A program made the translations under genes and the position numbers. A stretch of DNA of 42,079 nt from Caenibius sp. (GTDB taxonomy: Bacteria; Pseudomonadota; Alphaproteobacteria; Sphingomonadales; Sphingomonadaceae), in contig JAURML010000085.1 in assembly GCA_030830695.1 (NCBI GenBank), positions 1-42,079 of the forward strand. The letters run 5' to 3'. Within the stretch, counting starts at the first letter, position 1, and the number at the start of each line of letters is the position of its first letter. The notes beneath the pieces are model-generated. The model was not told the DNA's origin. It did not search any database and saw only the letters and a list, made by a program, of their open reading frames with translations. Below, in pieces: positions 1-42,079 of the stretch.

Positions 1-99
1 CTCGACCGATTGACCCACCACGTCAACATCCTCGAGATGAACGGCGAAAGCTATCGCCTTGCTCAAAGTCGCGCGCGCAAGCCCGGCAACAACACCTGA
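1..99 (+). CDS. istB: IS21 helper ATPase IstB, C-terminal end (partial)
   Basis: Reading from base 1 gives a 32-residue tail ending in TGA at 97-99. It contains LDRLTHHVNILEMNGESYRL, the characteristic C-terminus of IstB proteins of IS21-family elements. IstB is the AAA+ ATPase that acts with the IstA transposase in target selection. The ATPase core lies upstream of the window, so only the family assignment can be made. No IstA is visible. Confidence 0.85.
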   Translation, partial: LDRLTHHVNILEMNGESYRLAQSRARKPGNNT

Positions 100-263
100 T
101 CCAAAGCCCAAACTTGGACCTGACGTTCCAAGGCGGCCAGTCACCCGCCAGCTACATGGAGAGCGCGGCTGACTGGCCGCCGCCCATCACACGCGTCCCG
201 CGCAAACCCAAAGTGGCCCAGTTTTGCGCCGCCCCATGGCCCAATTTTACTCCGCCGTTGACA
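1..263 (+). mobile_element. IS21-family insertion sequence, right end (partial)
   Basis: The window opens inside an IS21-type element. It holds the last 33 codons of the helper ATPase gene and then a non-coding end with two copies of a TGGCCCA-TTTT-type motif (near 212-225 and 236-249), as expected of the multiple terminal repeats of IS21 elements. The terminus is the inverted-repeat end whose complement starts TGTCAACGG, at 263. Immediately beyond it lies the 3' end of a tRNA-Leu gene at the point where CCA would be encoded, so the IS appears to have inserted at the tRNA 3' terminus. Confidence 0.75.
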
Positions 264-314
264 GTGCCCGCTGCCAGAATCGAACCGGCACGCCCGAAGG
301 CAAGGGATTTTAAG
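264..314 (-). pseudogene. tRNA-Leu(UAA) gene, 3' half (interrupted)
   Basis: On the minus strand from 314 down to 264 the sequence runs from the anticodon loop (CTTAAAA, anticodon TAA) through the anticodon stem (TCCCT), a Leu-type variable arm (TGCCTTCGGGCGTG), the T arm (GCCGG-TTCGATT-CTGGC), and an acceptor strand AGCGGGC with discriminator A. The 5' half is about 1.4 kb away at 1699-1732, separated by an IS1111-type element. Joined, the halves give about 85 nt including CCA, normal for tRNA-Leu. The acceptor stem would carry one C-C mismatch. The CCA end is replaced by the IS21 terminus. Confidence 0.8.
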
Positions 315-319
315 ATGGG

Positions 320-332
320 GTGGTTGCCGCCT
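320..332 (+). repeat. Left subterminal inverted repeat of IS1111-type element 1
   Basis: GTGGTTGCCGCCT is the exact reverse complement of 1683-1695. Subterminal rather than terminal inverted repeats are typical of IS1111-group elements. Confidence 0.85.
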
Positions 333-398
333 TCCCCTCACTGAATCGTAGGGTAGCGCGCAGCGATACCGATGTCAGGAAGGAATGGAGGCAAAGAC

Positions 399-1421
399 AT
401 GGATGCAGCAATCATAGGCGTGGATTTAGCGAAACGTGTGATCCAGATCCACGGGGCGGAAAAATCGGGCGAGACGGTTTACCGAAAGAAACTGACCAGA
501 GAGCAGTTCTACCGGTTCATGACTGAGATACCTTCTTGTATTGTTGCGTTCGAGGCATGTGGCAGCGCAAATCACTGGGCGCGTCAAATGGAACTGATCG
601 GGCATGAGGCACGACTGATACCGCCCCAGTACGTTCGCCCCTTTGTCAAACGGCAGAAGAACGATGCCGCTGACGCCGAAGCGATTGCCACCGCAGCAAG
701 GCAGCCCGGCATGCGTTTTGTCAGTGTAAAGACAGAGGAGCAGCAAAGCAAAGTCGTAGTCTTTCGTGGGCGAGAACGTTTGGTCCATCAACGTACTGAG
801 CTTGTGAACGCGCTACGGGCAACGCTTTATGAGTTTGGCTATGTGTTCCCAATCGGGCGCGCCAGCATGCCGCGAATTGCTGCTCTGATCGATGATCCCA
901 GTGCGGATTTACCGTCGATAGTGCGCCTGGAATGCCAGGATCTGCTGCAGCAGATCGCTGAAAAGACAGCTCGTATCGATGAAAAATCCAAGAAGCTGCA
1001 GGAAGCAGGCGCCCAAGGCGAAAAGGGCAAGCTGCTTCAATCAATGCCGGGCGTGGGCCCGATGACAGCGTTGGCAGTTCAAGCCTTTGCGCCGGAAATG
1101 ACACAGTTCAAATCTGGCAGAGACTTCGCCGCTTGGCTGGGGCTGGTTCCTCGACAATTCTCGTCGGGAGGAAAAGCTCGCCTCGGACGGGTCTCCAAGG
1201 CTGGTCAGGCCGATATATGAAGGCTTCTGATTATTGGGGCGATGTCAAGGATTGTGGGCCGGGCACGACACAACATCGCCCCAGACACTTGGGTGGGCCA
1301 AATGCTCGGTCGGAAGCCCAAGATGCTGGTGGCAATTGCGTTGGCTAACAAGATGGCGCGACAGATCTGGGCGATGCTAACGCGTGAAGAGAAATATCGA
1401 GATCCGGCCATGTCTGCGTAA
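399..1421 (+). pseudogene. IS110-family (IS1111-type) transposase with an in-frame nonsense codon
   Basis: Start ATG at 399 is preceded by GGAGG with 7-nt spacing. The frame is 341 codons but is stopped by TGA at 1218-1220 (codon 274). It then continues in the same frame with RRLLIIGAMSRIVGRARHN and ends in TAA at 1419-1421. The family normally has an Arg at this point, so CGA to TGA mutation is likely. The N-terminal RuvC-like DEDD domain shows GVDLAK, the E of VAFEACGS and the D pair in NDAADAEA. The C-terminal Tnp domain shows MPGVGPMTA, AAWLGLVP and the serine-bearing SSGGK. Serine and DEDD residues precede the stop, but the last 67 residues are lost, so activity is doubtful. Confidence 0.88.
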
Positions 1422-1499
1422 TGGCAAACGACGTGCCATGAGCAGCTAGGGCCGGTAAACTGGGGGTGTAAGAAGACGACGACTAGATGGGCGCCATGA

Positions 1500-1640
1500 T
1501 CGAACAGATCTGGGTCGGGAGAACCAGCCAGGGACTTCGAGCTTGCAAGCTCGTTTTTAAGATTTGGACCTGACCCGCAGATCACCATCTCGGCCCGCGG
1601 TTTCTGAAATGCCGCACATAGAGGCCTGACAGAAGACCGC
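1500..1640 (+). ncRNA. Putative IS1111 guide RNA (bridge RNA / seekRNA) with matching target and donor guides
   Basis: It lies 80 nt downstream of the transposase frame, where IS1111-type elements encode their guide RNA. The target-binding loop has an outer stem GATCT+GGGTC (1507-1516) pairing with GACCC+AGATC (1572-1576, 1579-1583) and CCA/TGG (1524-1526/1565-1567). An internal loop carries GCCAGGGACTT (1527-1537), identical to 11 nt of the interrupted tRNA-Leu, and TTTTAAG (1555-1561), identical to the left genomic flank. The cap is the hairpin CGAGCTTGCAAGCTCG (1538-1553). A second loop carries CCATCT (1585-1590), complementary-sense to the element's left end, and ACAGAAG (1629-1635), identical to its right end, around a GGCC/GGCC plus GCGG/CCGC hairpin. 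Exact RNA ends are unknown. Confidence 0.7.
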
Positions 1641-1682
1641 ACTCGATTACGCGCACATGATGTCGGAAAATTCTTGCATGCC

Positions 1683-1695
1683 AGGCGGCAACCAC
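1683..1695 (+). repeat. Right subterminal inverted repeat of IS1111-type element 1
   Basis: AGGCGGCAACCAC is the exact reverse complement of 320-332. Confidence 0.85.
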
Positions 1696-1698
1696 AGA

Positions 1699-1732
1699 AG
1701 TCCCTGGCGTCTACCAATTCCGCCAAGGGGGC
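1699..1732 (-). pseudogene. tRNA-Leu(UAA) gene, 5' half (interrupted)
   Basis: On the minus strand from 1732 the sequence reads as a Leu-tRNA 5' half: acceptor GCCCCCT, a D-arm region containing GCGGAATTGGTAGACGC, anticodon stem AGGGA, then CT of the anticodon loop, where homology stops at the IS element. The rest is at 264-314. It starts only 2 bp after the CCA of the CAU-anticodon tRNA at 1735-1811, so the two tRNAs were a tandem pair in one transcript. Confidence 0.82.
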
Positions 1733-1734
1733 TT

Positions 1735-1811
1735 TGGTAGGCCCGGCAGGACTTGAACCCGCAACCAAAGCGTTATGAGCGCTCTGCTCTAACCAATTGA
1801 GCTACAGGCCC
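1735..1811 (-). tRNA. tRNA with CAU anticodon (tRNA-Ile2 or elongator tRNA-Met)
   Basis: This is a complete 77-nt cloverleaf with encoded CCA. It has acceptor GGGCCTG (with G-U pairs), D arm GCTC-AATTGGTTA-GAGC, anticodon arm GAGCG-CTCATAA-CGCTT, T arm GCGGG-TTCAAGT-CCTGC and discriminator A. CAU can be elongator Met or the Ile2 tRNA whose C34 becomes lysidine. The sequence alone, read by eye, does not settle this. I lean to Ile2 from resemblance to alphaproteobacterial tRNA-Ile(CAU). It was cotranscribed with the now-broken tRNA-Leu just downstream. Confidence 0.9.
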
Positions 1812-1854
1812 ACTCGCGTTTCACTTGGCGGATTTTGCTCCGGAGTTCAACTGC

Positions 1855-2271
1855 ATGACGGTCCGCGAAACCATCCTTTCCACCCTTCATGCGCGGCTCT
1901 CGGCGCTGCCTGCCACAGCGTTGCGCGGTGAAGTTCTGCCTGAACGCGTTCCGCCTGCAGGCCTGCTAATCCTGCGCGACGGCGAACCGGGCGAGCCAGA
2001 GGTGACGCTGTCGCCGCTGACCTACCATTATCAGCATCGGGCTGAGGTGGAGGCCATTGTGCAAGGTGCGGATCGGGATTTGGCGTTCGACATCCTTTGC
2101 GAAAGCATCGCTGCGGTGATTTCAGCTGATCAGACCTTAGGTGGACTTTGCGACTGGGTTGAAGCCGATGCTCCGCAGCCGGTCGATCTGCCGGTTGAGG
2201 GCGCGGTGAGCCTAAAGGCAGCCGTCATCCCTGTGATGATACACTATTCCACAGCAAACCCGCTTGGATGA
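1855..2271 (+). CDS. Small phage-tail-like protein (family often annotated 'acyl-CoA transferase')
   Basis: A 138-residue protein starts at ATG 1855, preceded by GGAG (1842-1845) with 9-nt spacing. A further in-frame start upstream would run into the tRNA region and is less likely. It has no signal peptide or membrane segment. The sequence (TILSTLHARLSALPATALRG, then a GEPGEPEVTLSPLTYHYQHRAE core and a DPLG-like end) resembles short Rhodobacteraceae proteins found with tail genes of Mu-like or gene-transfer-agent-type phages. I recognise it only by recall, so the role (perhaps tail completion) is uncertain. It sits between the tRNA and the convergent bactofilin gene and looks like resident chromosome rather than island. 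Confidence 0.6.
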   Translation: MTVRETILSTLHARLSALPATALRGEVLPERVPPAGLLILRDGEPGEPEVTLSPLTYHYQHRAEVEAIVQGADRDLAFDILCESIAAVISADQTLGGLCDWVEADAPQPVDLPVEGAVSLKAAVIPVMIHYSTANPLG

Positions 2272-2297
2272 AGGCCACTGTGGGCGGTGCGGTCTGA

Positions 2298-2612
2298 CTA
2301 AAGCTTGAAGGTTTCCGCGCTGATCCGCTTGTACTCGCCATCGACCTGAGCGCCGGACGCGACCTCAAGGGTCTCGTAGGCGAAGTTCGCCTTCACACGG
2401 GCGCCATTCTTGATGCTGACATTCAGCGCCGTGGCAGCGCCTTGCAACTCGCCCTCAATGGTGAGTTGGCGTGCCCGGACCCGCCCTCGGACGCGGGCAG
2501 TGGGGGTAAGCACGACGGCATCCGCGGTGACGTCGCCAGTGATCTGCCCGCCAAACTCGAGGATGCCTTGTGAGATGATGTTGCCCTCGATCACGATGTC
2601 TTCGGCGATCAC
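2298..2612 (-). pseudogene. Bactofilin (polymer-forming cytoskeletal protein), 5'-truncated
   Basis: On the minus strand the C-terminal 104 residues of a bactofilin are clear. They form a right-handed beta-helix ladder with regularly spaced glycines: IVIEGNIISQGILEFGG, TGDVTADAVVLTPTARVRG, RQLTIEGELQG, LNVSIKNGARVKA, ASGAQVDGEYKR. Bactofilins polymerise without nucleotide and scaffold cell-shape or envelope enzymes. The usual N-terminal lead-in and start are missing. The first possible start in the homologous part is a GTG at 2612, and beyond it the sequence belongs to the catabolic island. The frame stays open on this strand to 4106, but only as an antisense shadow of GC-rich genes. A 5' deletion at the island junction is the best explanation. 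Confidence 0.7.
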
Positions 2613-2619
2613 CCGGCCC

Positions 2620-2670
2620 GAGCATGTGACCGGCTGGTTCGCCGGGGCGATGCGCAAGGCCCGGCGCTGA
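2620..2670 (+). pseudogene. C-terminal remnant of an unidentified gene upstream of the ROK kinase
   Basis: Just inside the island junction a plus-strand frame ends EHVTGWFAGAMRKARR followed by TGA (2668-2670), which overlaps the kinase ATG by one base (TGATG). Such tight coupling implies that the kinase was the downstream member of an operon whose preceding gene was cut away when the island joined the bactofilin locus. Too little is left to name the family. Confidence 0.4.
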
Positions 2671-3518
2671 TGCCTGTCCTCGCCATTGATCTGGGCGGGA
2701 CAAAGACGCTTGCCGCACTCGTGGACGGGGCCGATATCGTCTCGCGGCGCGAGGTTGCCACGGATCGGAACACCGGGCCCGCGGCATGGGTCGCGGGCAT
2801 GGCCGATCTGGCGCATGACTGGCACGGGCGGCACGACGGGATCGGCCTCACGGTGAGGGGGCTGGTCGCCCAGGGGCTGTGGCGGCCTCTCAATCCCAAG
2901 ACGCTGCCCTTGCCGGCGGAGGGGTTTCCCCTTGCCCGTGAGGCCGAGGCCGCCCTTGGCGGGCCGGCGGTCATCCGCAATGACGCGCAAGCCGCGGCTT
3001 GGGGAGAATATCTTCACGGTGCGGGGCAGGGGCGCGATATGGTCTTTCTGACCGTCTCGACCGGGATCGGAGCGGGCATCGTATTGAACGGCCAGCTGGT
3101 CGAGGGGCGGTTCGGGCTCGCGGGCCATGCGGGACAGATGGTCGCCCTGCCCGACGGGGACGATGCCCCCTTCGAAGACATGGCTTCGGGTCGCTGGATC
3201 GCCCGGAAGGCCGGTTGCCCTGATGCGCGCGCCGTCTTTGCCGGGGCTGACGATCCGGCTTGTGCCGAGGCGATCGAGACGTCGGCTCAGCGCGTTGCAC
3301 GGCTGTGCCGGAACCTGCAATTCCTTCTTGCGCCCGAGGTGATCGTGATCGGCGGCGGGATCGGGCTGGCGCCCGGTTACCTGCCGCGGGTGCGCGCGAT
3401 CCTCGCACCGCTTGATCCGATCCGGCACCCGGTGATCGAACCCGCGGCACTTGGTGGCGATGCCGGGGTCATCGGGATCGCGGCGCTTGCCGCCGCGCAG
3501 GCGCGGGCGGAGCATTGA
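2670..3518 (+). CDS. ROK-family sugar kinase (N-acetylmannosamine / N-acetylglucosamine kinase-like)
   Basis: A 282-residue ROK protein. The N-terminal phosphate-binding motif DLGGTKT is at residues 7-13, the catalytic aspartate lies in RNDAQAAAWGEY (D105), then comes the ATP-site STGIGAGIV, then GHAGQM (H153), and a C-terminal adenosine loop VIGGGIG. The CxCGxxGCxE zinc motif of classical NanK/Mlc proteins is absent, replaced by an acidic stretch (PDGDDAPFEDMASG). It has no N-terminal HTH, so it is an enzyme rather than a repressor. In a sialic-acid-type locus it would phosphorylate ManNAc, GlcNAc or a relative. No good ribosome site is visible; translation was probably coupled to the truncated gene before it. 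Confidence 0.85.
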   Translation: MPVLAIDLGGTKTLAALVDGADIVSRREVATDRNTGPAAWVAGMADLAHDWHGRHDGIGLTVRGLVAQGLWRPLNPKTLPLPAEGFPLAREAEAALGGPAVIRNDAQAAAWGEYLHGAGQGRDMVFLTVSTGIGAGIVLNGQLVEGRFGLAGHAGQMVALPDGDDAPFEDMASGRWIARKAGCPDARAVFAGADDPACAEAIETSAQRVARLCRNLQFLLAPEVIVIGGGIGLAPGYLPRVRAILAPLDPIRHPVIEPAALGGDAGVIGIAALAAAQARAEH

Positions 3519-3525
3519 CCAAAGA

Positions 3526-3546
3526 TCATGTTGGCATGATAATGTT
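3526..3546 (+). promoter_or_regulatory. Operator-like site A (weakest of four)
   Basis: TCATGTTG-GCATGA-TAATGTT lies in the AT-rich gap between the kinase stop and the M81 gene. It keeps the geometry of the other three sites (left half YCATGTTR, 6-nt spacer, right half starting TAAY), but the right half is degenerate. It would serve the M81 / sialidase-like / MFS operon. Confidence 0.5.
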
Positions 3547-3599
3547 ATAAGTTGCGACGGGTTGTGACCTGACCGACCCGCATTCAATCGGGAGCTGAC

Positions 3600-5135
3600 A
3601 TGACGTCGACTGTCTTGATGGCGGGCCTGTTCCACGAAACCCATACCTTTCTGGCGCAAACCACGACGCTTGCGGATTTCCGGGCGGGTGTCTTTGCCGA
3701 AGGGGCCGAGATGCTGATGCAGGCCCGCGGCAACGGCTCTCCGATGGATGGGGCGCTCGAGGTGGCCGATGATCGGGGCTGGCAGGTCGTGCCTTCGATC
3801 CAGATGTCTGCCATGCCGGGCGGCATGGTGACGGCCGAGGCGGTCGACCGGTTCGAGGCGCGGTTCTTTACCGATCTCGAGGCCAATCTGGCGCGGCTCG
3901 ATGCCATTTTTCTCATCCTGCACGGGGCCATGGTCAGCGAGGGCTGCGACGATGTCGAGGGCCATCTGCTGGCGCGGATTGCCCGGACGCTGCGCGCCGC
4001 CGGGCGCGAGATACCGGTCGTGGGGGTTCTGGACCTGCATGCCAATGTCTCGCAGGCGATGATCGACAATTCCACGCTGCTCGTCGCCTATCGCGAGAAC
4101 CCGCACAGCGACGCGCGCGAAACAGCGGTCCGCGCGGCACGGCTGCTGGATGATCTTCTGGTGAAATCACGCGCGGTGCATCAGCTGCATTTGCCGACAC
4201 CTTACGTTCTGCCACCGACCGGCGTCGGGTCGGCGGCAAACCCGATGCGGGCGGTTCTTGACCGGGCCCGCGCGATCGAGGCCGAGGATCCCGACGTCAT
4301 CGGAATCAACGTCATGGCGGGCTATTCCTATGCCGATATCCCCGATTGCGGGTTCAGCCTGAACGCCGCGACCACGGGCGATCCGTCGCGCGCGCGCGCC
4401 TATCTCGAGGAACTCGCGACCCTGCTTGAAGCGCATCTGGCCGATGGCTATCCGTCGGAGGCAAGGCTCGACGATGTTCTGGCCCGGATCGACGCGCTCC
4501 CGCCCGGGAAGGGGCCGGTCCTGCTGGTCGAGGCCGCAGACAATATCGGGGGCGGCTCGCCCGGCGACGCGACCGATATCCTCGGGCCCCTGCTGCAGAC
4601 CGGCAGAACCGGGATCGTCGCCGCGATCAACGATCCCGAGGCGGTGAACGCCTGCAAGGATGCGGGCCTCGGTGCCGAAGTGACGCTGAGCATCGGCGGC
4701 AAGACCGATAATCATCACGGAGCGCCGGTTCAGGTCACGGGCCGGGTGCGGCACCTGTCGGACGGTGTCTTCGATCTTGAGAATCCGAAATCCCACCTTG
4801 CCTCCATGCGCGGCACCCGGATCGACATGGGGCCCTCGGCGGTGATCGTCACGCCACAGTGCGATATCCTGCTGACCACCCACAAGACCGCGCCGATGGA
4901 CCTTGGTCACCTGCATTCGCAGGGCATCCGGCCAGAAGACGCCGATCTGGTGATCGTCAAGGCGGCGGTGTCGCACAAGGCGGCGTATGATCCCATCGCG
5001 CGCGCCTCATTCAACGTCGACAGTGCGGGCCTGTGCACCAGCAACCTGACGCGGCTGCCCTACAGGAAACTGCGCGGCAAACAGATCGCGCTTGATGGAA
5101 CACGGGCGGAACAGTCAGATGCGCATCACACCTGA
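3600..5135 (+). CDS. M81 family metallopeptidase (MlrC / microcystinase C-like), copy 1
   Basis: A 511-residue protein with the two-part M81 architecture: an N-terminal metal-binding domain with HETHTF (12-17), LHGAM, DLHANVS (about 144-150) and YRENPHSDARETA, and a C-terminal MlrC_C domain with DNIGGGSPGDAT and a late TPQCDILLTT. Characterised relatives include MlrC, a zinc enzyme that cleaves linearised microcystin tetrapeptide, so the general chemistry is amide hydrolysis of an unusual substrate. The start ATG follows a GGGAG site. It is the first gene of a three-gene run and overlaps the next by 17 bp. It is cytoplasmic (no signal peptide). A second M81 gene is at 38441. Confidence 0.85.
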   Translation: MTSTVLMAGLFHETHTFLAQTTTLADFRAGVFAEGAEMLMQARGNGSPMDGALEVADDRGWQVVPSIQMSAMPGGMVTAEAVDRFEARFFTDLEANLARLDAIFLILHGAMVSEGCDDVEGHLLARIARTLRAAGREIPVVGVLDLHANVSQAMIDNSTLLVAYRENPHSDARETAVRAARLLDDLLVKSRAVHQLHLPTPYVLPPTGVGSAANPMRAVLDRARAIEAEDPDVIGINVMAGYSYADIPDCGFSLNAATTGDPSRARAYLEELATLLEAHLADGYPSEARLDDVLARIDALPPGKGPVLLVEAADNIGGGSPGDATDILGPLLQTGRTGIVAAINDPEAVNACKDAGLGAEVTLSIGGKTDNHHGAPVQVTGRVRHLSDGVFDLENPKSHLASMRGTRIDMGPSAVIVTPQCDILLTTHKTAPMDLGHLHSQGIRPEDADLVIVKAAVSHKAAYDPIARASFNVDSAGLCTSNLTRLPYRKLRGKQIALDGTRAEQSDAHHT

Positions 5136-6210
5136 CGGCGAGGTCACGATCTATGCCAATCCGGCGCCCCTGCTTCTGAGCCGGCAGGCGGTGTTCCCGG
5201 GCGTGGTGCAATTGCCCGGGGGCGAGCTGCTGGCGATGTTCTCCATCGGGCAGGCCTTCGATGCCGCCGATATGCGGGCCGTTGTCTCGCGCAGCACTGA
5301 CGGCGGACAGACATGGTCGCCGCCACAGGCGCTGCACGAGGGCGCCGAACTTGCCTCCGAAAGCTTCAAGCCGGTGGTGCTGCCCGACGGTCGGGTGCTT
5401 GCCACGGGCTATGTCTTCCTCAGGCCCGACATGGAAACCCCCATCGTCGATGGCGGAACCATGGAAACGCTTCCCCTCCGCAACAGGCTGTCGGTCTCGG
5501 AGGATCGGGGGCAAAGCTGGTCGATGCCGGCCGATTTCTCGGTCGAGGGCGCGCCGCTGGAGTTGTCAGGCCCCGCGATCGTCCTGCCATCGGGTCGCAT
5601 TCTGGCAGCCGCGGCCCCGTTTCATCTGCGGCCCTCGGGGCATGAGGGCTGGATCATCGCCAGCGATGACAACGGCGGGTCATGGCGCAAGCTGTCGGTC
5701 TTCTACCGCTCCGACGGCGGGCAGATCGCGCCTTGGGAATGCCGCCTGTGCCATATGGGCGATGGCCGCGTCGCGGTGATCTTCTGGGCCTATGATCTGG
5801 CCCGGCAGGTCAACCTCGACAATCATATCGGGATCTCGAACGATGGCGGCGAGAGCTTTGATCAGGTTCTGCCGACCGGGATCATGGGGCAGGCCTCCAA
5901 CATCATGGCGCTGGATCATGACCGGCTGCTGAGCATCCATTGCCACCGCGACGCGCCCGTCAGCCTGACCGTGCGGGCGCTCCGCCTGACCGGTGACGGG
6001 ATCGCGGTCGAGGTGGAAACCGCGATCTTCGGCGCGCAGGATCAGGGCAGGGCGACTGACGGCATCGTCAATCAATTCGCCAGCCTGCGGTTCGGGCAAC
6101 CCGCGCTCTTACGGCTCGACGTCGATCGGGTGCTTGCCACCTGCTGGAAGGTCGAAGACTGCCAGCATGTGATCAAGGGCTACCATCTGCGGATCGGGCC
6201 AGAGGGGTGA
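5119..6210 (+). CDS. Sialidase-fold (BNR/Asp-box) protein, copy 1, cytoplasmic
   Basis: A 363-residue six-bladed-propeller type protein. Four Asp-box repeats are visible: SRSTDGGQTW (about 57-66), SEDRGQSW, SDDNGGSW and SNDGGESF, spaced 45-65 residues apart as in exo-sialidases. The N-terminal SRQAVFPGVVQLPGGELLAMF corresponds to the RIP-like first strand of GH33 enzymes, with an arginine in place. It has no signal peptide, so it would act inside the cell, which is unusual for a sialidase that releases sialic acid from glycans. Start 5119 has GGCGGA 7 nt upstream; TTG 5092 or ATG 5095 are alternatives without a site. It overlaps M81 by 17 bp and the next gene by 4 bp. Enzymatic activity is inferred only from the fold. 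Confidence 0.8.
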   Translation: MRITPDGEVTIYANPAPLLLSRQAVFPGVVQLPGGELLAMFSIGQAFDAADMRAVVSRSTDGGQTWSPPQALHEGAELASESFKPVVLPDGRVLATGYVFLRPDMETPIVDGGTMETLPLRNRLSVSEDRGQSWSMPADFSVEGAPLELSGPAIVLPSGRILAAAAPFHLRPSGHEGWIIASDDNGGSWRKLSVFYRSDGGQIAPWECRLCHMGDGRVAVIFWAYDLARQVNLDNHIGISNDGGESFDQVLPTGIMGQASNIMALDHDRLLSIHCHRDAPVSLTVRALRLTGDGIAVEVETAIFGAQDQGRATDGIVNQFASLRFGQPALLRLDVDRVLATCWKVEDCQHVIKGYHLRIGPEG

Positions 6211-8435
6211 CCGGGCAGGCGGCATCCCGGGGGCAGAGCGATTACGACAAGCTGCGCCGGTTGCCATGGCTCTATGGCTCCACGGTGATGACGGCGATGG
6301 CCGTTCTGTGCACCGTCACCGCGCCGCTGACCCTTTTCGCCGCCGAACTGGGGCTGGGGGAGGACCGCATCGGCCTTCTGTCCGGGATCATGCCGTTCTT
6401 TCAGGCGCTTGGTGTTCTGGCCCTGCCGCTTATCCTGAAATTCGGAAGCCGCCGGGTCGCCGCGACGGCCCTGTCGATGCGGTATCTGTTCCTGATCCTG
6501 TTTCTCGTGGCGCCGGCCTATGCCGCCAGTCCCGACGCCGTCTTTGCGATCCTGCTTGCCGCGATGCTGGGATTTGCGATCTGCCGCAGCCTTGCCGAGG
6601 CGGCCCTTGTCCCCTGGAGCCAGGAATTCATGCCCCGGTTCGTCCGGGGTCGGATCACGGGCCGCATGGCGCTGATCTATGTGCCGGTCGCGCTGGGCGT
6701 GTCATGGGCGATCCAGTCGTGGCTGGATGCGCAGACCGGGCTCGATCGGTTCATGCCGGTCTTTGTAGTGGGCATCGTCGTGGGGCTTGTGGGGGCGCTG
6801 ATGCTCCTTGGTCTGCGCGGCGGCCATCCGGGCGAGGCAGGCCAAGCGCCGCGCGGCCGCCTGACAGAGCCGCTGCGGGACCGGAACTTCGCCCTATTCC
6901 TGTTCGCCTCGGCCTTGCAGGCGCTGGTGGCGACCGCCATCGGGCTGTTCCTGATTCTGTTTTTTCGCGAACGGTTGGGGCTGAGTTCGGGCGCGCTTGT
7001 CCTTCAGGTCGCGCTGATCCCGGTGGGCTCGGCTGCCGGCAACGTGGCGGCCGGCTGGTTCGTCGATCGCTATGGCACCCGCGCGATCCGGACGGCGCTG
7101 CAGGTGGGGCAGATCCTTCTGCTGCTGGCGCTGCCGTTTCTGGGACTGCAGGTCTCGGGACTAGCGTGGCTCGTGCCGGCGGCCTTCTTCTTTTTCGGGT
7201 TCCTGTTTCAGGCGGGGATCGCGGTTGCGCATGTCTATATGCTCAACGTCATCCCGCCCGCCTCGAAAGAGGCCTATACCGCGCTTCACTACAGTATCGA
7301 CGGGATGACAGCGGGGCTTGCCACGGTCGCGGCGGGCTATCTTCTGGTCTGGCTCGGCCCCGGCGAGACGGTTCTCTTCGGGCTGGGCCTCGGCAATTTC
7401 GAGGTCTTGTTCGTGCTGGCCGCCTGCGTGACCGCGATCTCCATCCTTGCCTTCAGCAGGCTGCAGGAAGAGGGCGCCCTGTCGGTGCGCGAATTCGTGG
7501 GCCACTTTACCACCGGCAATCCGATGAAGGCGCTGTGGGGGATCAACCGCTATGCCAGCCGCACCTCCGAAGACAGGCGGCGCGATCTGGCGTTCCGGTT
7601 CTCCGGCCTCGGAAGCCCGCTGGCCAAGGAAGAGCTGATCGCGGCGCTGCGCGATCCCAGTTTCGATGTCCGGCAGGAGGCGATCAGCGCGCTTGGCCAT
7701 ATCGGGCGGCATCCGGCGGTCGTGCGCGCGCTGGAAGAGGTGCTGGAGTATCAGGGCCTGGTCGAACTGCGCTACGAGGCGCTTCGGTCGCTGGGCCGTC
7801 TCAGTGCAATCGGCAGCGCGCCGCGCGTGGCCGCCCTGCTGGACGACGCACACCCCATGCTTCGCGCAAGCGCGGCACGGGCGCTGGGTGAAATGGGCCA
7901 TGCGCAAAGCCTGCTCCGCATCCGCGAGATGCTGGCCGGTGACGACGAACTGGATTGCAGGCTTGCCGCCGCCTCGGCGCTGGGCAAGCTGAAGGATCGC
8001 GAAAGCCTGACGGGTCTGGTCGCGCTCTACCTGTCGCAGGCCGCCGTCATCGAGACCCCGGTGGCCGAGCCGCGCGGCAAGGTGGTCCTGCTGGCGATCA
8101 CCAAGATCCTGCGCTGCGAAGAGGACTTCGCCCATCAATGGCGGCGCGAAGAGGCGCAGCCGGGGCTTGCGGTGCCGGGGCTCCTGCTTCAGCTGGGCCG
8201 CCTGCCCACCAGCGCATCGCGGGAGTTGCGCGCGCTGGCCGCCGAATATGATCCTCATGAGACGGGCGCCGCGCTCAGGGTCCTGACCCGGCTTGCCCCC
8301 GATCTCGATGCCTTGGCGCGGCCGGATGCGCAGGCTGCGGCCCGGGTCCTGCGGCAGGTCGGTGATCTTCGCGATCCACATCCCGCCCTTGTCGTGGCGC
8401 TTGGCGTTATCGCTCTGCGGGTTCTGGGTCGATGA
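6207..8435 (+). CDS. MFS transporter fused to a C-terminal HEAT-repeat domain
   Basis: A 742-residue protein. It starts at GTG in a GTGA overlap with the preceding stop (6207-6210). Residues about 20-420 form a 12-helix major facilitator with a loop motif DRYGTRAIRT after the seventh helix. A linker follows, then from about residue 455 to 620 a hydrophilic alpha-alpha repeat region. At least four HEAT/PBS-lyase-like units are readable: LRDPSFDVRQEAISALGHIG, LVELRYEALRSLGRLS, AHPMLRASAARALGEMG and ELDCRLAAASALGKLK. The C-terminal 120 residues are helical and unrecognised. By context it imports or exports the sugar or product handled by the adjacent sialidase-fold protein; the HEAT domain may be a docking or sensing module. 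It overlaps the convergent gene by 29 bp. Confidence 0.85.
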   Translation: MTGQAASRGQSDYDKLRRLPWLYGSTVMTAMAVLCTVTAPLTLFAAELGLGEDRIGLLSGIMPFFQALGVLALPLILKFGSRRVAATALSMRYLFLILFLVAPAYAASPDAVFAILLAAMLGFAICRSLAEAALVPWSQEFMPRFVRGRITGRMALIYVPVALGVSWAIQSWLDAQTGLDRFMPVFVVGIVVGLVGALMLLGLRGGHPGEAGQAPRGRLTEPLRDRNFALFLFASALQALVATAIGLFLILFFRERLGLSSGALVLQVALIPVGSAAGNVAAGWFVDRYGTRAIRTALQVGQILLLLALPFLGLQVSGLAWLVPAAFFFFGFLFQAGIAVAHVYMLNVIPPASKEAYTALHYSIDGMTAGLATVAAGYLLVWLGPGETVLFGLGLGNFEVLFVLAACVTAISILAFSRLQEEGALSVREFVGHFTTGNPMKALWGINRYASRTSEDRRRDLAFRFSGLGSPLAKEELIAALRDPSFDVRQEAISALGHIGRHPAVVRALEEVLEYQGLVELRYEALRSLGRLSAIGSAPRVAALLDDAHPMLRASAARALGEMGHAQSLLRIREMLAGDDELDCRLAAASALGKLKDRESLTGLVALYLSQAAVIETPVAEPRGKVVLLAITKILRCEEDFAHQWRREEAQPGLAVPGLLLQLGRLPTSASRELRALAAEYDPHETGAALRVLTRLAPDLDALARPDAQAAARVLRQVGDLRDPHPALVVALGVIALRVLGR

Positions 8436-9534
8436 GCCGGGCCCAGTGAATGTCCATCCTCTCGGGCGTGCCGGCATACCACAGGATCAGCACCGCGCCG
8501 CCCGGCAGGACCTCGGCCGAAGGTAGGCCATAGCTCCATTGCGACATCTGGCTCAGGGTTTCCTCCCCGGCGGACGCGGTATCCGTTTGGGCCTCCTGCC
8601 GATGCAAAACGATGGGGGCGCCGAAGTCCCCGTCCGGCCGGTGGGCGACGCGCGCGCAGATTTGCCCCGCGCCGAACCGGTCGACGTAAGGCAGCACTAG
8701 CCGGTCATCGGGCAGGATCGCCGGTCGCCCCGGCTGATCCGCGAAGCCAAGCGGGACGGGTTCCGTGACATCGCTTGCGTCCGCGGTCGCGGTTCTGCGG
8801 TGGATATCCAGATAGGCCCCGGCACTCGTGTCATAGGTCCAGGCAAAGGTCTCGATCCGGCCATCAGGCCGCAAGGCACAACGCATATCCCAGTTGAACA
8901 GCCGCCCCGAGGGATCACGCGCCACCGTTCGTGGCTCCGACCATGTGGTCCCGCCATCTCCGGAACCCAGGAATACGGCCCGCTGGTCCCATGGTCCAGC
9001 ATCGGCATAGGTCTTGTTCGTCTCGATGCTCATGACAAGGCCGCCATCGGGCAACGCAAGGATCGGGGCGGTCAGGCTTGGCGGGCCAAGCCGGGCGGGC
9101 AGGGGCACTCTTTGCCACGGGCCCCAGCTCTGGCCATCATCATCGCTGCGGGCCAGCACGATCTCCATGGGCAGGCAGCCATCCGTCTCGGTGTTGAACA
9201 AGGGTGCGCCGGGATGGCTTTGGCGGTCAACCCACATCGCCGCGGCCAGAAGCGATCCGGGCGTCGTTTCGGTCAGGTAGCAAAGCTTGAGGCTGCCGGC
9301 CTTACCGTCGATATGGGGTGCGGGCAGGACGGCCACCGGGCCTGACCATGCGTCCCCTCGGGACGCCGCGCGATGGATCTCGATCCGTTCGCCGGCATCG
9401 TCCTTGGTTGCGCCCGCGCGCAGCGTGGCGATCAGACTGCCGGAGGCCAGCGCGGTCACGGATGGAAAGGTCAGCATCGCGCGGTCGGTCCCCGCCTCGG
9501 CGTGGGACAGGATGCCGCGCGCGGCGATGATCAC
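8407..9534 (-). CDS. Sialidase-fold (BNR/Asp-box) protein, copy 2, cytoplasmic
   Basis: A 375-residue protein. The start chosen is GTG at 9534, in a GTGA overlap with the stop of the NagA-like gene (9531-9534). The open frame extends further upstream but that part is antisense-quality sequence. Asp-box motifs are readable at ARSDDDGQSWGPW and GSGDGGTTWSEP, plus weaker SRGDAWSGP. The propeller strand pattern and a RIP-like DRAMLTFPSVTALASGSLIA are present. No signal peptide is seen. It shares only the fold with the copy at 5119, so the two likely act on different linkages or one is not catalytic. Transcribed after the NagA-like gene from the operator region at 10722-10757. Confidence 0.75.
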   Translation of the reverse strand: MIIAARGILSHAEAGTDRAMLTFPSVTALASGSLIATLRAGATKDDAGERIEIHRAASRGDAWSGPVAVLPAPHIDGKAGSLKLCYLTETTPGSLLAAAMWVDRQSHPGAPLFNTETDGCLPMEIVLARSDDDGQSWGPWQRVPLPARLGPPSLTAPILALPDGGLVMSIETNKTYADAGPWDQRAVFLGSGDGGTTWSEPRTVARDPSGRLFNWDMRCALRPDGRIETFAWTYDTSAGAYLDIHRRTATADASDVTEPVPLGFADQPGRPAILPDDRLVLPYVDRFGAGQICARVAHRPDGDFGAPIVLHRQEAQTDTASAGEETLSQMSQWSYGLPSAEVLPGGAVLILWYAGTPERMDIHWARLIDPEPAER

Positions 9535-10724
9535 GCGGGGCCTGCGCGGAACCGCTCGACCCCGTCGATATAGGTCGCGCGCACCGCGTGGGTAATCGGA
9601 TCGAGAACCGCGAAATCGGCCAGCTTGCCGGGCGCGATGCTGCCCATATCCGCCTCGCGCCCGATGACGCGGGCGGGGACAAGGCTGGTGGCATGACTGG
9701 TGCGGACCAGATCGGCCCCGCCAAGGGTCATGAAATTCCCCATCGCCTCGTCGGGTGTCAGCGACGATCCGCACAGGCCGCCGTTCTCGTCATGGACGGC
9801 ATTTCCCTTGACGCTGCGGACGCGGTAGCCGGGATAGAATTCGAACTCCATATCCTCGGCGCCCGCATATTTCATCGCGTCGGTTTCGAGGAAGACACGG
9901 GTGTCGGGCAATTGCGCCAAAAGCCGGATGAAGCCCGGATCGGTGTGAATGCCATCACAAATCAGCCCTACCGCGACATCGCGCTCTGCCAGCAGCGCAT
10001 CGGGCAGGGAATAGGGATGGATGCCCATCCCGCCATAGGGTTTTCGCGGCATGGCGTTGAAGATATGCGTCGCCGCGTCGATCCCCCACGACACATAGCG
10101 CGGCACGTCATGAGGCTCGGCGAAGGAATGGCCCAGATGGATCGAGACGCCATGCGCCTTGAGCCTTCGGATGAAATCCTCGGCGCCTGGGCGTTCGGGG
10201 GCAAGCGTCACGCCCAGAAGCATACCGTCCGCCGCCTCTAGCATTGCCTCGGCCAGCGGGATCGACGGGTCCACGATGTTCTCGGGGTTGTGTGCGCCGG
10301 GAACGGCGAAGCAGGGCCCCTCGCTGTGAACACCCAGAGCACGCGCGCCGGTCGCGCCCCGGCACTGGGCCGCCAGTTCGGCCAGAACCTCCATCATGCG
10401 CGGCGATTTGGTGCAGCCGAAGGAAGGCAGAAAGGCCGTGGCCCCGCACGACAGCAGGAATTGCGAGGCCTCGTCGACCGCGCCGGGTTCGGCATCGCCG
10501 TAAAGGTGGCGGAACATCCCGTGCTGAAGCAGGTCGATGATCCCGGGAAAAAGGACCGCGCCGTCCCCGTCGATCATCCGCCAGTCCGCGCTGCCGGGCT
10601 CGCCCCGATCGGCAAAGCCTGCGAAGCGGTCGCCCTCGATCATGACGTCTTTAGACAGGATGCCGCCCGGCGTTACGACCGAGACATTCGACCAGCGTTG
10701 ATTGACACTCATCGCAAAATCCAT
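9531..10724 (-). CDS. N-acetylglucosamine-6-phosphate deacetylase-like amidohydrolase (NagA family)
   Basis: A 397-residue amidohydrolase-superfamily protein. Visible NagA landmarks: FPGIIDLLQHG (the first metal motif is QHG instead of HxH, a substitution also tolerated in E. coli NagA), HSEGPCF (E135, metal), IHLGHS (H196/H199), THIFNAM (H220), DGIHTD (257-262) and the catalytic aspartate in ETDAMKYAG (D282), ending in the usual GKLADFAVLD strand. NagA removes acetate from GlcNAc-6-P. The start may be ATG 10724 (inside the operator) or ATG 10712 (MSVNQRW), which is 12 bp later and more plausible for transcription. It is translationally coupled to the downstream sialidase-fold gene. No nagB is in the window. 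Confidence 0.85.
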   Translation of the reverse strand: MDFAMSVNQRWSNVSVVTPGGILSKDVMIEGDRFAGFADRGEPGSADWRMIDGDGAVLFPGIIDLLQHGMFRHLYGDAEPGAVDEASQFLLSCGATAFLPSFGCTKSPRMMEVLAELAAQCRGATGARALGVHSEGPCFAVPGAHNPENIVDPSIPLAEAMLEAADGMLLGVTLAPERPGAEDFIRRLKAHGVSIHLGHSFAEPHDVPRYVSWGIDAATHIFNAMPRKPYGGMGIHPYSLPDALLAERDVAVGLICDGIHTDPGFIRLLAQLPDTRVFLETDAMKYAGAEDMEFEFYPGYRVRSVKGNAVHDENGGLCGSSLTPDEAMGNFMTLGGADLVRTSHATSLVPARVIGREADMGSIAPGKLADFAVLDPITHAVRATYIDGVERFRAGPA

Positions 10725-10757
10725 ATTACCATGTTATTATATTAACAGGTTAATATG
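10702..10757 (+). promoter_or_regulatory. Operator-like site B with a plus-strand promoter
   Basis: The entire 30-bp gap between two divergent genes is a palindrome. The core CCATGTTA-TTATAT-TAACAGG is 10729-10749, and outer arms CATATTA (10722-10728) and TAATATG (10751-10757) contain the two divergent start codons. For the rightward genes TTGACA (10702-10707) and TATTAC (10724-10729) are 16 bp apart, so the operator would cover the transcription start. The TTGAC..CTCA.CGCAAAAT.CCA segment upstream is also seen before site C at 18672. Confidence 0.65.
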
Positions 10758-11543
10758 ATGGAACAAGACTCCTCTCTTCGCGTCCCGAGGCGCGTTTGCG
10801 TGACGGGCGCGACGCAGGGCATCGGGCTTGCCATCGCCCGGGCCTTTGCTGCGGATGGAGCACGGGTCGTGATCAACAGCCACGAACGGCAGGACGGCGG
10901 GGCTTTGGCCCAGATGCCTGAGGGGGCAGAATGCCATTATGTGCAGGCTGATCTGTCGACGTTGGACGGGCCGGCGGCGCTCGTAGCGGGAGCCATGGAT
11001 GCGCTGGGCGGGATCGATACGCTGATCTGCAACGCAGGCAGTTTCTATGACACCGCCTTTGCCGATCTGACCGCCGACCGGATCGACCGGACCTATAACC
11101 TCAATGTCCGGGGGGCGATGCTTACCGCACAGGCCTTTGCTGCACAGTTGACGGAGGCGCAGGACAACCCGTCGATCGTCTGTACCGGTTCGACGAATTC
11201 CCGGGCCGCCGAAAAGGACAGTGTCGCCTATGACACCTCGAAAGGGGCGGTTCTGATGATGATCCGCTCGCTGGCGGTCACGCTGGCCGGGCGCGGCATC
11301 CGGGTCAACGGGATCGGCCCCGGCCTTGTCGACACGCCGCTGACGGCCGGGGGGCTGGCCGTTCCCGGCGTCCGCGATAAGGTGATCACGCAAATCCCGC
11401 TGGGCCGGATCGGGCGGCCCGAGGATATCGCGGGTGCCGCGGTTTTCCTTGCCTCGCCGCAGGCCGCTTACATTACCGGCCAGATGCTTTATGTGGACGG
11501 CGGAATTCTGGCCCAGCAGATGTCATGGAAGCCCGCGACGTGA
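10755..11543 (+). CDS. SDR-family oxidoreductase
   Basis: A 262-residue classical short-chain dehydrogenase: TGATQGIG (nucleotide binding, near residue 19), NAG in LICNAGSF, catalytic serine in CTGSTNS, YxxxK in YDTSKGA, then RVNGIGPGLVDTP and a C-terminal YITGQMLYVDGG. The basic/Arg pattern after beta-2 (NSHERQD) would allow NADP, but the substrate is unknown. The start ATG (10755 or 10758) lies at the edge of the operator palindrome. It is the first gene of a rightward operon and overlaps the regulator gene by a GTGA. Related SDRs in the window (15061, 16808, 34553) are clearly distinct. Confidence 0.85.
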   Translation: MMEQDSSLRVPRRVCVTGATQGIGLAIARAFAADGARVVINSHERQDGGALAQMPEGAECHYVQADLSTLDGPAALVAGAMDALGGIDTLICNAGSFYDTAFADLTADRIDRTYNLNVRGAMLTAQAFAAQLTEAQDNPSIVCTGSTNSRAAEKDSVAYDTSKGAVLMMIRSLAVTLAGRGIRVNGIGPGLVDTPLTAGGLAVPGVRDKVITQIPLGRIGRPEDIAGAAVFLASPQAAYITGQMLYVDGGILAQQMSWKPAT

Positions 11544-12544
11544 AGACCGAACTCGTTCCACGCCACCTGCAACTAAGGGAGATGCTGTTTCACCGCTGGA
11601 AGGCCAATGGTCTGCGCACCGATGACCGCATCGAATCCCAGAACGAGATTTCGCGCTTCTGCGACTTTTCCCTGATCACGGTGATCAAGACGCTCAAGGA
11701 CCTCGAGGCCGAGGGTATCATCCGCCGGCAAGTCGGCCGGGGGTCGTTTCTGGAACGCACGCCCTGGGCCGAGGCGCATCACAGGGTCGGGTTCTTCTAT
11801 AACCGCGACGTGGTGGGCGGCGGCATCTTCGACAACGATTTCTACACCCGCCTTGTGGTCGGGCTGGAACGGTCGGTGGTGTCGGACGGGCACGAATTCA
11901 TCCTGGGCAGTTTCACGAACACGAAGATGCCGATGGCCGTCTGGGACGCGCTCGACGTGATCGTGCTGACCTCGATCACAGGGGATACGCAGCTGGATTT
12001 CCTCGATCAGACGGCCAGCCAGATCAGCGTGATCGACCAGACGCTGATCCATCCCAAGGTGCACAGCTACCGGCTCGATTTCACGCGGGCCTTTCAGGAC
12101 ATGTTCAAGAGCCTGAACGGCGAGGCGCTGCGGGTCCTGTATCTCGACAGTGCGATTTCCTCGAACGAACAGCGGCTCAGGCGTGATGCCTTTACCCAGG
12201 CGGCGGCCGAATTCGGGCCCGACTGCGTGCCAAGCTTTGCCAAGGTGAACCAGGAAGACGTGGAGGGCGGCCTTGCGCCCGTGCTTGATGCGATGCGCGC
12301 GCATGATCCGGACCTTGTCGTGGGCTATGCCAATTCCGGCTGGCTGGCCGCGATCCAGGCTGCTGTGCGCCCCGAGACGCAGGTCTATCCCTATGGCCTC
12401 GATGCGACGGGGCCAGGCTTCGTCGTCAGTTCGACGGAATGGATGCAATCCGTTCTGCCCATCATCTACATCAACCTCGCGGACCGGAAGGCCCGGGGTG
12501 CCATTCACGATTTCAAGGTCCGGTTCGTGCCGGCCGGAACATGA
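11540..12544 (+). CDS. Transcriptional regulator: GntR-type HTH with LacI-type sugar sensor domain
   Basis: About 334 residues. The N-terminal winged helix (residues about 8-72) has the GntR pattern ESQNEISRFCDFSLITVIKT, LEAEGIIRR and GRGSFLER. From about residue 82 a periplasmic-binding-protein-like fold follows (RVGFFYNRDVVGGGIFDNDF, ALDVIVLTS, LVVGYANSG, VYPYGLDATG), the AraR-like arrangement that senses a sugar-type ligand. The start GTG 11540 forms a GTGA overlap with the SDR stop; ATG 11525 is an in-frame alternative. As the only regulator in module 1, and encoded next to operator B, it is the obvious candidate to bind the four TGTTA-N6-TAA sites; this is inference. Confidence 0.85.
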   Translation: MKTELVPRHLQLREMLFHRWKANGLRTDDRIESQNEISRFCDFSLITVIKTLKDLEAEGIIRRQVGRGSFLERTPWAEAHHRVGFFYNRDVVGGGIFDNDFYTRLVVGLERSVVSDGHEFILGSFTNTKMPMAVWDALDVIVLTSITGDTQLDFLDQTASQISVIDQTLIHPKVHSYRLDFTRAFQDMFKSLNGEALRVLYLDSAISSNEQRLRRDAFTQAAAEFGPDCVPSFAKVNQEDVEGGLAPVLDAMRAHDPDLVVGYANSGWLAAIQAAVRPETQVYPYGLDATGPGFVVSSTEWMQSVLPIIYINLADRKARGAIHDFKVRFVPAGT

Positions 12545-12563
12545 TCACGAAAGGGTCCATCAC

Positions 12564-12962
12564 ATGCTGAAGATCGTCGACAAGGGGGCACGCTCCAATC
12601 TGCCGTTCAGCCCGGCCATCGTGGCCGGCGACCTCGTCTTTGTCTCGGGTCAGGCGTCGGTCGATCGCGAGGACGGCCACATCATCAACGGAACCTTCGA
12701 AGGAGAGATGCGCCGCTCGATCGAGAACATGGAGGTTATCCTTCGGGCCGAAGGGCTGAGCCTCGATCATGTGATCAACGTGCGGTGCTATCTTGGCAGC
12801 CCCGATGACGTGGCCGAACACAACCGCATCTATGCCGAGTATTTCTCCGAACCGCGCCCCACCCGCACGACCATCACCGGCGTGCTGGGCACCATGCTGA
12901 AATACGAGCTGGATTGCGTGGCCTATGCCCCGACCCGCAGGCAGGACGCGGCCCGCAGCTAG
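12564..12962 (+). CDS. RidA-family (YjgF/UK114) protein
   Basis: A 132-residue protein with the RidA chorismate-mutase-like fold: PFSPAIVAGDLVFVSGQ near the N-terminus, then MRRSIENMEVILRAEGLSLDHVINVRCYL, PRPTRTTITGVLGTMLKYELDCVAYA at the C-terminus. The arginine in PTRTT probably corresponds to the conserved catalytic Arg of imine deaminases. RidA hydrolyses reactive enamine/imine products of PLP enzymes, which fits the PLP deaminase-like gene encoded convergently next door. Start ATG 12564 has AAAGGG 8 nt upstream. Its TAG overlaps the stop of the minus-strand neighbour by 4 bp. Confidence 0.85.
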   Translation: MLKIVDKGARSNLPFSPAIVAGDLVFVSGQASVDREDGHIINGTFEGEMRRSIENMEVILRAEGLSLDHVINVRCYLGSPDDVAEHNRIYAEYFSEPRPTRTTITGVLGTMLKYELDCVAYAPTRRQDAARS

Positions 12963-14239
12963 AATTCGGTCAGCACACCGCTCGTCACGTCGTAGTCGTC
13001 GCTTACCACCGGCAGGAACCGCCATTTGTCAAAGGCGGTGCAGGGATGCGAGATGCCCGACCCGATCATGTCGCCCACCGCCCAGTCGCTGCCCTCGGGC
13101 AGCCTGACAAATGCGTGCTGGTCGTTCATGGCAAAGATCTCGGCATCTCCGACAGGGGCCGGGCCGGTGCCGGGGACGTGGCGCGCAAAGGGGACGGGCA
13201 GGCCCGCATCATAGGGGGCGTCGCGCTTGCCCATCGTCAGAAGGGCAAGGCCCAGTTCGGGGCGCGACTGTACATAGGCCCAGATTTCCAGCGCGGGTTT
13301 CAGCTGTGATTTCCAGCCCCGCGCGGGGTCTTTCCGCGCGGCCTCCTGCGCGGTGAAATACGCGCCGGAATCGTTGGTGACATAGCATCCGCTGCGCAGG
13401 ACGATCCGGACCGGGATCGGAAGTTTCAGGGTGGCGAAAGTGTCTGCCATGATGTCGAAATGGCCCGATCCGCCGCCCGTCAGGACGAGTTCCTCCAGCC
13501 CTTCGAGCAATGAGCCGGGCAGGGCCTGCGCGATATCGGTGACCATCTCCGCATAGTCCCGGACCGGCGCGTCACTGTCGGCGATACCGGGCACGACGCC
13601 TTCGAAGGCCGCGACACCGCCAAAGCGGATGTGGCGCATGTCGGCGGCGGCGATCGCATGGGCCAGCGCCTGCGCTTCGGCCCGTGTCCGAACACCCGTC
13701 CGGCCACCGGCGACGCCCACCTCCAACAGGACGCGGATCGGCCGGGGGGGCGGGTCGGCGGCAAGGTGCCGGGCCACGATGTCCAGCTGTGCGATCGAAT
13801 CGACAAAGCAATAGAAGTCGAGCGCCGGTGCCTCGCGCAGCATCGCCACGACGCCCGCCACGGCCGCGCGGCCGATCAGCTGGTTGGCCATGATGATGCG
13901 GTCCACGCCGTGATGTTGCATGACGCGCGCCTGCTGCACCGTGGCCGCCGTGATCCCCCATGCGCCGGACTTGAGCTGTTCGTCGAAGATCTGCGGTGAC
14001 ATCGTCGTCTTGCCATGCGGCGCAAGCGACAGGTCGTTGGCCGCGAGATACTCTTCGAAGACGCGGGCATTGTGATCGAGGTTCGACCGGCGGAGCAGCA
14101 TCAGAGGCAGGGGCATGTCCTCGGCCATGACATTCCAGCCCTGCGCCGCGATATCGCCAAGCCGGAACGGCGCTGCATTGGCCGGAATGCCCTTGGTCCG
14201 TCCGTCGAGGATCGTGTCTGACAGCGCCGCGATATCCAC
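12959..14239 (-). CDS. Fold-type III PLP enzyme, D-serine dehydratase / amino acid deaminase-like
   Basis: A 426-residue alanine-racemase-like barrel. PLP lysine is in APHGKTTMSPQ (K77). Other signature pieces are LVLTGGGSGHFD (phosphate binding) and the zinc motif SHPCTAFDKW (H398, C400) typical of the DSD1 / D-threonine aldolase family. Known members convert D-serine or D-threonine-type amino acids to keto acids or cleave beta-hydroxy amino acids, both producing enamines or aldehydes. It begins with GTG 14239, overlapping the upstream stop by one base (TAGTG). Last gene of a six-gene leftward operon beginning at 18600. Its presence suggests that an amino-acid-like moiety is part of the substrate. 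Confidence 0.82.
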   Translation of the reverse strand: MDIAALSDTILDGRTKGIPANAAPFRLGDIAAQGWNVMAEDMPLPLMLLRRSNLDHNARVFEEYLAANDLSLAPHGKTTMSPQIFDEQLKSGAWGITAATVQQARVMQHHGVDRIIMANQLIGRAAVAGVVAMLREAPALDFYCFVDSIAQLDIVARHLAADPPPRPIRVLLEVGVAGGRTGVRTRAEAQALAHAIAAADMRHIRFGGVAAFEGVVPGIADSDAPVRDYAEMVTDIAQALPGSLLEGLEELVLTGGGSGHFDIMADTFATLKLPIPVRIVLRSGCYVTNDSGAYFTAQEAARKDPARGWKSQLKPALEIWAYVQSRPELGLALLTMGKRDAPYDAGLPVPFARHVPGTGPAPVGDAEIFAMNDQHAFVRLPEGSDWAVGDMIGSGISHPCTAFDKWRFLPVVSDDYDVTSGVLTEF

Positions 14240-15045
14240 TAGAGATCCCCGAAAGCGGCCATTGCGGCGTCGGCGTAATTGACCAGCGCGATCACGTCGG
14301 CACCCACGTTGAGGAAGTTGTAGCCCATATCAGCATAGCTCTGGATATTGGCCTGCGAACAGACGGTGGCCGCGATCTTGCAGTTCTTGCGCGCGACGGT
14401 GGCGACCCGTTCGCGAACGGCCTGCACGTCGGGATGGTCGATCTGCCCCGGAATGCCCAGTGCGACCGAGTAATCCCCCGGCCCGAAGAACAGGCAATCG
14501 ACGCCGTCGATCTCGGCGATGGCTTCGAGGTCATCCAGCGCCTCCGGGTCCTCGATCTGGTGGCAGACGAAACGCTCGGCATTGGCCTGCGTCATGTAGT
14601 CCAGCAGGCCCACCCGGGTGAAGCCCGCATCGGCGTTGCCGCCATCGACCGCGCGACGGCCGAGCGGCGCGAATTTCGTGTAATCGCGCACCGTCGTGGC
14701 GTCGGCCGCACTCATCACATGGGGCACGATCAGCCCCGTCGCATCGAGTTCCAACCCGCGGATATAATCGCTGTAGCTGCCCCGCGCGACGCGCAGGACG
14801 GTATCCACGTCATGGATGCGGGCCGCGCGGATCTGGTGTTCGATATCCGACCAGCTGGCGCCCACATGCTCCATGCAGAGCCAGATCGCGTCGGGCTGGG
14901 CGCTGGCAAAGATTTCGGCAACCTTGGGGTCGGCCGTGTTGAGTTTCAGGACGCGGGCCACCTTGCCCTCGCGGATGCGCCGCAAGACGCGGCTGGGCCG
15001 CAGGGCAGGGGCACCGGAAGAGGTGGCGGCATAGGGGTCGGCCAT
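14239..15045 (-). CDS. HpcH/HpaI-family (class II pyruvate-type) aldolase
   Basis: A 268-residue TIM-barrel protein. Recognisable: DAIWLCMEHVGASW, VLRVARGSYSDYIRGLELDATGLIVPHV, then CHQIEDPEALDDLEAIAEIDGVDCLFFGPGDYSVALG, matching the Q-E...FFGPGD.S motif of HpcH/HpaI aldolases that bind a divalent metal and cleave 2-keto-3-deoxy acids to pyruvate plus an aldehyde. Start ATG 15045 has AAGGA 8 nt upstream. It follows the SDR gene by 15 bp. A second pyruvate-type aldolase in the same regulon (24592) is of the NAL/DHDPS type, so the pathway may have two cleavage steps or two branches. Confidence 0.85.
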   Translation of the reverse strand: MADPYAATSSGAPALRPSRVLRRIREGKVARVLKLNTADPKVAEIFASAQPDAIWLCMEHVGASWSDIEHQIRAARIHDVDTVLRVARGSYSDYIRGLELDATGLIVPHVMSAADATTVRDYTKFAPLGRRAVDGGNADAGFTRVGLLDYMTQANAERFVCHQIEDPEALDDLEAIAEIDGVDCLFFGPGDYSVALGIPGQIDHPDVQAVRERVATVARKNCKIAATVCSQANIQSYADMGYNFLNVGADVIALVNYADAAMAAFGDL

Positions 15046-15060
15046 CGGAAAAATCCTTGC

Positions 15061-15849
15061 TTATTTGGCGGTATAGCCGCCGTCGACGGGGATATTCGCG
15101 CCGGTGATGTAGACCGACGCGTCGGAGGCCAGAAAGACGATGATGCCCTTGAGGTCCGTCGCATTGGCCATCCGGCCAAGTTGCGTGCGCTGCGAATAGG
15201 CGGCGACAAAGGGCGCGGGCTGGCCGGTGAAAAAGCCGCCGGGCGCCACGCAATTGACCCGGATGCCATGCGGGCCTAGGATGCTGGCTGCCCAGCGGGA
15301 GAAATTCTGCATCCCGCCCTTTTCATAGAAGTACAGGGGGGAGGGATTGTCGTGCATGTTGGTGCCCGCGTAATTCGCAGGCTCCACCCCCACGGTGCCC
15401 ATCATCGAGCCGATATTGATGATCGAGCCCACGCCTCGGGTTTTCATGTCTTCGGAAAAGAGGTGGGTGAGGTAGAACAGGGCCGAGGCATTGATCCGCA
15501 GCGCCGTGTCATAGGCATCCATCGGGCCGCCCCAGAGGGCCTCGGGGTTTCGCGTGACGGCATTGTTGACGAGGATATCGCAGCCTCCCGTCTCATCTGC
15601 GAAGCGCGCGTGCAGCGCGTCGATCGACGCCTGGTCCACCAGATCGAGCGGCAGGGCGCGGACATCGTAACCTCTGCCCAGCTCCTCGGCGGCGACAGCC
15701 TCCAGCGCCTCGATCCCGCGCGAGGCGATGAAGGTCGTGGCCCCTGCTTCGGCAAGTGCGGCGACGATCTGCCGGCCGTAAAGACCGGCGCCGCCCGTCA
15801 CCAGCGCGACCTTGCCGGAGAGCGAAAGGGTGTCCATCACGTTGCTCAT
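15061..15849 (-). CDS. SDR-family oxidoreductase
   Basis: A 262-residue SDR with TGGAGLYG (residues 18-25), DILVNNAV, catalytic serine in NIGSMMG, YFYEKGG (YxxxK), RVNCVAPGGFFTG and a C-terminal YITGANIPVDGGYTAK. The long insertion between Ser and Tyr (VGVEPANYAGTNMHDNPSPL) is like that of the neighbouring SDR at 16808 (which has PDPANYPGDMPPNPVDYG), suggesting these two are paralogues with related substrates. It starts in an ATGA overlap with the upstream dehydrogenase. SDR families with this NNAV...GG pattern include gluconate/keto-sugar reductases, but the substrate cannot be named. Confidence 0.85.
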   Translation of the reverse strand: MSNVMDTLSLSGKVALVTGGAGLYGRQIVAALAEAGATTFIASRGIEALEAVAAEELGRGYDVRALPLDLVDQASIDALHARFADETGGCDILVNNAVTRNPEALWGGPMDAYDTALRINASALFYLTHLFSEDMKTRGVGSIINIGSMMGTVGVEPANYAGTNMHDNPSPLYFYEKGGMQNFSRWAASILGPHGIRVNCVAPGGFFTGQPAPFVAAYSQRTQLGRMANATDLKGIIVFLASDASVYITGANIPVDGGYTAK

Positions 15850-16814
15850 TGGGTGACCTCGATTTCATTGATGTGGATGACCTTGCCGCCCTGTTCGCGG
15901 CTTTCGATCCCGCAGATGACCAGTTTCATCAATTCCTGCGTCTCGGGCCACGGAACGGGTGGCGTGCCCGTGCGCAGCCATGACACGACCCCTTCGAGCT
16001 GTGTCTTGAAGGCGTGGTAGGTGTCCTGCGAGCGCAGCTGAACGCCGCCCTGCGTGCCCGCGATCGTCAGGAAGCCGGCGCCGCCGATCTGGTCCTTGAT
16101 CACCGAGATCGTCACGTCGATCCCGTAGCGGTGTGTCAGATGCACGATGTTGCGTTCGGCGGTGCCGGTATTGCGGATCGTCTCGAACCCCGGGCCGGTG
16201 ATCGGCAGGATCGTCTCGAGCGCGTGGATTCCGTAGGTTTCCCACTTCTTGGCCATCGTCATGTTGATATGCCGAAGCGCGCCGAATTCGTGGGTCCGCC
16301 GGTGATAGGGCGCGAATTCCTTGGCATAGCGCATGGCCGAACTGCTGAGGATCGGATGCCCCGCCGTGACCCAATCGGAAAACTGAGCCAGATCGGCGCG
16401 GTTGTCACACAGCGGCTTGTCGATGAAGACGGGGAGGCCTGCCTCGACAAAGGGCCGGGCGCGGTCCACGTGCTGGTGGCCGATATCGGTGGCGATCAGC
16501 ACGGCGTCGACCTCTCCGATCACGTCCTCGGCCCGTCCGGCGATGTTGGGAATATGGGCGACGGCGGCGACCTGAACCGCATCGGCGGGATCGTCGGTCC
16601 AGACATGGGTGACTTGGGCCCCCGCGATCCCCAGTGTCTCGGGCGGTTGTTTGGCGATGTAGTCGCGGATCACGGCATAGGGACAGCGGGCCAGCGCGTC
16701 GGCGTCATAAGAGCCATTGACGATGATGCTCCATGAATAGGGATGGCCGTTGCCTTCGGTCATGCCCAGCATGGCGAGTTTCATGGGGCGATCGCCCAGG
16801 GGAAAGGTCACCAT
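15846..16814 (-). CDS. Gfo/Idh/MocA-family sugar dehydrogenase, divergent
   Basis: A 322-residue protein. The N-terminal Rossmann part is atypical (KLAMLGMTEGNGHPYSW rather than GxGxxG). DAVLIATDIGHQHVDRA and FIDKPLCDN (the EKP motif as DKP) show the family. The start ATG 16814 follows GGAGG with 9-nt spacing, better supported than the internal ATG 16784. It lies between two SDR genes with overlaps at both ends (7 bp and 4 bp). Together with the dehydrogenase at 17584 it may perform oxidation then re-reduction at neighbouring positions of one sugar, a logic known from other paired Gfo/Idh/MocA systems; that is inference. Confidence 0.78.
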   Translation of the reverse strand: MVTFPLGDRPMKLAMLGMTEGNGHPYSWSIIVNGSYDADALARCPYAVIRDYIAKQPPETLGIAGAQVTHVWTDDPADAVQVAAVAHIPNIAGRAEDVIGEVDAVLIATDIGHQHVDRARPFVEAGLPVFIDKPLCDNRADLAQFSDWVTAGHPILSSSAMRYAKEFAPYHRRTHEFGALRHINMTMAKKWETYGIHALETILPITGPGFETIRNTGTAERNIVHLTHRYGIDVTISVIKDQIGGAGFLTIAGTQGGVQLRSQDTYHAFKTQLEGVVSWLRTGTPPVPWPETQELMKLVICGIESREQGGKVIHINEIEVTQ

Positions 16815-17587
16815 GCTGTCCAGCCTCCGTCGACGCCAAGGATCTGACCGGTGATGTAGCTGGCCGCTTCCGACAGAAGAAACACCACCGCGCCCGCGGT
16901 TTCATGGCGCCGCCCCATACGACCCATCATCGTGTCGCGGGTCAGGTTGGCGATGAATTCGGGGTGCACGTCCTGCACGGCCTGCGGCGGAAAGGGGCCC
17001 GGCGTGATCGCGTTCACGCGGATGCCTCTGCGCCCGAAATGACCGGCCACGTAGCGCGCCATCTGGCTGATCCCGGCCTTGCCCGCCCCGTAATCCACCG
17101 GGTTGGGCGGCATGTCGCCGGGATAATTCGCGGGATCGGGAGCCACGGTGCCATACATCGACGAATAGAACACCATTGCGCCCCCCTCGGTCATCTTTGA
17201 CGCCGCGGCCCGGGCAAGCACGAAGGTGCCCGTCAGGTTGATCCGGTTCGAGCGGTCGTATTCCTCGGCGGTCAGCTTGTCGAAATGGGTATTGCTCGAC
17301 CCGGCGGTAGCCATGACCAGCCCGTGGAGCGTCCCGCAGCTGTCGACACAGGCCAGGATCGAGCTCTCGTCGGCCATGTCGACGTGGCACGTCGTGACCT
17401 CTCCCGCGCCGGGCTGCCCGGCAAGCGTCGCCTGCGCCTCGGCCAGCCGGCCCGGATGGTGATCGCCGATCACGACCGACGCGCCCTGCGCACGCAACGC
17501 CTCGCAGACCGGAAGGCCCAGATAGCCCGCCCCGCCCACGATCAGGACGGTCTTGCCGTCCATGGAAAAAAGGTTTTGCACAATCAC
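16808..17587 (-). CDS. SDR-family oxidoreductase
   Basis: A 259-residue SDR. GTG start at 17587 in a GTGA overlap with the preceding stop. VGGAGYLG replaces the classical TGxxxGxG. CHVDMAD marks the adenine-binding D; FYSSMYG has the catalytic serine; YGAGKAG gives YxxxK; RVNAITPGPFP and YITGQILGVDGGWTAW close the fold. It is most like the SDR at 15061 in its Ser-Tyr insertion. Third of the six leftward genes. Substrate unknown. Confidence 0.83.
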   Translation of the reverse strand: MIVQNLFSMDGKTVLIVGGAGYLGLPVCEALRAQGASVVIGDHHPGRLAEAQATLAGQPGAGEVTTCHVDMADESSILACVDSCGTLHGLVMATAGSSNTHFDKLTAEEYDRSNRINLTGTFVLARAAASKMTEGGAMVFYSSMYGTVAPDPANYPGDMPPNPVDYGAGKAGISQMARYVAGHFGRRGIRVNAITPGPFPPQAVQDVHPEFIANLTRDTMMGRMGRRHETAGAVVFLLSEAASYITGQILGVDGGWTAW

Positions 17588-18600
17588 TCCAATTCGATGA
17601 ACCGCCGCTCGATCCAGGATCGTTTCGCGGCGAGGGCGAGACCGAGGTTGACCCTTGCGTCCTGTAGCGTGGCCAGCGGATCGGCTAGGCCGTCGAGCGC
17701 GTCAAGCATGGCCTCTGCCTGCAAGGTGAAACGCGCCTGATGGGCCTCCATCGGGACCATGCCTTCCATGAAGTCGCGCGATTCCGACCAATGACCGTTG
17801 TCGTCATCGGCAAAGCTGAGCCGGGCGTGATCGAGTTTCAGATTGCCCTTCGTGCCGATGAATTCGGCATTGGCCACGTTGCGTTTCTGGAACTGGTTGA
17901 TCGTCAGGTTGGCCATCGCGCCGCTTTCGAACCGGATCGAGACGAGGCAGGTATCCTCCGTTTCGGTCCCTTCGAGGGCGAGCCTGTCATACATCGCACC
18001 CACGGTGACGGGCCGCCCCATGATCGAGATCAGCATATCGAAACTGTGGCTGGCCGCATCGAGGATCGCGCCGCCGCCCATCTCGGGGCGGGCATAATAG
18101 GTGCGCTGGAAATCAGGCCGGTACTTCGGGAATTCCTGCGAGGAATTCAGATAGGCCAGCTTGAGCGTGCCGATCTTGCCCTCGTCGATCTGCTTGCGCA
18201 GGTTGATGATCTCGGGCGCGATGCGCCGGATATATCCGACCCGGGCCAGAAGGTTCGCCCTCTCGACCTCGGCGATGACCTCGTCGACCCCGTCCTCGGT
18301 CACGGCAAGGGGTTTCTCGACCAGAAACGGCAGCCCCGCCTCGGCGCAGGCCCGCATGAGCGGGACGTGATGGTTGGCGGGCGCACAGATCACCGCAAGA
18401 TCGTGGGCGGCGGGGTCCGCCTCGGCCAGATCGGCGCATGCGGCCTCGGGGGCGAACTCGGAAACGATTGCATCCCGCTTGGCGCTGTCGGGCTCGAGAA
18501 TCGTCAGGCGGGCGCGACCGGTCTGGCGGTAGCCGATGATATGGCGCCGTCCGATCCCTCCGGCCCCGATGATCAGGACGCTGCGCATTTGAGAAGTCAT
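17584..18600 (-). CDS. Gfo/Idh/MocA-family dehydrogenase
   Basis: A 338-residue protein starting ATG 18600 (MTSQMRSVLIIGAGGIGRRH) with GGGGGA just upstream; further upstream in-frame ATG 18693 lies in the operator region and is rejected. The Rossmann motif GAGGIG is near residue 11, with FLVEKPLAVTEDG (the EKP motif) about residue 94. The C-terminal domain shows GGGAILDAASHSFDMLISIMG with the family H and D. It is NAD(P)-dependent oxidation/reduction of a sugar or inositol-type hydroxyl. First gene of the leftward operon that starts under operator C. Confidence 0.85.
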   Translation of the reverse strand: MTSQMRSVLIIGAGGIGRRHIIGYRQTGRARLTILEPDSAKRDAIVSEFAPEAACADLAEADPAAHDLAVICAPANHHVPLMRACAEAGLPFLVEKPLAVTEDGVDEVIAEVERANLLARVGYIRRIAPEIINLRKQIDEGKIGTLKLAYLNSSQEFPKYRPDFQRTYYARPEMGGGAILDAASHSFDMLISIMGRPVTVGAMYDRLALEGTETEDTCLVSIRFESGAMANLTINQFQKRNVANAEFIGTKGNLKLDHARLSFADDDNGHWSESRDFMEGMVPMEAHQARFTLQAEAMLDALDGLADPLATLQDARVNLGLALAAKRSWIERRFIELE

Positions 18601-18671
18601 CTGTCCCCCGGTATGGCCTGCGCGGCTGTGAAGGCCGGGCTCTGACCGGCATTTCGGCGGGTACAAGAGCC

Positions 18672-18710
18672 TTGACTCAGCGCAAAATGCCATGTTGTTA
18701 TGTTAATAGG
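18672..18710 (+). promoter_or_regulatory. Operator-like site C with rightward promoter elements
   Basis: CCATGTTG-TTATGT-TAATAGG (18690-18710) matches the site B core at 18 of 21 positions. TTGACT (18672-18677) and TTGTTA (18695-18700) are 17 bp apart and would drive the ABC transporter operon, with the operator overlapping the -10. It lies in the 325-bp gap between divergent operons. The rest of the gap (18711-18914) shows no gene or clear structure beyond GC-rich sequence. Confidence 0.65.
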
Positions 18711-18925
18711 ATATCTTCGCCTGTCAACGCTGCCGCAAGGCGCATCGGCGAGGGCCTTGCCCGGGGGAGCGCGTGTCCGGTCCCGGAGGGTCTCGGGATG
18801 GTCGATTGCATCGGCGCGACCGGGAAAAGCCTGCAATTCCGGGCATCGAAGACCCGGCAACTCTAGGCGTGAAGATCGGCTCTGGCCGGCTTGCCGATAA
18901 TGACGAACGACAACAGGGGATTGGA

Positions 18926-18961
18926 ATGAACAAACTTCTCACAATGAACAAACTTCTCACA
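18926..18961 (+). repeat. Tandem 18-bp duplication covering the start codon of the solute-binding protein
   Basis: Two adjacent identical copies of an 18-bp unit beginning ATGAACAAACTT encode MNKLLT twice. The first ATG (18926) has AGGGGA with 5-nt spacing; the second (18944) would have no site. The copy lengthens the signal peptide n-region by six residues and adds a second Lys. Confidence 0.9.
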
Positions 18962-20563
18962 ACGTCCGCCGCAGCCTTGATCGCGGTCTGCGGAACGGCC
19001 GGGGCCTGGGCCCAGTCTATCAACGAAAGCGAACTGTCCGACCCGCGCGTCCGTCAGGCGATCGCCTATGCAATCGACATGGAAACGATCGCCGAGACGC
19101 TGTTCGAAGGCGCGGCGATCCCGGCGGTCGGCCTCACTTCGGACCCGGCCAATTATCCCAAAGGGATGAACACCTATTCCTACAACCCCGAACGTGCGCG
19201 CGAACTTCTGGCCGAGGCCGGATGGGACGGCAGCCGCACGCTCGACATGGTCTACTATTACCCCGATCAGCTGACCGCCGATTTCATGGCGGTTGTGCAG
19301 GCCCAGCTTGCCGATGTGGGCATCGACATGACCTATCGCCTGCTTGAAGGCGATGTGGGCGCGCAGATCACCGGCCGTCCGGACGATCCGGTCAATGGCC
19401 CCTCGGTTGTCGAATGGGACATGCTCTACGGTGCCCGCGCGGCCATCGCGAACCAGGAATACTTCAACCGCTTTGCCGAAGGGCAGATGCCGATGATCCC
19501 GACGGTGGAAGAGATGCTTCCGCTTGTGGAACAGGTCAACGGCACGGTCGACCCGGCCGTGCAGCGCGCCGGCTATCAGCAGATGGAAGGCATCATCAAC
19601 GAGAATGTCTACATCCTGCCGCTCTATTACCAGCAGCTCTACATCTTCGAGAGTGACCGGATCAGCCGCAACGGGGCGCCCTACGGAAACGAGCAGTACA
19701 GCTACAATTCCGATGTCATCAACTGGACGGTCGAGCCCAACGAGGATGGCGAGCGCGTGGCCTATACCAACGCCGCGCCGATGCAGTTCTTCGAATTGCC
19801 CTGGCAGAACCTCGGTATCTGGGTGCACAGCCGCTATGCCTTTGACACCATTCTCGAAGCCGACGGATCGCTTACGCCGATCGGTGGCGAACTGGCCGAA
19901 AGCTACGAGGTCAGCGAAGATGGCCTGACCCTGAGCTTTACCATGAAGGAAGGGCTCAAGTGGCATGACGGATCGGACCTTACGGCGGAAGACGTCGTCT
20001 GGAGCATCGAGACCGCCGCTCTTGCGCCGATCGTTCAGCCGCTTGTCGCGACGACAATCGGAAGTATCGAAGGCGCCGATGCCTACAAGGCCGGAGAGGC
20101 CGACAGCATCAGCGGCATTTCCGTCGATGGCCGCACGGTCACGTTGACCTTCGCGACGATCGACCCGAACATGCTGATGTCGTTCGCGCAATTCGCGCCG
20201 CTTCCGAAAGCCTATCTCGAAGGCGTCGATCCGCTGCAAATCCAGCAGCACGAGTTCTGGCAGAAGCCCGTTGGCTCGGGTCCCTTCATGATCGAAGAGG
20301 CCCGGATGAACGAGTTCACCACGCTGGTGCCGTTCCCCGATTACCACCGGGGCGTTGCCAAGATCGACCGGATCATCGCGCTGCCCTCCGCTGACGGGGA
20401 TGCCAACCTGATCCGCAACGCGGCGGCCTTCCGTGCCGATTTCGGCTATACCAAGAACGCCACGGATGTGCCTGCTCTCGAAGAGATGGAGCACATGAAC
20501 GTGACCGCGGTGAACATCCCCTATACCCGGATGTTCTGGATCAACCAGTTCCCGCGCGAGTGA
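18926..20563 (+). CDS. ABC transporter solute-binding protein (family 5, peptide/sialate type), apparently circularly permuted
   Basis: 545 residues. Signal peptide 1-29, cleavage likely AWA/Q. The mature protein opens with SDPRVRQAIAYAIDMETIAETL (38-59), Y-NPERARELLAEAGW (86-100), VVQAQLADVGIDMTYRL (123-139), WDML (164-167) and INENVYILPLYYQQLYIF (224-241). In ordinary SBP_bac_5 proteins this is the C-terminal half. After a linker at about 245-278 come WVHSRYAFDTIL (299-310), LAESYEVSEDGLTLSF (from 323), GLKWHDGSDLTAEDVVWS, PVGSGPF and a C-terminal MFWINQFPRE, normally the N-terminal half, ending just where SDPRVRQA would follow. The frame is intact and heads the transporter operon, so the reordered protein is probably functional. 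Family 5 proteins carry peptides, nickel and, in SatABCD-type systems, sialic acid. Confidence 0.85.
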   Translation: MNKLLTMNKLLTTSAAALIAVCGTAGAWAQSINESELSDPRVRQAIAYAIDMETIAETLFEGAAIPAVGLTSDPANYPKGMNTYSYNPERARELLAEAGWDGSRTLDMVYYYPDQLTADFMAVVQAQLADVGIDMTYRLLEGDVGAQITGRPDDPVNGPSVVEWDMLYGARAAIANQEYFNRFAEGQMPMIPTVEEMLPLVEQVNGTVDPAVQRAGYQQMEGIINENVYILPLYYQQLYIFESDRISRNGAPYGNEQYSYNSDVINWTVEPNEDGERVAYTNAAPMQFFELPWQNLGIWVHSRYAFDTILEADGSLTPIGGELAESYEVSEDGLTLSFTMKEGLKWHDGSDLTAEDVVWSIETAALAPIVQPLVATTIGSIEGADAYKAGEADSISGISVDGRTVTLTFATIDPNMLMSFAQFAPLPKAYLEGVDPLQIQQHEFWQKPVGSGPFMIEEARMNEFTTLVPFPDYHRGVAKIDRIIALPSADGDANLIRNAAAFRADFGYTKNATDVPALEEMEHMNVTAVNIPYTRMFWINQFPRE

Positions 20564-20590
20564 TCCTCGATCAGGGTTTCTGAACTCCCC

Positions 20591-20618
20591 GGGGGAGCGT
20601 CCGGAAGGCTGCTCCCCC
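20591..20618 (+). terminator. Intergenic hairpin after the solute-binding protein gene
   Basis: GGGGGAGC (20591-20598) pairs with GCTCCCCC (20611-20618) around a 12-nt loop, followed by only TTTC. Such hairpins behind the binding-protein gene commonly attenuate transcription or protect the 5' mRNA so that the binding protein is made in excess over the permeases. It is probably not a full terminator, since the permease genes follow directly. Confidence 0.55.
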
Positions 20619-20649
20619 TTTCATGACCAAGCTTTGACCCCCGAGGCAC

Positions 20650-21612
20650 ATGCTCACATATTTCGCGCGCAGATTGCTGACCCTGATCCCGATGGTGATC
20701 GTGATCAGCTTTCTGATCTACCTCGGGCTCGAGCTGACGCCGGGCGATGCCGTTTCTCACATGGTGCCGCCCGACGCGCTGAGCATGATGGACGAAGAGC
20801 GTCTTCAGGCGCTCAGGGAAAGCCTCGGATTGGGCAAGCCGTTCATCGTGCGCTACTGGATCTGGATCACTGGCGTGATGCAGGGCGAATTCGGATACAG
20901 CCTTGCCGGCGGTGTGCCGATCTCGAAAATCTTTCTCGACCGGCTGCCCGCGACGCTGGAACTCTCTTTCGCGGCGCTGCTGATCTCGACCGTTCTGGGC
21001 AGCATCCTCGGCACGATCAGCGCGCTGACGCGCGGCAGCCTCACCGACCAGAGCCTGACGGTCGTGGGCATGCTGGGCGTGTCGATCCCCGAATTCTTCT
21101 TTGGCCTTGTCGCGATCCTCGTCTTCGCCCTTAACCTGAACTGGTTTCCGGTGGGGGGGCGTATCCTGCCCGGCTATGACAGTTTCTGGGACAGGCTTCC
21201 GCATCTGGTCATGCCCGCGATGGTGCTGTCGATCATGATGACGGCGGGCGTCATGCGTTATGCCCGCTCCTCGATGCTCGATGCGCTGAGCCGCGATTTC
21301 ATCCGCACCGCCCGGTCCAAGGGCATGCCGGAATGGCGGGTCAATATCCTGCACGGGTTTCGTGTTGCGTTGACGCCGGTGATCGTTCTGATCGGGTTCC
21401 GGCTTCCGGTTCTGATCGGCGGTTCGGTGATCATCGAACAGGTGTTCCAGTGGCCCGGCATCGGCAAGGAATTCGTCTCGGCGGTGCGCAGTCAGGATTA
21501 TCCGCTAGTCATGATGGTTGCGCTCTTCTCGGTTCTGGCCGTTCTGATCGCGAGCCTCATCGTCGATCTCCTGACCGCGATCATCGATCCGCGCGTCCGG
21601 CTGGGCGAATAG
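20650..21612 (+). CDS. ABC transporter permease, DppB type
   Basis: A 320-residue inner-membrane protein with six predicted membrane segments. It begins MLTYFARRLLTLIPMVIVIS, typical of DppB/OppB. Then comes the long periplasmic segment (TPGDAV...LGLGKPFIVRYWIW...GEFGYSL), and later the EAA loop RSSMLDALSRDFIRTARSKG that contacts the ATPases. End: DLLTAIIDPRVRLGE. It follows the binding-protein gene by 86 bp containing a hairpin, and precedes the DppC-type gene by 4 bp. Confidence 0.92.
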   Translation: MLTYFARRLLTLIPMVIVISFLIYLGLELTPGDAVSHMVPPDALSMMDEERLQALRESLGLGKPFIVRYWIWITGVMQGEFGYSLAGGVPISKIFLDRLPATLELSFAALLISTVLGSILGTISALTRGSLTDQSLTVVGMLGVSIPEFFFGLVAILVFALNLNWFPVGGRILPGYDSFWDRLPHLVMPAMVLSIMMTAGVMRYARSSMLDALSRDFIRTARSKGMPEWRVNILHGFRVALTPVIVLIGFRLPVLIGGSVIIEQVFQWPGIGKEFVSAVRSQDYPLVMMVALFSVLAVLIASLIVDLLTAIIDPRVRLGE

Positions 21613-21616
21613 CGCC

Positions 21617-22552
21617 ATGACGGATGCCAATGCCACACGCCCCAGAACGCGGCGCGATGCCCAGTTCGACAAGATCCGCGACCGCGAGGCGGCGCTGGCC
21701 GGAACCAGGCAGCGCACCGGCCGGTTCATGTCGAAGTTTCTCAACAACCGTCTGGCGGTCATGGGCTTCGTGATCTTCGCCGTGATCTGCCTGATGAGCC
21801 TTTTCGCGCCGCTGATCGCGCAGCATGACCCGATGTCGCCCAACCTGCGCGCCATCGCAAAGCCGCCCTCGGCCGAGCATTGGTTCGGCACCGACAAGAC
21901 AGGCCGCGACGTCTTTGCCCGGGTCCTTTACGGGGGGCGGATCTCGATCCTCGTGGGGCTGGGAAGTGCGCTTCTGTCGGCCATCATCGGCGTCATCATC
22001 GGTGTGTATTCCGGCTATGTTGGTGGCTGGCTCGACTGGATCGCGATGCGGATCTCGGAAATCTTCATGTCGTTTCCGCAGATCATTCTCGTCTTGCTGC
22101 TGGTGGCGATCCTCGGGCAATCCCTGCTGAACCTGATCGTGATCTTCACGTTGACGGGCTGGGGCGGCATCTACCGGATGGCGCGCGCGCGGATGCTGTC
22201 GATCCGCGAAGAGGAGTACGTGCAGGCACTGCGCAGCTTTGGCCTCGGGCCCGCGCGGATCGCCTATAAACACATGCTGCCCAATGCGCTTGGGCCGATC
22301 ATGGTCAACATCACCCTGTCGACGGCGGCCTTCATCCTTCAGGAGGCGGGGTTGAGCTTTCTGGGCCTTGGCGTCCCGCTGTCGATCCCGACCTGGGGCA
22401 ACATCCTGAACGCGGCGCAGGATCTGCGCGTGCTCGAGCAGAACTGGTGGATCTGGCTTCCTGTGGGGGCCACGATCTCGCTGTTCGTGCTGAGCGTGAA
22501 TTTCATCGGAGACGGGCTGCGCGATGCGACCGACCCGTCCCAGCAGGGGTAG
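21617..22552 (+). CDS. ABC transporter permease, DppC type
   Basis: A 311-residue inner-membrane protein with the DppC/OppC arrangement: a cytoplasmic N-terminal stretch, first helix NRLAVMGFVIFAVICLMSLF, then HWFGTDKTGRDVFARVLYGG, five further helices, the EAA loop YRMARARMLSIREEEYVQAL with GLGPARIAYKHMLPN, and the late LSFLGLGVP. It ends GDGLRDATDPSQQG. It forms the heterodimeric pore with the DppB-type neighbour. Confidence 0.92.
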   Translation: MTDANATRPRTRRDAQFDKIRDREAALAGTRQRTGRFMSKFLNNRLAVMGFVIFAVICLMSLFAPLIAQHDPMSPNLRAIAKPPSAEHWFGTDKTGRDVFARVLYGGRISILVGLGSALLSAIIGVIIGVYSGYVGGWLDWIAMRISEIFMSFPQIILVLLLVAILGQSLLNLIVIFTLTGWGGIYRMARARMLSIREEEYVQALRSFGLGPARIAYKHMLPNALGPIMVNITLSTAAFILQEAGLSFLGLGVPLSIPTWGNILNAAQDLRVLEQNWWIWLPVGATISLFVLSVNFIGDGLRDATDPSQQG

Positions 22553-22557
22553 GGGCG

Positions 22558-23568
22558 ATGGCAAACGACGTCGCCCTCACCGTCAAGGCGCTCAAGACCT
22601 ACATCTACACCAACAACCGCTGCAACCGCGCGCTTGACGGTGTGTCGTTCGAGATCCGGCAGGGCAAGACCCTGTGCATCGTGGGCGAAAGCGGCTGCGG
22701 CAAAAGCGTGACGGCCGCCTCGATCATGCAGCTTTTGCCGACGCTGAGCCGGATCGAGGAGGGAGAGATCACCTATCACGGCCCGGACGGGCCTGTCCGG
22801 ATCGACCAGCTGCCGCGCGATGGCGCAAAGATGCGCGCCATCCGGGGCAAGGAAATCGCGATGATCTTTCAGGATCCGATGACGGCGCTCAACCCCGTCT
22901 ATTCGATCGGGTTCCAGATCAAGGAAATGCTGAAATACCACACCGGCCTTGGCCGGTCGGACAGGCATTCCAAGGCCATCGATCTTCTGCGGTCGATGGG
23001 CATTCCGCTGCCCAAAAAACGGGTCAACGAATATCCGCATCTCTATTCGGGCGGGATGCGGCAGCGGGCGATGATTGCCATCGGTATGTCGTGCAACCCC
23101 CGCATCCTGATCGCGGACGAGCCGACGACCGCGCTCGACGTGACGATTCAGGCCCAGATCTTCGAGTTGATGGATACGCTCAAGCGTGACCACGGCACCG
23201 CGATCATGCTGATCACCCATGACATGGGCGTGGTGGCCGAACTGGCCGATGACGTGGCCGTCATGTACATGGGCAACATCGTCGAGGCCGGTCCGGTGGG
23301 CAAGGTCCTGCGCAACCCGGTGCATCCCTATACCCGCGCGCTTCTGGATTCGATCCCGGTTCTGGGCCGGGGCAAGGATCAGGAGATCAAGGCCATTCCG
23401 GGCCAGACCCCCGATCCCTACAACCGGCCCAAGGGCTGCCAGTTCGCCGACCGCTGCGCCTATCGGATCGGGGCCTGCGACCAGATGCCGGACGAGATGC
23501 AGGTCGCCCCCGATCATCGCGTGACGTGCTGGCGCTACGAGGAGTTTGCGGCCGATGCAGCCGAATGA
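22558..23568 (+). CDS. ABC transporter ATP-binding protein, DppD type
   Basis: A 336-residue ATPase starting at ATG 22558, 5 bp after the permease stop. Walker A GESGCGKS (43-50), Q-loop IFQDPMTALNPV, signature YSGGMRQR, Walker B RILIADEPTTALDVT and H-loop MLITHDMG. The C-terminal oligopeptide-transporter extension carries the cysteine-rich segment GCQFADRCAYRIGACDQM (C-x6-C-x6-C type), which binds an iron-sulfur cluster in related proteins. It pairs with the DppF-type ATPase, with a 14-bp overlap at its 3' end. Confidence 0.93.
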   Translation: MANDVALTVKALKTYIYTNNRCNRALDGVSFEIRQGKTLCIVGESGCGKSVTAASIMQLLPTLSRIEEGEITYHGPDGPVRIDQLPRDGAKMRAIRGKEIAMIFQDPMTALNPVYSIGFQIKEMLKYHTGLGRSDRHSKAIDLLRSMGIPLPKKRVNEYPHLYSGGMRQRAMIAIGMSCNPRILIADEPTTALDVTIQAQIFELMDTLKRDHGTAIMLITHDMGVVAELADDVAVMYMGNIVEAGPVGKVLRNPVHPYTRALLDSIPVLGRGKDQEIKAIPGQTPDPYNRPKGCQFADRCAYRIGACDQMPDEMQVAPDHRVTCWRYEEFAADAAE

Positions 23569-24565
23569 CCCGATCCTGAAGCTGCGAGACGTGCAGGTGC
23601 ATTTCCCGGTGAAGACGGGTGTCTTCAAACGGGTGACGGGCCATGTCCGCGCGGTCGACGGCGTCGACCTCGATGTGCGGCGCGGTGAGGTTCTGGGCCT
23701 TGTCGGTGAAAGCGGTTGCGGCAAGACGACGCTCGGCAAGGCGATCCTGCAACTCGTCCGGGCGACGCAAGGCACCGTCACCTATTCGGGCGAGGACGGC
23801 GAGACCGAGCTTACCTCGCTCGATGACGCAGGGCTGTTTCGCTTCCGCAAACGGCTTCAGATCGTGTTTCAGGATCCCCATTCCTCGCTGAACCCGGCGT
23901 TCACCATCTTTGGCTCGCTCGAGGATCCGCTCCGCCACTACGGGGTCAAGACAAGGGAGGAACGCCGCAAGATCGTGGGCGACCTGCTCGAGGCCGTGAA
24001 CATGCGCCGCGAGTCGATGGATCGCTATCCGCATGAGTTTTCGGGCGGACAGAGGCAGCGGATCGGCATTGCCCGCGCGCTCAGCATCGAGCCCGAACTC
24101 ATCGTCTGCGACGAGGCCGTGAGCGCGCTCGACGTGTCGATCCAGGCGCAGGTGCTTCAGCTTCTGATGGCGCTGAAACGCGAAAAGAACCTGACCTATG
24201 TCTTCATCACCCACGATCTGAGCGTGACCGAATATCTCTGCGACCGGATCGCGGTGATGTATCTGGGCAAGATCGTCGAGCTGTGCGACGCCGAGGATCT
24301 TTATGCCAACACGCTGCACCCCTATTCCGAGGCGCTCCTCTCGGCCATTCCCGTGGCCGATCTCGACAAGAAGTCACGCCGGATTGTGCTCCAGGGCGAT
24401 GTGCCAAGCCCGGTGAACCCGCCGTCGGGCTGCCCGTTCCACCCGCGCTGCCGCTATGCCGTGGATCGCTGCAAGACCGAGGTGCCCGAGTTGCGCCGAT
24501 TCAAGTCGGCCAAGGGCGAACACATGGCCGCCTGCCACCTGATCGATCAACCACTGGCGGAGTAA
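23555..24565 (+). CDS. ABC transporter ATP-binding protein, DppF type
   Basis: A 336-residue ATPase. ATG 23555 has GAGGAG 10 nt upstream inside the previous gene; a TTG at 23546 is less likely. Walker A GESGCGKT (51-58), IVFQDPHSSLNPA, signature FSGGQRQR, Walker B LIVCDEAVSALDVS (a DEAVSALD form usual in DppF/OppF), H-loop FITHDLS. The C-terminal cysteine cluster is GCPFHPRCRYAVDRCKTE. With the DppD-type protein it energises the transporter. Confidence 0.93.
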   Translation: MQPNDPILKLRDVQVHFPVKTGVFKRVTGHVRAVDGVDLDVRRGEVLGLVGESGCGKTTLGKAILQLVRATQGTVTYSGEDGETELTSLDDAGLFRFRKRLQIVFQDPHSSLNPAFTIFGSLEDPLRHYGVKTREERRKIVGDLLEAVNMRRESMDRYPHEFSGGQRQRIGIARALSIEPELIVCDEAVSALDVSIQAQVLQLLMALKREKNLTYVFITHDLSVTEYLCDRIAVMYLGKIVELCDAEDLYANTLHPYSEALLSAIPVADLDKKSRRIVLQGDVPSPVNPPSGCPFHPRCRYAVDRCKTEVPELRRFKSAKGEHMAACHLIDQPLAE

Positions 24566-24591
24566 CCGCCCAGAACCGAAAGCCCATAGAT

Positions 24592-25521
24592 ATGGCAAAA
24601 TATGCGATCCACGATTTCAAGGGCGTGATCCCCGCCCTTGTCACGCCGTTCGACCTTGATGGCAGCCTGAACGAAGGGCTGCTGCGGGGCATCACCGCGT
24701 CGCTGGTGGCGCGCGGCGTCGATGGTCTTTACCTGACCGGCTCCACCGGCGAAGGCTTCATGATGAGCCCCGAGGAACGGATGCGCGCGGTCGAAACCGT
24801 CTGCACAGAGGTCGCGGGCCGCATTCCCGTCATGGTCCATGTGGGCGCGATCAGCACCTACCAGACCGTCGCGCTCGCCCGTCAGGCCGAGGCTGCGGGC
24901 GCCGATGCCATCTCGTCGGTGCCGCCGATCTACTGGCCCTTCACGCCCGATCAGGTCGCCAATTACTACGCTGACGTGACGGCCTCCACCTCGTTGCCGA
25001 TGGTCGTCTACAAGATTGCGCTCGCGGGCGAGATCGGGTTCGAGCTTCTGGCCCGGCTGGCCGCCATGCCGGGGATCGAAGGGGTCAAATACACCGCCCC
25101 CACCCATTTCGAGATCGGCCGCATCAAGGCCGAGATCGGCCCCGATTTCCGGGTCTTTTCCGGCGCCGACGAAATGGCGATGTCGGGGCTGGCCTTCGGG
25201 GCCGATGGCTTGATCGGGTCGTTCTACAACATCATCCCCGAGCTTTATGCCGATATCGTCGCGGCCATGGCCGAAGGCCGGATCGCGGATGCCAAGGCGT
25301 TGCAGGACAAGGCCAACGCGATCATCTTCTTCACGCTCAAGCAATATCCGATGTCGGCGGTCAAGCGGATCATGGCGTGGCAGGGTGCCGATGCCGGCTA
25401 TTGCCGCAAGCCGTTCGACAATTACGAGACGCCCGAGGCGGAAGCCGCGCTCAAGGACGCCTACCGCGCCTTCCGCGACGCGCATGGCCTCGCCGAAACC
25501 GGGTTTCTGCCCGACCTTTAG
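24592..25521 (+). CDS. N-acetylneuraminate lyase-like aldolase (DHDPS/NAL family)
   Basis: 309 residues. The class I aldolase barrel shows GSTGEGF (50-56, the pyruvate carboxylate loop; NAL usually has GSTGE, DHDPS GTTGE), the tyrosine of VVYKI (Y140), Schiff-base lysine in GVKYTAP (K166), then FSGADEMAMSGLAFGADGLIGSFYNIIPELY and a late YCRKPF, both strongly like bacterial sialic acid lyases. NAL cleaves Neu5Ac or a relative to pyruvate and an N-acyl mannosamine. It is the last gene of the transporter operon, so transport and cleavage are co-regulated. In E. coli NanA the residue after the catalytic Tyr is N; here K, so substrate preference may differ. Confidence 0.82.
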   Translation: MAKYAIHDFKGVIPALVTPFDLDGSLNEGLLRGITASLVARGVDGLYLTGSTGEGFMMSPEERMRAVETVCTEVAGRIPVMVHVGAISTYQTVALARQAEAAGADAISSVPPIYWPFTPDQVANYYADVTASTSLPMVVYKIALAGEIGFELLARLAAMPGIEGVKYTAPTHFEIGRIKAEIGPDFRVFSGADEMAMSGLAFGADGLIGSFYNIIPELYADIVAAMAEGRIADAKALQDKANAIIFFTLKQYPMSAVKRIMAWQGADAGYCRKPFDNYETPEAEAALKDAYRAFRDAHGLAETGFLPDL

Positions 25522-25730
25522 AGGGCCGCAACCGAAAAGAGGTTCCTTCTCCGCCCTTCGCGGGTGGGTCAATTCCGGGAATATAGACCATTGGGCCGGT
25601 GCCGCCTTGGCTGCAACGAACGGCGTTGCTTCTTAGGAACCCTGCGGAACAACTCTCAAGGCCGACGACTTAATTGCAGTCGCGACCGGCCCAAAGCCGT
25701 CTAGGATCGGAAAGCGTCGGACAGTTGTTC

Positions 25731-26581
25731 TTAGGTTCGCATCCGCTGCAGCCAGTTCACCGTCAGAGCATTGAATAATTCTGGTTGCTCCCAAGCCAGA
25801 CTGTGACCTGCACAATCCAGCACTGCCAGTGTCGCTCTTGGATATCTCTCGAGCCCGTCCATCATGTCCTGATACCCCGCCATCGCGTCCTGACGCCCAT
25901 TGACGATAAGACAAGGCCTTTCAAACCTGCACGCTGGCTTGGAAAGTTCAAAACTGAAATTGAAGTTGTCCCGGATCCTCTCCGCCAAATGCGGATCGAC
26001 AAGCTTTGATGCAGACACCTTGGTGTTTTCGATCTTCTCAAGGATATCGGGTCTTTGAACAACAAGGCGAGAAAACCGCGCTCTGGCCTCGGGAGACGCC
26101 GAGGCGACCCATTCTTCGGGTATTTCAACAAGTGTTTGATGCTGAGGGCGCCAATTGGCTGATGTACCCGGCATGGCGTCCGCAACGATCAACATCATCC
26201 CTAGGATGTCGTTCGGTCTGGTATGCGCCAAGCCCATCGCGTGATAGCTCCCGCGGGACTCACCGATCACGGCGAACTTTTCTCCCTCGAAGGCCGTATC
26301 CATGAAAGAGCCAATCAGTTCAAGACATCATCTTGGCTCACAACACTGTCGTCGACTGCGGATCTCCCATGTCCCGGCAGATCTATGTAGACGCGCCGCC
26401 AGCCCACCAAGCCGTCGAAGACGGGCTCGATAGCGTCTATCATATGCCTGTGATCAAGGCCCCCACCATGCATTACCAATATGGGAATACCTTCGCCGCA
26501 GCTCACCGCATGAATGCGACCCATTTGTAGTTCGATGTGCACGACTGGCCCTCCCTGATTGGGAACCATATCGATTCGCAT
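25731..26581 (-). pseudogene. Alpha/beta hydrolase, frameshifted
   Basis: Two minus-strand frames join to one hydrolase. The first (start about 26581 or 26569) runs through IPILVMHGGGLDHRHM (oxyanion HGG) and RVYIDLPGHGRSAVDDS and stops at 26315. The second begins in ELIGSFMDTAFEGEKFAVIG with the nucleophile elbow GESRGS, and ends with the catalytic His in CAGHSLAWEQP. The frames meet near 26315-26322; adding one base after DDVL restores continuity. Base composition is lower in GC than the island genes. The flank 25522-25730 shows no gene. The neighbouring IS element inserted just upstream of its start. Confidence 0.75.
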
Positions 26582-26643
26582 CGAAAGAGTCAGGTTTGTC
26601 CGCACTGCGGACGTTGTTGCCAGTCGCAGCGAATGCCCTGTGT

Positions 26644-26656
26644 GGATGGCTCCTGC
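26644..26656 (+). repeat. Right subterminal inverted repeat of IS1111-type element 2
   Basis: GGATGGCTCCTGC matches the complement of 27968-27980 (GCAGGAGCCACCC) at 12 of 13 positions. Confidence 0.75.
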
Positions 26657-26702
26657 ATAGCAAGACATTTTTGATCTGATTTGTGCGTTTGTCAGAAGCA
26701 GT

Positions 26703-26820
26703 CATGTGTCCGGCCTGTTTGCGCGGTTTTGACCGCTGGCCTTGATGGGTTCCGCAAACCAAGTCCCTTACAGCTTAGCGGGCTATGACGCCCGGGACAT
26801 TCGGCGGGGTGTCTTGGTTT
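26703..26820 (-). ncRNA. Putative IS1111 guide RNA of element 2
   Basis: Reading the minus strand downstream of the transposase stop: an 8-bp outer stem AAACCAAG/CTTGGTTT (26813-26820 with 26756-26763) encloses CGAATGTCC (26803-26795), matching the element's outer right flank CGAATGCCC at 8 of 9, then a cap hairpin CGGGC-GTCATA-GCCCG (26794-26779), then AAGCTG (26776-26771), identical to the outer left flank. A second loop carries CCCATCA (26749-26743), which equals the left-end junction, and ACACATG (26709-26703), sharing ACACA with the right end, around AGCGGT/ACCGC-type pairing. Same order as in element 1. Exact RNA ends are unknown. Confidence 0.6.
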
Positions 26821-26858
26821 TGGCGGCTGACTTATGCACCATCATCTCGCGGGTCTTG

Positions 26859-27903
26859 CTAACTCGTTGTTCCTTTCTTCTCAGGCTGCCGCACGGGGCT
26901 GTTAGTTTCATCGCGGGTCAGGACAGCCCAGACGATCCGGGCGGTCTTGTTAGCCATGGCGACGGATGCAACACGTGCAGCTTTGCGTTCGAGCAGTGAC
27001 GTCAGCCACTTGCTGGCACTTTCGGGGTGGGACCGTGTTTGTCGGACCAGGGATGTCATGCCGACGACAAGCAACGATCGCAAATATTGATCGCCCATCT
27101 TGGTGATCCGCCCCAGCTTTTCCTTCCCTCCGCTGGATTTATTCGCAGGCGTCAAGCCCAGCCAGGCGGCAAACTCCCGGCCATTACAGAACCGATGCCC
27201 GTCGCCGATGCTGGCGATGATCGCAGAGGCCGTCACCGCGCCGACGCCGGGTATCGTGCGCAACAAACGGACACGCGCATCTTCTTTGGCCACTTGCTTG
27301 AGGCGCTCTTCATACCATCGGACCCGCTTATGCAAAGCCATCAGCTGTTCGGACAGATTGCGTATCACTTCATTGGCTATATCGGGTAGACCGAGAACTT
27401 CACCTAGCGTAATGTTCTCGGCGAAGCCAATCACCCGGGCTAGCCCTCTTGGAATGTAAACGCCAAACTCGGCAACCAGGCCACGTAGGCCGTTGATCAG
27501 CTGCGTCCTTTGACGAACCAAAAGGTCGCGAGCCCGATGAAGCGATAGCTGGGCTTGTTTCTCCAACCGTTTTGATCGCAACAAAGCGCATCGTGGGTCG
27601 TGTCACTGCTTCACAGATTGCCTCAGCGTCGATTGCGTCTGACTTCCCTCGCTTGACGTAGGACTTCACATACATCGGCGGGATCAAACGCACCTCGTGG
27701 CCCAAGGCCGTCAACTCGCGGGCCCAATGATGGGCGCTGCTGCAAGACTCCATGCCGATCAGGCAGGGTTCTAACTTAGCAAAGTACGGCAGAAACTGCG
27801 CCCGTCTCAGGGGCTTGTTGAACAACACATCGTCTTTCTCTGCGATACCATGAACTTGGAAAACGTTCTTGGCCAGGTCAACGCCGATTGTGGTAACTTG
27901 CAT
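26859..27903 (-). pseudogene. IS110-family (IS1111-type) transposase, frameshifted
   Basis: The start ATG 27903 leads through GVDLAKNVFQVHG (D), GMESCSSAHHWAR (E) and KSDAIDAEAI (D..D) up to MRFVAIKTV. There an extra base (the CC at 27563-27564) shifts the frame. The remainder continues in the next frame as EKQAQLSLHRARDLLVRQRTQ and on through IPGVGAVTASA, AAWLGLTPANKSSGGKEKLG to the stop at 26859. The total of 1045 bases is 348 codons plus one base. The DEDD half and the serine half are thus separated. Amino acid identity with copy 1 is clearly partial, so this is a different element, not a recent duplicate. Confidence 0.88.
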
Positions 27904-27967
27904 GGGGTGGCTCCTCTCAAAGCAGATTTAGACACCTGCATTATGGCGCATTGCGACGCCGGTTGGA

Positions 27968-27980
27968 GCAGGAGCCACCC
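27968..27980 (+). repeat. Left subterminal inverted repeat of IS1111-type element 2
   Basis: GCAGGAGCCACCC pairs with 26644-26656. It also forms a local stem with TGGGGTGGCTCCT at 27903-27915 at the transposase start. Confidence 0.75.
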
Positions 27981-28146
27981 ACCCCATCAGCTTCCTGCGG
28001 GCCTGCTTCAGCGGCAGTGCTGACAAGCTGGCAGATTGAAAGGCTGCAAAGGGCTTTGAGCGGTCATCCGACGATGTGGCTCGGAAAACCGGCCGGATGT
28101 CTGACGGTCTATGCCTGCCGGGGCTCCTCTTGCCAGATCATGCGCA

Positions 28147-29175
28147 CTAGTGCCTCGGCACGGAATCGACCAGCGCGCGGGCGGTGTCGTAGAACAGCGC
28201 CTTCCGCTGCGCCTCGGTCAGGCCAATCTGGCGGGCGCCGCGCTTCATGGCGCGGAGTTGTTCGTAGCGGATGAAGGTCATGTCGGGCAGACAATGGCCC
28301 AGCGTCAGGCTGTGATTGCCGAGGTGCAGCAGGCTCCATGCCCGGCCGAAGGCGATGTATTTGCCGCGCATCGGGCCGATCAGGTCGTCGCTTCCATACA
28401 TCACCCGGTCGACGCCGACCCCGGTATAGAGCGCATCGAGCGCATCGGCCTCGCAGACGGTGGAGGTGTCGTACCAGATGTTCGGGATGCCACGCAGGGA
28501 AGCCGCCGCCGCTTCGATCGCCCAGGCGGAATAGCTGCGCGCGCAATGGGCAAGGCACCATTTGGCGCCCGGATAGCGCTCGGTCAGATCGCGCAGATCG
28601 CGGATGTTGTCCGGGTCCGCGATGGCGTCGCGTTTGGACAGGTGCATCATGATGATGAGGCCCAGCTCATCGGCCAGCGCGATCTGCGGTTCGGGCAGGA
28701 AGTCGGTGATCCGGGCCTCCGCAGGCGGTGCGCCGCGGGCGTAGACAAGATAGGGTTTCAGCCCGATCAGCCCGGTCCGCGCCAACGTCGCGCGGATGTG
28801 CCCGACCGTCATCTCCGGTTGGACGAGCATCAACCCCGCCGATCGCGGGGCGCCCGAGACCTCGGCCGCGATGAGCGCATTGGCGGCCTTGGTATCGATC
28901 GGGCGTGGATAGGGGAAGGGGAAGGACAGCCGGTCGACCTCGCGCCCGGGCATCAGGGCCGCATCTACGGCATCGGCGATCGCCTTTGTGGCCCGTGGGA
29001 AATAGGTGCCGATGCTCGGCGCATAGGGGCCGGTGGCCTTGGCGGGATCGGTGTAATGGGTCCAGTCATGCAGATGCGTATGGACATCGAAGACCCGTGC
29101 GGGAACGAAGTCGTTCAGCTCCTCCTCCCATATCCGGGTGTCGAGTACGCAGGGGGCCCAATGCGGATCGCTCAT
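28147..29175 (-). CDS. Amidohydrolase family 2 (TIM-barrel metal hydrolase)
   Basis: A 342-residue protein. ATG 29175 has AAGG at good spacing; ATG 29181 is two codons earlier. The HxH metal motif is in FDVHTHLHDW (H32, H34). Later come MMHLSKRDA (His), WCLAHCARSY (His) and the catalytic Asp in MYGSDDLIGP. This is the amidohydrolase_2 (ACMSD/2-pyrone-4,6-dicarboxylate lactonase) pattern: lactone hydrolysis or non-oxidative decarboxylation are the usual reactions. Divergent from the aminotransferase gene with operator D between. It lies beyond the decayed IS patch but belongs to module 1 through that operator. Confidence 0.82.
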   Translation of the reverse strand: MSDPHWAPCVLDTRIWEEELNDFVPARVFDVHTHLHDWTHYTDPAKATGPYAPSIGTYFPRATKAIADAVDAALMPGREVDRLSFPFPYPRPIDTKAANALIAAEVSGAPRSAGLMLVQPEMTVGHIRATLARTGLIGLKPYLVYARGAPPAEARITDFLPEPQIALADELGLIIMMHLSKRDAIADPDNIRDLRDLTERYPGAKWCLAHCARSYSAWAIEAAAASLRGIPNIWYDTSTVCEADALDALYTGVGVDRVMYGSDDLIGPMRGKYIAFGRAWSLLHLGNHSLTLGHCLPDMTFIRYEQLRAMKRGARQIGLTEAQRKALFYDTARALVDSVPRH

Positions 29176-29194
29176 CTTCATGCCTTGTGATGGA

Positions 29195-29216
29195 TCATGT
29201 TAACATCATAACATGA
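29195..29216 (+). promoter_or_regulatory. Operator-like site D (perfect palindrome)
   Basis: TCATGTTA-ACATCA-TAACATGA is a perfect 8-6-8 inverted repeat in the 65-bp gap between the divergent amidohydrolase and aminotransferase genes. It is the best example of the motif shared with sites A, B and C and defines its centre and spacing. Confidence 0.7.
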
Positions 29217-29240
29217 TAACACTGGCGCAGGGAGGTTGCG

Positions 29241-30545
29241 ATGAACAAGGGGCAAGCGCTCTGGGATCGGGCGAAATCGGTCATCCCCGGCGGCAACATG
29301 CTGCTGTCCAAGCGGGCCGAGATGCATTTGCCCGACATCTGGCCCGCCTATTTCTCGCGCGCAGCGGGGGTGACGGTCTGGGATCTGGAGAATCGGGCAT
29401 TCACCGACATGTCGCTGATGAGCGTGGGTACCAATACGCTGGGCTATGGCCATCCGTCGGTCGATGCCGCTGTGCGCGGCGTGATCGACGCGGGCAACAT
29501 GTCGACCCTCAACGCCCCCGAAGAGGTGGCGCTGGCCGAACGTCTGGTGGCGCTGCATCCATGGGCCGACATGGCCCGTTTCGCCCGTTCGGGCGGGGAG
29601 GCCAATGCCATCGCGATCCGCATCGCCCGCGCGGCCAGTGGGCGCGACGGCGTGGCGATCTGCGGCTATCACGGCTGGCATGACTGGTATCTGGCCGCCA
29701 ATCTTGGCGATGCGGCCGGTCTGGACGGGCATCTGCTGCCCGGACTTGATCCGGCGGGTGTTCCGCGTGATCTGGCGGGCTCGGTCTTTCCGTTTGCCTA
29801 CAACGATCTGGAAGCGCTGAAATCGCTGGTCACGGACCAGAAGATCGGCGTCATCAAGATGGAGGTGTCACGCAGCGCCGATCCCGCCCCCGGTTTTCTT
29901 CAGGCCGTCCGCGACATCGCGGATGCGCATGGCATCGTCCTGATCTTTGACGAATGCACCTCGGGCTTCCGGCAGGCCTTTGGCGGGTTGCACAAGATCT
30001 ACGGCGTCGATCCCGATATGGCCGTCTTTGGCAAGGCGCTGGGCAATGGCTATGCGATCACCGCCGTGATCGGGCGGCGCGCGGTCATGGATGCTGCGCA
30101 ATCGACCTTCATCAGCTCTACCTTCTGGACCGAGAGGATCGGCCCCGTCGCGGCGCTTGCCACGCTCGATGCGATGGAAGACTGCCGGTCGTGGGAGGTC
30201 ATCACCGAAACCGGGCGCGAGATCACCCGCCGCTGGCAGGACCTTGCCGCCTCGCATGGTCTGACGATCCGCACACGGGGCCTGCCGGCGCTGACCGGCT
30301 TTGACATTCCGGGCGCGCGTGGTCTGATCTACAAGACGCTGATCACGCAGGAAATGCTCAAGGCCGGATACCTTGCGGGCACCAGTGTCTATGTCAGCAC
30401 GGAACACCGGCCCGACGTGGTGGATCGCTATTTCGAGGCGCTGGATCCGGTCTTTGCCCTGATTGCCGAGTGCGAGGACGGGCGCGATCCAGAGGCGCTG
30501 CTTGACGGGCCGGTGTGTCATTCGGGCTTTTCGCGGCTCGCCTGA
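29241..30545 (+). CDS. Class III PLP aminotransferase, glutamate-1-semialdehyde aminomutase-like
   Basis: 434 residues, with GGGAGG upstream of ATG 29241. The fold I aminotransferase signature is present: FARSGGEANAIAIRIARAAS (PLP phosphate loop), YHGWHDWY, FDECTSGFR (D of the DExxxG motif) and the PLP lysine in VFGKALGNGYA (K265). STFWTERIGP is the GSA-aminomutase-like T/S loop. GSA-type members outside tetrapyrrole synthesis are common in amino-sugar and nonulosonate loci, where they move an amino group on a modified sugar or sugar acid. Here it likely removes one. The true hemL is expected elsewhere. Confidence 0.83.
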   Translation: MNKGQALWDRAKSVIPGGNMLLSKRAEMHLPDIWPAYFSRAAGVTVWDLENRAFTDMSLMSVGTNTLGYGHPSVDAAVRGVIDAGNMSTLNAPEEVALAERLVALHPWADMARFARSGGEANAIAIRIARAASGRDGVAICGYHGWHDWYLAANLGDAAGLDGHLLPGLDPAGVPRDLAGSVFPFAYNDLEALKSLVTDQKIGVIKMEVSRSADPAPGFLQAVRDIADAHGIVLIFDECTSGFRQAFGGLHKIYGVDPDMAVFGKALGNGYAITAVIGRRAVMDAAQSTFISSTFWTERIGPVAALATLDAMEDCRSWEVITETGREITRRWQDLAASHGLTIRTRGLPALTGFDIPGARGLIYKTLITQEMLKAGYLAGTSVYVSTEHRPDVVDRYFEALDPVFALIAECEDGRDPEALLDGPVCHSGFSRLA

Positions 30546-30549
30546 GCGT

Positions 30550-31323
30550 TCAGGCGAAGGGTCTCGCATGGCGGCGAAAGCCGCCCGGGGTCATTCCGCG
30601 CGATTGCTGGAACGCCGCGCTCAGCGTTTCGGCATGGCCATAGCCGACCTGCCGGGCGATCTCGGCCAGCGTCAGGCCCGTCGTTGCCAGAAGCGCCTCT
30701 GCCCGTGTCAGCCGCAATTCGCGAAGGTGCGCCCCGGCGGGAGTGCCATGAACCTCGCGGTGGAGCGTGCGCAGCGCGCTTTCGCGCAACCCGATCAGGG
30801 CGGCCACATCCACGAGGCTGCGCATCGCCCCGAGGTTCGCCGCCGCCTGATCCCAGGCCTGCGCCAGCCGCTGCGCCCGGCGGTCGGGTTCGGGCGCGCC
30901 GGTGCCTGCGTCAAAACCGTCGAGGATCGCGCGCAGGAGCCGCGTCCGCCGCTCTGTCGCCTCGGGGCTGTCCTTGGCCAGCCTGAGCGCGAGGCGGACA
31001 AGCGCCTGCAGATCGATCCGCTCGGGCGCCGGCGCACGCCGATGGCCCGCCCCCTCGGCCCCGCTCATCCGGAAATGGCAGACCGAGGCGGTCGCGGCAC
31101 CGCCCACCGCCTCGCCGGAAAACGGGGTTCCCGGCAGGATCAGGATCCCGTCAGGGGCCGAAAGATCGACGTGGTCTCCATCCTCGAACCTGATGCGCGC
31201 GCGGCCCTGATGGATCCACAGCAGATCGTGGAACGGCCATGTGACCGGGCCGATCGGAAGGCGCCGGTCAAAGCGGCCATAGGCATGGCGCAAAAGGGCC
31301 GTGATGTCCCGATCCTTGGTCAT
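30550..31323 (-). CDS. AraC-family transcriptional regulator
   Basis: 257 residues. N-terminal cupin-like part (HDLLWIHQGRARIRFEDGDHVDLSAPDGILILPGTPF) and a C-terminal pair of helix-turn-helix units (VDVAALIGLRESALRTLHRE and LTLAEIARQVGYGHAETLSAAFQQSRGMTPGGFRR, about 165-255). Convergent with the aminotransferase gene (5-bp gap) and divergent from the PhyH gene. By position it may regulate module 2 rather than module 1. Confidence 0.85.
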   Translation of the reverse strand: MTKDRDITALLRHAYGRFDRRLPIGPVTWPFHDLLWIHQGRARIRFEDGDHVDLSAPDGILILPGTPFSGEAVGGAATASVCHFRMSGAEGAGHRRAPAPERIDLQALVRLALRLAKDSPEATERRTRLLRAILDGFDAGTGAPEPDRRAQRLAQAWDQAAANLGAMRSLVDVAALIGLRESALRTLHREVHGTPAGAHLRELRLTRAEALLATTGLTLAEIARQVGYGHAETLSAAFQQSRGMTPGGFRRHARPFA

Positions 31324-31438
31324 GGGGCCGATATTGCGCCGGATTTGTCGATATTCCTAGTCTGGCGTCGGATCTCTGGCTGCGCGGTTCCGTGGTCTTC
31401 GTGCTTCGATATCCCGCAACAGGGGAGAGAGATGACAG

Positions 31439-32206
31439 ATGTCCGAACTTGATATGAATGACCTCGCGGCGGGGTTTGCGCGCGATGGATATGTGGCGCT
31501 GCAACCGCTGTTCGATGCAGACAAGATGGCCGAGATCAACGCAGAGCTTGACCGTTACATCGCTGACGTCATGCCCACCATGCCGGTCGAGGAGGTCTAT
31601 TTCGAGAACCGGGACGATCGCTCCACGCTCAAGCAGATGCAGAAGCTGTCGGTCTATGACGCCTATTTCCGCGAGTTGATGGAAAACAGCGTCATCCGCG
31701 ATCTGGCCTCGGCTGCAATGGGCGAGGCGGCGGTCCCGCAAAACCTGCAATATTTCAACAAGCCCGCCGGCATCGGCCAGCCCACCCCGCCGCATCAGGA
31801 TGGGTATTACTTTCACCTGTCGCCCTGCAAGGCGGTGACGGGTTGGCTCGCTCTGGAACCGGTGGACGAGGAAAACGGCTGCATCCACTATGTCCGGGGC
31901 TCGCACAAGGCAGGCGGCTTCCGGCCCCATGGCCGGTCGAACGTGCTGGGCTTTTCGCAGGGCCTGATGGATTTCGGGACCGAGGACGACAAGGCCAACA
32001 CCGTGGCCTTTCCCGGCGATGCGGGCACGTTCCTCATGCATGACGCGCATATCATCCACTGGGCCGGGCCGAACGTCTCCCCCGACCGGTCGCGCCGGGC
32101 GCTGGGCTTTGTGTATTTCGGCGAAAGCGCGCGGATCGACGAGGCGTCGAAGGCTGCTTACAAGGCGCGGCTCGAGGCCGAGCTGCGCGCCGAAGGGAAG
32201 ATCTGA
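31439..32206 (+). CDS. Phytanoyl-CoA dioxygenase (PhyH) family Fe(II)/2-oxoglutarate oxygenase
   Basis: A 255-residue double-stranded beta-helix oxygenase. Iron ligands are H119 and D121 in PPHQDGYYF and the distal His in AHIIHWAGPN, followed by an RSRRALGFVYF strand whose arginine can bind 2-oxoglutarate. Such enzymes hydroxylate unactivated carbons, or remove N- or O-alkyl groups. The start ATG 31439 follows a GGGAGAGAG site. It is coupled to the DHDPS-like gene 1 bp downstream, so hydroxylation may set up the aldol cleavage. Fe and 2-oxoglutarate dependence follow from the family, not from data. Confidence 0.85.
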   Translation: MSELDMNDLAAGFARDGYVALQPLFDADKMAEINAELDRYIADVMPTMPVEEVYFENRDDRSTLKQMQKLSVYDAYFRELMENSVIRDLASAAMGEAAVPQNLQYFNKPAGIGQPTPPHQDGYYFHLSPCKAVTGWLALEPVDEENGCIHYVRGSHKAGGFRPHGRSNVLGFSQGLMDFGTEDDKANTVAFPGDAGTFLMHDAHIIHWAGPNVSPDRSRRALGFVYFGESARIDEASKAAYKARLEAELRAEGKI

Positions 32207-32207
32207 G

Positions 32208-33146
32208 ATGTCGGGATTTCGCCCCCGGGGCATCTGGGGCGCTGTTCTTCTGCCGGTTCAGGGTGGGGATCAGATCGACATGGGCGCTCTGGCAGAACTG
32301 GTCGATATCCTTTGCGCCTCGGGCGTGGCGGGCATCTATACTAATGGCACGGCGGCCGAGTTCTTCAACCAGACCGAGACGGAGTTGGACGCGATCACCG
32401 ATCTCGTGCTTGGCGTCGCGGGCCGGGCAGGGGTGCCGGTCCAGATCGGGGTCAGCAATTCCAACCCGCGCGTGGCCCGCGAAAGGCTGCGCCGGATCGC
32501 GGAAAGTGACGCGGTCGCCGCGCAGATCACGCTGCCCGATTGGTGGCCCCCGTCCGAGACCGAACAGGCCCGGTTCATCGACGGCATGAGCGAGGCATCG
32601 GACGGATTGCCGCTGATCCTGTATAATCCACCCACCGCCAAGGTTCGGCTCGACGTGGCGGGCATCGCCCGGCTGCGCGCGCGCAGCGCATTGCTCGTGG
32701 GCGTCAAGGTCGCGGGCGGCGATGCGGCCTGGTATGCACAGCGGCGCGAGATGCTGGGTGACATGTCTGTCTTTGTCGCCGGTCACACCGTGGCCTTCGG
32801 GCGGCCCCTCGGGGCCGACGGCGCCTATTCCAACGTGGCCTGCCTGTCGCCTGCCGGGGCGGTGCGTCACTGGGACCTGGCCGCGACCGATCCCGAGGCC
32901 GCCCGCGATGTCGAGGATCGCTTCCGCCGGTTTCTGCACGAAACTATGATCCCCCTGGCTCGCGATCACGGCCTGTCGGACGCCGCCCTCGACAAGGCGA
33001 TGGCCGCAGCGGGCGGCTGGGGCCCGGTCGGGCCGGACCTGCTCTGGCCCTATTCAGGCGCGACGCCCGGGATGGTCGAGGCGATCCGCGCAAGCGCGCA
33101 AGACCTGCTGCCCGACCTGATGGAAGGTCTGGGGATTTCCTCCTGA
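32208..33146 (+). CDS. DHDPS/NAL-family aldolase-lyase, copy 2
   Basis: 312 residues. It shares the barrel of the protein at 24592 but is quite different. The carboxylate loop is NGTAAEFF (46-53), the tyrosine is in LILYNPPTAK (Y139), the Schiff-base lysine is in VGVKVAGG (K167), and the C-terminal part has GWGPVGPDLLWPY. YNPP is DHDPS-like rather than NAL-like. The reaction is probably a pyruvate or related keto-acid retro-aldol, or a dehydratase step, on a sugar acid. A plausible partner is the mannonate-dehydratase-like gene downstream. The next 238 bp (33147-33384) show no gene. Confidence 0.8.
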   Translation: MSGFRPRGIWGAVLLPVQGGDQIDMGALAELVDILCASGVAGIYTNGTAAEFFNQTETELDAITDLVLGVAGRAGVPVQIGVSNSNPRVARERLRRIAESDAVAAQITLPDWWPPSETEQARFIDGMSEASDGLPLILYNPPTAKVRLDVAGIARLRARSALLVGVKVAGGDAAWYAQRREMLGDMSVFVAGHTVAFGRPLGADGAYSNVACLSPAGAVRHWDLAATDPEAARDVEDRFRRFLHETMIPLARDHGLSDAALDKAMAAAGGWGPVGPDLLWPYSGATPGMVEAIRASAQDLLPDLMEGLGISS

Positions 33147-33384
33147 CAAGAGTTACCCGTCAAAAGACGGACATCGGACACAGGCCCCTTCTCGCGTGTC
33201 ACCGTCAGATGAACGCAAGGTGCCTAGACCTATCCATGCTGTTCTAGCAAAAGACATCATTTGGCTTCGATCTCCGCTCCGCTCCGCTCAAGAGCGAGGT
33301 CTTGCGGTGCGGACGGACATAGGGGTTGCTACCTGGTCACTTCCGTTGTTGGCTTCTTGAGCACATCCCAAATGAGCAGGTCAC

Positions 33385-34446
33385 ATGGCTAAGATTTCGA
33401 TTGCAGTATTTGGAGGTGGTTCGGTCGGTCTGGACCTGTCACGTATTTGTGCCGCCCCCAGTGCTCGTTTAGGCCACTTGGCGTTCGAAAGCCAAGGGGC
33501 TTTTGCCTCCCAATGCTGAGTGCCGACGCCGCGGGTCTTCCTGCTCGTCAGGCAGACTTCGATAGAAGCGATACTTGGCAAGCCGATTGCCGTAACCGGC
33601 CTTCTCGGCGATCACTTGGTCTCTGCGGGAGCCTATACCGTTTGTGACGCAGACGCTCCGCCAGATGAGGTGCTGGGTTGTAACATGCTGGTCATGACGA
33701 CAAAGGCCTACGAACTGGATAAGGCTCTCAGACCATTTGTCGAAAAAGCACGCTGCCCGCCGATCCTGCTGCTTCAGAACGGAATGGGCGCAGGCGAGAT
33801 TGCGCGCCGGGCGGTCGGCCCGAACGTCGCGGTTTATTCAAGCGCCATGATGATTGGCATGGCCCGTCAAACTCCGACTAGCGTGGTCGTGACGGCTCAA
33901 TCCAGTCCCATTCTCTGTGACTCCCATCTCGGCGACACTGAAAAACCGCTCCGAGACGTGCTGCGGGTCGCCGAACAGGGTTTTGTGCCAATGGCTCACG
34001 ATCCCTCAATTCGGAAGACGATCAGTTTCAAGCTGCTGTTCAACAGTTGTATGAACCCGACTGGTGCTTTGTCGGGACAAACCTATGGTGAGTTGCTCGA
34101 CAACCCCGATTCCAGAGATTTCAATGTCGGGTTGGCAGACGAGACACTCGCGGCTTATGCGCAGGCTTTTGATTATCGACCCGCCGACAGCGGGCAGCAC
34201 TATGTTGAAGAAGTCCATAGCAAGATCATCTTCCCGCGGGCGCAGGATCACCGGTCATCAATGCTTCAGGACTTGCAAGCTGGTAGAAAGACGGAAATCG
34301 ACTTCTTGAACGGCGCGATCATCCTGCTTGCAGATGATGCAGGGCTTCCTTCGGTTAGACATGAGAGCATCACCCAGCTCATCAAAGCCTGCGAGGCCTC
34401 CAAGGCGTTTAGCCATCAAGGTCATAGTAGCCTTGAGGCGCGCTGA
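33385..34446 (+). pseudogene. Ketopantoate-reductase-like dehydrogenase with a disrupted N-terminus
   Basis: ATG 33385 begins MAKISIAVFGGGSVGL, the Rossmann start of the PanE/ApbA family, but the frame ends in TGA at 33517-33519. The same frame resumes immediately at GTG 33520 (VFLLVRQTSIEAI, then GLLGDHLVSAG) and continues with VMTTKAYELDKAL, ILLLQNGMGAGE and the C-terminal KLLFNSCMNPTGALSG catalytic Lys-Asn segment and DHRSSMLQDLQAGRKTEIDFLNG. The region between the two parts is about 15 residues longer than normal and not family-like, so a small insertion or compensated shifts occurred. The lower GC of this gene and of the flank differs from the island genes. Confidence 0.7.
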
Positions 34447-34552
34447 TTGCGGCAGCAGCGAAGTCTCGCATATCGGACCCGTAAGGCGCCCTCCGAACCC
34501 CTGACGCGGGGGCCAATTGCTGGAGCGGGGACCCTGGTGGAGGTGGCGTAAC

Positions 34553-35317
34553 TTAGTAGAGGAGAAAGCCGCCATCGGCGCGCAGAACCTCGCCGGTGAC
34601 GAAACTTGCCGCCGGACTGGCGAGAAAGGCGATGACCTCGGCCATTTCCTCGGGCGTGCCGGGGCGGCCCAAGGGGGTCGTCCGGACGAAGGGCGATGTG
34701 GGCGTATCGCCGCTTTGCCATCCCGATTTCAGCGCGTCGGTCGTCTCGGTCCGGATGTCGCCCGGCGCAATCGCGTTGACCCGTATCCCCGCCTCTGCCC
34801 ATTCCAGCGCCAGACTGCGCGTCAACGCGTCGATCCCGGCCTTTGTGGCGCAATATGCGGCCCCGTTGAACTGGGCTGCACTGCCCCCGACCGATGATAC
34901 ATTGACGATCGACCCGCCGCTGTCGCGCAGCAGCGGATAGGCCTTCTGCGCCATGGCGAAGGCCGCGGTGAGATTGACACTGACGATCCGTTCGAAATGA
35001 TCGAGGCTTTGCGTCGCGGCCGGCGCGAGCGCGGCCTGCCCGATGATGGCCGCGTTGTTGACCAGCAGGTCCAGCCGTCCGAACCGTGCCTCGATCGTAT
35101 CGAACAGCGCGTCCCGGGCCGCGGCGTCGGTCACGTCCATGGGCACGGACAGGGCGGTGACGCCCGATGCCGTCAGCTCATCGGCCACCTTGTTCAATGG
35201 CGCGGCATCGATCCCGCACAGGACGATCGTCGCGCCATCCCGGGCAAAGCGGCGGCAGGTCGCGGCGCCAATGCCCGTTCCGGCTCCGGTGATGAGGACA
35301 ACGCGTTTCGCCGTCAT
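34553..35317 (-). CDS. Classical SDR-family oxidoreductase
   Basis: A 254-residue SDR with all canonical motifs: TGAGTGIG (10-17), LLVNNAA, catalytic serine in NVSSVGG, YCATKAG (YxxxK), RVNAIAPGDI and FVTGEVLRADGG. The aspartate-containing CGIDAAPL after beta-2 suggests NAD over NADP. It starts in an ATGA overlap with the PLP enzyme upstream, forming a two-gene leftward operon. It closely fits the FabG-like 3-oxoacyl/sugar-alcohol dehydrogenase group, substrate unknown. Confidence 0.87.
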   Translation of the reverse strand: MTAKRVVLITGAGTGIGAATCRRFARDGATIVLCGIDAAPLNKVADELTASGVTALSVPMDVTDAAARDALFDTIEARFGRLDLLVNNAAIIGQAALAPAATQSLDHFERIVSVNLTAAFAMAQKAYPLLRDSGGSIVNVSSVGGSAAQFNGAAYCATKAGIDALTRSLALEWAEAGIRVNAIAPGDIRTETTDALKSGWQSGDTPTSPFVRTTPLGRPGTPEEMAEVIAFLASPAASFVTGEVLRADGGFLLY

Positions 35318-36420
35318 GATGCCGCCTCCGGGGTGGGCTGGAATGTGCCGGGCAGGTCGGATCGCCCGATCCGGATCGCGTCGCCACCCATGGTTTGCAT
35401 CGTGCCGGGATCCTTGAAGCCGTGGCCTGTCAGGATGCAGATCGCGGGGCGGTCGCCCGTCAATTGCCCCTCCCGCGCCGCGGCCAATGCGCCTGCGACG
35501 CCGACGGCACCCGCCGGCTCGACAAGGATGCCTTCCTCTTGTGCCAGCCTGCGTTGCACGGCGCGGATCTCGTCCTCGTCGATCACATGGCCGGTGCCGC
35601 CGGTGGCGCGCGCGTGGCGGATCACCTCGTGTCCGTCCAGAATGAACCCCACGCCAAGCCCGCTGATCGTGGTTGAGGTCGCGACGGGGCGGGCCTCTGT
35701 CGCACCCTCGCGCAGGGGCGTGGCCACGGTATCGTTTCCCTCGGGCTGGACAGCATGGATCCGTGGGCCTGCCCCTGTCAGGCCCGCGCCGCGCAGATCG
35801 TCATATCCACGCCCGATCGCCACATACAGGCCGCCGCCGCCCACCGGAACGAAGACATCGGCCGCGTCGGGCGCATCCGCGTGCAACTCATAGGCGATCG
35901 TCTTGATCCCCTCCATCGGGCCGGGGCAGATCGCATAGGCGGTGATGAACAGGGTCAGGCCGCGGGCCTCGGCCTCCCTCTCCAGCATCTCAGAGATTGC
36001 GCGGCTTTCCTCGGGGTCGATCGTGAATCGGTCGACCCGGTAGACCCGCGCCCCGTAGGCCAGCATCTGGGCCAGTTTGCCCTCGGGCGCATTTTCCGAG
36101 ACATAGAGCGCGCAATCCATCCCGGCCGAGGCGGCAAAGGCCGCAAGTGCGGCGCCTGTGTTGCCAGAAGAGGTGGCGATGCAGGACGTCGCGCCGCCGC
36201 AAAGCGCCTCTCCGATCGCAAGCCCCGCGAACCTGTCCTTGTAGGACCCGGTCGGGTTCAGCTGCTCCATCTTGAAGCGCAGATCGGGGATGCCGGCCTT
36301 GGGGCCGATGGACCGGCTCCGCACCAGCGGTGTGAAGCCCTGACCCAGATCAATGGCGCGGTCCAGCCCCGGAACTGGCAGGAAATCCGCATGGCGCAGA
36401 TATAGGCCGTCGCGCGACAT
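35314..36420 (-). CDS. Threonine-synthase-like PLP-dependent lyase (fold type II)
   Basis: About 368 residues. ATG 36420 is better spaced from the GGGGGAG site than ATG 36423. PLP lysine is in NPTGSYKDRFA (K61), the phosphate-binding SSGNTGAA (83-90), the AENAPEGK-like SENAPEGKLAQML, and a glycine-rich PVGGGGLY. Threonine synthase, threonine dehydratase and diaminopropionate ammonia-lyase share these motifs. The Leu-Asn-Pro-Thr-Gly-Ser-Tyr form and the lack of an N-terminal extension are ThrC-like. As biosynthetic ThrC would be elsewhere, a catabolic beta- or gamma-elimination is likely here. Divergent from the SMP-30 gene. Confidence 0.8.
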   Translation of the reverse strand: MSRDGLYLRHADFLPVPGLDRAIDLGQGFTPLVRSRSIGPKAGIPDLRFKMEQLNPTGSYKDRFAGLAIGEALCGGATSCIATSSGNTGAALAAFAASAGMDCALYVSENAPEGKLAQMLAYGARVYRVDRFTIDPEESRAISEMLEREAEARGLTLFITAYAICPGPMEGIKTIAYELHADAPDAADVFVPVGGGGLYVAIGRGYDDLRGAGLTGAGPRIHAVQPEGNDTVATPLREGATEARPVATSTTISGLGVGFILDGHEVIRHARATGGTGHVIDEDEIRAVQRRLAQEEGILVEPAGAVGVAGALAAAREGQLTGDRPAICILTGHGFKDPGTMQTMGGDAIRIGRSDLPGTFQPTPEAAS

Positions 36421-36546
36421 CATGGCTCCCCCGGTTGATACGGGCCAAGCCTAGGGGCGTGGAGAGCGGAACTCAAGCCGGGCGGCTTGGCCGCGGGGCT
36501 GAAATGTGCCAGTCTGTTCCAATGATGGACCGGAAGGGCACATGAC

Positions 36547-37398
36547 ATGACGCAAGTGACGGTGGCGCCTGTGGGCAGCCTCTGGGCGGGCCTTGGCGAA
36601 GGCCCGGTCTGGGACGACGCAGCAGGGCTCTTGCGCTGGATAGATATCCGGCTCTGCCGACTTTACGCCACCGATCTCGCCACCGGCGAGACGATATTCC
36701 GCGACCTGCCCGGATCGCCCGGTTGCGCCGCGCTGACGGATGACGGCGCGATCCTTCTGGCGATCGGGCAGGGGCTGTTGGTTATGTCCGCGACAGGTGA
36801 CCTGCGCCCCGTCGCGGCCTTGCCGCCGGGGATGCCGGGGCGCTTCAACGATGGCAAGCCCGACGCCGCGGGGCGGTTCTGGGTCGGGACGGCGACGGCC
36901 GAGGGGCATTTCGATTGCGCCCTGTGGTGCCATGACTCGGGGGCGGGATTCTCGCAGCGGCTGCCGGGCATCTCGATGTCGAATGGCATCGGCTGGAGCC
37001 CGGATCGCCGGCGGATGTATTATGTGGATTCCGTGACGCAAAGGCTCGATGCCTTTGCCCATGACCCCGAGACGGGCGCGATCTCGGACCGCCGGGCGAT
37101 CTGCAGCTTGCCGGGCGATCAGCTGCCCGACGGGCTGTGCGTCGATGCCGAAGGCGGGATCTGGCTGGCCGTCTGGGGGGGCGCCTGCGTGCTTCATCTG
37201 TCGCCCGAGGGCCGCGAGCTGGGCCGTGTGACCCTGCCCACGCCATTGGTGACCAGCTGCGCCTTCGGCGGGCCGGCGTATCGGACGCTCTTCATCACCA
37301 CTGCATCCGAGGATGAGGACGATCCCTATGCGGGACGGCTCTTTGCGGCGGATGTGGGCGTTGCGGGCATGGCGCCCGACCGGGTGCGGTTGCCCTAA
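36547..37398 (+). CDS. SMP-30/gluconolactonase (LRE)-family lactonase
   Basis: A 283-residue six-bladed propeller. The metal ligands are visible as E18 in GEGPVW, N in GRFNDGKPDAAGRFWVGT (about residue 101), N in MSNGIGWSPDRR (about 146) and D in PDGLCVDAEGGIWLAVW (about 195). Such proteins hydrolyse sugar-1,5-lactones formed by dehydrogenases to aldonic acids. Its product would suit the dehydratase-like gene at 39947. Its 3' end overlaps the convergent desuccinylase-like gene by 4 bp. Confidence 0.88.
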   Translation: MTQVTVAPVGSLWAGLGEGPVWDDAAGLLRWIDIRLCRLYATDLATGETIFRDLPGSPGCAALTDDGAILLAIGQGLLVMSATGDLRPVAALPPGMPGRFNDGKPDAAGRFWVGTATAEGHFDCALWCHDSGAGFSQRLPGISMSNGIGWSPDRRRMYYVDSVTQRLDAFAHDPETGAISDRRAICSLPGDQLPDGLCVDAEGGIWLAVWGGACVLHLSPEGRELGRVTLPTPLVTSCAFGGPAYRTLFITTASEDEDDPYAGRLFAADVGVAGMAPDRVRLP

Positions 37399-38330
37399 TC
37401 GTCGGGATGGGCGCTGGCCATCAGCAGATCGCCCTGTGATACCCAGCGGCTGCGGCGCAGGAACATGGCGATGCCATCGGCCTCGGCCGGGACGGAGGCC
37501 AGAACGCGCCCGTCCAGATCGGTGATGTCGAAACAGATGTCGCCCTTGCGGAGCGGTGCCAGCAGGTCGACCCGGCAATGGCAAAGGCCCGAGACCGGCG
37601 CCATGATCGCATGATCCAGATCGCCGCTGCCCGCCACCTGGAGCGGGGCTGGGCCGGGGTCGGGGCGCTGGTCGAGCATCCCAAGATGCGCCATGACTCC
37701 GCGCACGCCGTCCTCGTATCGCGACACGATCTCTGGCGGCGGGACTATCCCCCCACCGGCCTCGATATAGATCGAGGGAATGCCCGCATCCTGCGCCTCC
37801 GACAGGGTGCGGCCGGGCGGCAGGGGGGCGGGGTGGCGCCACACCACGGGCGCGCCGAAAGCCCGTGCCATGGCACGGGCAGCGCCCCCCGTCGCCGCGG
37901 CATCGCCATAGCCCGCGAAGAGCGGGCAATGCACCGGCCCGCCGCCGCTGTGCAGATCGATCAGCGCATCGGCCGGACGGATCACATGCCGCGCGAGCAG
38001 CGCGGCCAGAACCTCGGTCGGGCTGCCCTCGGGGTCACCGGGAAAACAGCGCGCGAGGTTGCGCCCGTCGGACGGCGAACACCGGGTCGAGGCGGCAAGC
38101 GCCTCGGGATTGGCGGCGGGACACAGGATCAACGTCCCCGCCATCTCGGCGGGGTCGAGGGACTGCATCAGCGCCGACAGCGTCAGCGGCCCTTCCAGCT
38201 CGTCACCATGAACCGCGCCGATCAGCGCCAGAACCGGCCCCGCACGCGCGCCCGTCAGGTTAAAGATGCGCAAGGGATGGTCGCGAAGTGCCGTGGCAAG
38301 GCGCGTCTCACACAGGCCGGGATTGGTCAT
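37395..38330 (-). CDS. Succinylglutamate desuccinylase/aspartoacylase-family zinc hydrolase
   Basis: A 311-residue M14-like hydrolase. The start ATG 38330 (MTNPGLCETRL) is chosen because the open frame above it has no family character. Zinc ligands: H41 and E44 in GAVHGDELEGP and H127 in LIDLHSGG. Later IPSIYIEAGG carries the family glutamate and a C-terminal beta-rich part (APVSGLCHCRVDLLAPLRKGD) resembles a biotin/lipoyl-like fold. Family members cleave N-acyl groups from amino acids (N-succinylglutamate, N-acetylaspartate, N-acetyl-diaminobutyrate). This gives a second amide-cleaving activity next to an M81 gene. Confidence 0.85.
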   Translation of the reverse strand: MTNPGLCETRLATALRDHPLRIFNLTGARAGPVLALIGAVHGDELEGPLTLSALMQSLDPAEMAGTLILCPAANPEALAASTRCSPSDGRNLARCFPGDPEGSPTEVLAALLARHVIRPADALIDLHSGGGPVHCPLFAGYGDAAATGGAARAMARAFGAPVVWRHPAPLPPGRTLSEAQDAGIPSIYIEAGGGIVPPPEIVSRYEDGVRGVMAHLGMLDQRPDPGPAPLQVAGSGDLDHAIMAPVSGLCHCRVDLLAPLRKGDICFDITDLDGRVLASVPAEADGIAMFLRRSRWVSQGDLLMASAHPDD

Positions 38331-38440
38331 TTCGGTGATCTCACGTTTCTGGGGCGCGCGCAGGCGCTTGCGCGATCTGCTACCCGGGTTCAATATGACC
38401 TGATGGAACCACATTCCCCACCTGATCCGAAAGCGCAAAC

Positions 38441-39937
38441 ATGACCGGTTCCGGTGCGCAGGGCCGTCGCGTGGCCGTCGCCTCGATCATGCAGGAGACG
38501 AACACCTTCTCGCCGATCCCCACAACAGTCGCGCTCTTTGAAAGCTACTACATCCACCGGGGCTCCGAAATGCGCGAGGGCTTTGGCGCGTCCCGGGTCG
38601 AGATACCCGCCGTTCTCGCCACGCTCGATGCGGCGGGTGTCGAGGCTGTGCCCCTGATCGCGGCCTATGCCGCGGCCGCGGGGCCTATGCAGCGGCCAGA
38701 TTTCGAACGTCTCGTCTCGGAGATGGAAACCCGGCTTGACGCGGCGGGTCCGGTCGACGGGTTGATCCTTGTGCTGCACGGGGCGTTCGTGATCGAGGAT
38801 CAGCCGGACGGCGATGGCGAGATCATCGCCCAGATGCGGGCGCGCCTGCCGGACGGGGTGCCGATCGGCGTCTCGCTGGATCTGCACGGGCATGTCACCC
38901 CCCTGATGCTTCAGCCCGAGACGTTCCACGTGGGCTATCAATGCTATCCGCATACCGACATGTTCGAGACGGGCGAACGGGTGGCCCGGCTGATGATCGA
39001 CACGCTCGAGGGTCGGTGCCGCCCGGTCATGGCGCTGGCCAAATGTCCGGTGATCGTGCCCCCTGTCTGCGGACGCACGACCGATGGCCCGATTGCGGAG
39101 GTGGCCCGGGCCGCGCGCCGGATGGAGGCCGGTGGGCTTGTCCGCCATGCCTCGATCTTTCCGGTTCAGCCTTGGATCGACGTCCCCGATCTGGGCTTTG
39201 CGGCGCTTGTCTGCGCCGACGGCGATCAGGGGGGCGCGCAGGCGGCCGCCGACACGCTGGCACAGATGGTCATGGATATTCACGATGAATTCCCGCTCGG
39301 CCTCACGCCGCTTGCGGAGGTGATCCGCATTGCCCATTCGAGCGACGGCATGACCCTTGCCGCCGACACGGGTGACGCGCCCACCGGCGGGGCCGCGGCC
39401 GATAACGTGGCGGTTCTGCGCGCGGTGCTGGGGACTGGTGCCGACCGCGAACCGGGCCTTACCCTACTGACGTTGTGCGACCCGCAGGCGGCGGGCCTTG
39501 CCCATCAGGCGGGAGTCGACCGGGAGATCGAGGTCGCGCTGGGCCACCGCTTCTCTGTCCTCGATGGTGCGCCCCTGGTCGTGACGGCCAAGGTCATATC
39601 GGTTTCTGACGGGCGCTACGTGATGTCCGATGCCGGAGCGCAAGGGCTTGCGATGGACATGGGGCCCACGGCGGTGCTGGGCATCGGGCAGGTCCGCGTT
39701 CTTGTCCGCAGTCGCCCCTCGATGGAGTGGGACCGCGCGATGTATCTGTCGCAGGGGCTCGATCCGGCGGCGGCCAGGCTGGTCTTCGTCAAGTCGCCTT
39801 CGCATTTCCGGGAGAGTTTCGGCCCGCTTGCCGCGCGTATTCTTCTGGCCGATACGCCGGGGCCGACGCGGGCCGATATCGGGCAATTGCCCTATCGCCG
39901 GGTGACACGCCCGCTGTCACCCCTTGATCCGATCTAG
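38441..39937 (+). CDS. M81 family metallopeptidase (MlrC-like), copy 2
   Basis: 498 residues. Metal motif QETNTF (18-23, with Q replacing H found in copy 1), LHGAFVIED, SLDLHGHVT (about 146-154), and CYPHTDMFETG (about 167-177). The C-terminal MlrC_C domain begins after ADNVAVLRAVLG and shows KSPSHFRESFGPLAARIL. The glutamine at the first position is present in other family members, so activity need not be lost. First of a rightward three-gene run. Less than half of its residues look shared with the M81 protein at 3600, so these are old paralogues. Confidence 0.86.
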   Translation: MTGSGAQGRRVAVASIMQETNTFSPIPTTVALFESYYIHRGSEMREGFGASRVEIPAVLATLDAAGVEAVPLIAAYAAAAGPMQRPDFERLVSEMETRLDAAGPVDGLILVLHGAFVIEDQPDGDGEIIAQMRARLPDGVPIGVSLDLHGHVTPLMLQPETFHVGYQCYPHTDMFETGERVARLMIDTLEGRCRPVMALAKCPVIVPPVCGRTTDGPIAEVARAARRMEAGGLVRHASIFPVQPWIDVPDLGFAALVCADGDQGGAQAAADTLAQMVMDIHDEFPLGLTPLAEVIRIAHSSDGMTLAADTGDAPTGGAAADNVAVLRAVLGTGADREPGLTLLTLCDPQAAGLAHQAGVDREIEVALGHRFSVLDGAPLVVTAKVISVSDGRYVMSDAGAQGLAMDMGPTAVLGIGQVRVLVRSRPSMEWDRAMYLSQGLDPAAARLVFVKSPSHFRESFGPLAARILLADTPGPTRADIGQLPYRRVTRPLSPLDPI

Positions 39938-39946
39938 GAGGTCCCG

Positions 39947-40924
39947 ATGCGCCTGACCCTTGTGGCGAACCCGCCCGATGACACGAACCTTCGGGTGCTG
40001 CGCCAGCTGGGCGTTGAGGAGGCCGTGCATTACGACATGACAGGCCTACCCGAGGATGGCGCAGCACTTGATGCGATCGCGGCCCGATATCGGGGATTCG
40101 GCCTGAGATGGACGATCGCGGAATCGGGCCCGCCCATAGACCGAATCGTCATGGGCAAGGATGGCTGGCAGGACCAGACCGAGCGCTACAAGCGCAGCTT
40201 GGGCCATCTGGGCAGGCTTGGGGTCGAGGTGGTGGCCTACAACTTCATGCCGCAGGTCTTTGACGATGCGATGGTCGTGCGAACCGCGATGGAACGACAG
40301 ACTCGGGGCGGGGCGCTGACCAGCGGTTTTCGCGTGGCTGACCTGGCGGCGCTCGACCTGCACCACTACGAAGAGCCGATCCCGCGCGACAGGATGTGGG
40401 ACAATCTCGAACGGTTCCTGCGCGACGTGATCCCCGCCGCCGAAGCCGCCGGTGTCCGGCTGGCGCTGCATCCCGATGATCCGCCCCTGCCGGAAATGTG
40501 CGGGCTTCAGCGGATTGCCGGGAGCGTCGAGAATTTCGACCGCATCCTCGGGATATCGCCGAGCCCGGCCAATGCCATGACCTTCTGCATGGGCTGTTTC
40601 GCGGAGGCCGGCCACGATATCCCGGCGCTGGTGCGCCGCTGGCAGGGACGGATCGGTTTCGTCCATGTGCGCGACATCCGCGGCAGTTGGGACGATTTCA
40701 TCGAGACATTTCCCGACGACGGGCAGACCGATCTGTTCGCGGTGTTCCGGGCCCTTGTCGAGACGGGCTATGACGGCCCGATCCGCAGTGATCACGCGCC
40801 GCTTCTGGCCTGCGACGACGGCGCCAACGACGGCTATGCGATGAGCGGACATATCTTTGCACTCGGCTATCTTCGGGGGCTTGCCGATGCGGCCGTTCGC
40901 GAAGGTCAGGCAACGGGTGTTTAG
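39947..40924 (+). CDS. Mannonate dehydratase-like TIM-barrel protein (UxuA family)
   Basis: A 325-residue xylose-isomerase-type barrel. UxuA landmarks in order: VVAYNFMPQVFD, LALHPDDPPLPEMCGLQRI, NAMTFCMGCF (the metal Cys), FVHVRDIRGSWDDFIETFPDDGQTDLFAVF, and PIRSDHAPLL. UxuA dehydrates D-mannonate to 2-keto-3-deoxygluconate. The protein is shorter than E. coli UxuA (394 residues) and departs at the N-terminus, so a related aldonate is also possible. It has a strong AGGAGG site and follows M81 by 9 bp. A KDG-type product would suit the aldolases of the window. Confidence 0.83.
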   Translation: MRLTLVANPPDDTNLRVLRQLGVEEAVHYDMTGLPEDGAALDAIAARYRGFGLRWTIAESGPPIDRIVMGKDGWQDQTERYKRSLGHLGRLGVEVVAYNFMPQVFDDAMVVRTAMERQTRGGALTSGFRVADLAALDLHHYEEPIPRDRMWDNLERFLRDVIPAAEAAGVRLALHPDDPPLPEMCGLQRIAGSVENFDRILGISPSPANAMTFCMGCFAEAGHDIPALVRRWQGRIGFVHVRDIRGSWDDFIETFPDDGQTDLFAVFRALVETGYDGPIRSDHAPLLACDDGANDGYAMSGHIFALGYLRGLADAAVREGQATGV

Positions 40925-40983
40925 GGCTTGAACGGGGGGGCGATTCCGCCCAGTCTTCGCATGTCATCCGATGGGCCAACCGC

Positions 40984-40999
40984 CAGATGATGACATCTG
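40984..40999 (+). promoter_or_regulatory. Inverted repeat before the RraA-like gene
   Basis: CAGATG-ATGA-CATCTG lies 20 bp before ATG 41019. It does not fit the module 1 operator. It could be an operator or a short 5' leader hairpin; evidence is symmetry only. Confidence 0.3.
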
Positions 41000-41018
41000 C
41001 CAACCGGGAGGACACGAC

Positions 41019-41684
41019 ATGAAAGATCGCCTCGAGACTCTGAAAACCTGCGCCGAAGAGCTGTATTCCGCCGTGATCTGCGACACGCTCGACAGCATGG
41101 GACTGCGGCGGCAGGCGCTCGATCCCGGGCTTCGCGCGGTGGGCGAGGGCATGTCGATCGCGGGGTTCGCCCGGGTCGGGATCTACATGCCGATCTATCA
41201 CGACGACGAGACCGTGAATGTTTACGAGCACGAGATCACGCTTGTCGACAGCCTTCAACCCGGGGAGGTGCCCGTCATCTCGTGCAACGCCAACCTTGGC
41301 ATCGCGCCCTGGGGCGAATTGCTGTCGACGCGCGCGCAGTACCTGCAAAGCCCGGGCTGCATCACCGATGGCTGCGTCCGCGACGTGAGGCAGATCCGCG
41401 AGATGGGCTATCCCGTCTTTTCGGGTGGCACCAACCCCGTCGATACCAAGTACCGGGGCAAGATGATGTGGCTTGACGTGCCCTGCGTCATCGGCGGTGT
41501 GACGGTCAATTCCGGCGATCTTGTCGTGGCCGATATCGACGGGATCGTCTTCGTTCCGGCGGACAGGATCGACGAGGTCATGGAGGGCGCGCTGTCCAAA
41601 GTGCGTTCCGAAAACACGGTGCGGGAGGAGCTTCGCGCAGGCCACAGCCTCGCCGAGGTCTTCGAGCGGCACGGGATCCTCTAG
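41019..41684 (+). CDS. RraA-like protein (HMG/CHA aldolase or oxaloacetate decarboxylase-like)
   Basis: A 221-residue protein starting ATG 41019 with GGGAGG 7 nt upstream. Motifs: SAVICDTLDSMGLR near the N-terminus, and WGELLSTRAQYLQSPGCITDGCVRDVRQIREMGYPVFSGG, the family G...R-D signature of RraA-fold class II pyruvate aldolases that bind Mg and cleave 4-hydroxy-4-methyl-2-oxoglutarate or decarboxylate oxaloacetate. RNase-E-inhibitor RraA is about 160 residues, so this is the longer catabolic type. The last gene of module 2; the pyruvate-forming step fits the preceding dehydratase. Confidence 0.87.
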   Translation: MKDRLETLKTCAEELYSAVICDTLDSMGLRRQALDPGLRAVGEGMSIAGFARVGIYMPIYHDDETVNVYEHEITLVDSLQPGEVPVISCNANLGIAPWGELLSTRAQYLQSPGCITDGCVRDVRQIREMGYPVFSGGTNPVDTKYRGKMMWLDVPCVIGGVTVNSGDLVVADIDGIVFVPADRIDEVMEGALSKVRSENTVREELRAGHSLAEVFERHGIL

Positions 41685-41698
41685 CCGGGGGCCGCGCC

Positions 41699-41806
41699 TC
41701 AGGACCGCCGGTAGAGCCTGAGAGACAGAGGCATCAGGATCAGCGCCAGAACGGCCGGCGCCAGAAGCGCCAGACCGACGGCGCCTGCCGTGACGGTCCC
41801 GTCCAT
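41699..41806 (-). pseudogene. C-terminal fragment of a membrane protein cut by an IS6 element
   Basis: Minus-strand frame ending TGA at 41699: a hydrophobic helix (GAVGLALLAPAVLALILMPLS) followed by a positively charged tail RLYRRS. The frame runs upstream past the ATG at 41806 straight into the IS6-like end at about 41808, so the gene was interrupted there. It resembles a transporter permease C-terminus but too little is left to name it. Confidence 0.5.
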
Positions 41807-41807
41807 C

Positions 41808-41940
41808 GGTACCTTCAGAGCAAACCTGCTTGAGGCGGATATGTCGGTTTCGTAGCCTCGCCCAATGACCAAACCTGATCCGTTTCGCTATTTCAAAACG
41901 AGCCGCGAGATTATCCGCCTGGCAGTGATGCTGTATGTGC
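41808..41940 (+). mobile_element. IS6-family element, left-end fragment (copy A)
   Basis: The 5' non-coding part is similar to copy B (TCAGAG then TTGAGGCGG in both). The copy is cut at 41940, where copy B begins with GGCTCTGT. The left boundary at 41808 is set only by aligning with copy B and is approximate. Confidence 0.6.
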
Positions 41941-41966
41941 GGCTCTGTCAGAGGAACTTTGCTTGA
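41865..41966 (+). pseudogene. IS6-family transposase, truncated N-terminus (copy A)
   Basis: MTKPDPFRYFKTSREIIRLA and MLYVR match the N-terminus of Rhodobacterales IS6 transposases, then the frame runs into copy B and stops at 41964-41966 after 33 residues. It lacks the DDE catalytic domain and cannot be active. Confidence 0.85.
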
Positions 41967-42079
41967 GGCGGGGCAGGGCGCCGTTTAGCTTCCGGGGATG
42001 TCGAAACGCTCCCCCTTCAAGTACTTCAAGACCAGCCCCGAGATCATCCGCCTGGCAGTGATGCTCTATGTCCGGTTCC
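41941..42079 (+). mobile_element. IS6-family element (copy B), left end
   Basis: It starts GGCTCTGT, as many IS6 terminal repeats do, directly inside the transposase reading frame of copy A. A 57-bp leader follows and then a transposase gene leaving the window at the right edge. Nested insertion of related IS6 copies. Confidence 0.7.
41998..42079 (+). CDS. IS6-family transposase, N-terminal part (copy B, runs off the window)
   Basis: ATG 41998 opens a frame of 27 codons to the window end: MSKRSPFKYFKTSPEIIRLA and MLYVRF, the N-terminal helix region of IS6-family DDE transposases. It is clearly related to copy A (about 20 of the first 26 residues alike). The leader contains GGGG 4 nt upstream. 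Intactness cannot be judged. Confidence 0.85.
   Translation, partial: MSKRSPFKYFKTSPEIIRLAVMLYVRF

Follow-up and report, generated by a model that had tools for sequence, protein, structure and literature searches.

The open reading frame at positions 18926-20563 (plus strand) of the 42,079-nucleotide stretch of DNA that we analysed (hereafter the window) encodes both halves of an SBP_bac_5 (cluster C) solute-binding protein in swapped order. We put at roughly 80% the probability that its product is a working, natural permutant of cluster C, opened near the first inter-lobe hinge and likely trapping sialic acid for the adjacent importer. As the preliminary description had stated, the frame is intact: it runs uninterrupted from ATG to TGA and contains 545 codons plus the stop. 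PF00496 is the only Pfam family found in the 545-residue protein, and its score of 207.5 bits over the whole protein (cut-off 32.4) is divided between two stretches, the better of which places model positions 4-208 at residues 321-541. A six-frame search with PF00496 found model positions 212-326 at 19031-19351 (85.7 bits), upstream of the match to model positions 4-208 at 19886-20548 (123.5 bits). With individual scores of 123.5 and 85.7 bits for the halves, the reversed order is far from chance. The reversal was seen again when phmmer was used against PDB sequences; for example, residues 61-218 of 5isu correspond to query residues 322-492, and residues 264-375 to query residues 31-139. (The best 60 of the 96 PDB matches are named peptide-, nickel-, heme- and similar binding proteins, which we take to be members of cluster C.) Thus, the proposal that the two halves are reversed, made originally from the letters alone, is borne out at the level of both the protein and the DNA; a single co-linear match to PF00496 was looked for as the contrary outcome and was not seen in the natural protein. 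Since homology to PF00496 is present but the halves are not collinear, we class the protein as a permuted variant rather than as a plain member of SBP_bac_5. The collinear order of SBP_bac_5 / cluster C proteins is absent from the natural protein and appears only after rotation.

For this rotation, residues 275-545 were placed ahead of residues 32-274 in silico. The rotated protein matches PF00496 in one stretch, covering model positions 4-326 with 218.4 bits, as compared to 207.5 bits in two stretches for the natural order. (Note that the rotated match ends at model position 326 of 368, and that the end of the lobe II segment resembles canonical proteins weakly.) When compared to PDB sequences, the rotated protein gives single-stretch matches to 5isu, 8upi, 1uqw, and 1dpp. 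We also used hhalign to compare both forms with an alignment of six canonical rows (A3), four of which come from nan-type operons or near relatives; the natural order aligned over 201 columns (E 6.4e-29) and the rotated order over 411 columns (E 7.8e-50). Moreover, four rotated permutants and six canonical proteins were aligned end to end by MAFFT. Rotation therefore yields one collinear match to Pfam, to PDB sequences, and to canonical relatives.

The natural protein begins with a putative signal peptide (residues 1-29, 18926-19012, plus strand), with cleavage placed between AWA and Q. We assigned it by eye from the sequence and from an alignment of 13 permutants, in which the cleavage place reads AQ in 12 and AM in one. 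Either M1 or M7 could be the start codon, since the first six codons of the gene are duplicated by an 18-bp perfect tandem repeat at 18926-18961. The residues that this repeat adds are missing from the other 12 aligned permutants, and the true start may be at 18944. (A 543-residue open frame lies antisense to the permuted gene at 18863-20494, minus strand; it is likely a by-product of high G+C content and codon use, and no gene.)

The mature protein starts with SINESELSDPRVRQA, which in a profile alignment falls on NVQKKPLDDVKVRQA of DppA, at residues ~270-284. According to the paper on YejA (PMC10924461), lobe 1 of that protein comprises residues 1-286 and 540-579 and lobe 2 residues 287-539, with hinges at 282-287 and 540-542. 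The same source describes the N- and C-termini of other oligopeptide-binding proteins as close to each other, in agreement with the earlier premise that both termini lie in one domain of this fold. From the position of the mature start on DppA and the positions of the YejA hinges, we infer a cut close to the first inter-lobe hinge. With the cut there and the old termini joined by few residues, one inter-lobe crossing should remain, and not two.

The layout would thus consist of lobe II (residues ~33-236), a single crossing, and lobe I (residues ~237-545), all on the plus strand. The lobe II segment (19022-19633), normally mid-protein and here N-terminal, carries the match to model positions 212-326 and aligns to 262-496 of the DppA chain 1dpp through a profile (A4) that includes canonical proteins too, the lobe borders of the permuted protein being putative. 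It would be followed by the retained crossing together with the old C-terminal part of lobe I (residues ~237-270, 19634-19735), as judged from alignments with canonical relatives and 1dpp; by a linker from the old C-terminus to the old N-terminus (residues ~271-276, PNEDGE, 19736-19753); and by the old N-terminal part of lobe I (residues ~277-545, 19754-20560), which contains the match to model positions 4-208 at residues 321-541, is here C-terminal, and stops near the cut hinge. The linker was placed using the alignment of 13 permutants, four of which were rotated and aligned with six canonical proteins. A linker had been proposed at residues 245-278; one is present but shorter, with the old C-terminus ending at residue ~270 and the old N-terminus beginning at residue ~277. 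In the MAFFT alignment the window form and its near relatives have ~6 new residues here (PNEDGE) and the second permutant lineage, described below, has fewer.

The residues at the cut are placed differently by the two alignment programs. MAFFT agrees with the suggestion that, in an unpermuted relative, SDPRVRQA would come exactly after the present C-terminal residue; hhalign does not, as it leaves 18 canonical columns unmatched there and puts WINQFPRE elsewhere. Hinge-like residues occur at both ends of the mature chain, WINQFPRE at the C-terminus and SINESELSDP at the N-terminus, with a small overlap between them; this overlap is what an origin by duplication would leave, and is suggestive only. 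The 229-residue chain of PDB entry 3o6p is matched over residues 5-228, which hints that lobe II is able to fold alone. (The fold of cluster C has two lobes plus an extra subdomain; an AlphaFold model of the permuted protein, made from an alignment of seven close sequences, was poor, with a pLDDT of 37.5. Attempts to deepen the alignment with viral contigs returned no relatives in one search and one partial locus in another.)

We found the reversed order in other genomes. A scan of assembled contigs, which detects close relatives only, identified six loci whose products are 80-99% identical to the window protein and collinear with it along its length; these belong to Alexandriicola marinus, an Acidobacteria-labelled contig, two Roseicyclus MAGs, Oceanicola granulosus, and Flavimaricola marinus. 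Searching 385 genomes of the class for the permease, we came upon a further binding protein, in genome G579, that is also permuted and 52.5% identical to the window protein. Within the order of G579, 26 of 162 genomes gave a match, 24 of them full length at 50-54% identity and two partial, and these 24 genomes represent a second, small-genome alphaproteobacterial permutant lineage. When the order of the halves was compared between loci, 36 rows were permuted, corresponding to 31 distinct genes (that of the window, the six, and the 24), 28 rows had the canonical order, and 23 rows had one half matched; the compared loci were picked by similarity to genes of the window, and the proportions are thus no base rate.

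The permuted genes are under purifying selection. In seven permutant pairs dN/dS was 0.06-0.21 over the mature protein, 0.04-0.21 over the lobe II part, and 0.08-0.24 over the lobe I part, and over the junction segment it was 0.06-0.23 in six of the pairs, the seventh pair having identical segments (several of the dS values lie above 1 and should be taken as rough). Conservation of coding across the junction bears on the possibility that the reversed order is an artefact of assembly or binning, that is, a false join of two genes or copies. The window is a whole contig of a fragmented MAG (200 contigs) and is probably mis-binned, as such an artefact would have it, but 30 loci from other assemblies show the reversed order over the full gene, and these include the Oceanicola, Flavimaricola, and Alexandriicola isolates. 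We therefore reject an artefact as the source of the reversed order and give it next to no credence; the doubt that an assembly join had created the gene, raised in the preliminary description, is removed by these homologues. The origin of the contig itself is a separate matter.

The window is contig C39 of a 2.53-Mb MAG. Its tetranucleotide composition correlates at 0.98-0.99 with L035 and L036, two contigs that carry close relatives of the permuted gene, and at 0.91-0.94 with seven further MAG contigs; those seven correlate at 0.92-0.98 with two among them, L107 and L109. The longest match of a piece of another MAG contig in the Alexandriicola genome was 1.1 kb at 71%. For a stretch of a third MAG contig (rsmG, parA, parB), the plasmid records that ranked highest were those of Sphingopyxis and Sphingomonas, at 68-71%. 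Judging from these contrasts in composition and matches, the MAG is sphingomonad-like and the window, a Roseobacter-type contig close to Alexandriicola, was probably mis-binned into it; alternatively, a recent horizontal transfer would account for the contrasts. (The contig L036, assigned to an uncultured Acidobacteria MAG, also carries the cluster, with a binding protein 97% identical to that of the window, and is probably another binning error.)

Searches with the window protein in samples of relatives (59 genomes, its own included), family (397), phylum (398), and order (166) returned no other full-length collinear match, at a sensitivity that a strongly diverged permutant would escape. The weaker matches in these four samples were partial, and none was in permuted order among those whose locus was compared. 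Because the window is probably mis-binned, the samples of its own family and order say little about the true relatives of the permutant. Among plasmid records 2108 had a match, none with a best place of at least 60% identity, and the single match that covers 80% of the query is in canonical order. In 298 genomes of the family the permease of the window was found at E 1e-70 as its own copy only. As a control, PF00496 in 115 genomes of the class gave solely near-complete single matches among the top-scoring matches listed, which provides no base rate of reversal.

A tree of 57 rows groups the 13 permutants in a single clade (SH-aLRT 100) that neighbours six canonical proteins from Deinococcus and rhizobia-like genomes (SH-aLRT 87). 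Separate trees for each half place both beside the same canonical nan-operon clade (SH-aLRT 79 and 84), and the sister relation between the permutants and this clade has no more than moderate support, at 79-87 across trees. The simplest reading is one permutation of one gene, and its origin through gene duplication followed by loss of the outer halves would fit. We considered instead that the protein might be a chimera, with lobe II and lobe I from different binding-protein genes fused in a new order. The best matches of the halves do differ, residues 292-485 finding theirs in G1188 (36%) and residues 38-242 in G1179 (36%), and in AU tests an alternative placement with the G1188-like group was kept for either half (lobe I part, p 0.198; lobe II part, p 0.208). 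However, both half trees point, if weakly, to the same canonical clade, and the old termini are joined by few new residues, as expected from the closing of one chain. A chimera of two paralogues is thus disfavoured, and we consider it improbable when compared to the permutation of a single gene.

Three canonical nan-operon proteins from Deinococcus and Rhizobium (L047, L048, and L049) lie inside the sister clade. Their neighbours are like those of the permutant in that they include two permeases and a NanA-like protein, along with NanE and ROK in Deinococcus, but these proteins have the usual order of halves and are 26-31% identical to the window protein over the lobe I part and 34-43% over the best lobe II stretch. 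Unpermuted relatives next to related permease genes, which the preliminary description had put forward as worth looking for, are to be found in Deinococcus and Rhizobium.

Downstream of the permuted gene on the plus strand are genes for an OppB-like permease of the Opp/Dpp type (20650-21612; 279 and 277 bits with the NCBIfam models Opp2B and Opp4B, both below cut-offs), an OppC-like permease (21617-22552; Opp4C, 347.3 bits, cut-off 350), an OppD-like ABC ATPase (22558-23568, with a predicted start), and an OppF-like ABC ATPase (23546-24565), the ATPases being assigned from NCBIfam and synteny. The gene thus has the Opp/Dpp-type permease and ATPase neighbourhood of SBP_bac_5 / cluster C. These are followed by a gene for an N-acetylneuraminate-lyase-like, that is NanA-like, aldolase (24583-25521, plus strand; PF00701, 236.8 bits; NCBIfam N-acetylneuraminate lyase, 247 bits, cut-off 281). 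A divergent enzyme cluster, assigned with Pfam, occupies 12959-18693 on the minus strand and comprises genes for a D-threonine-aldolase-like protein, an HpcH/HpaI aldolase, an SDR, a GFO/IDH/MocA protein, a second SDR, and a second GFO/IDH/MocA protein. The transporter genes and the divergent enzyme genes are in the same order in five of the six relatives, and the sixth (L035) is cut by a contig end. (A G+C-rich hairpin with an 8-bp perfect stem lies at 20591-20618, between the gene for the binding protein and that for the first permease, and is possibly an attenuator favouring expression of the binding protein.)

The neighbourhood speaks to the idea that the permutant is real but has a role other than transport, for instance sensing on behalf of a regulator or of the divergent enzymes. 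In favour of this, the stem branch of the permutants is long (1.58 in the whole tree); in the half trees it measures 2.34 for lobe I and 1.26 for lobe II. Nevertheless, the permutant is directly upstream of both permeases and both ATPases in the ten examined loci that have enough flank (the window, L036-L040, L050, and L097-L099), and the signal peptide, as judged by eye, has been kept. We therefore think such a role very improbable and favour a binding protein that serves the adjacent importer.

The likeliest ligand, judging by the neighbouring genes, would be sialic acid or a close nonulosonate. In addition to the NanA-like aldolase, the left part of the window encodes a ROK kinase closest to N-acetylmannosamine kinase (2670-3518, plus strand; PF00480; NCBIfam, 203.7 bits, cut-off 283), a sialidase-like BNR-repeat protein (5122-6210, plus strand; PF13088, 51.4 bits; NCBIfam gave no match), and a NagA-like deacetylase (9531-10724, minus strand; NCBIfam nagA, 178.9 bits, cut-off 225.65); these NanK-, BNR/sialidase-, and NagA-like genes are largely conserved in Roseicyclus and Flavimaricola. 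The NanA-, NanK-, and NagA-like proteins of the window all score under the NCBIfam cut-offs. In the second lineage, the operon in L050 continues with genes for NanA (285.7 bits, cut-off 281), NanE (277.8 bits, cut-off 189), and a NanK-like ROK kinase (213.1 bits, under the cut-off of 283), and in three further long stretches from this lineage the ATPases are each time followed by a NanA relative, but NanE turned up in one and NanK in none. NanE was not found in the window or its MAG. It is encoded in the genomes of all six relatives searched; it is near the permutant in G579, G1304, and G1305 (in the last two on the same contig, ~15-16 kb off) and on a different contig in Oceanicola (G1303). 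Moreover, the nearest canonical relatives in Deinococcus adjoin genes for NanE, ROK, and N-acetylneuraminate epimerase. It is from the NanA-, NanK-, and NagA-like neighbours, and from NanE in the relatives, that we propose sialic acid or a close nonulosonate.

The textbook nan pathway does not include SDR, GFO, or HpcH/HpaI genes such as those of the divergent cluster, and a real permutant might bind another ligand, either a peptide or a sugar acid used by the aldolase and dehydrogenase genes. The lyase-like protein under the NanA cut-off, the absence of NanE and NanK beside NanA in most of the second-lineage stretches examined, and best NCBIfam models for the transporter that are oligopeptide and nickel models are all consistent with this. 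Nonetheless, the two permutant lineages and the canonical clade nearest to them all have nan-type neighbours, and we consider another ligand unlikely, though the least so of the alternatives, and retain sialic acid or a close nonulosonate. SatA of SatABCD (PDB 5z99), the sialic-acid binding protein of an ABC importer according to PMC10017367 and PMC11364026, is a sequence relative of the window protein (phmmer E 2.7e-12), but it has the usual order of halves and is less similar to the window protein than are Lmo0135 (5isu) and YliB (1uqw); among the PDB sequences it ranked below many other chains.

We envisage that in the ancestor of one alphaproteobacterial gene family a break close to the first hinge would have opened the chain, and that its former N- and C-termini, expected neighbours in lobe I, would have been joined with almost no added residues. 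In the resulting protein, which would be secreted and fold into two lobes, the signal peptide would lead directly into lobe II, and the chain would cross once to lobe I and end at the cut hinge. Sialic acid or a close nonulosonate would be trapped between the lobes by a flytrap motion and, upon docking, passed to the adjacent OppBCDF-type ABC importer, and the NanA-like lyase and further nan-type enzymes would then degrade it. Of the broader proposal that these proteins form a new topological subclass of cluster C in two alphaproteobacterial lineages, whose unbroken lobes, joined by a single strand, close differently on sialic acid and whose end overlap is a remnant of tandem duplication, we are evenly divided.

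In other protein families, circular permutation in nature is well documented. Among the binding proteins of ABC importers we found one published natural permutant in the open-access literature, TpMglB-2 (Tp0684), which is of another fold class; according to its description (PMC4990184) it is a natural, conserved permutant of a Type I binding protein that binds glucose and changes shape, and for which the authors propose a class 'Type Ic / Cluster Bc'. No natural permutant of cluster C was found in our searches of this open-access literature. The preliminary impression that natural permutants had not been described thus stands for cluster C but not for binding proteins overall. Both the window protein and TpMglB-2 are two-lobed binding proteins of ABC importers that were circularly permuted in nature and conserved in that form. 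By sequence, it does not have the Type I (cluster B) fold of the Type Ic permutants, PF00496 being its only Pfam family. The permutation of TpMglB-2 adds a fourth inter-lobe crossing, whereas in the window protein one of two should be lost; and proteins of the TpMglB-2 type are lipoproteins or anchored and occur in spirochaetes and Gram-positives, whereas the window protein would be soluble and periplasmic. DppA (1dpp) and YejA are (PMC12136057 and PMC10924461) cluster C binding proteins of ABC importers as well, but have the usual order of halves and two inter-lobe crossings.

It would seem that evolution has produced a functional cluster C flytrap whose lobes are linked by a single crossing of the chain. 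Given the position of the cut close to the hinge, one can ask directly if closing, ligand affinity, and docking require two crossings, and the canonical sister clade and rotated versions of the natural permutant are partners for the comparison. Permutants of this kind also pose a problem for annotation, in that profile searches score their halves separately. The cluster is moreover a candidate for an undescribed sialic-acid uptake system in Alphaproteobacteria, some of them marine, judging by their names.

Several further features of the cluster were observed. NanE adjoins the ROK kinase in the relatives L095 and L101 (the two are one ORF in L100). In its place, positions 1-2670 of the window contain a bactofilin match (minus strand, ~2331-2612), a tRNA-Met, and an IS110-type transposase; the sequence near 2.6 kb must have been deleted, rearranged, or joined in assembly. 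The cluster also encodes, at 6207-8435, an MFS transporter that carries HEAT repeats as a C-terminal fusion and is kept in L100 and L101. Finally, an M81 (MlrC-like) metallopeptidase is encoded beside the permutant in both lineages, at 3600-5135 of the window and at 393-1877 of L050, and the two proteins are 54% identical.
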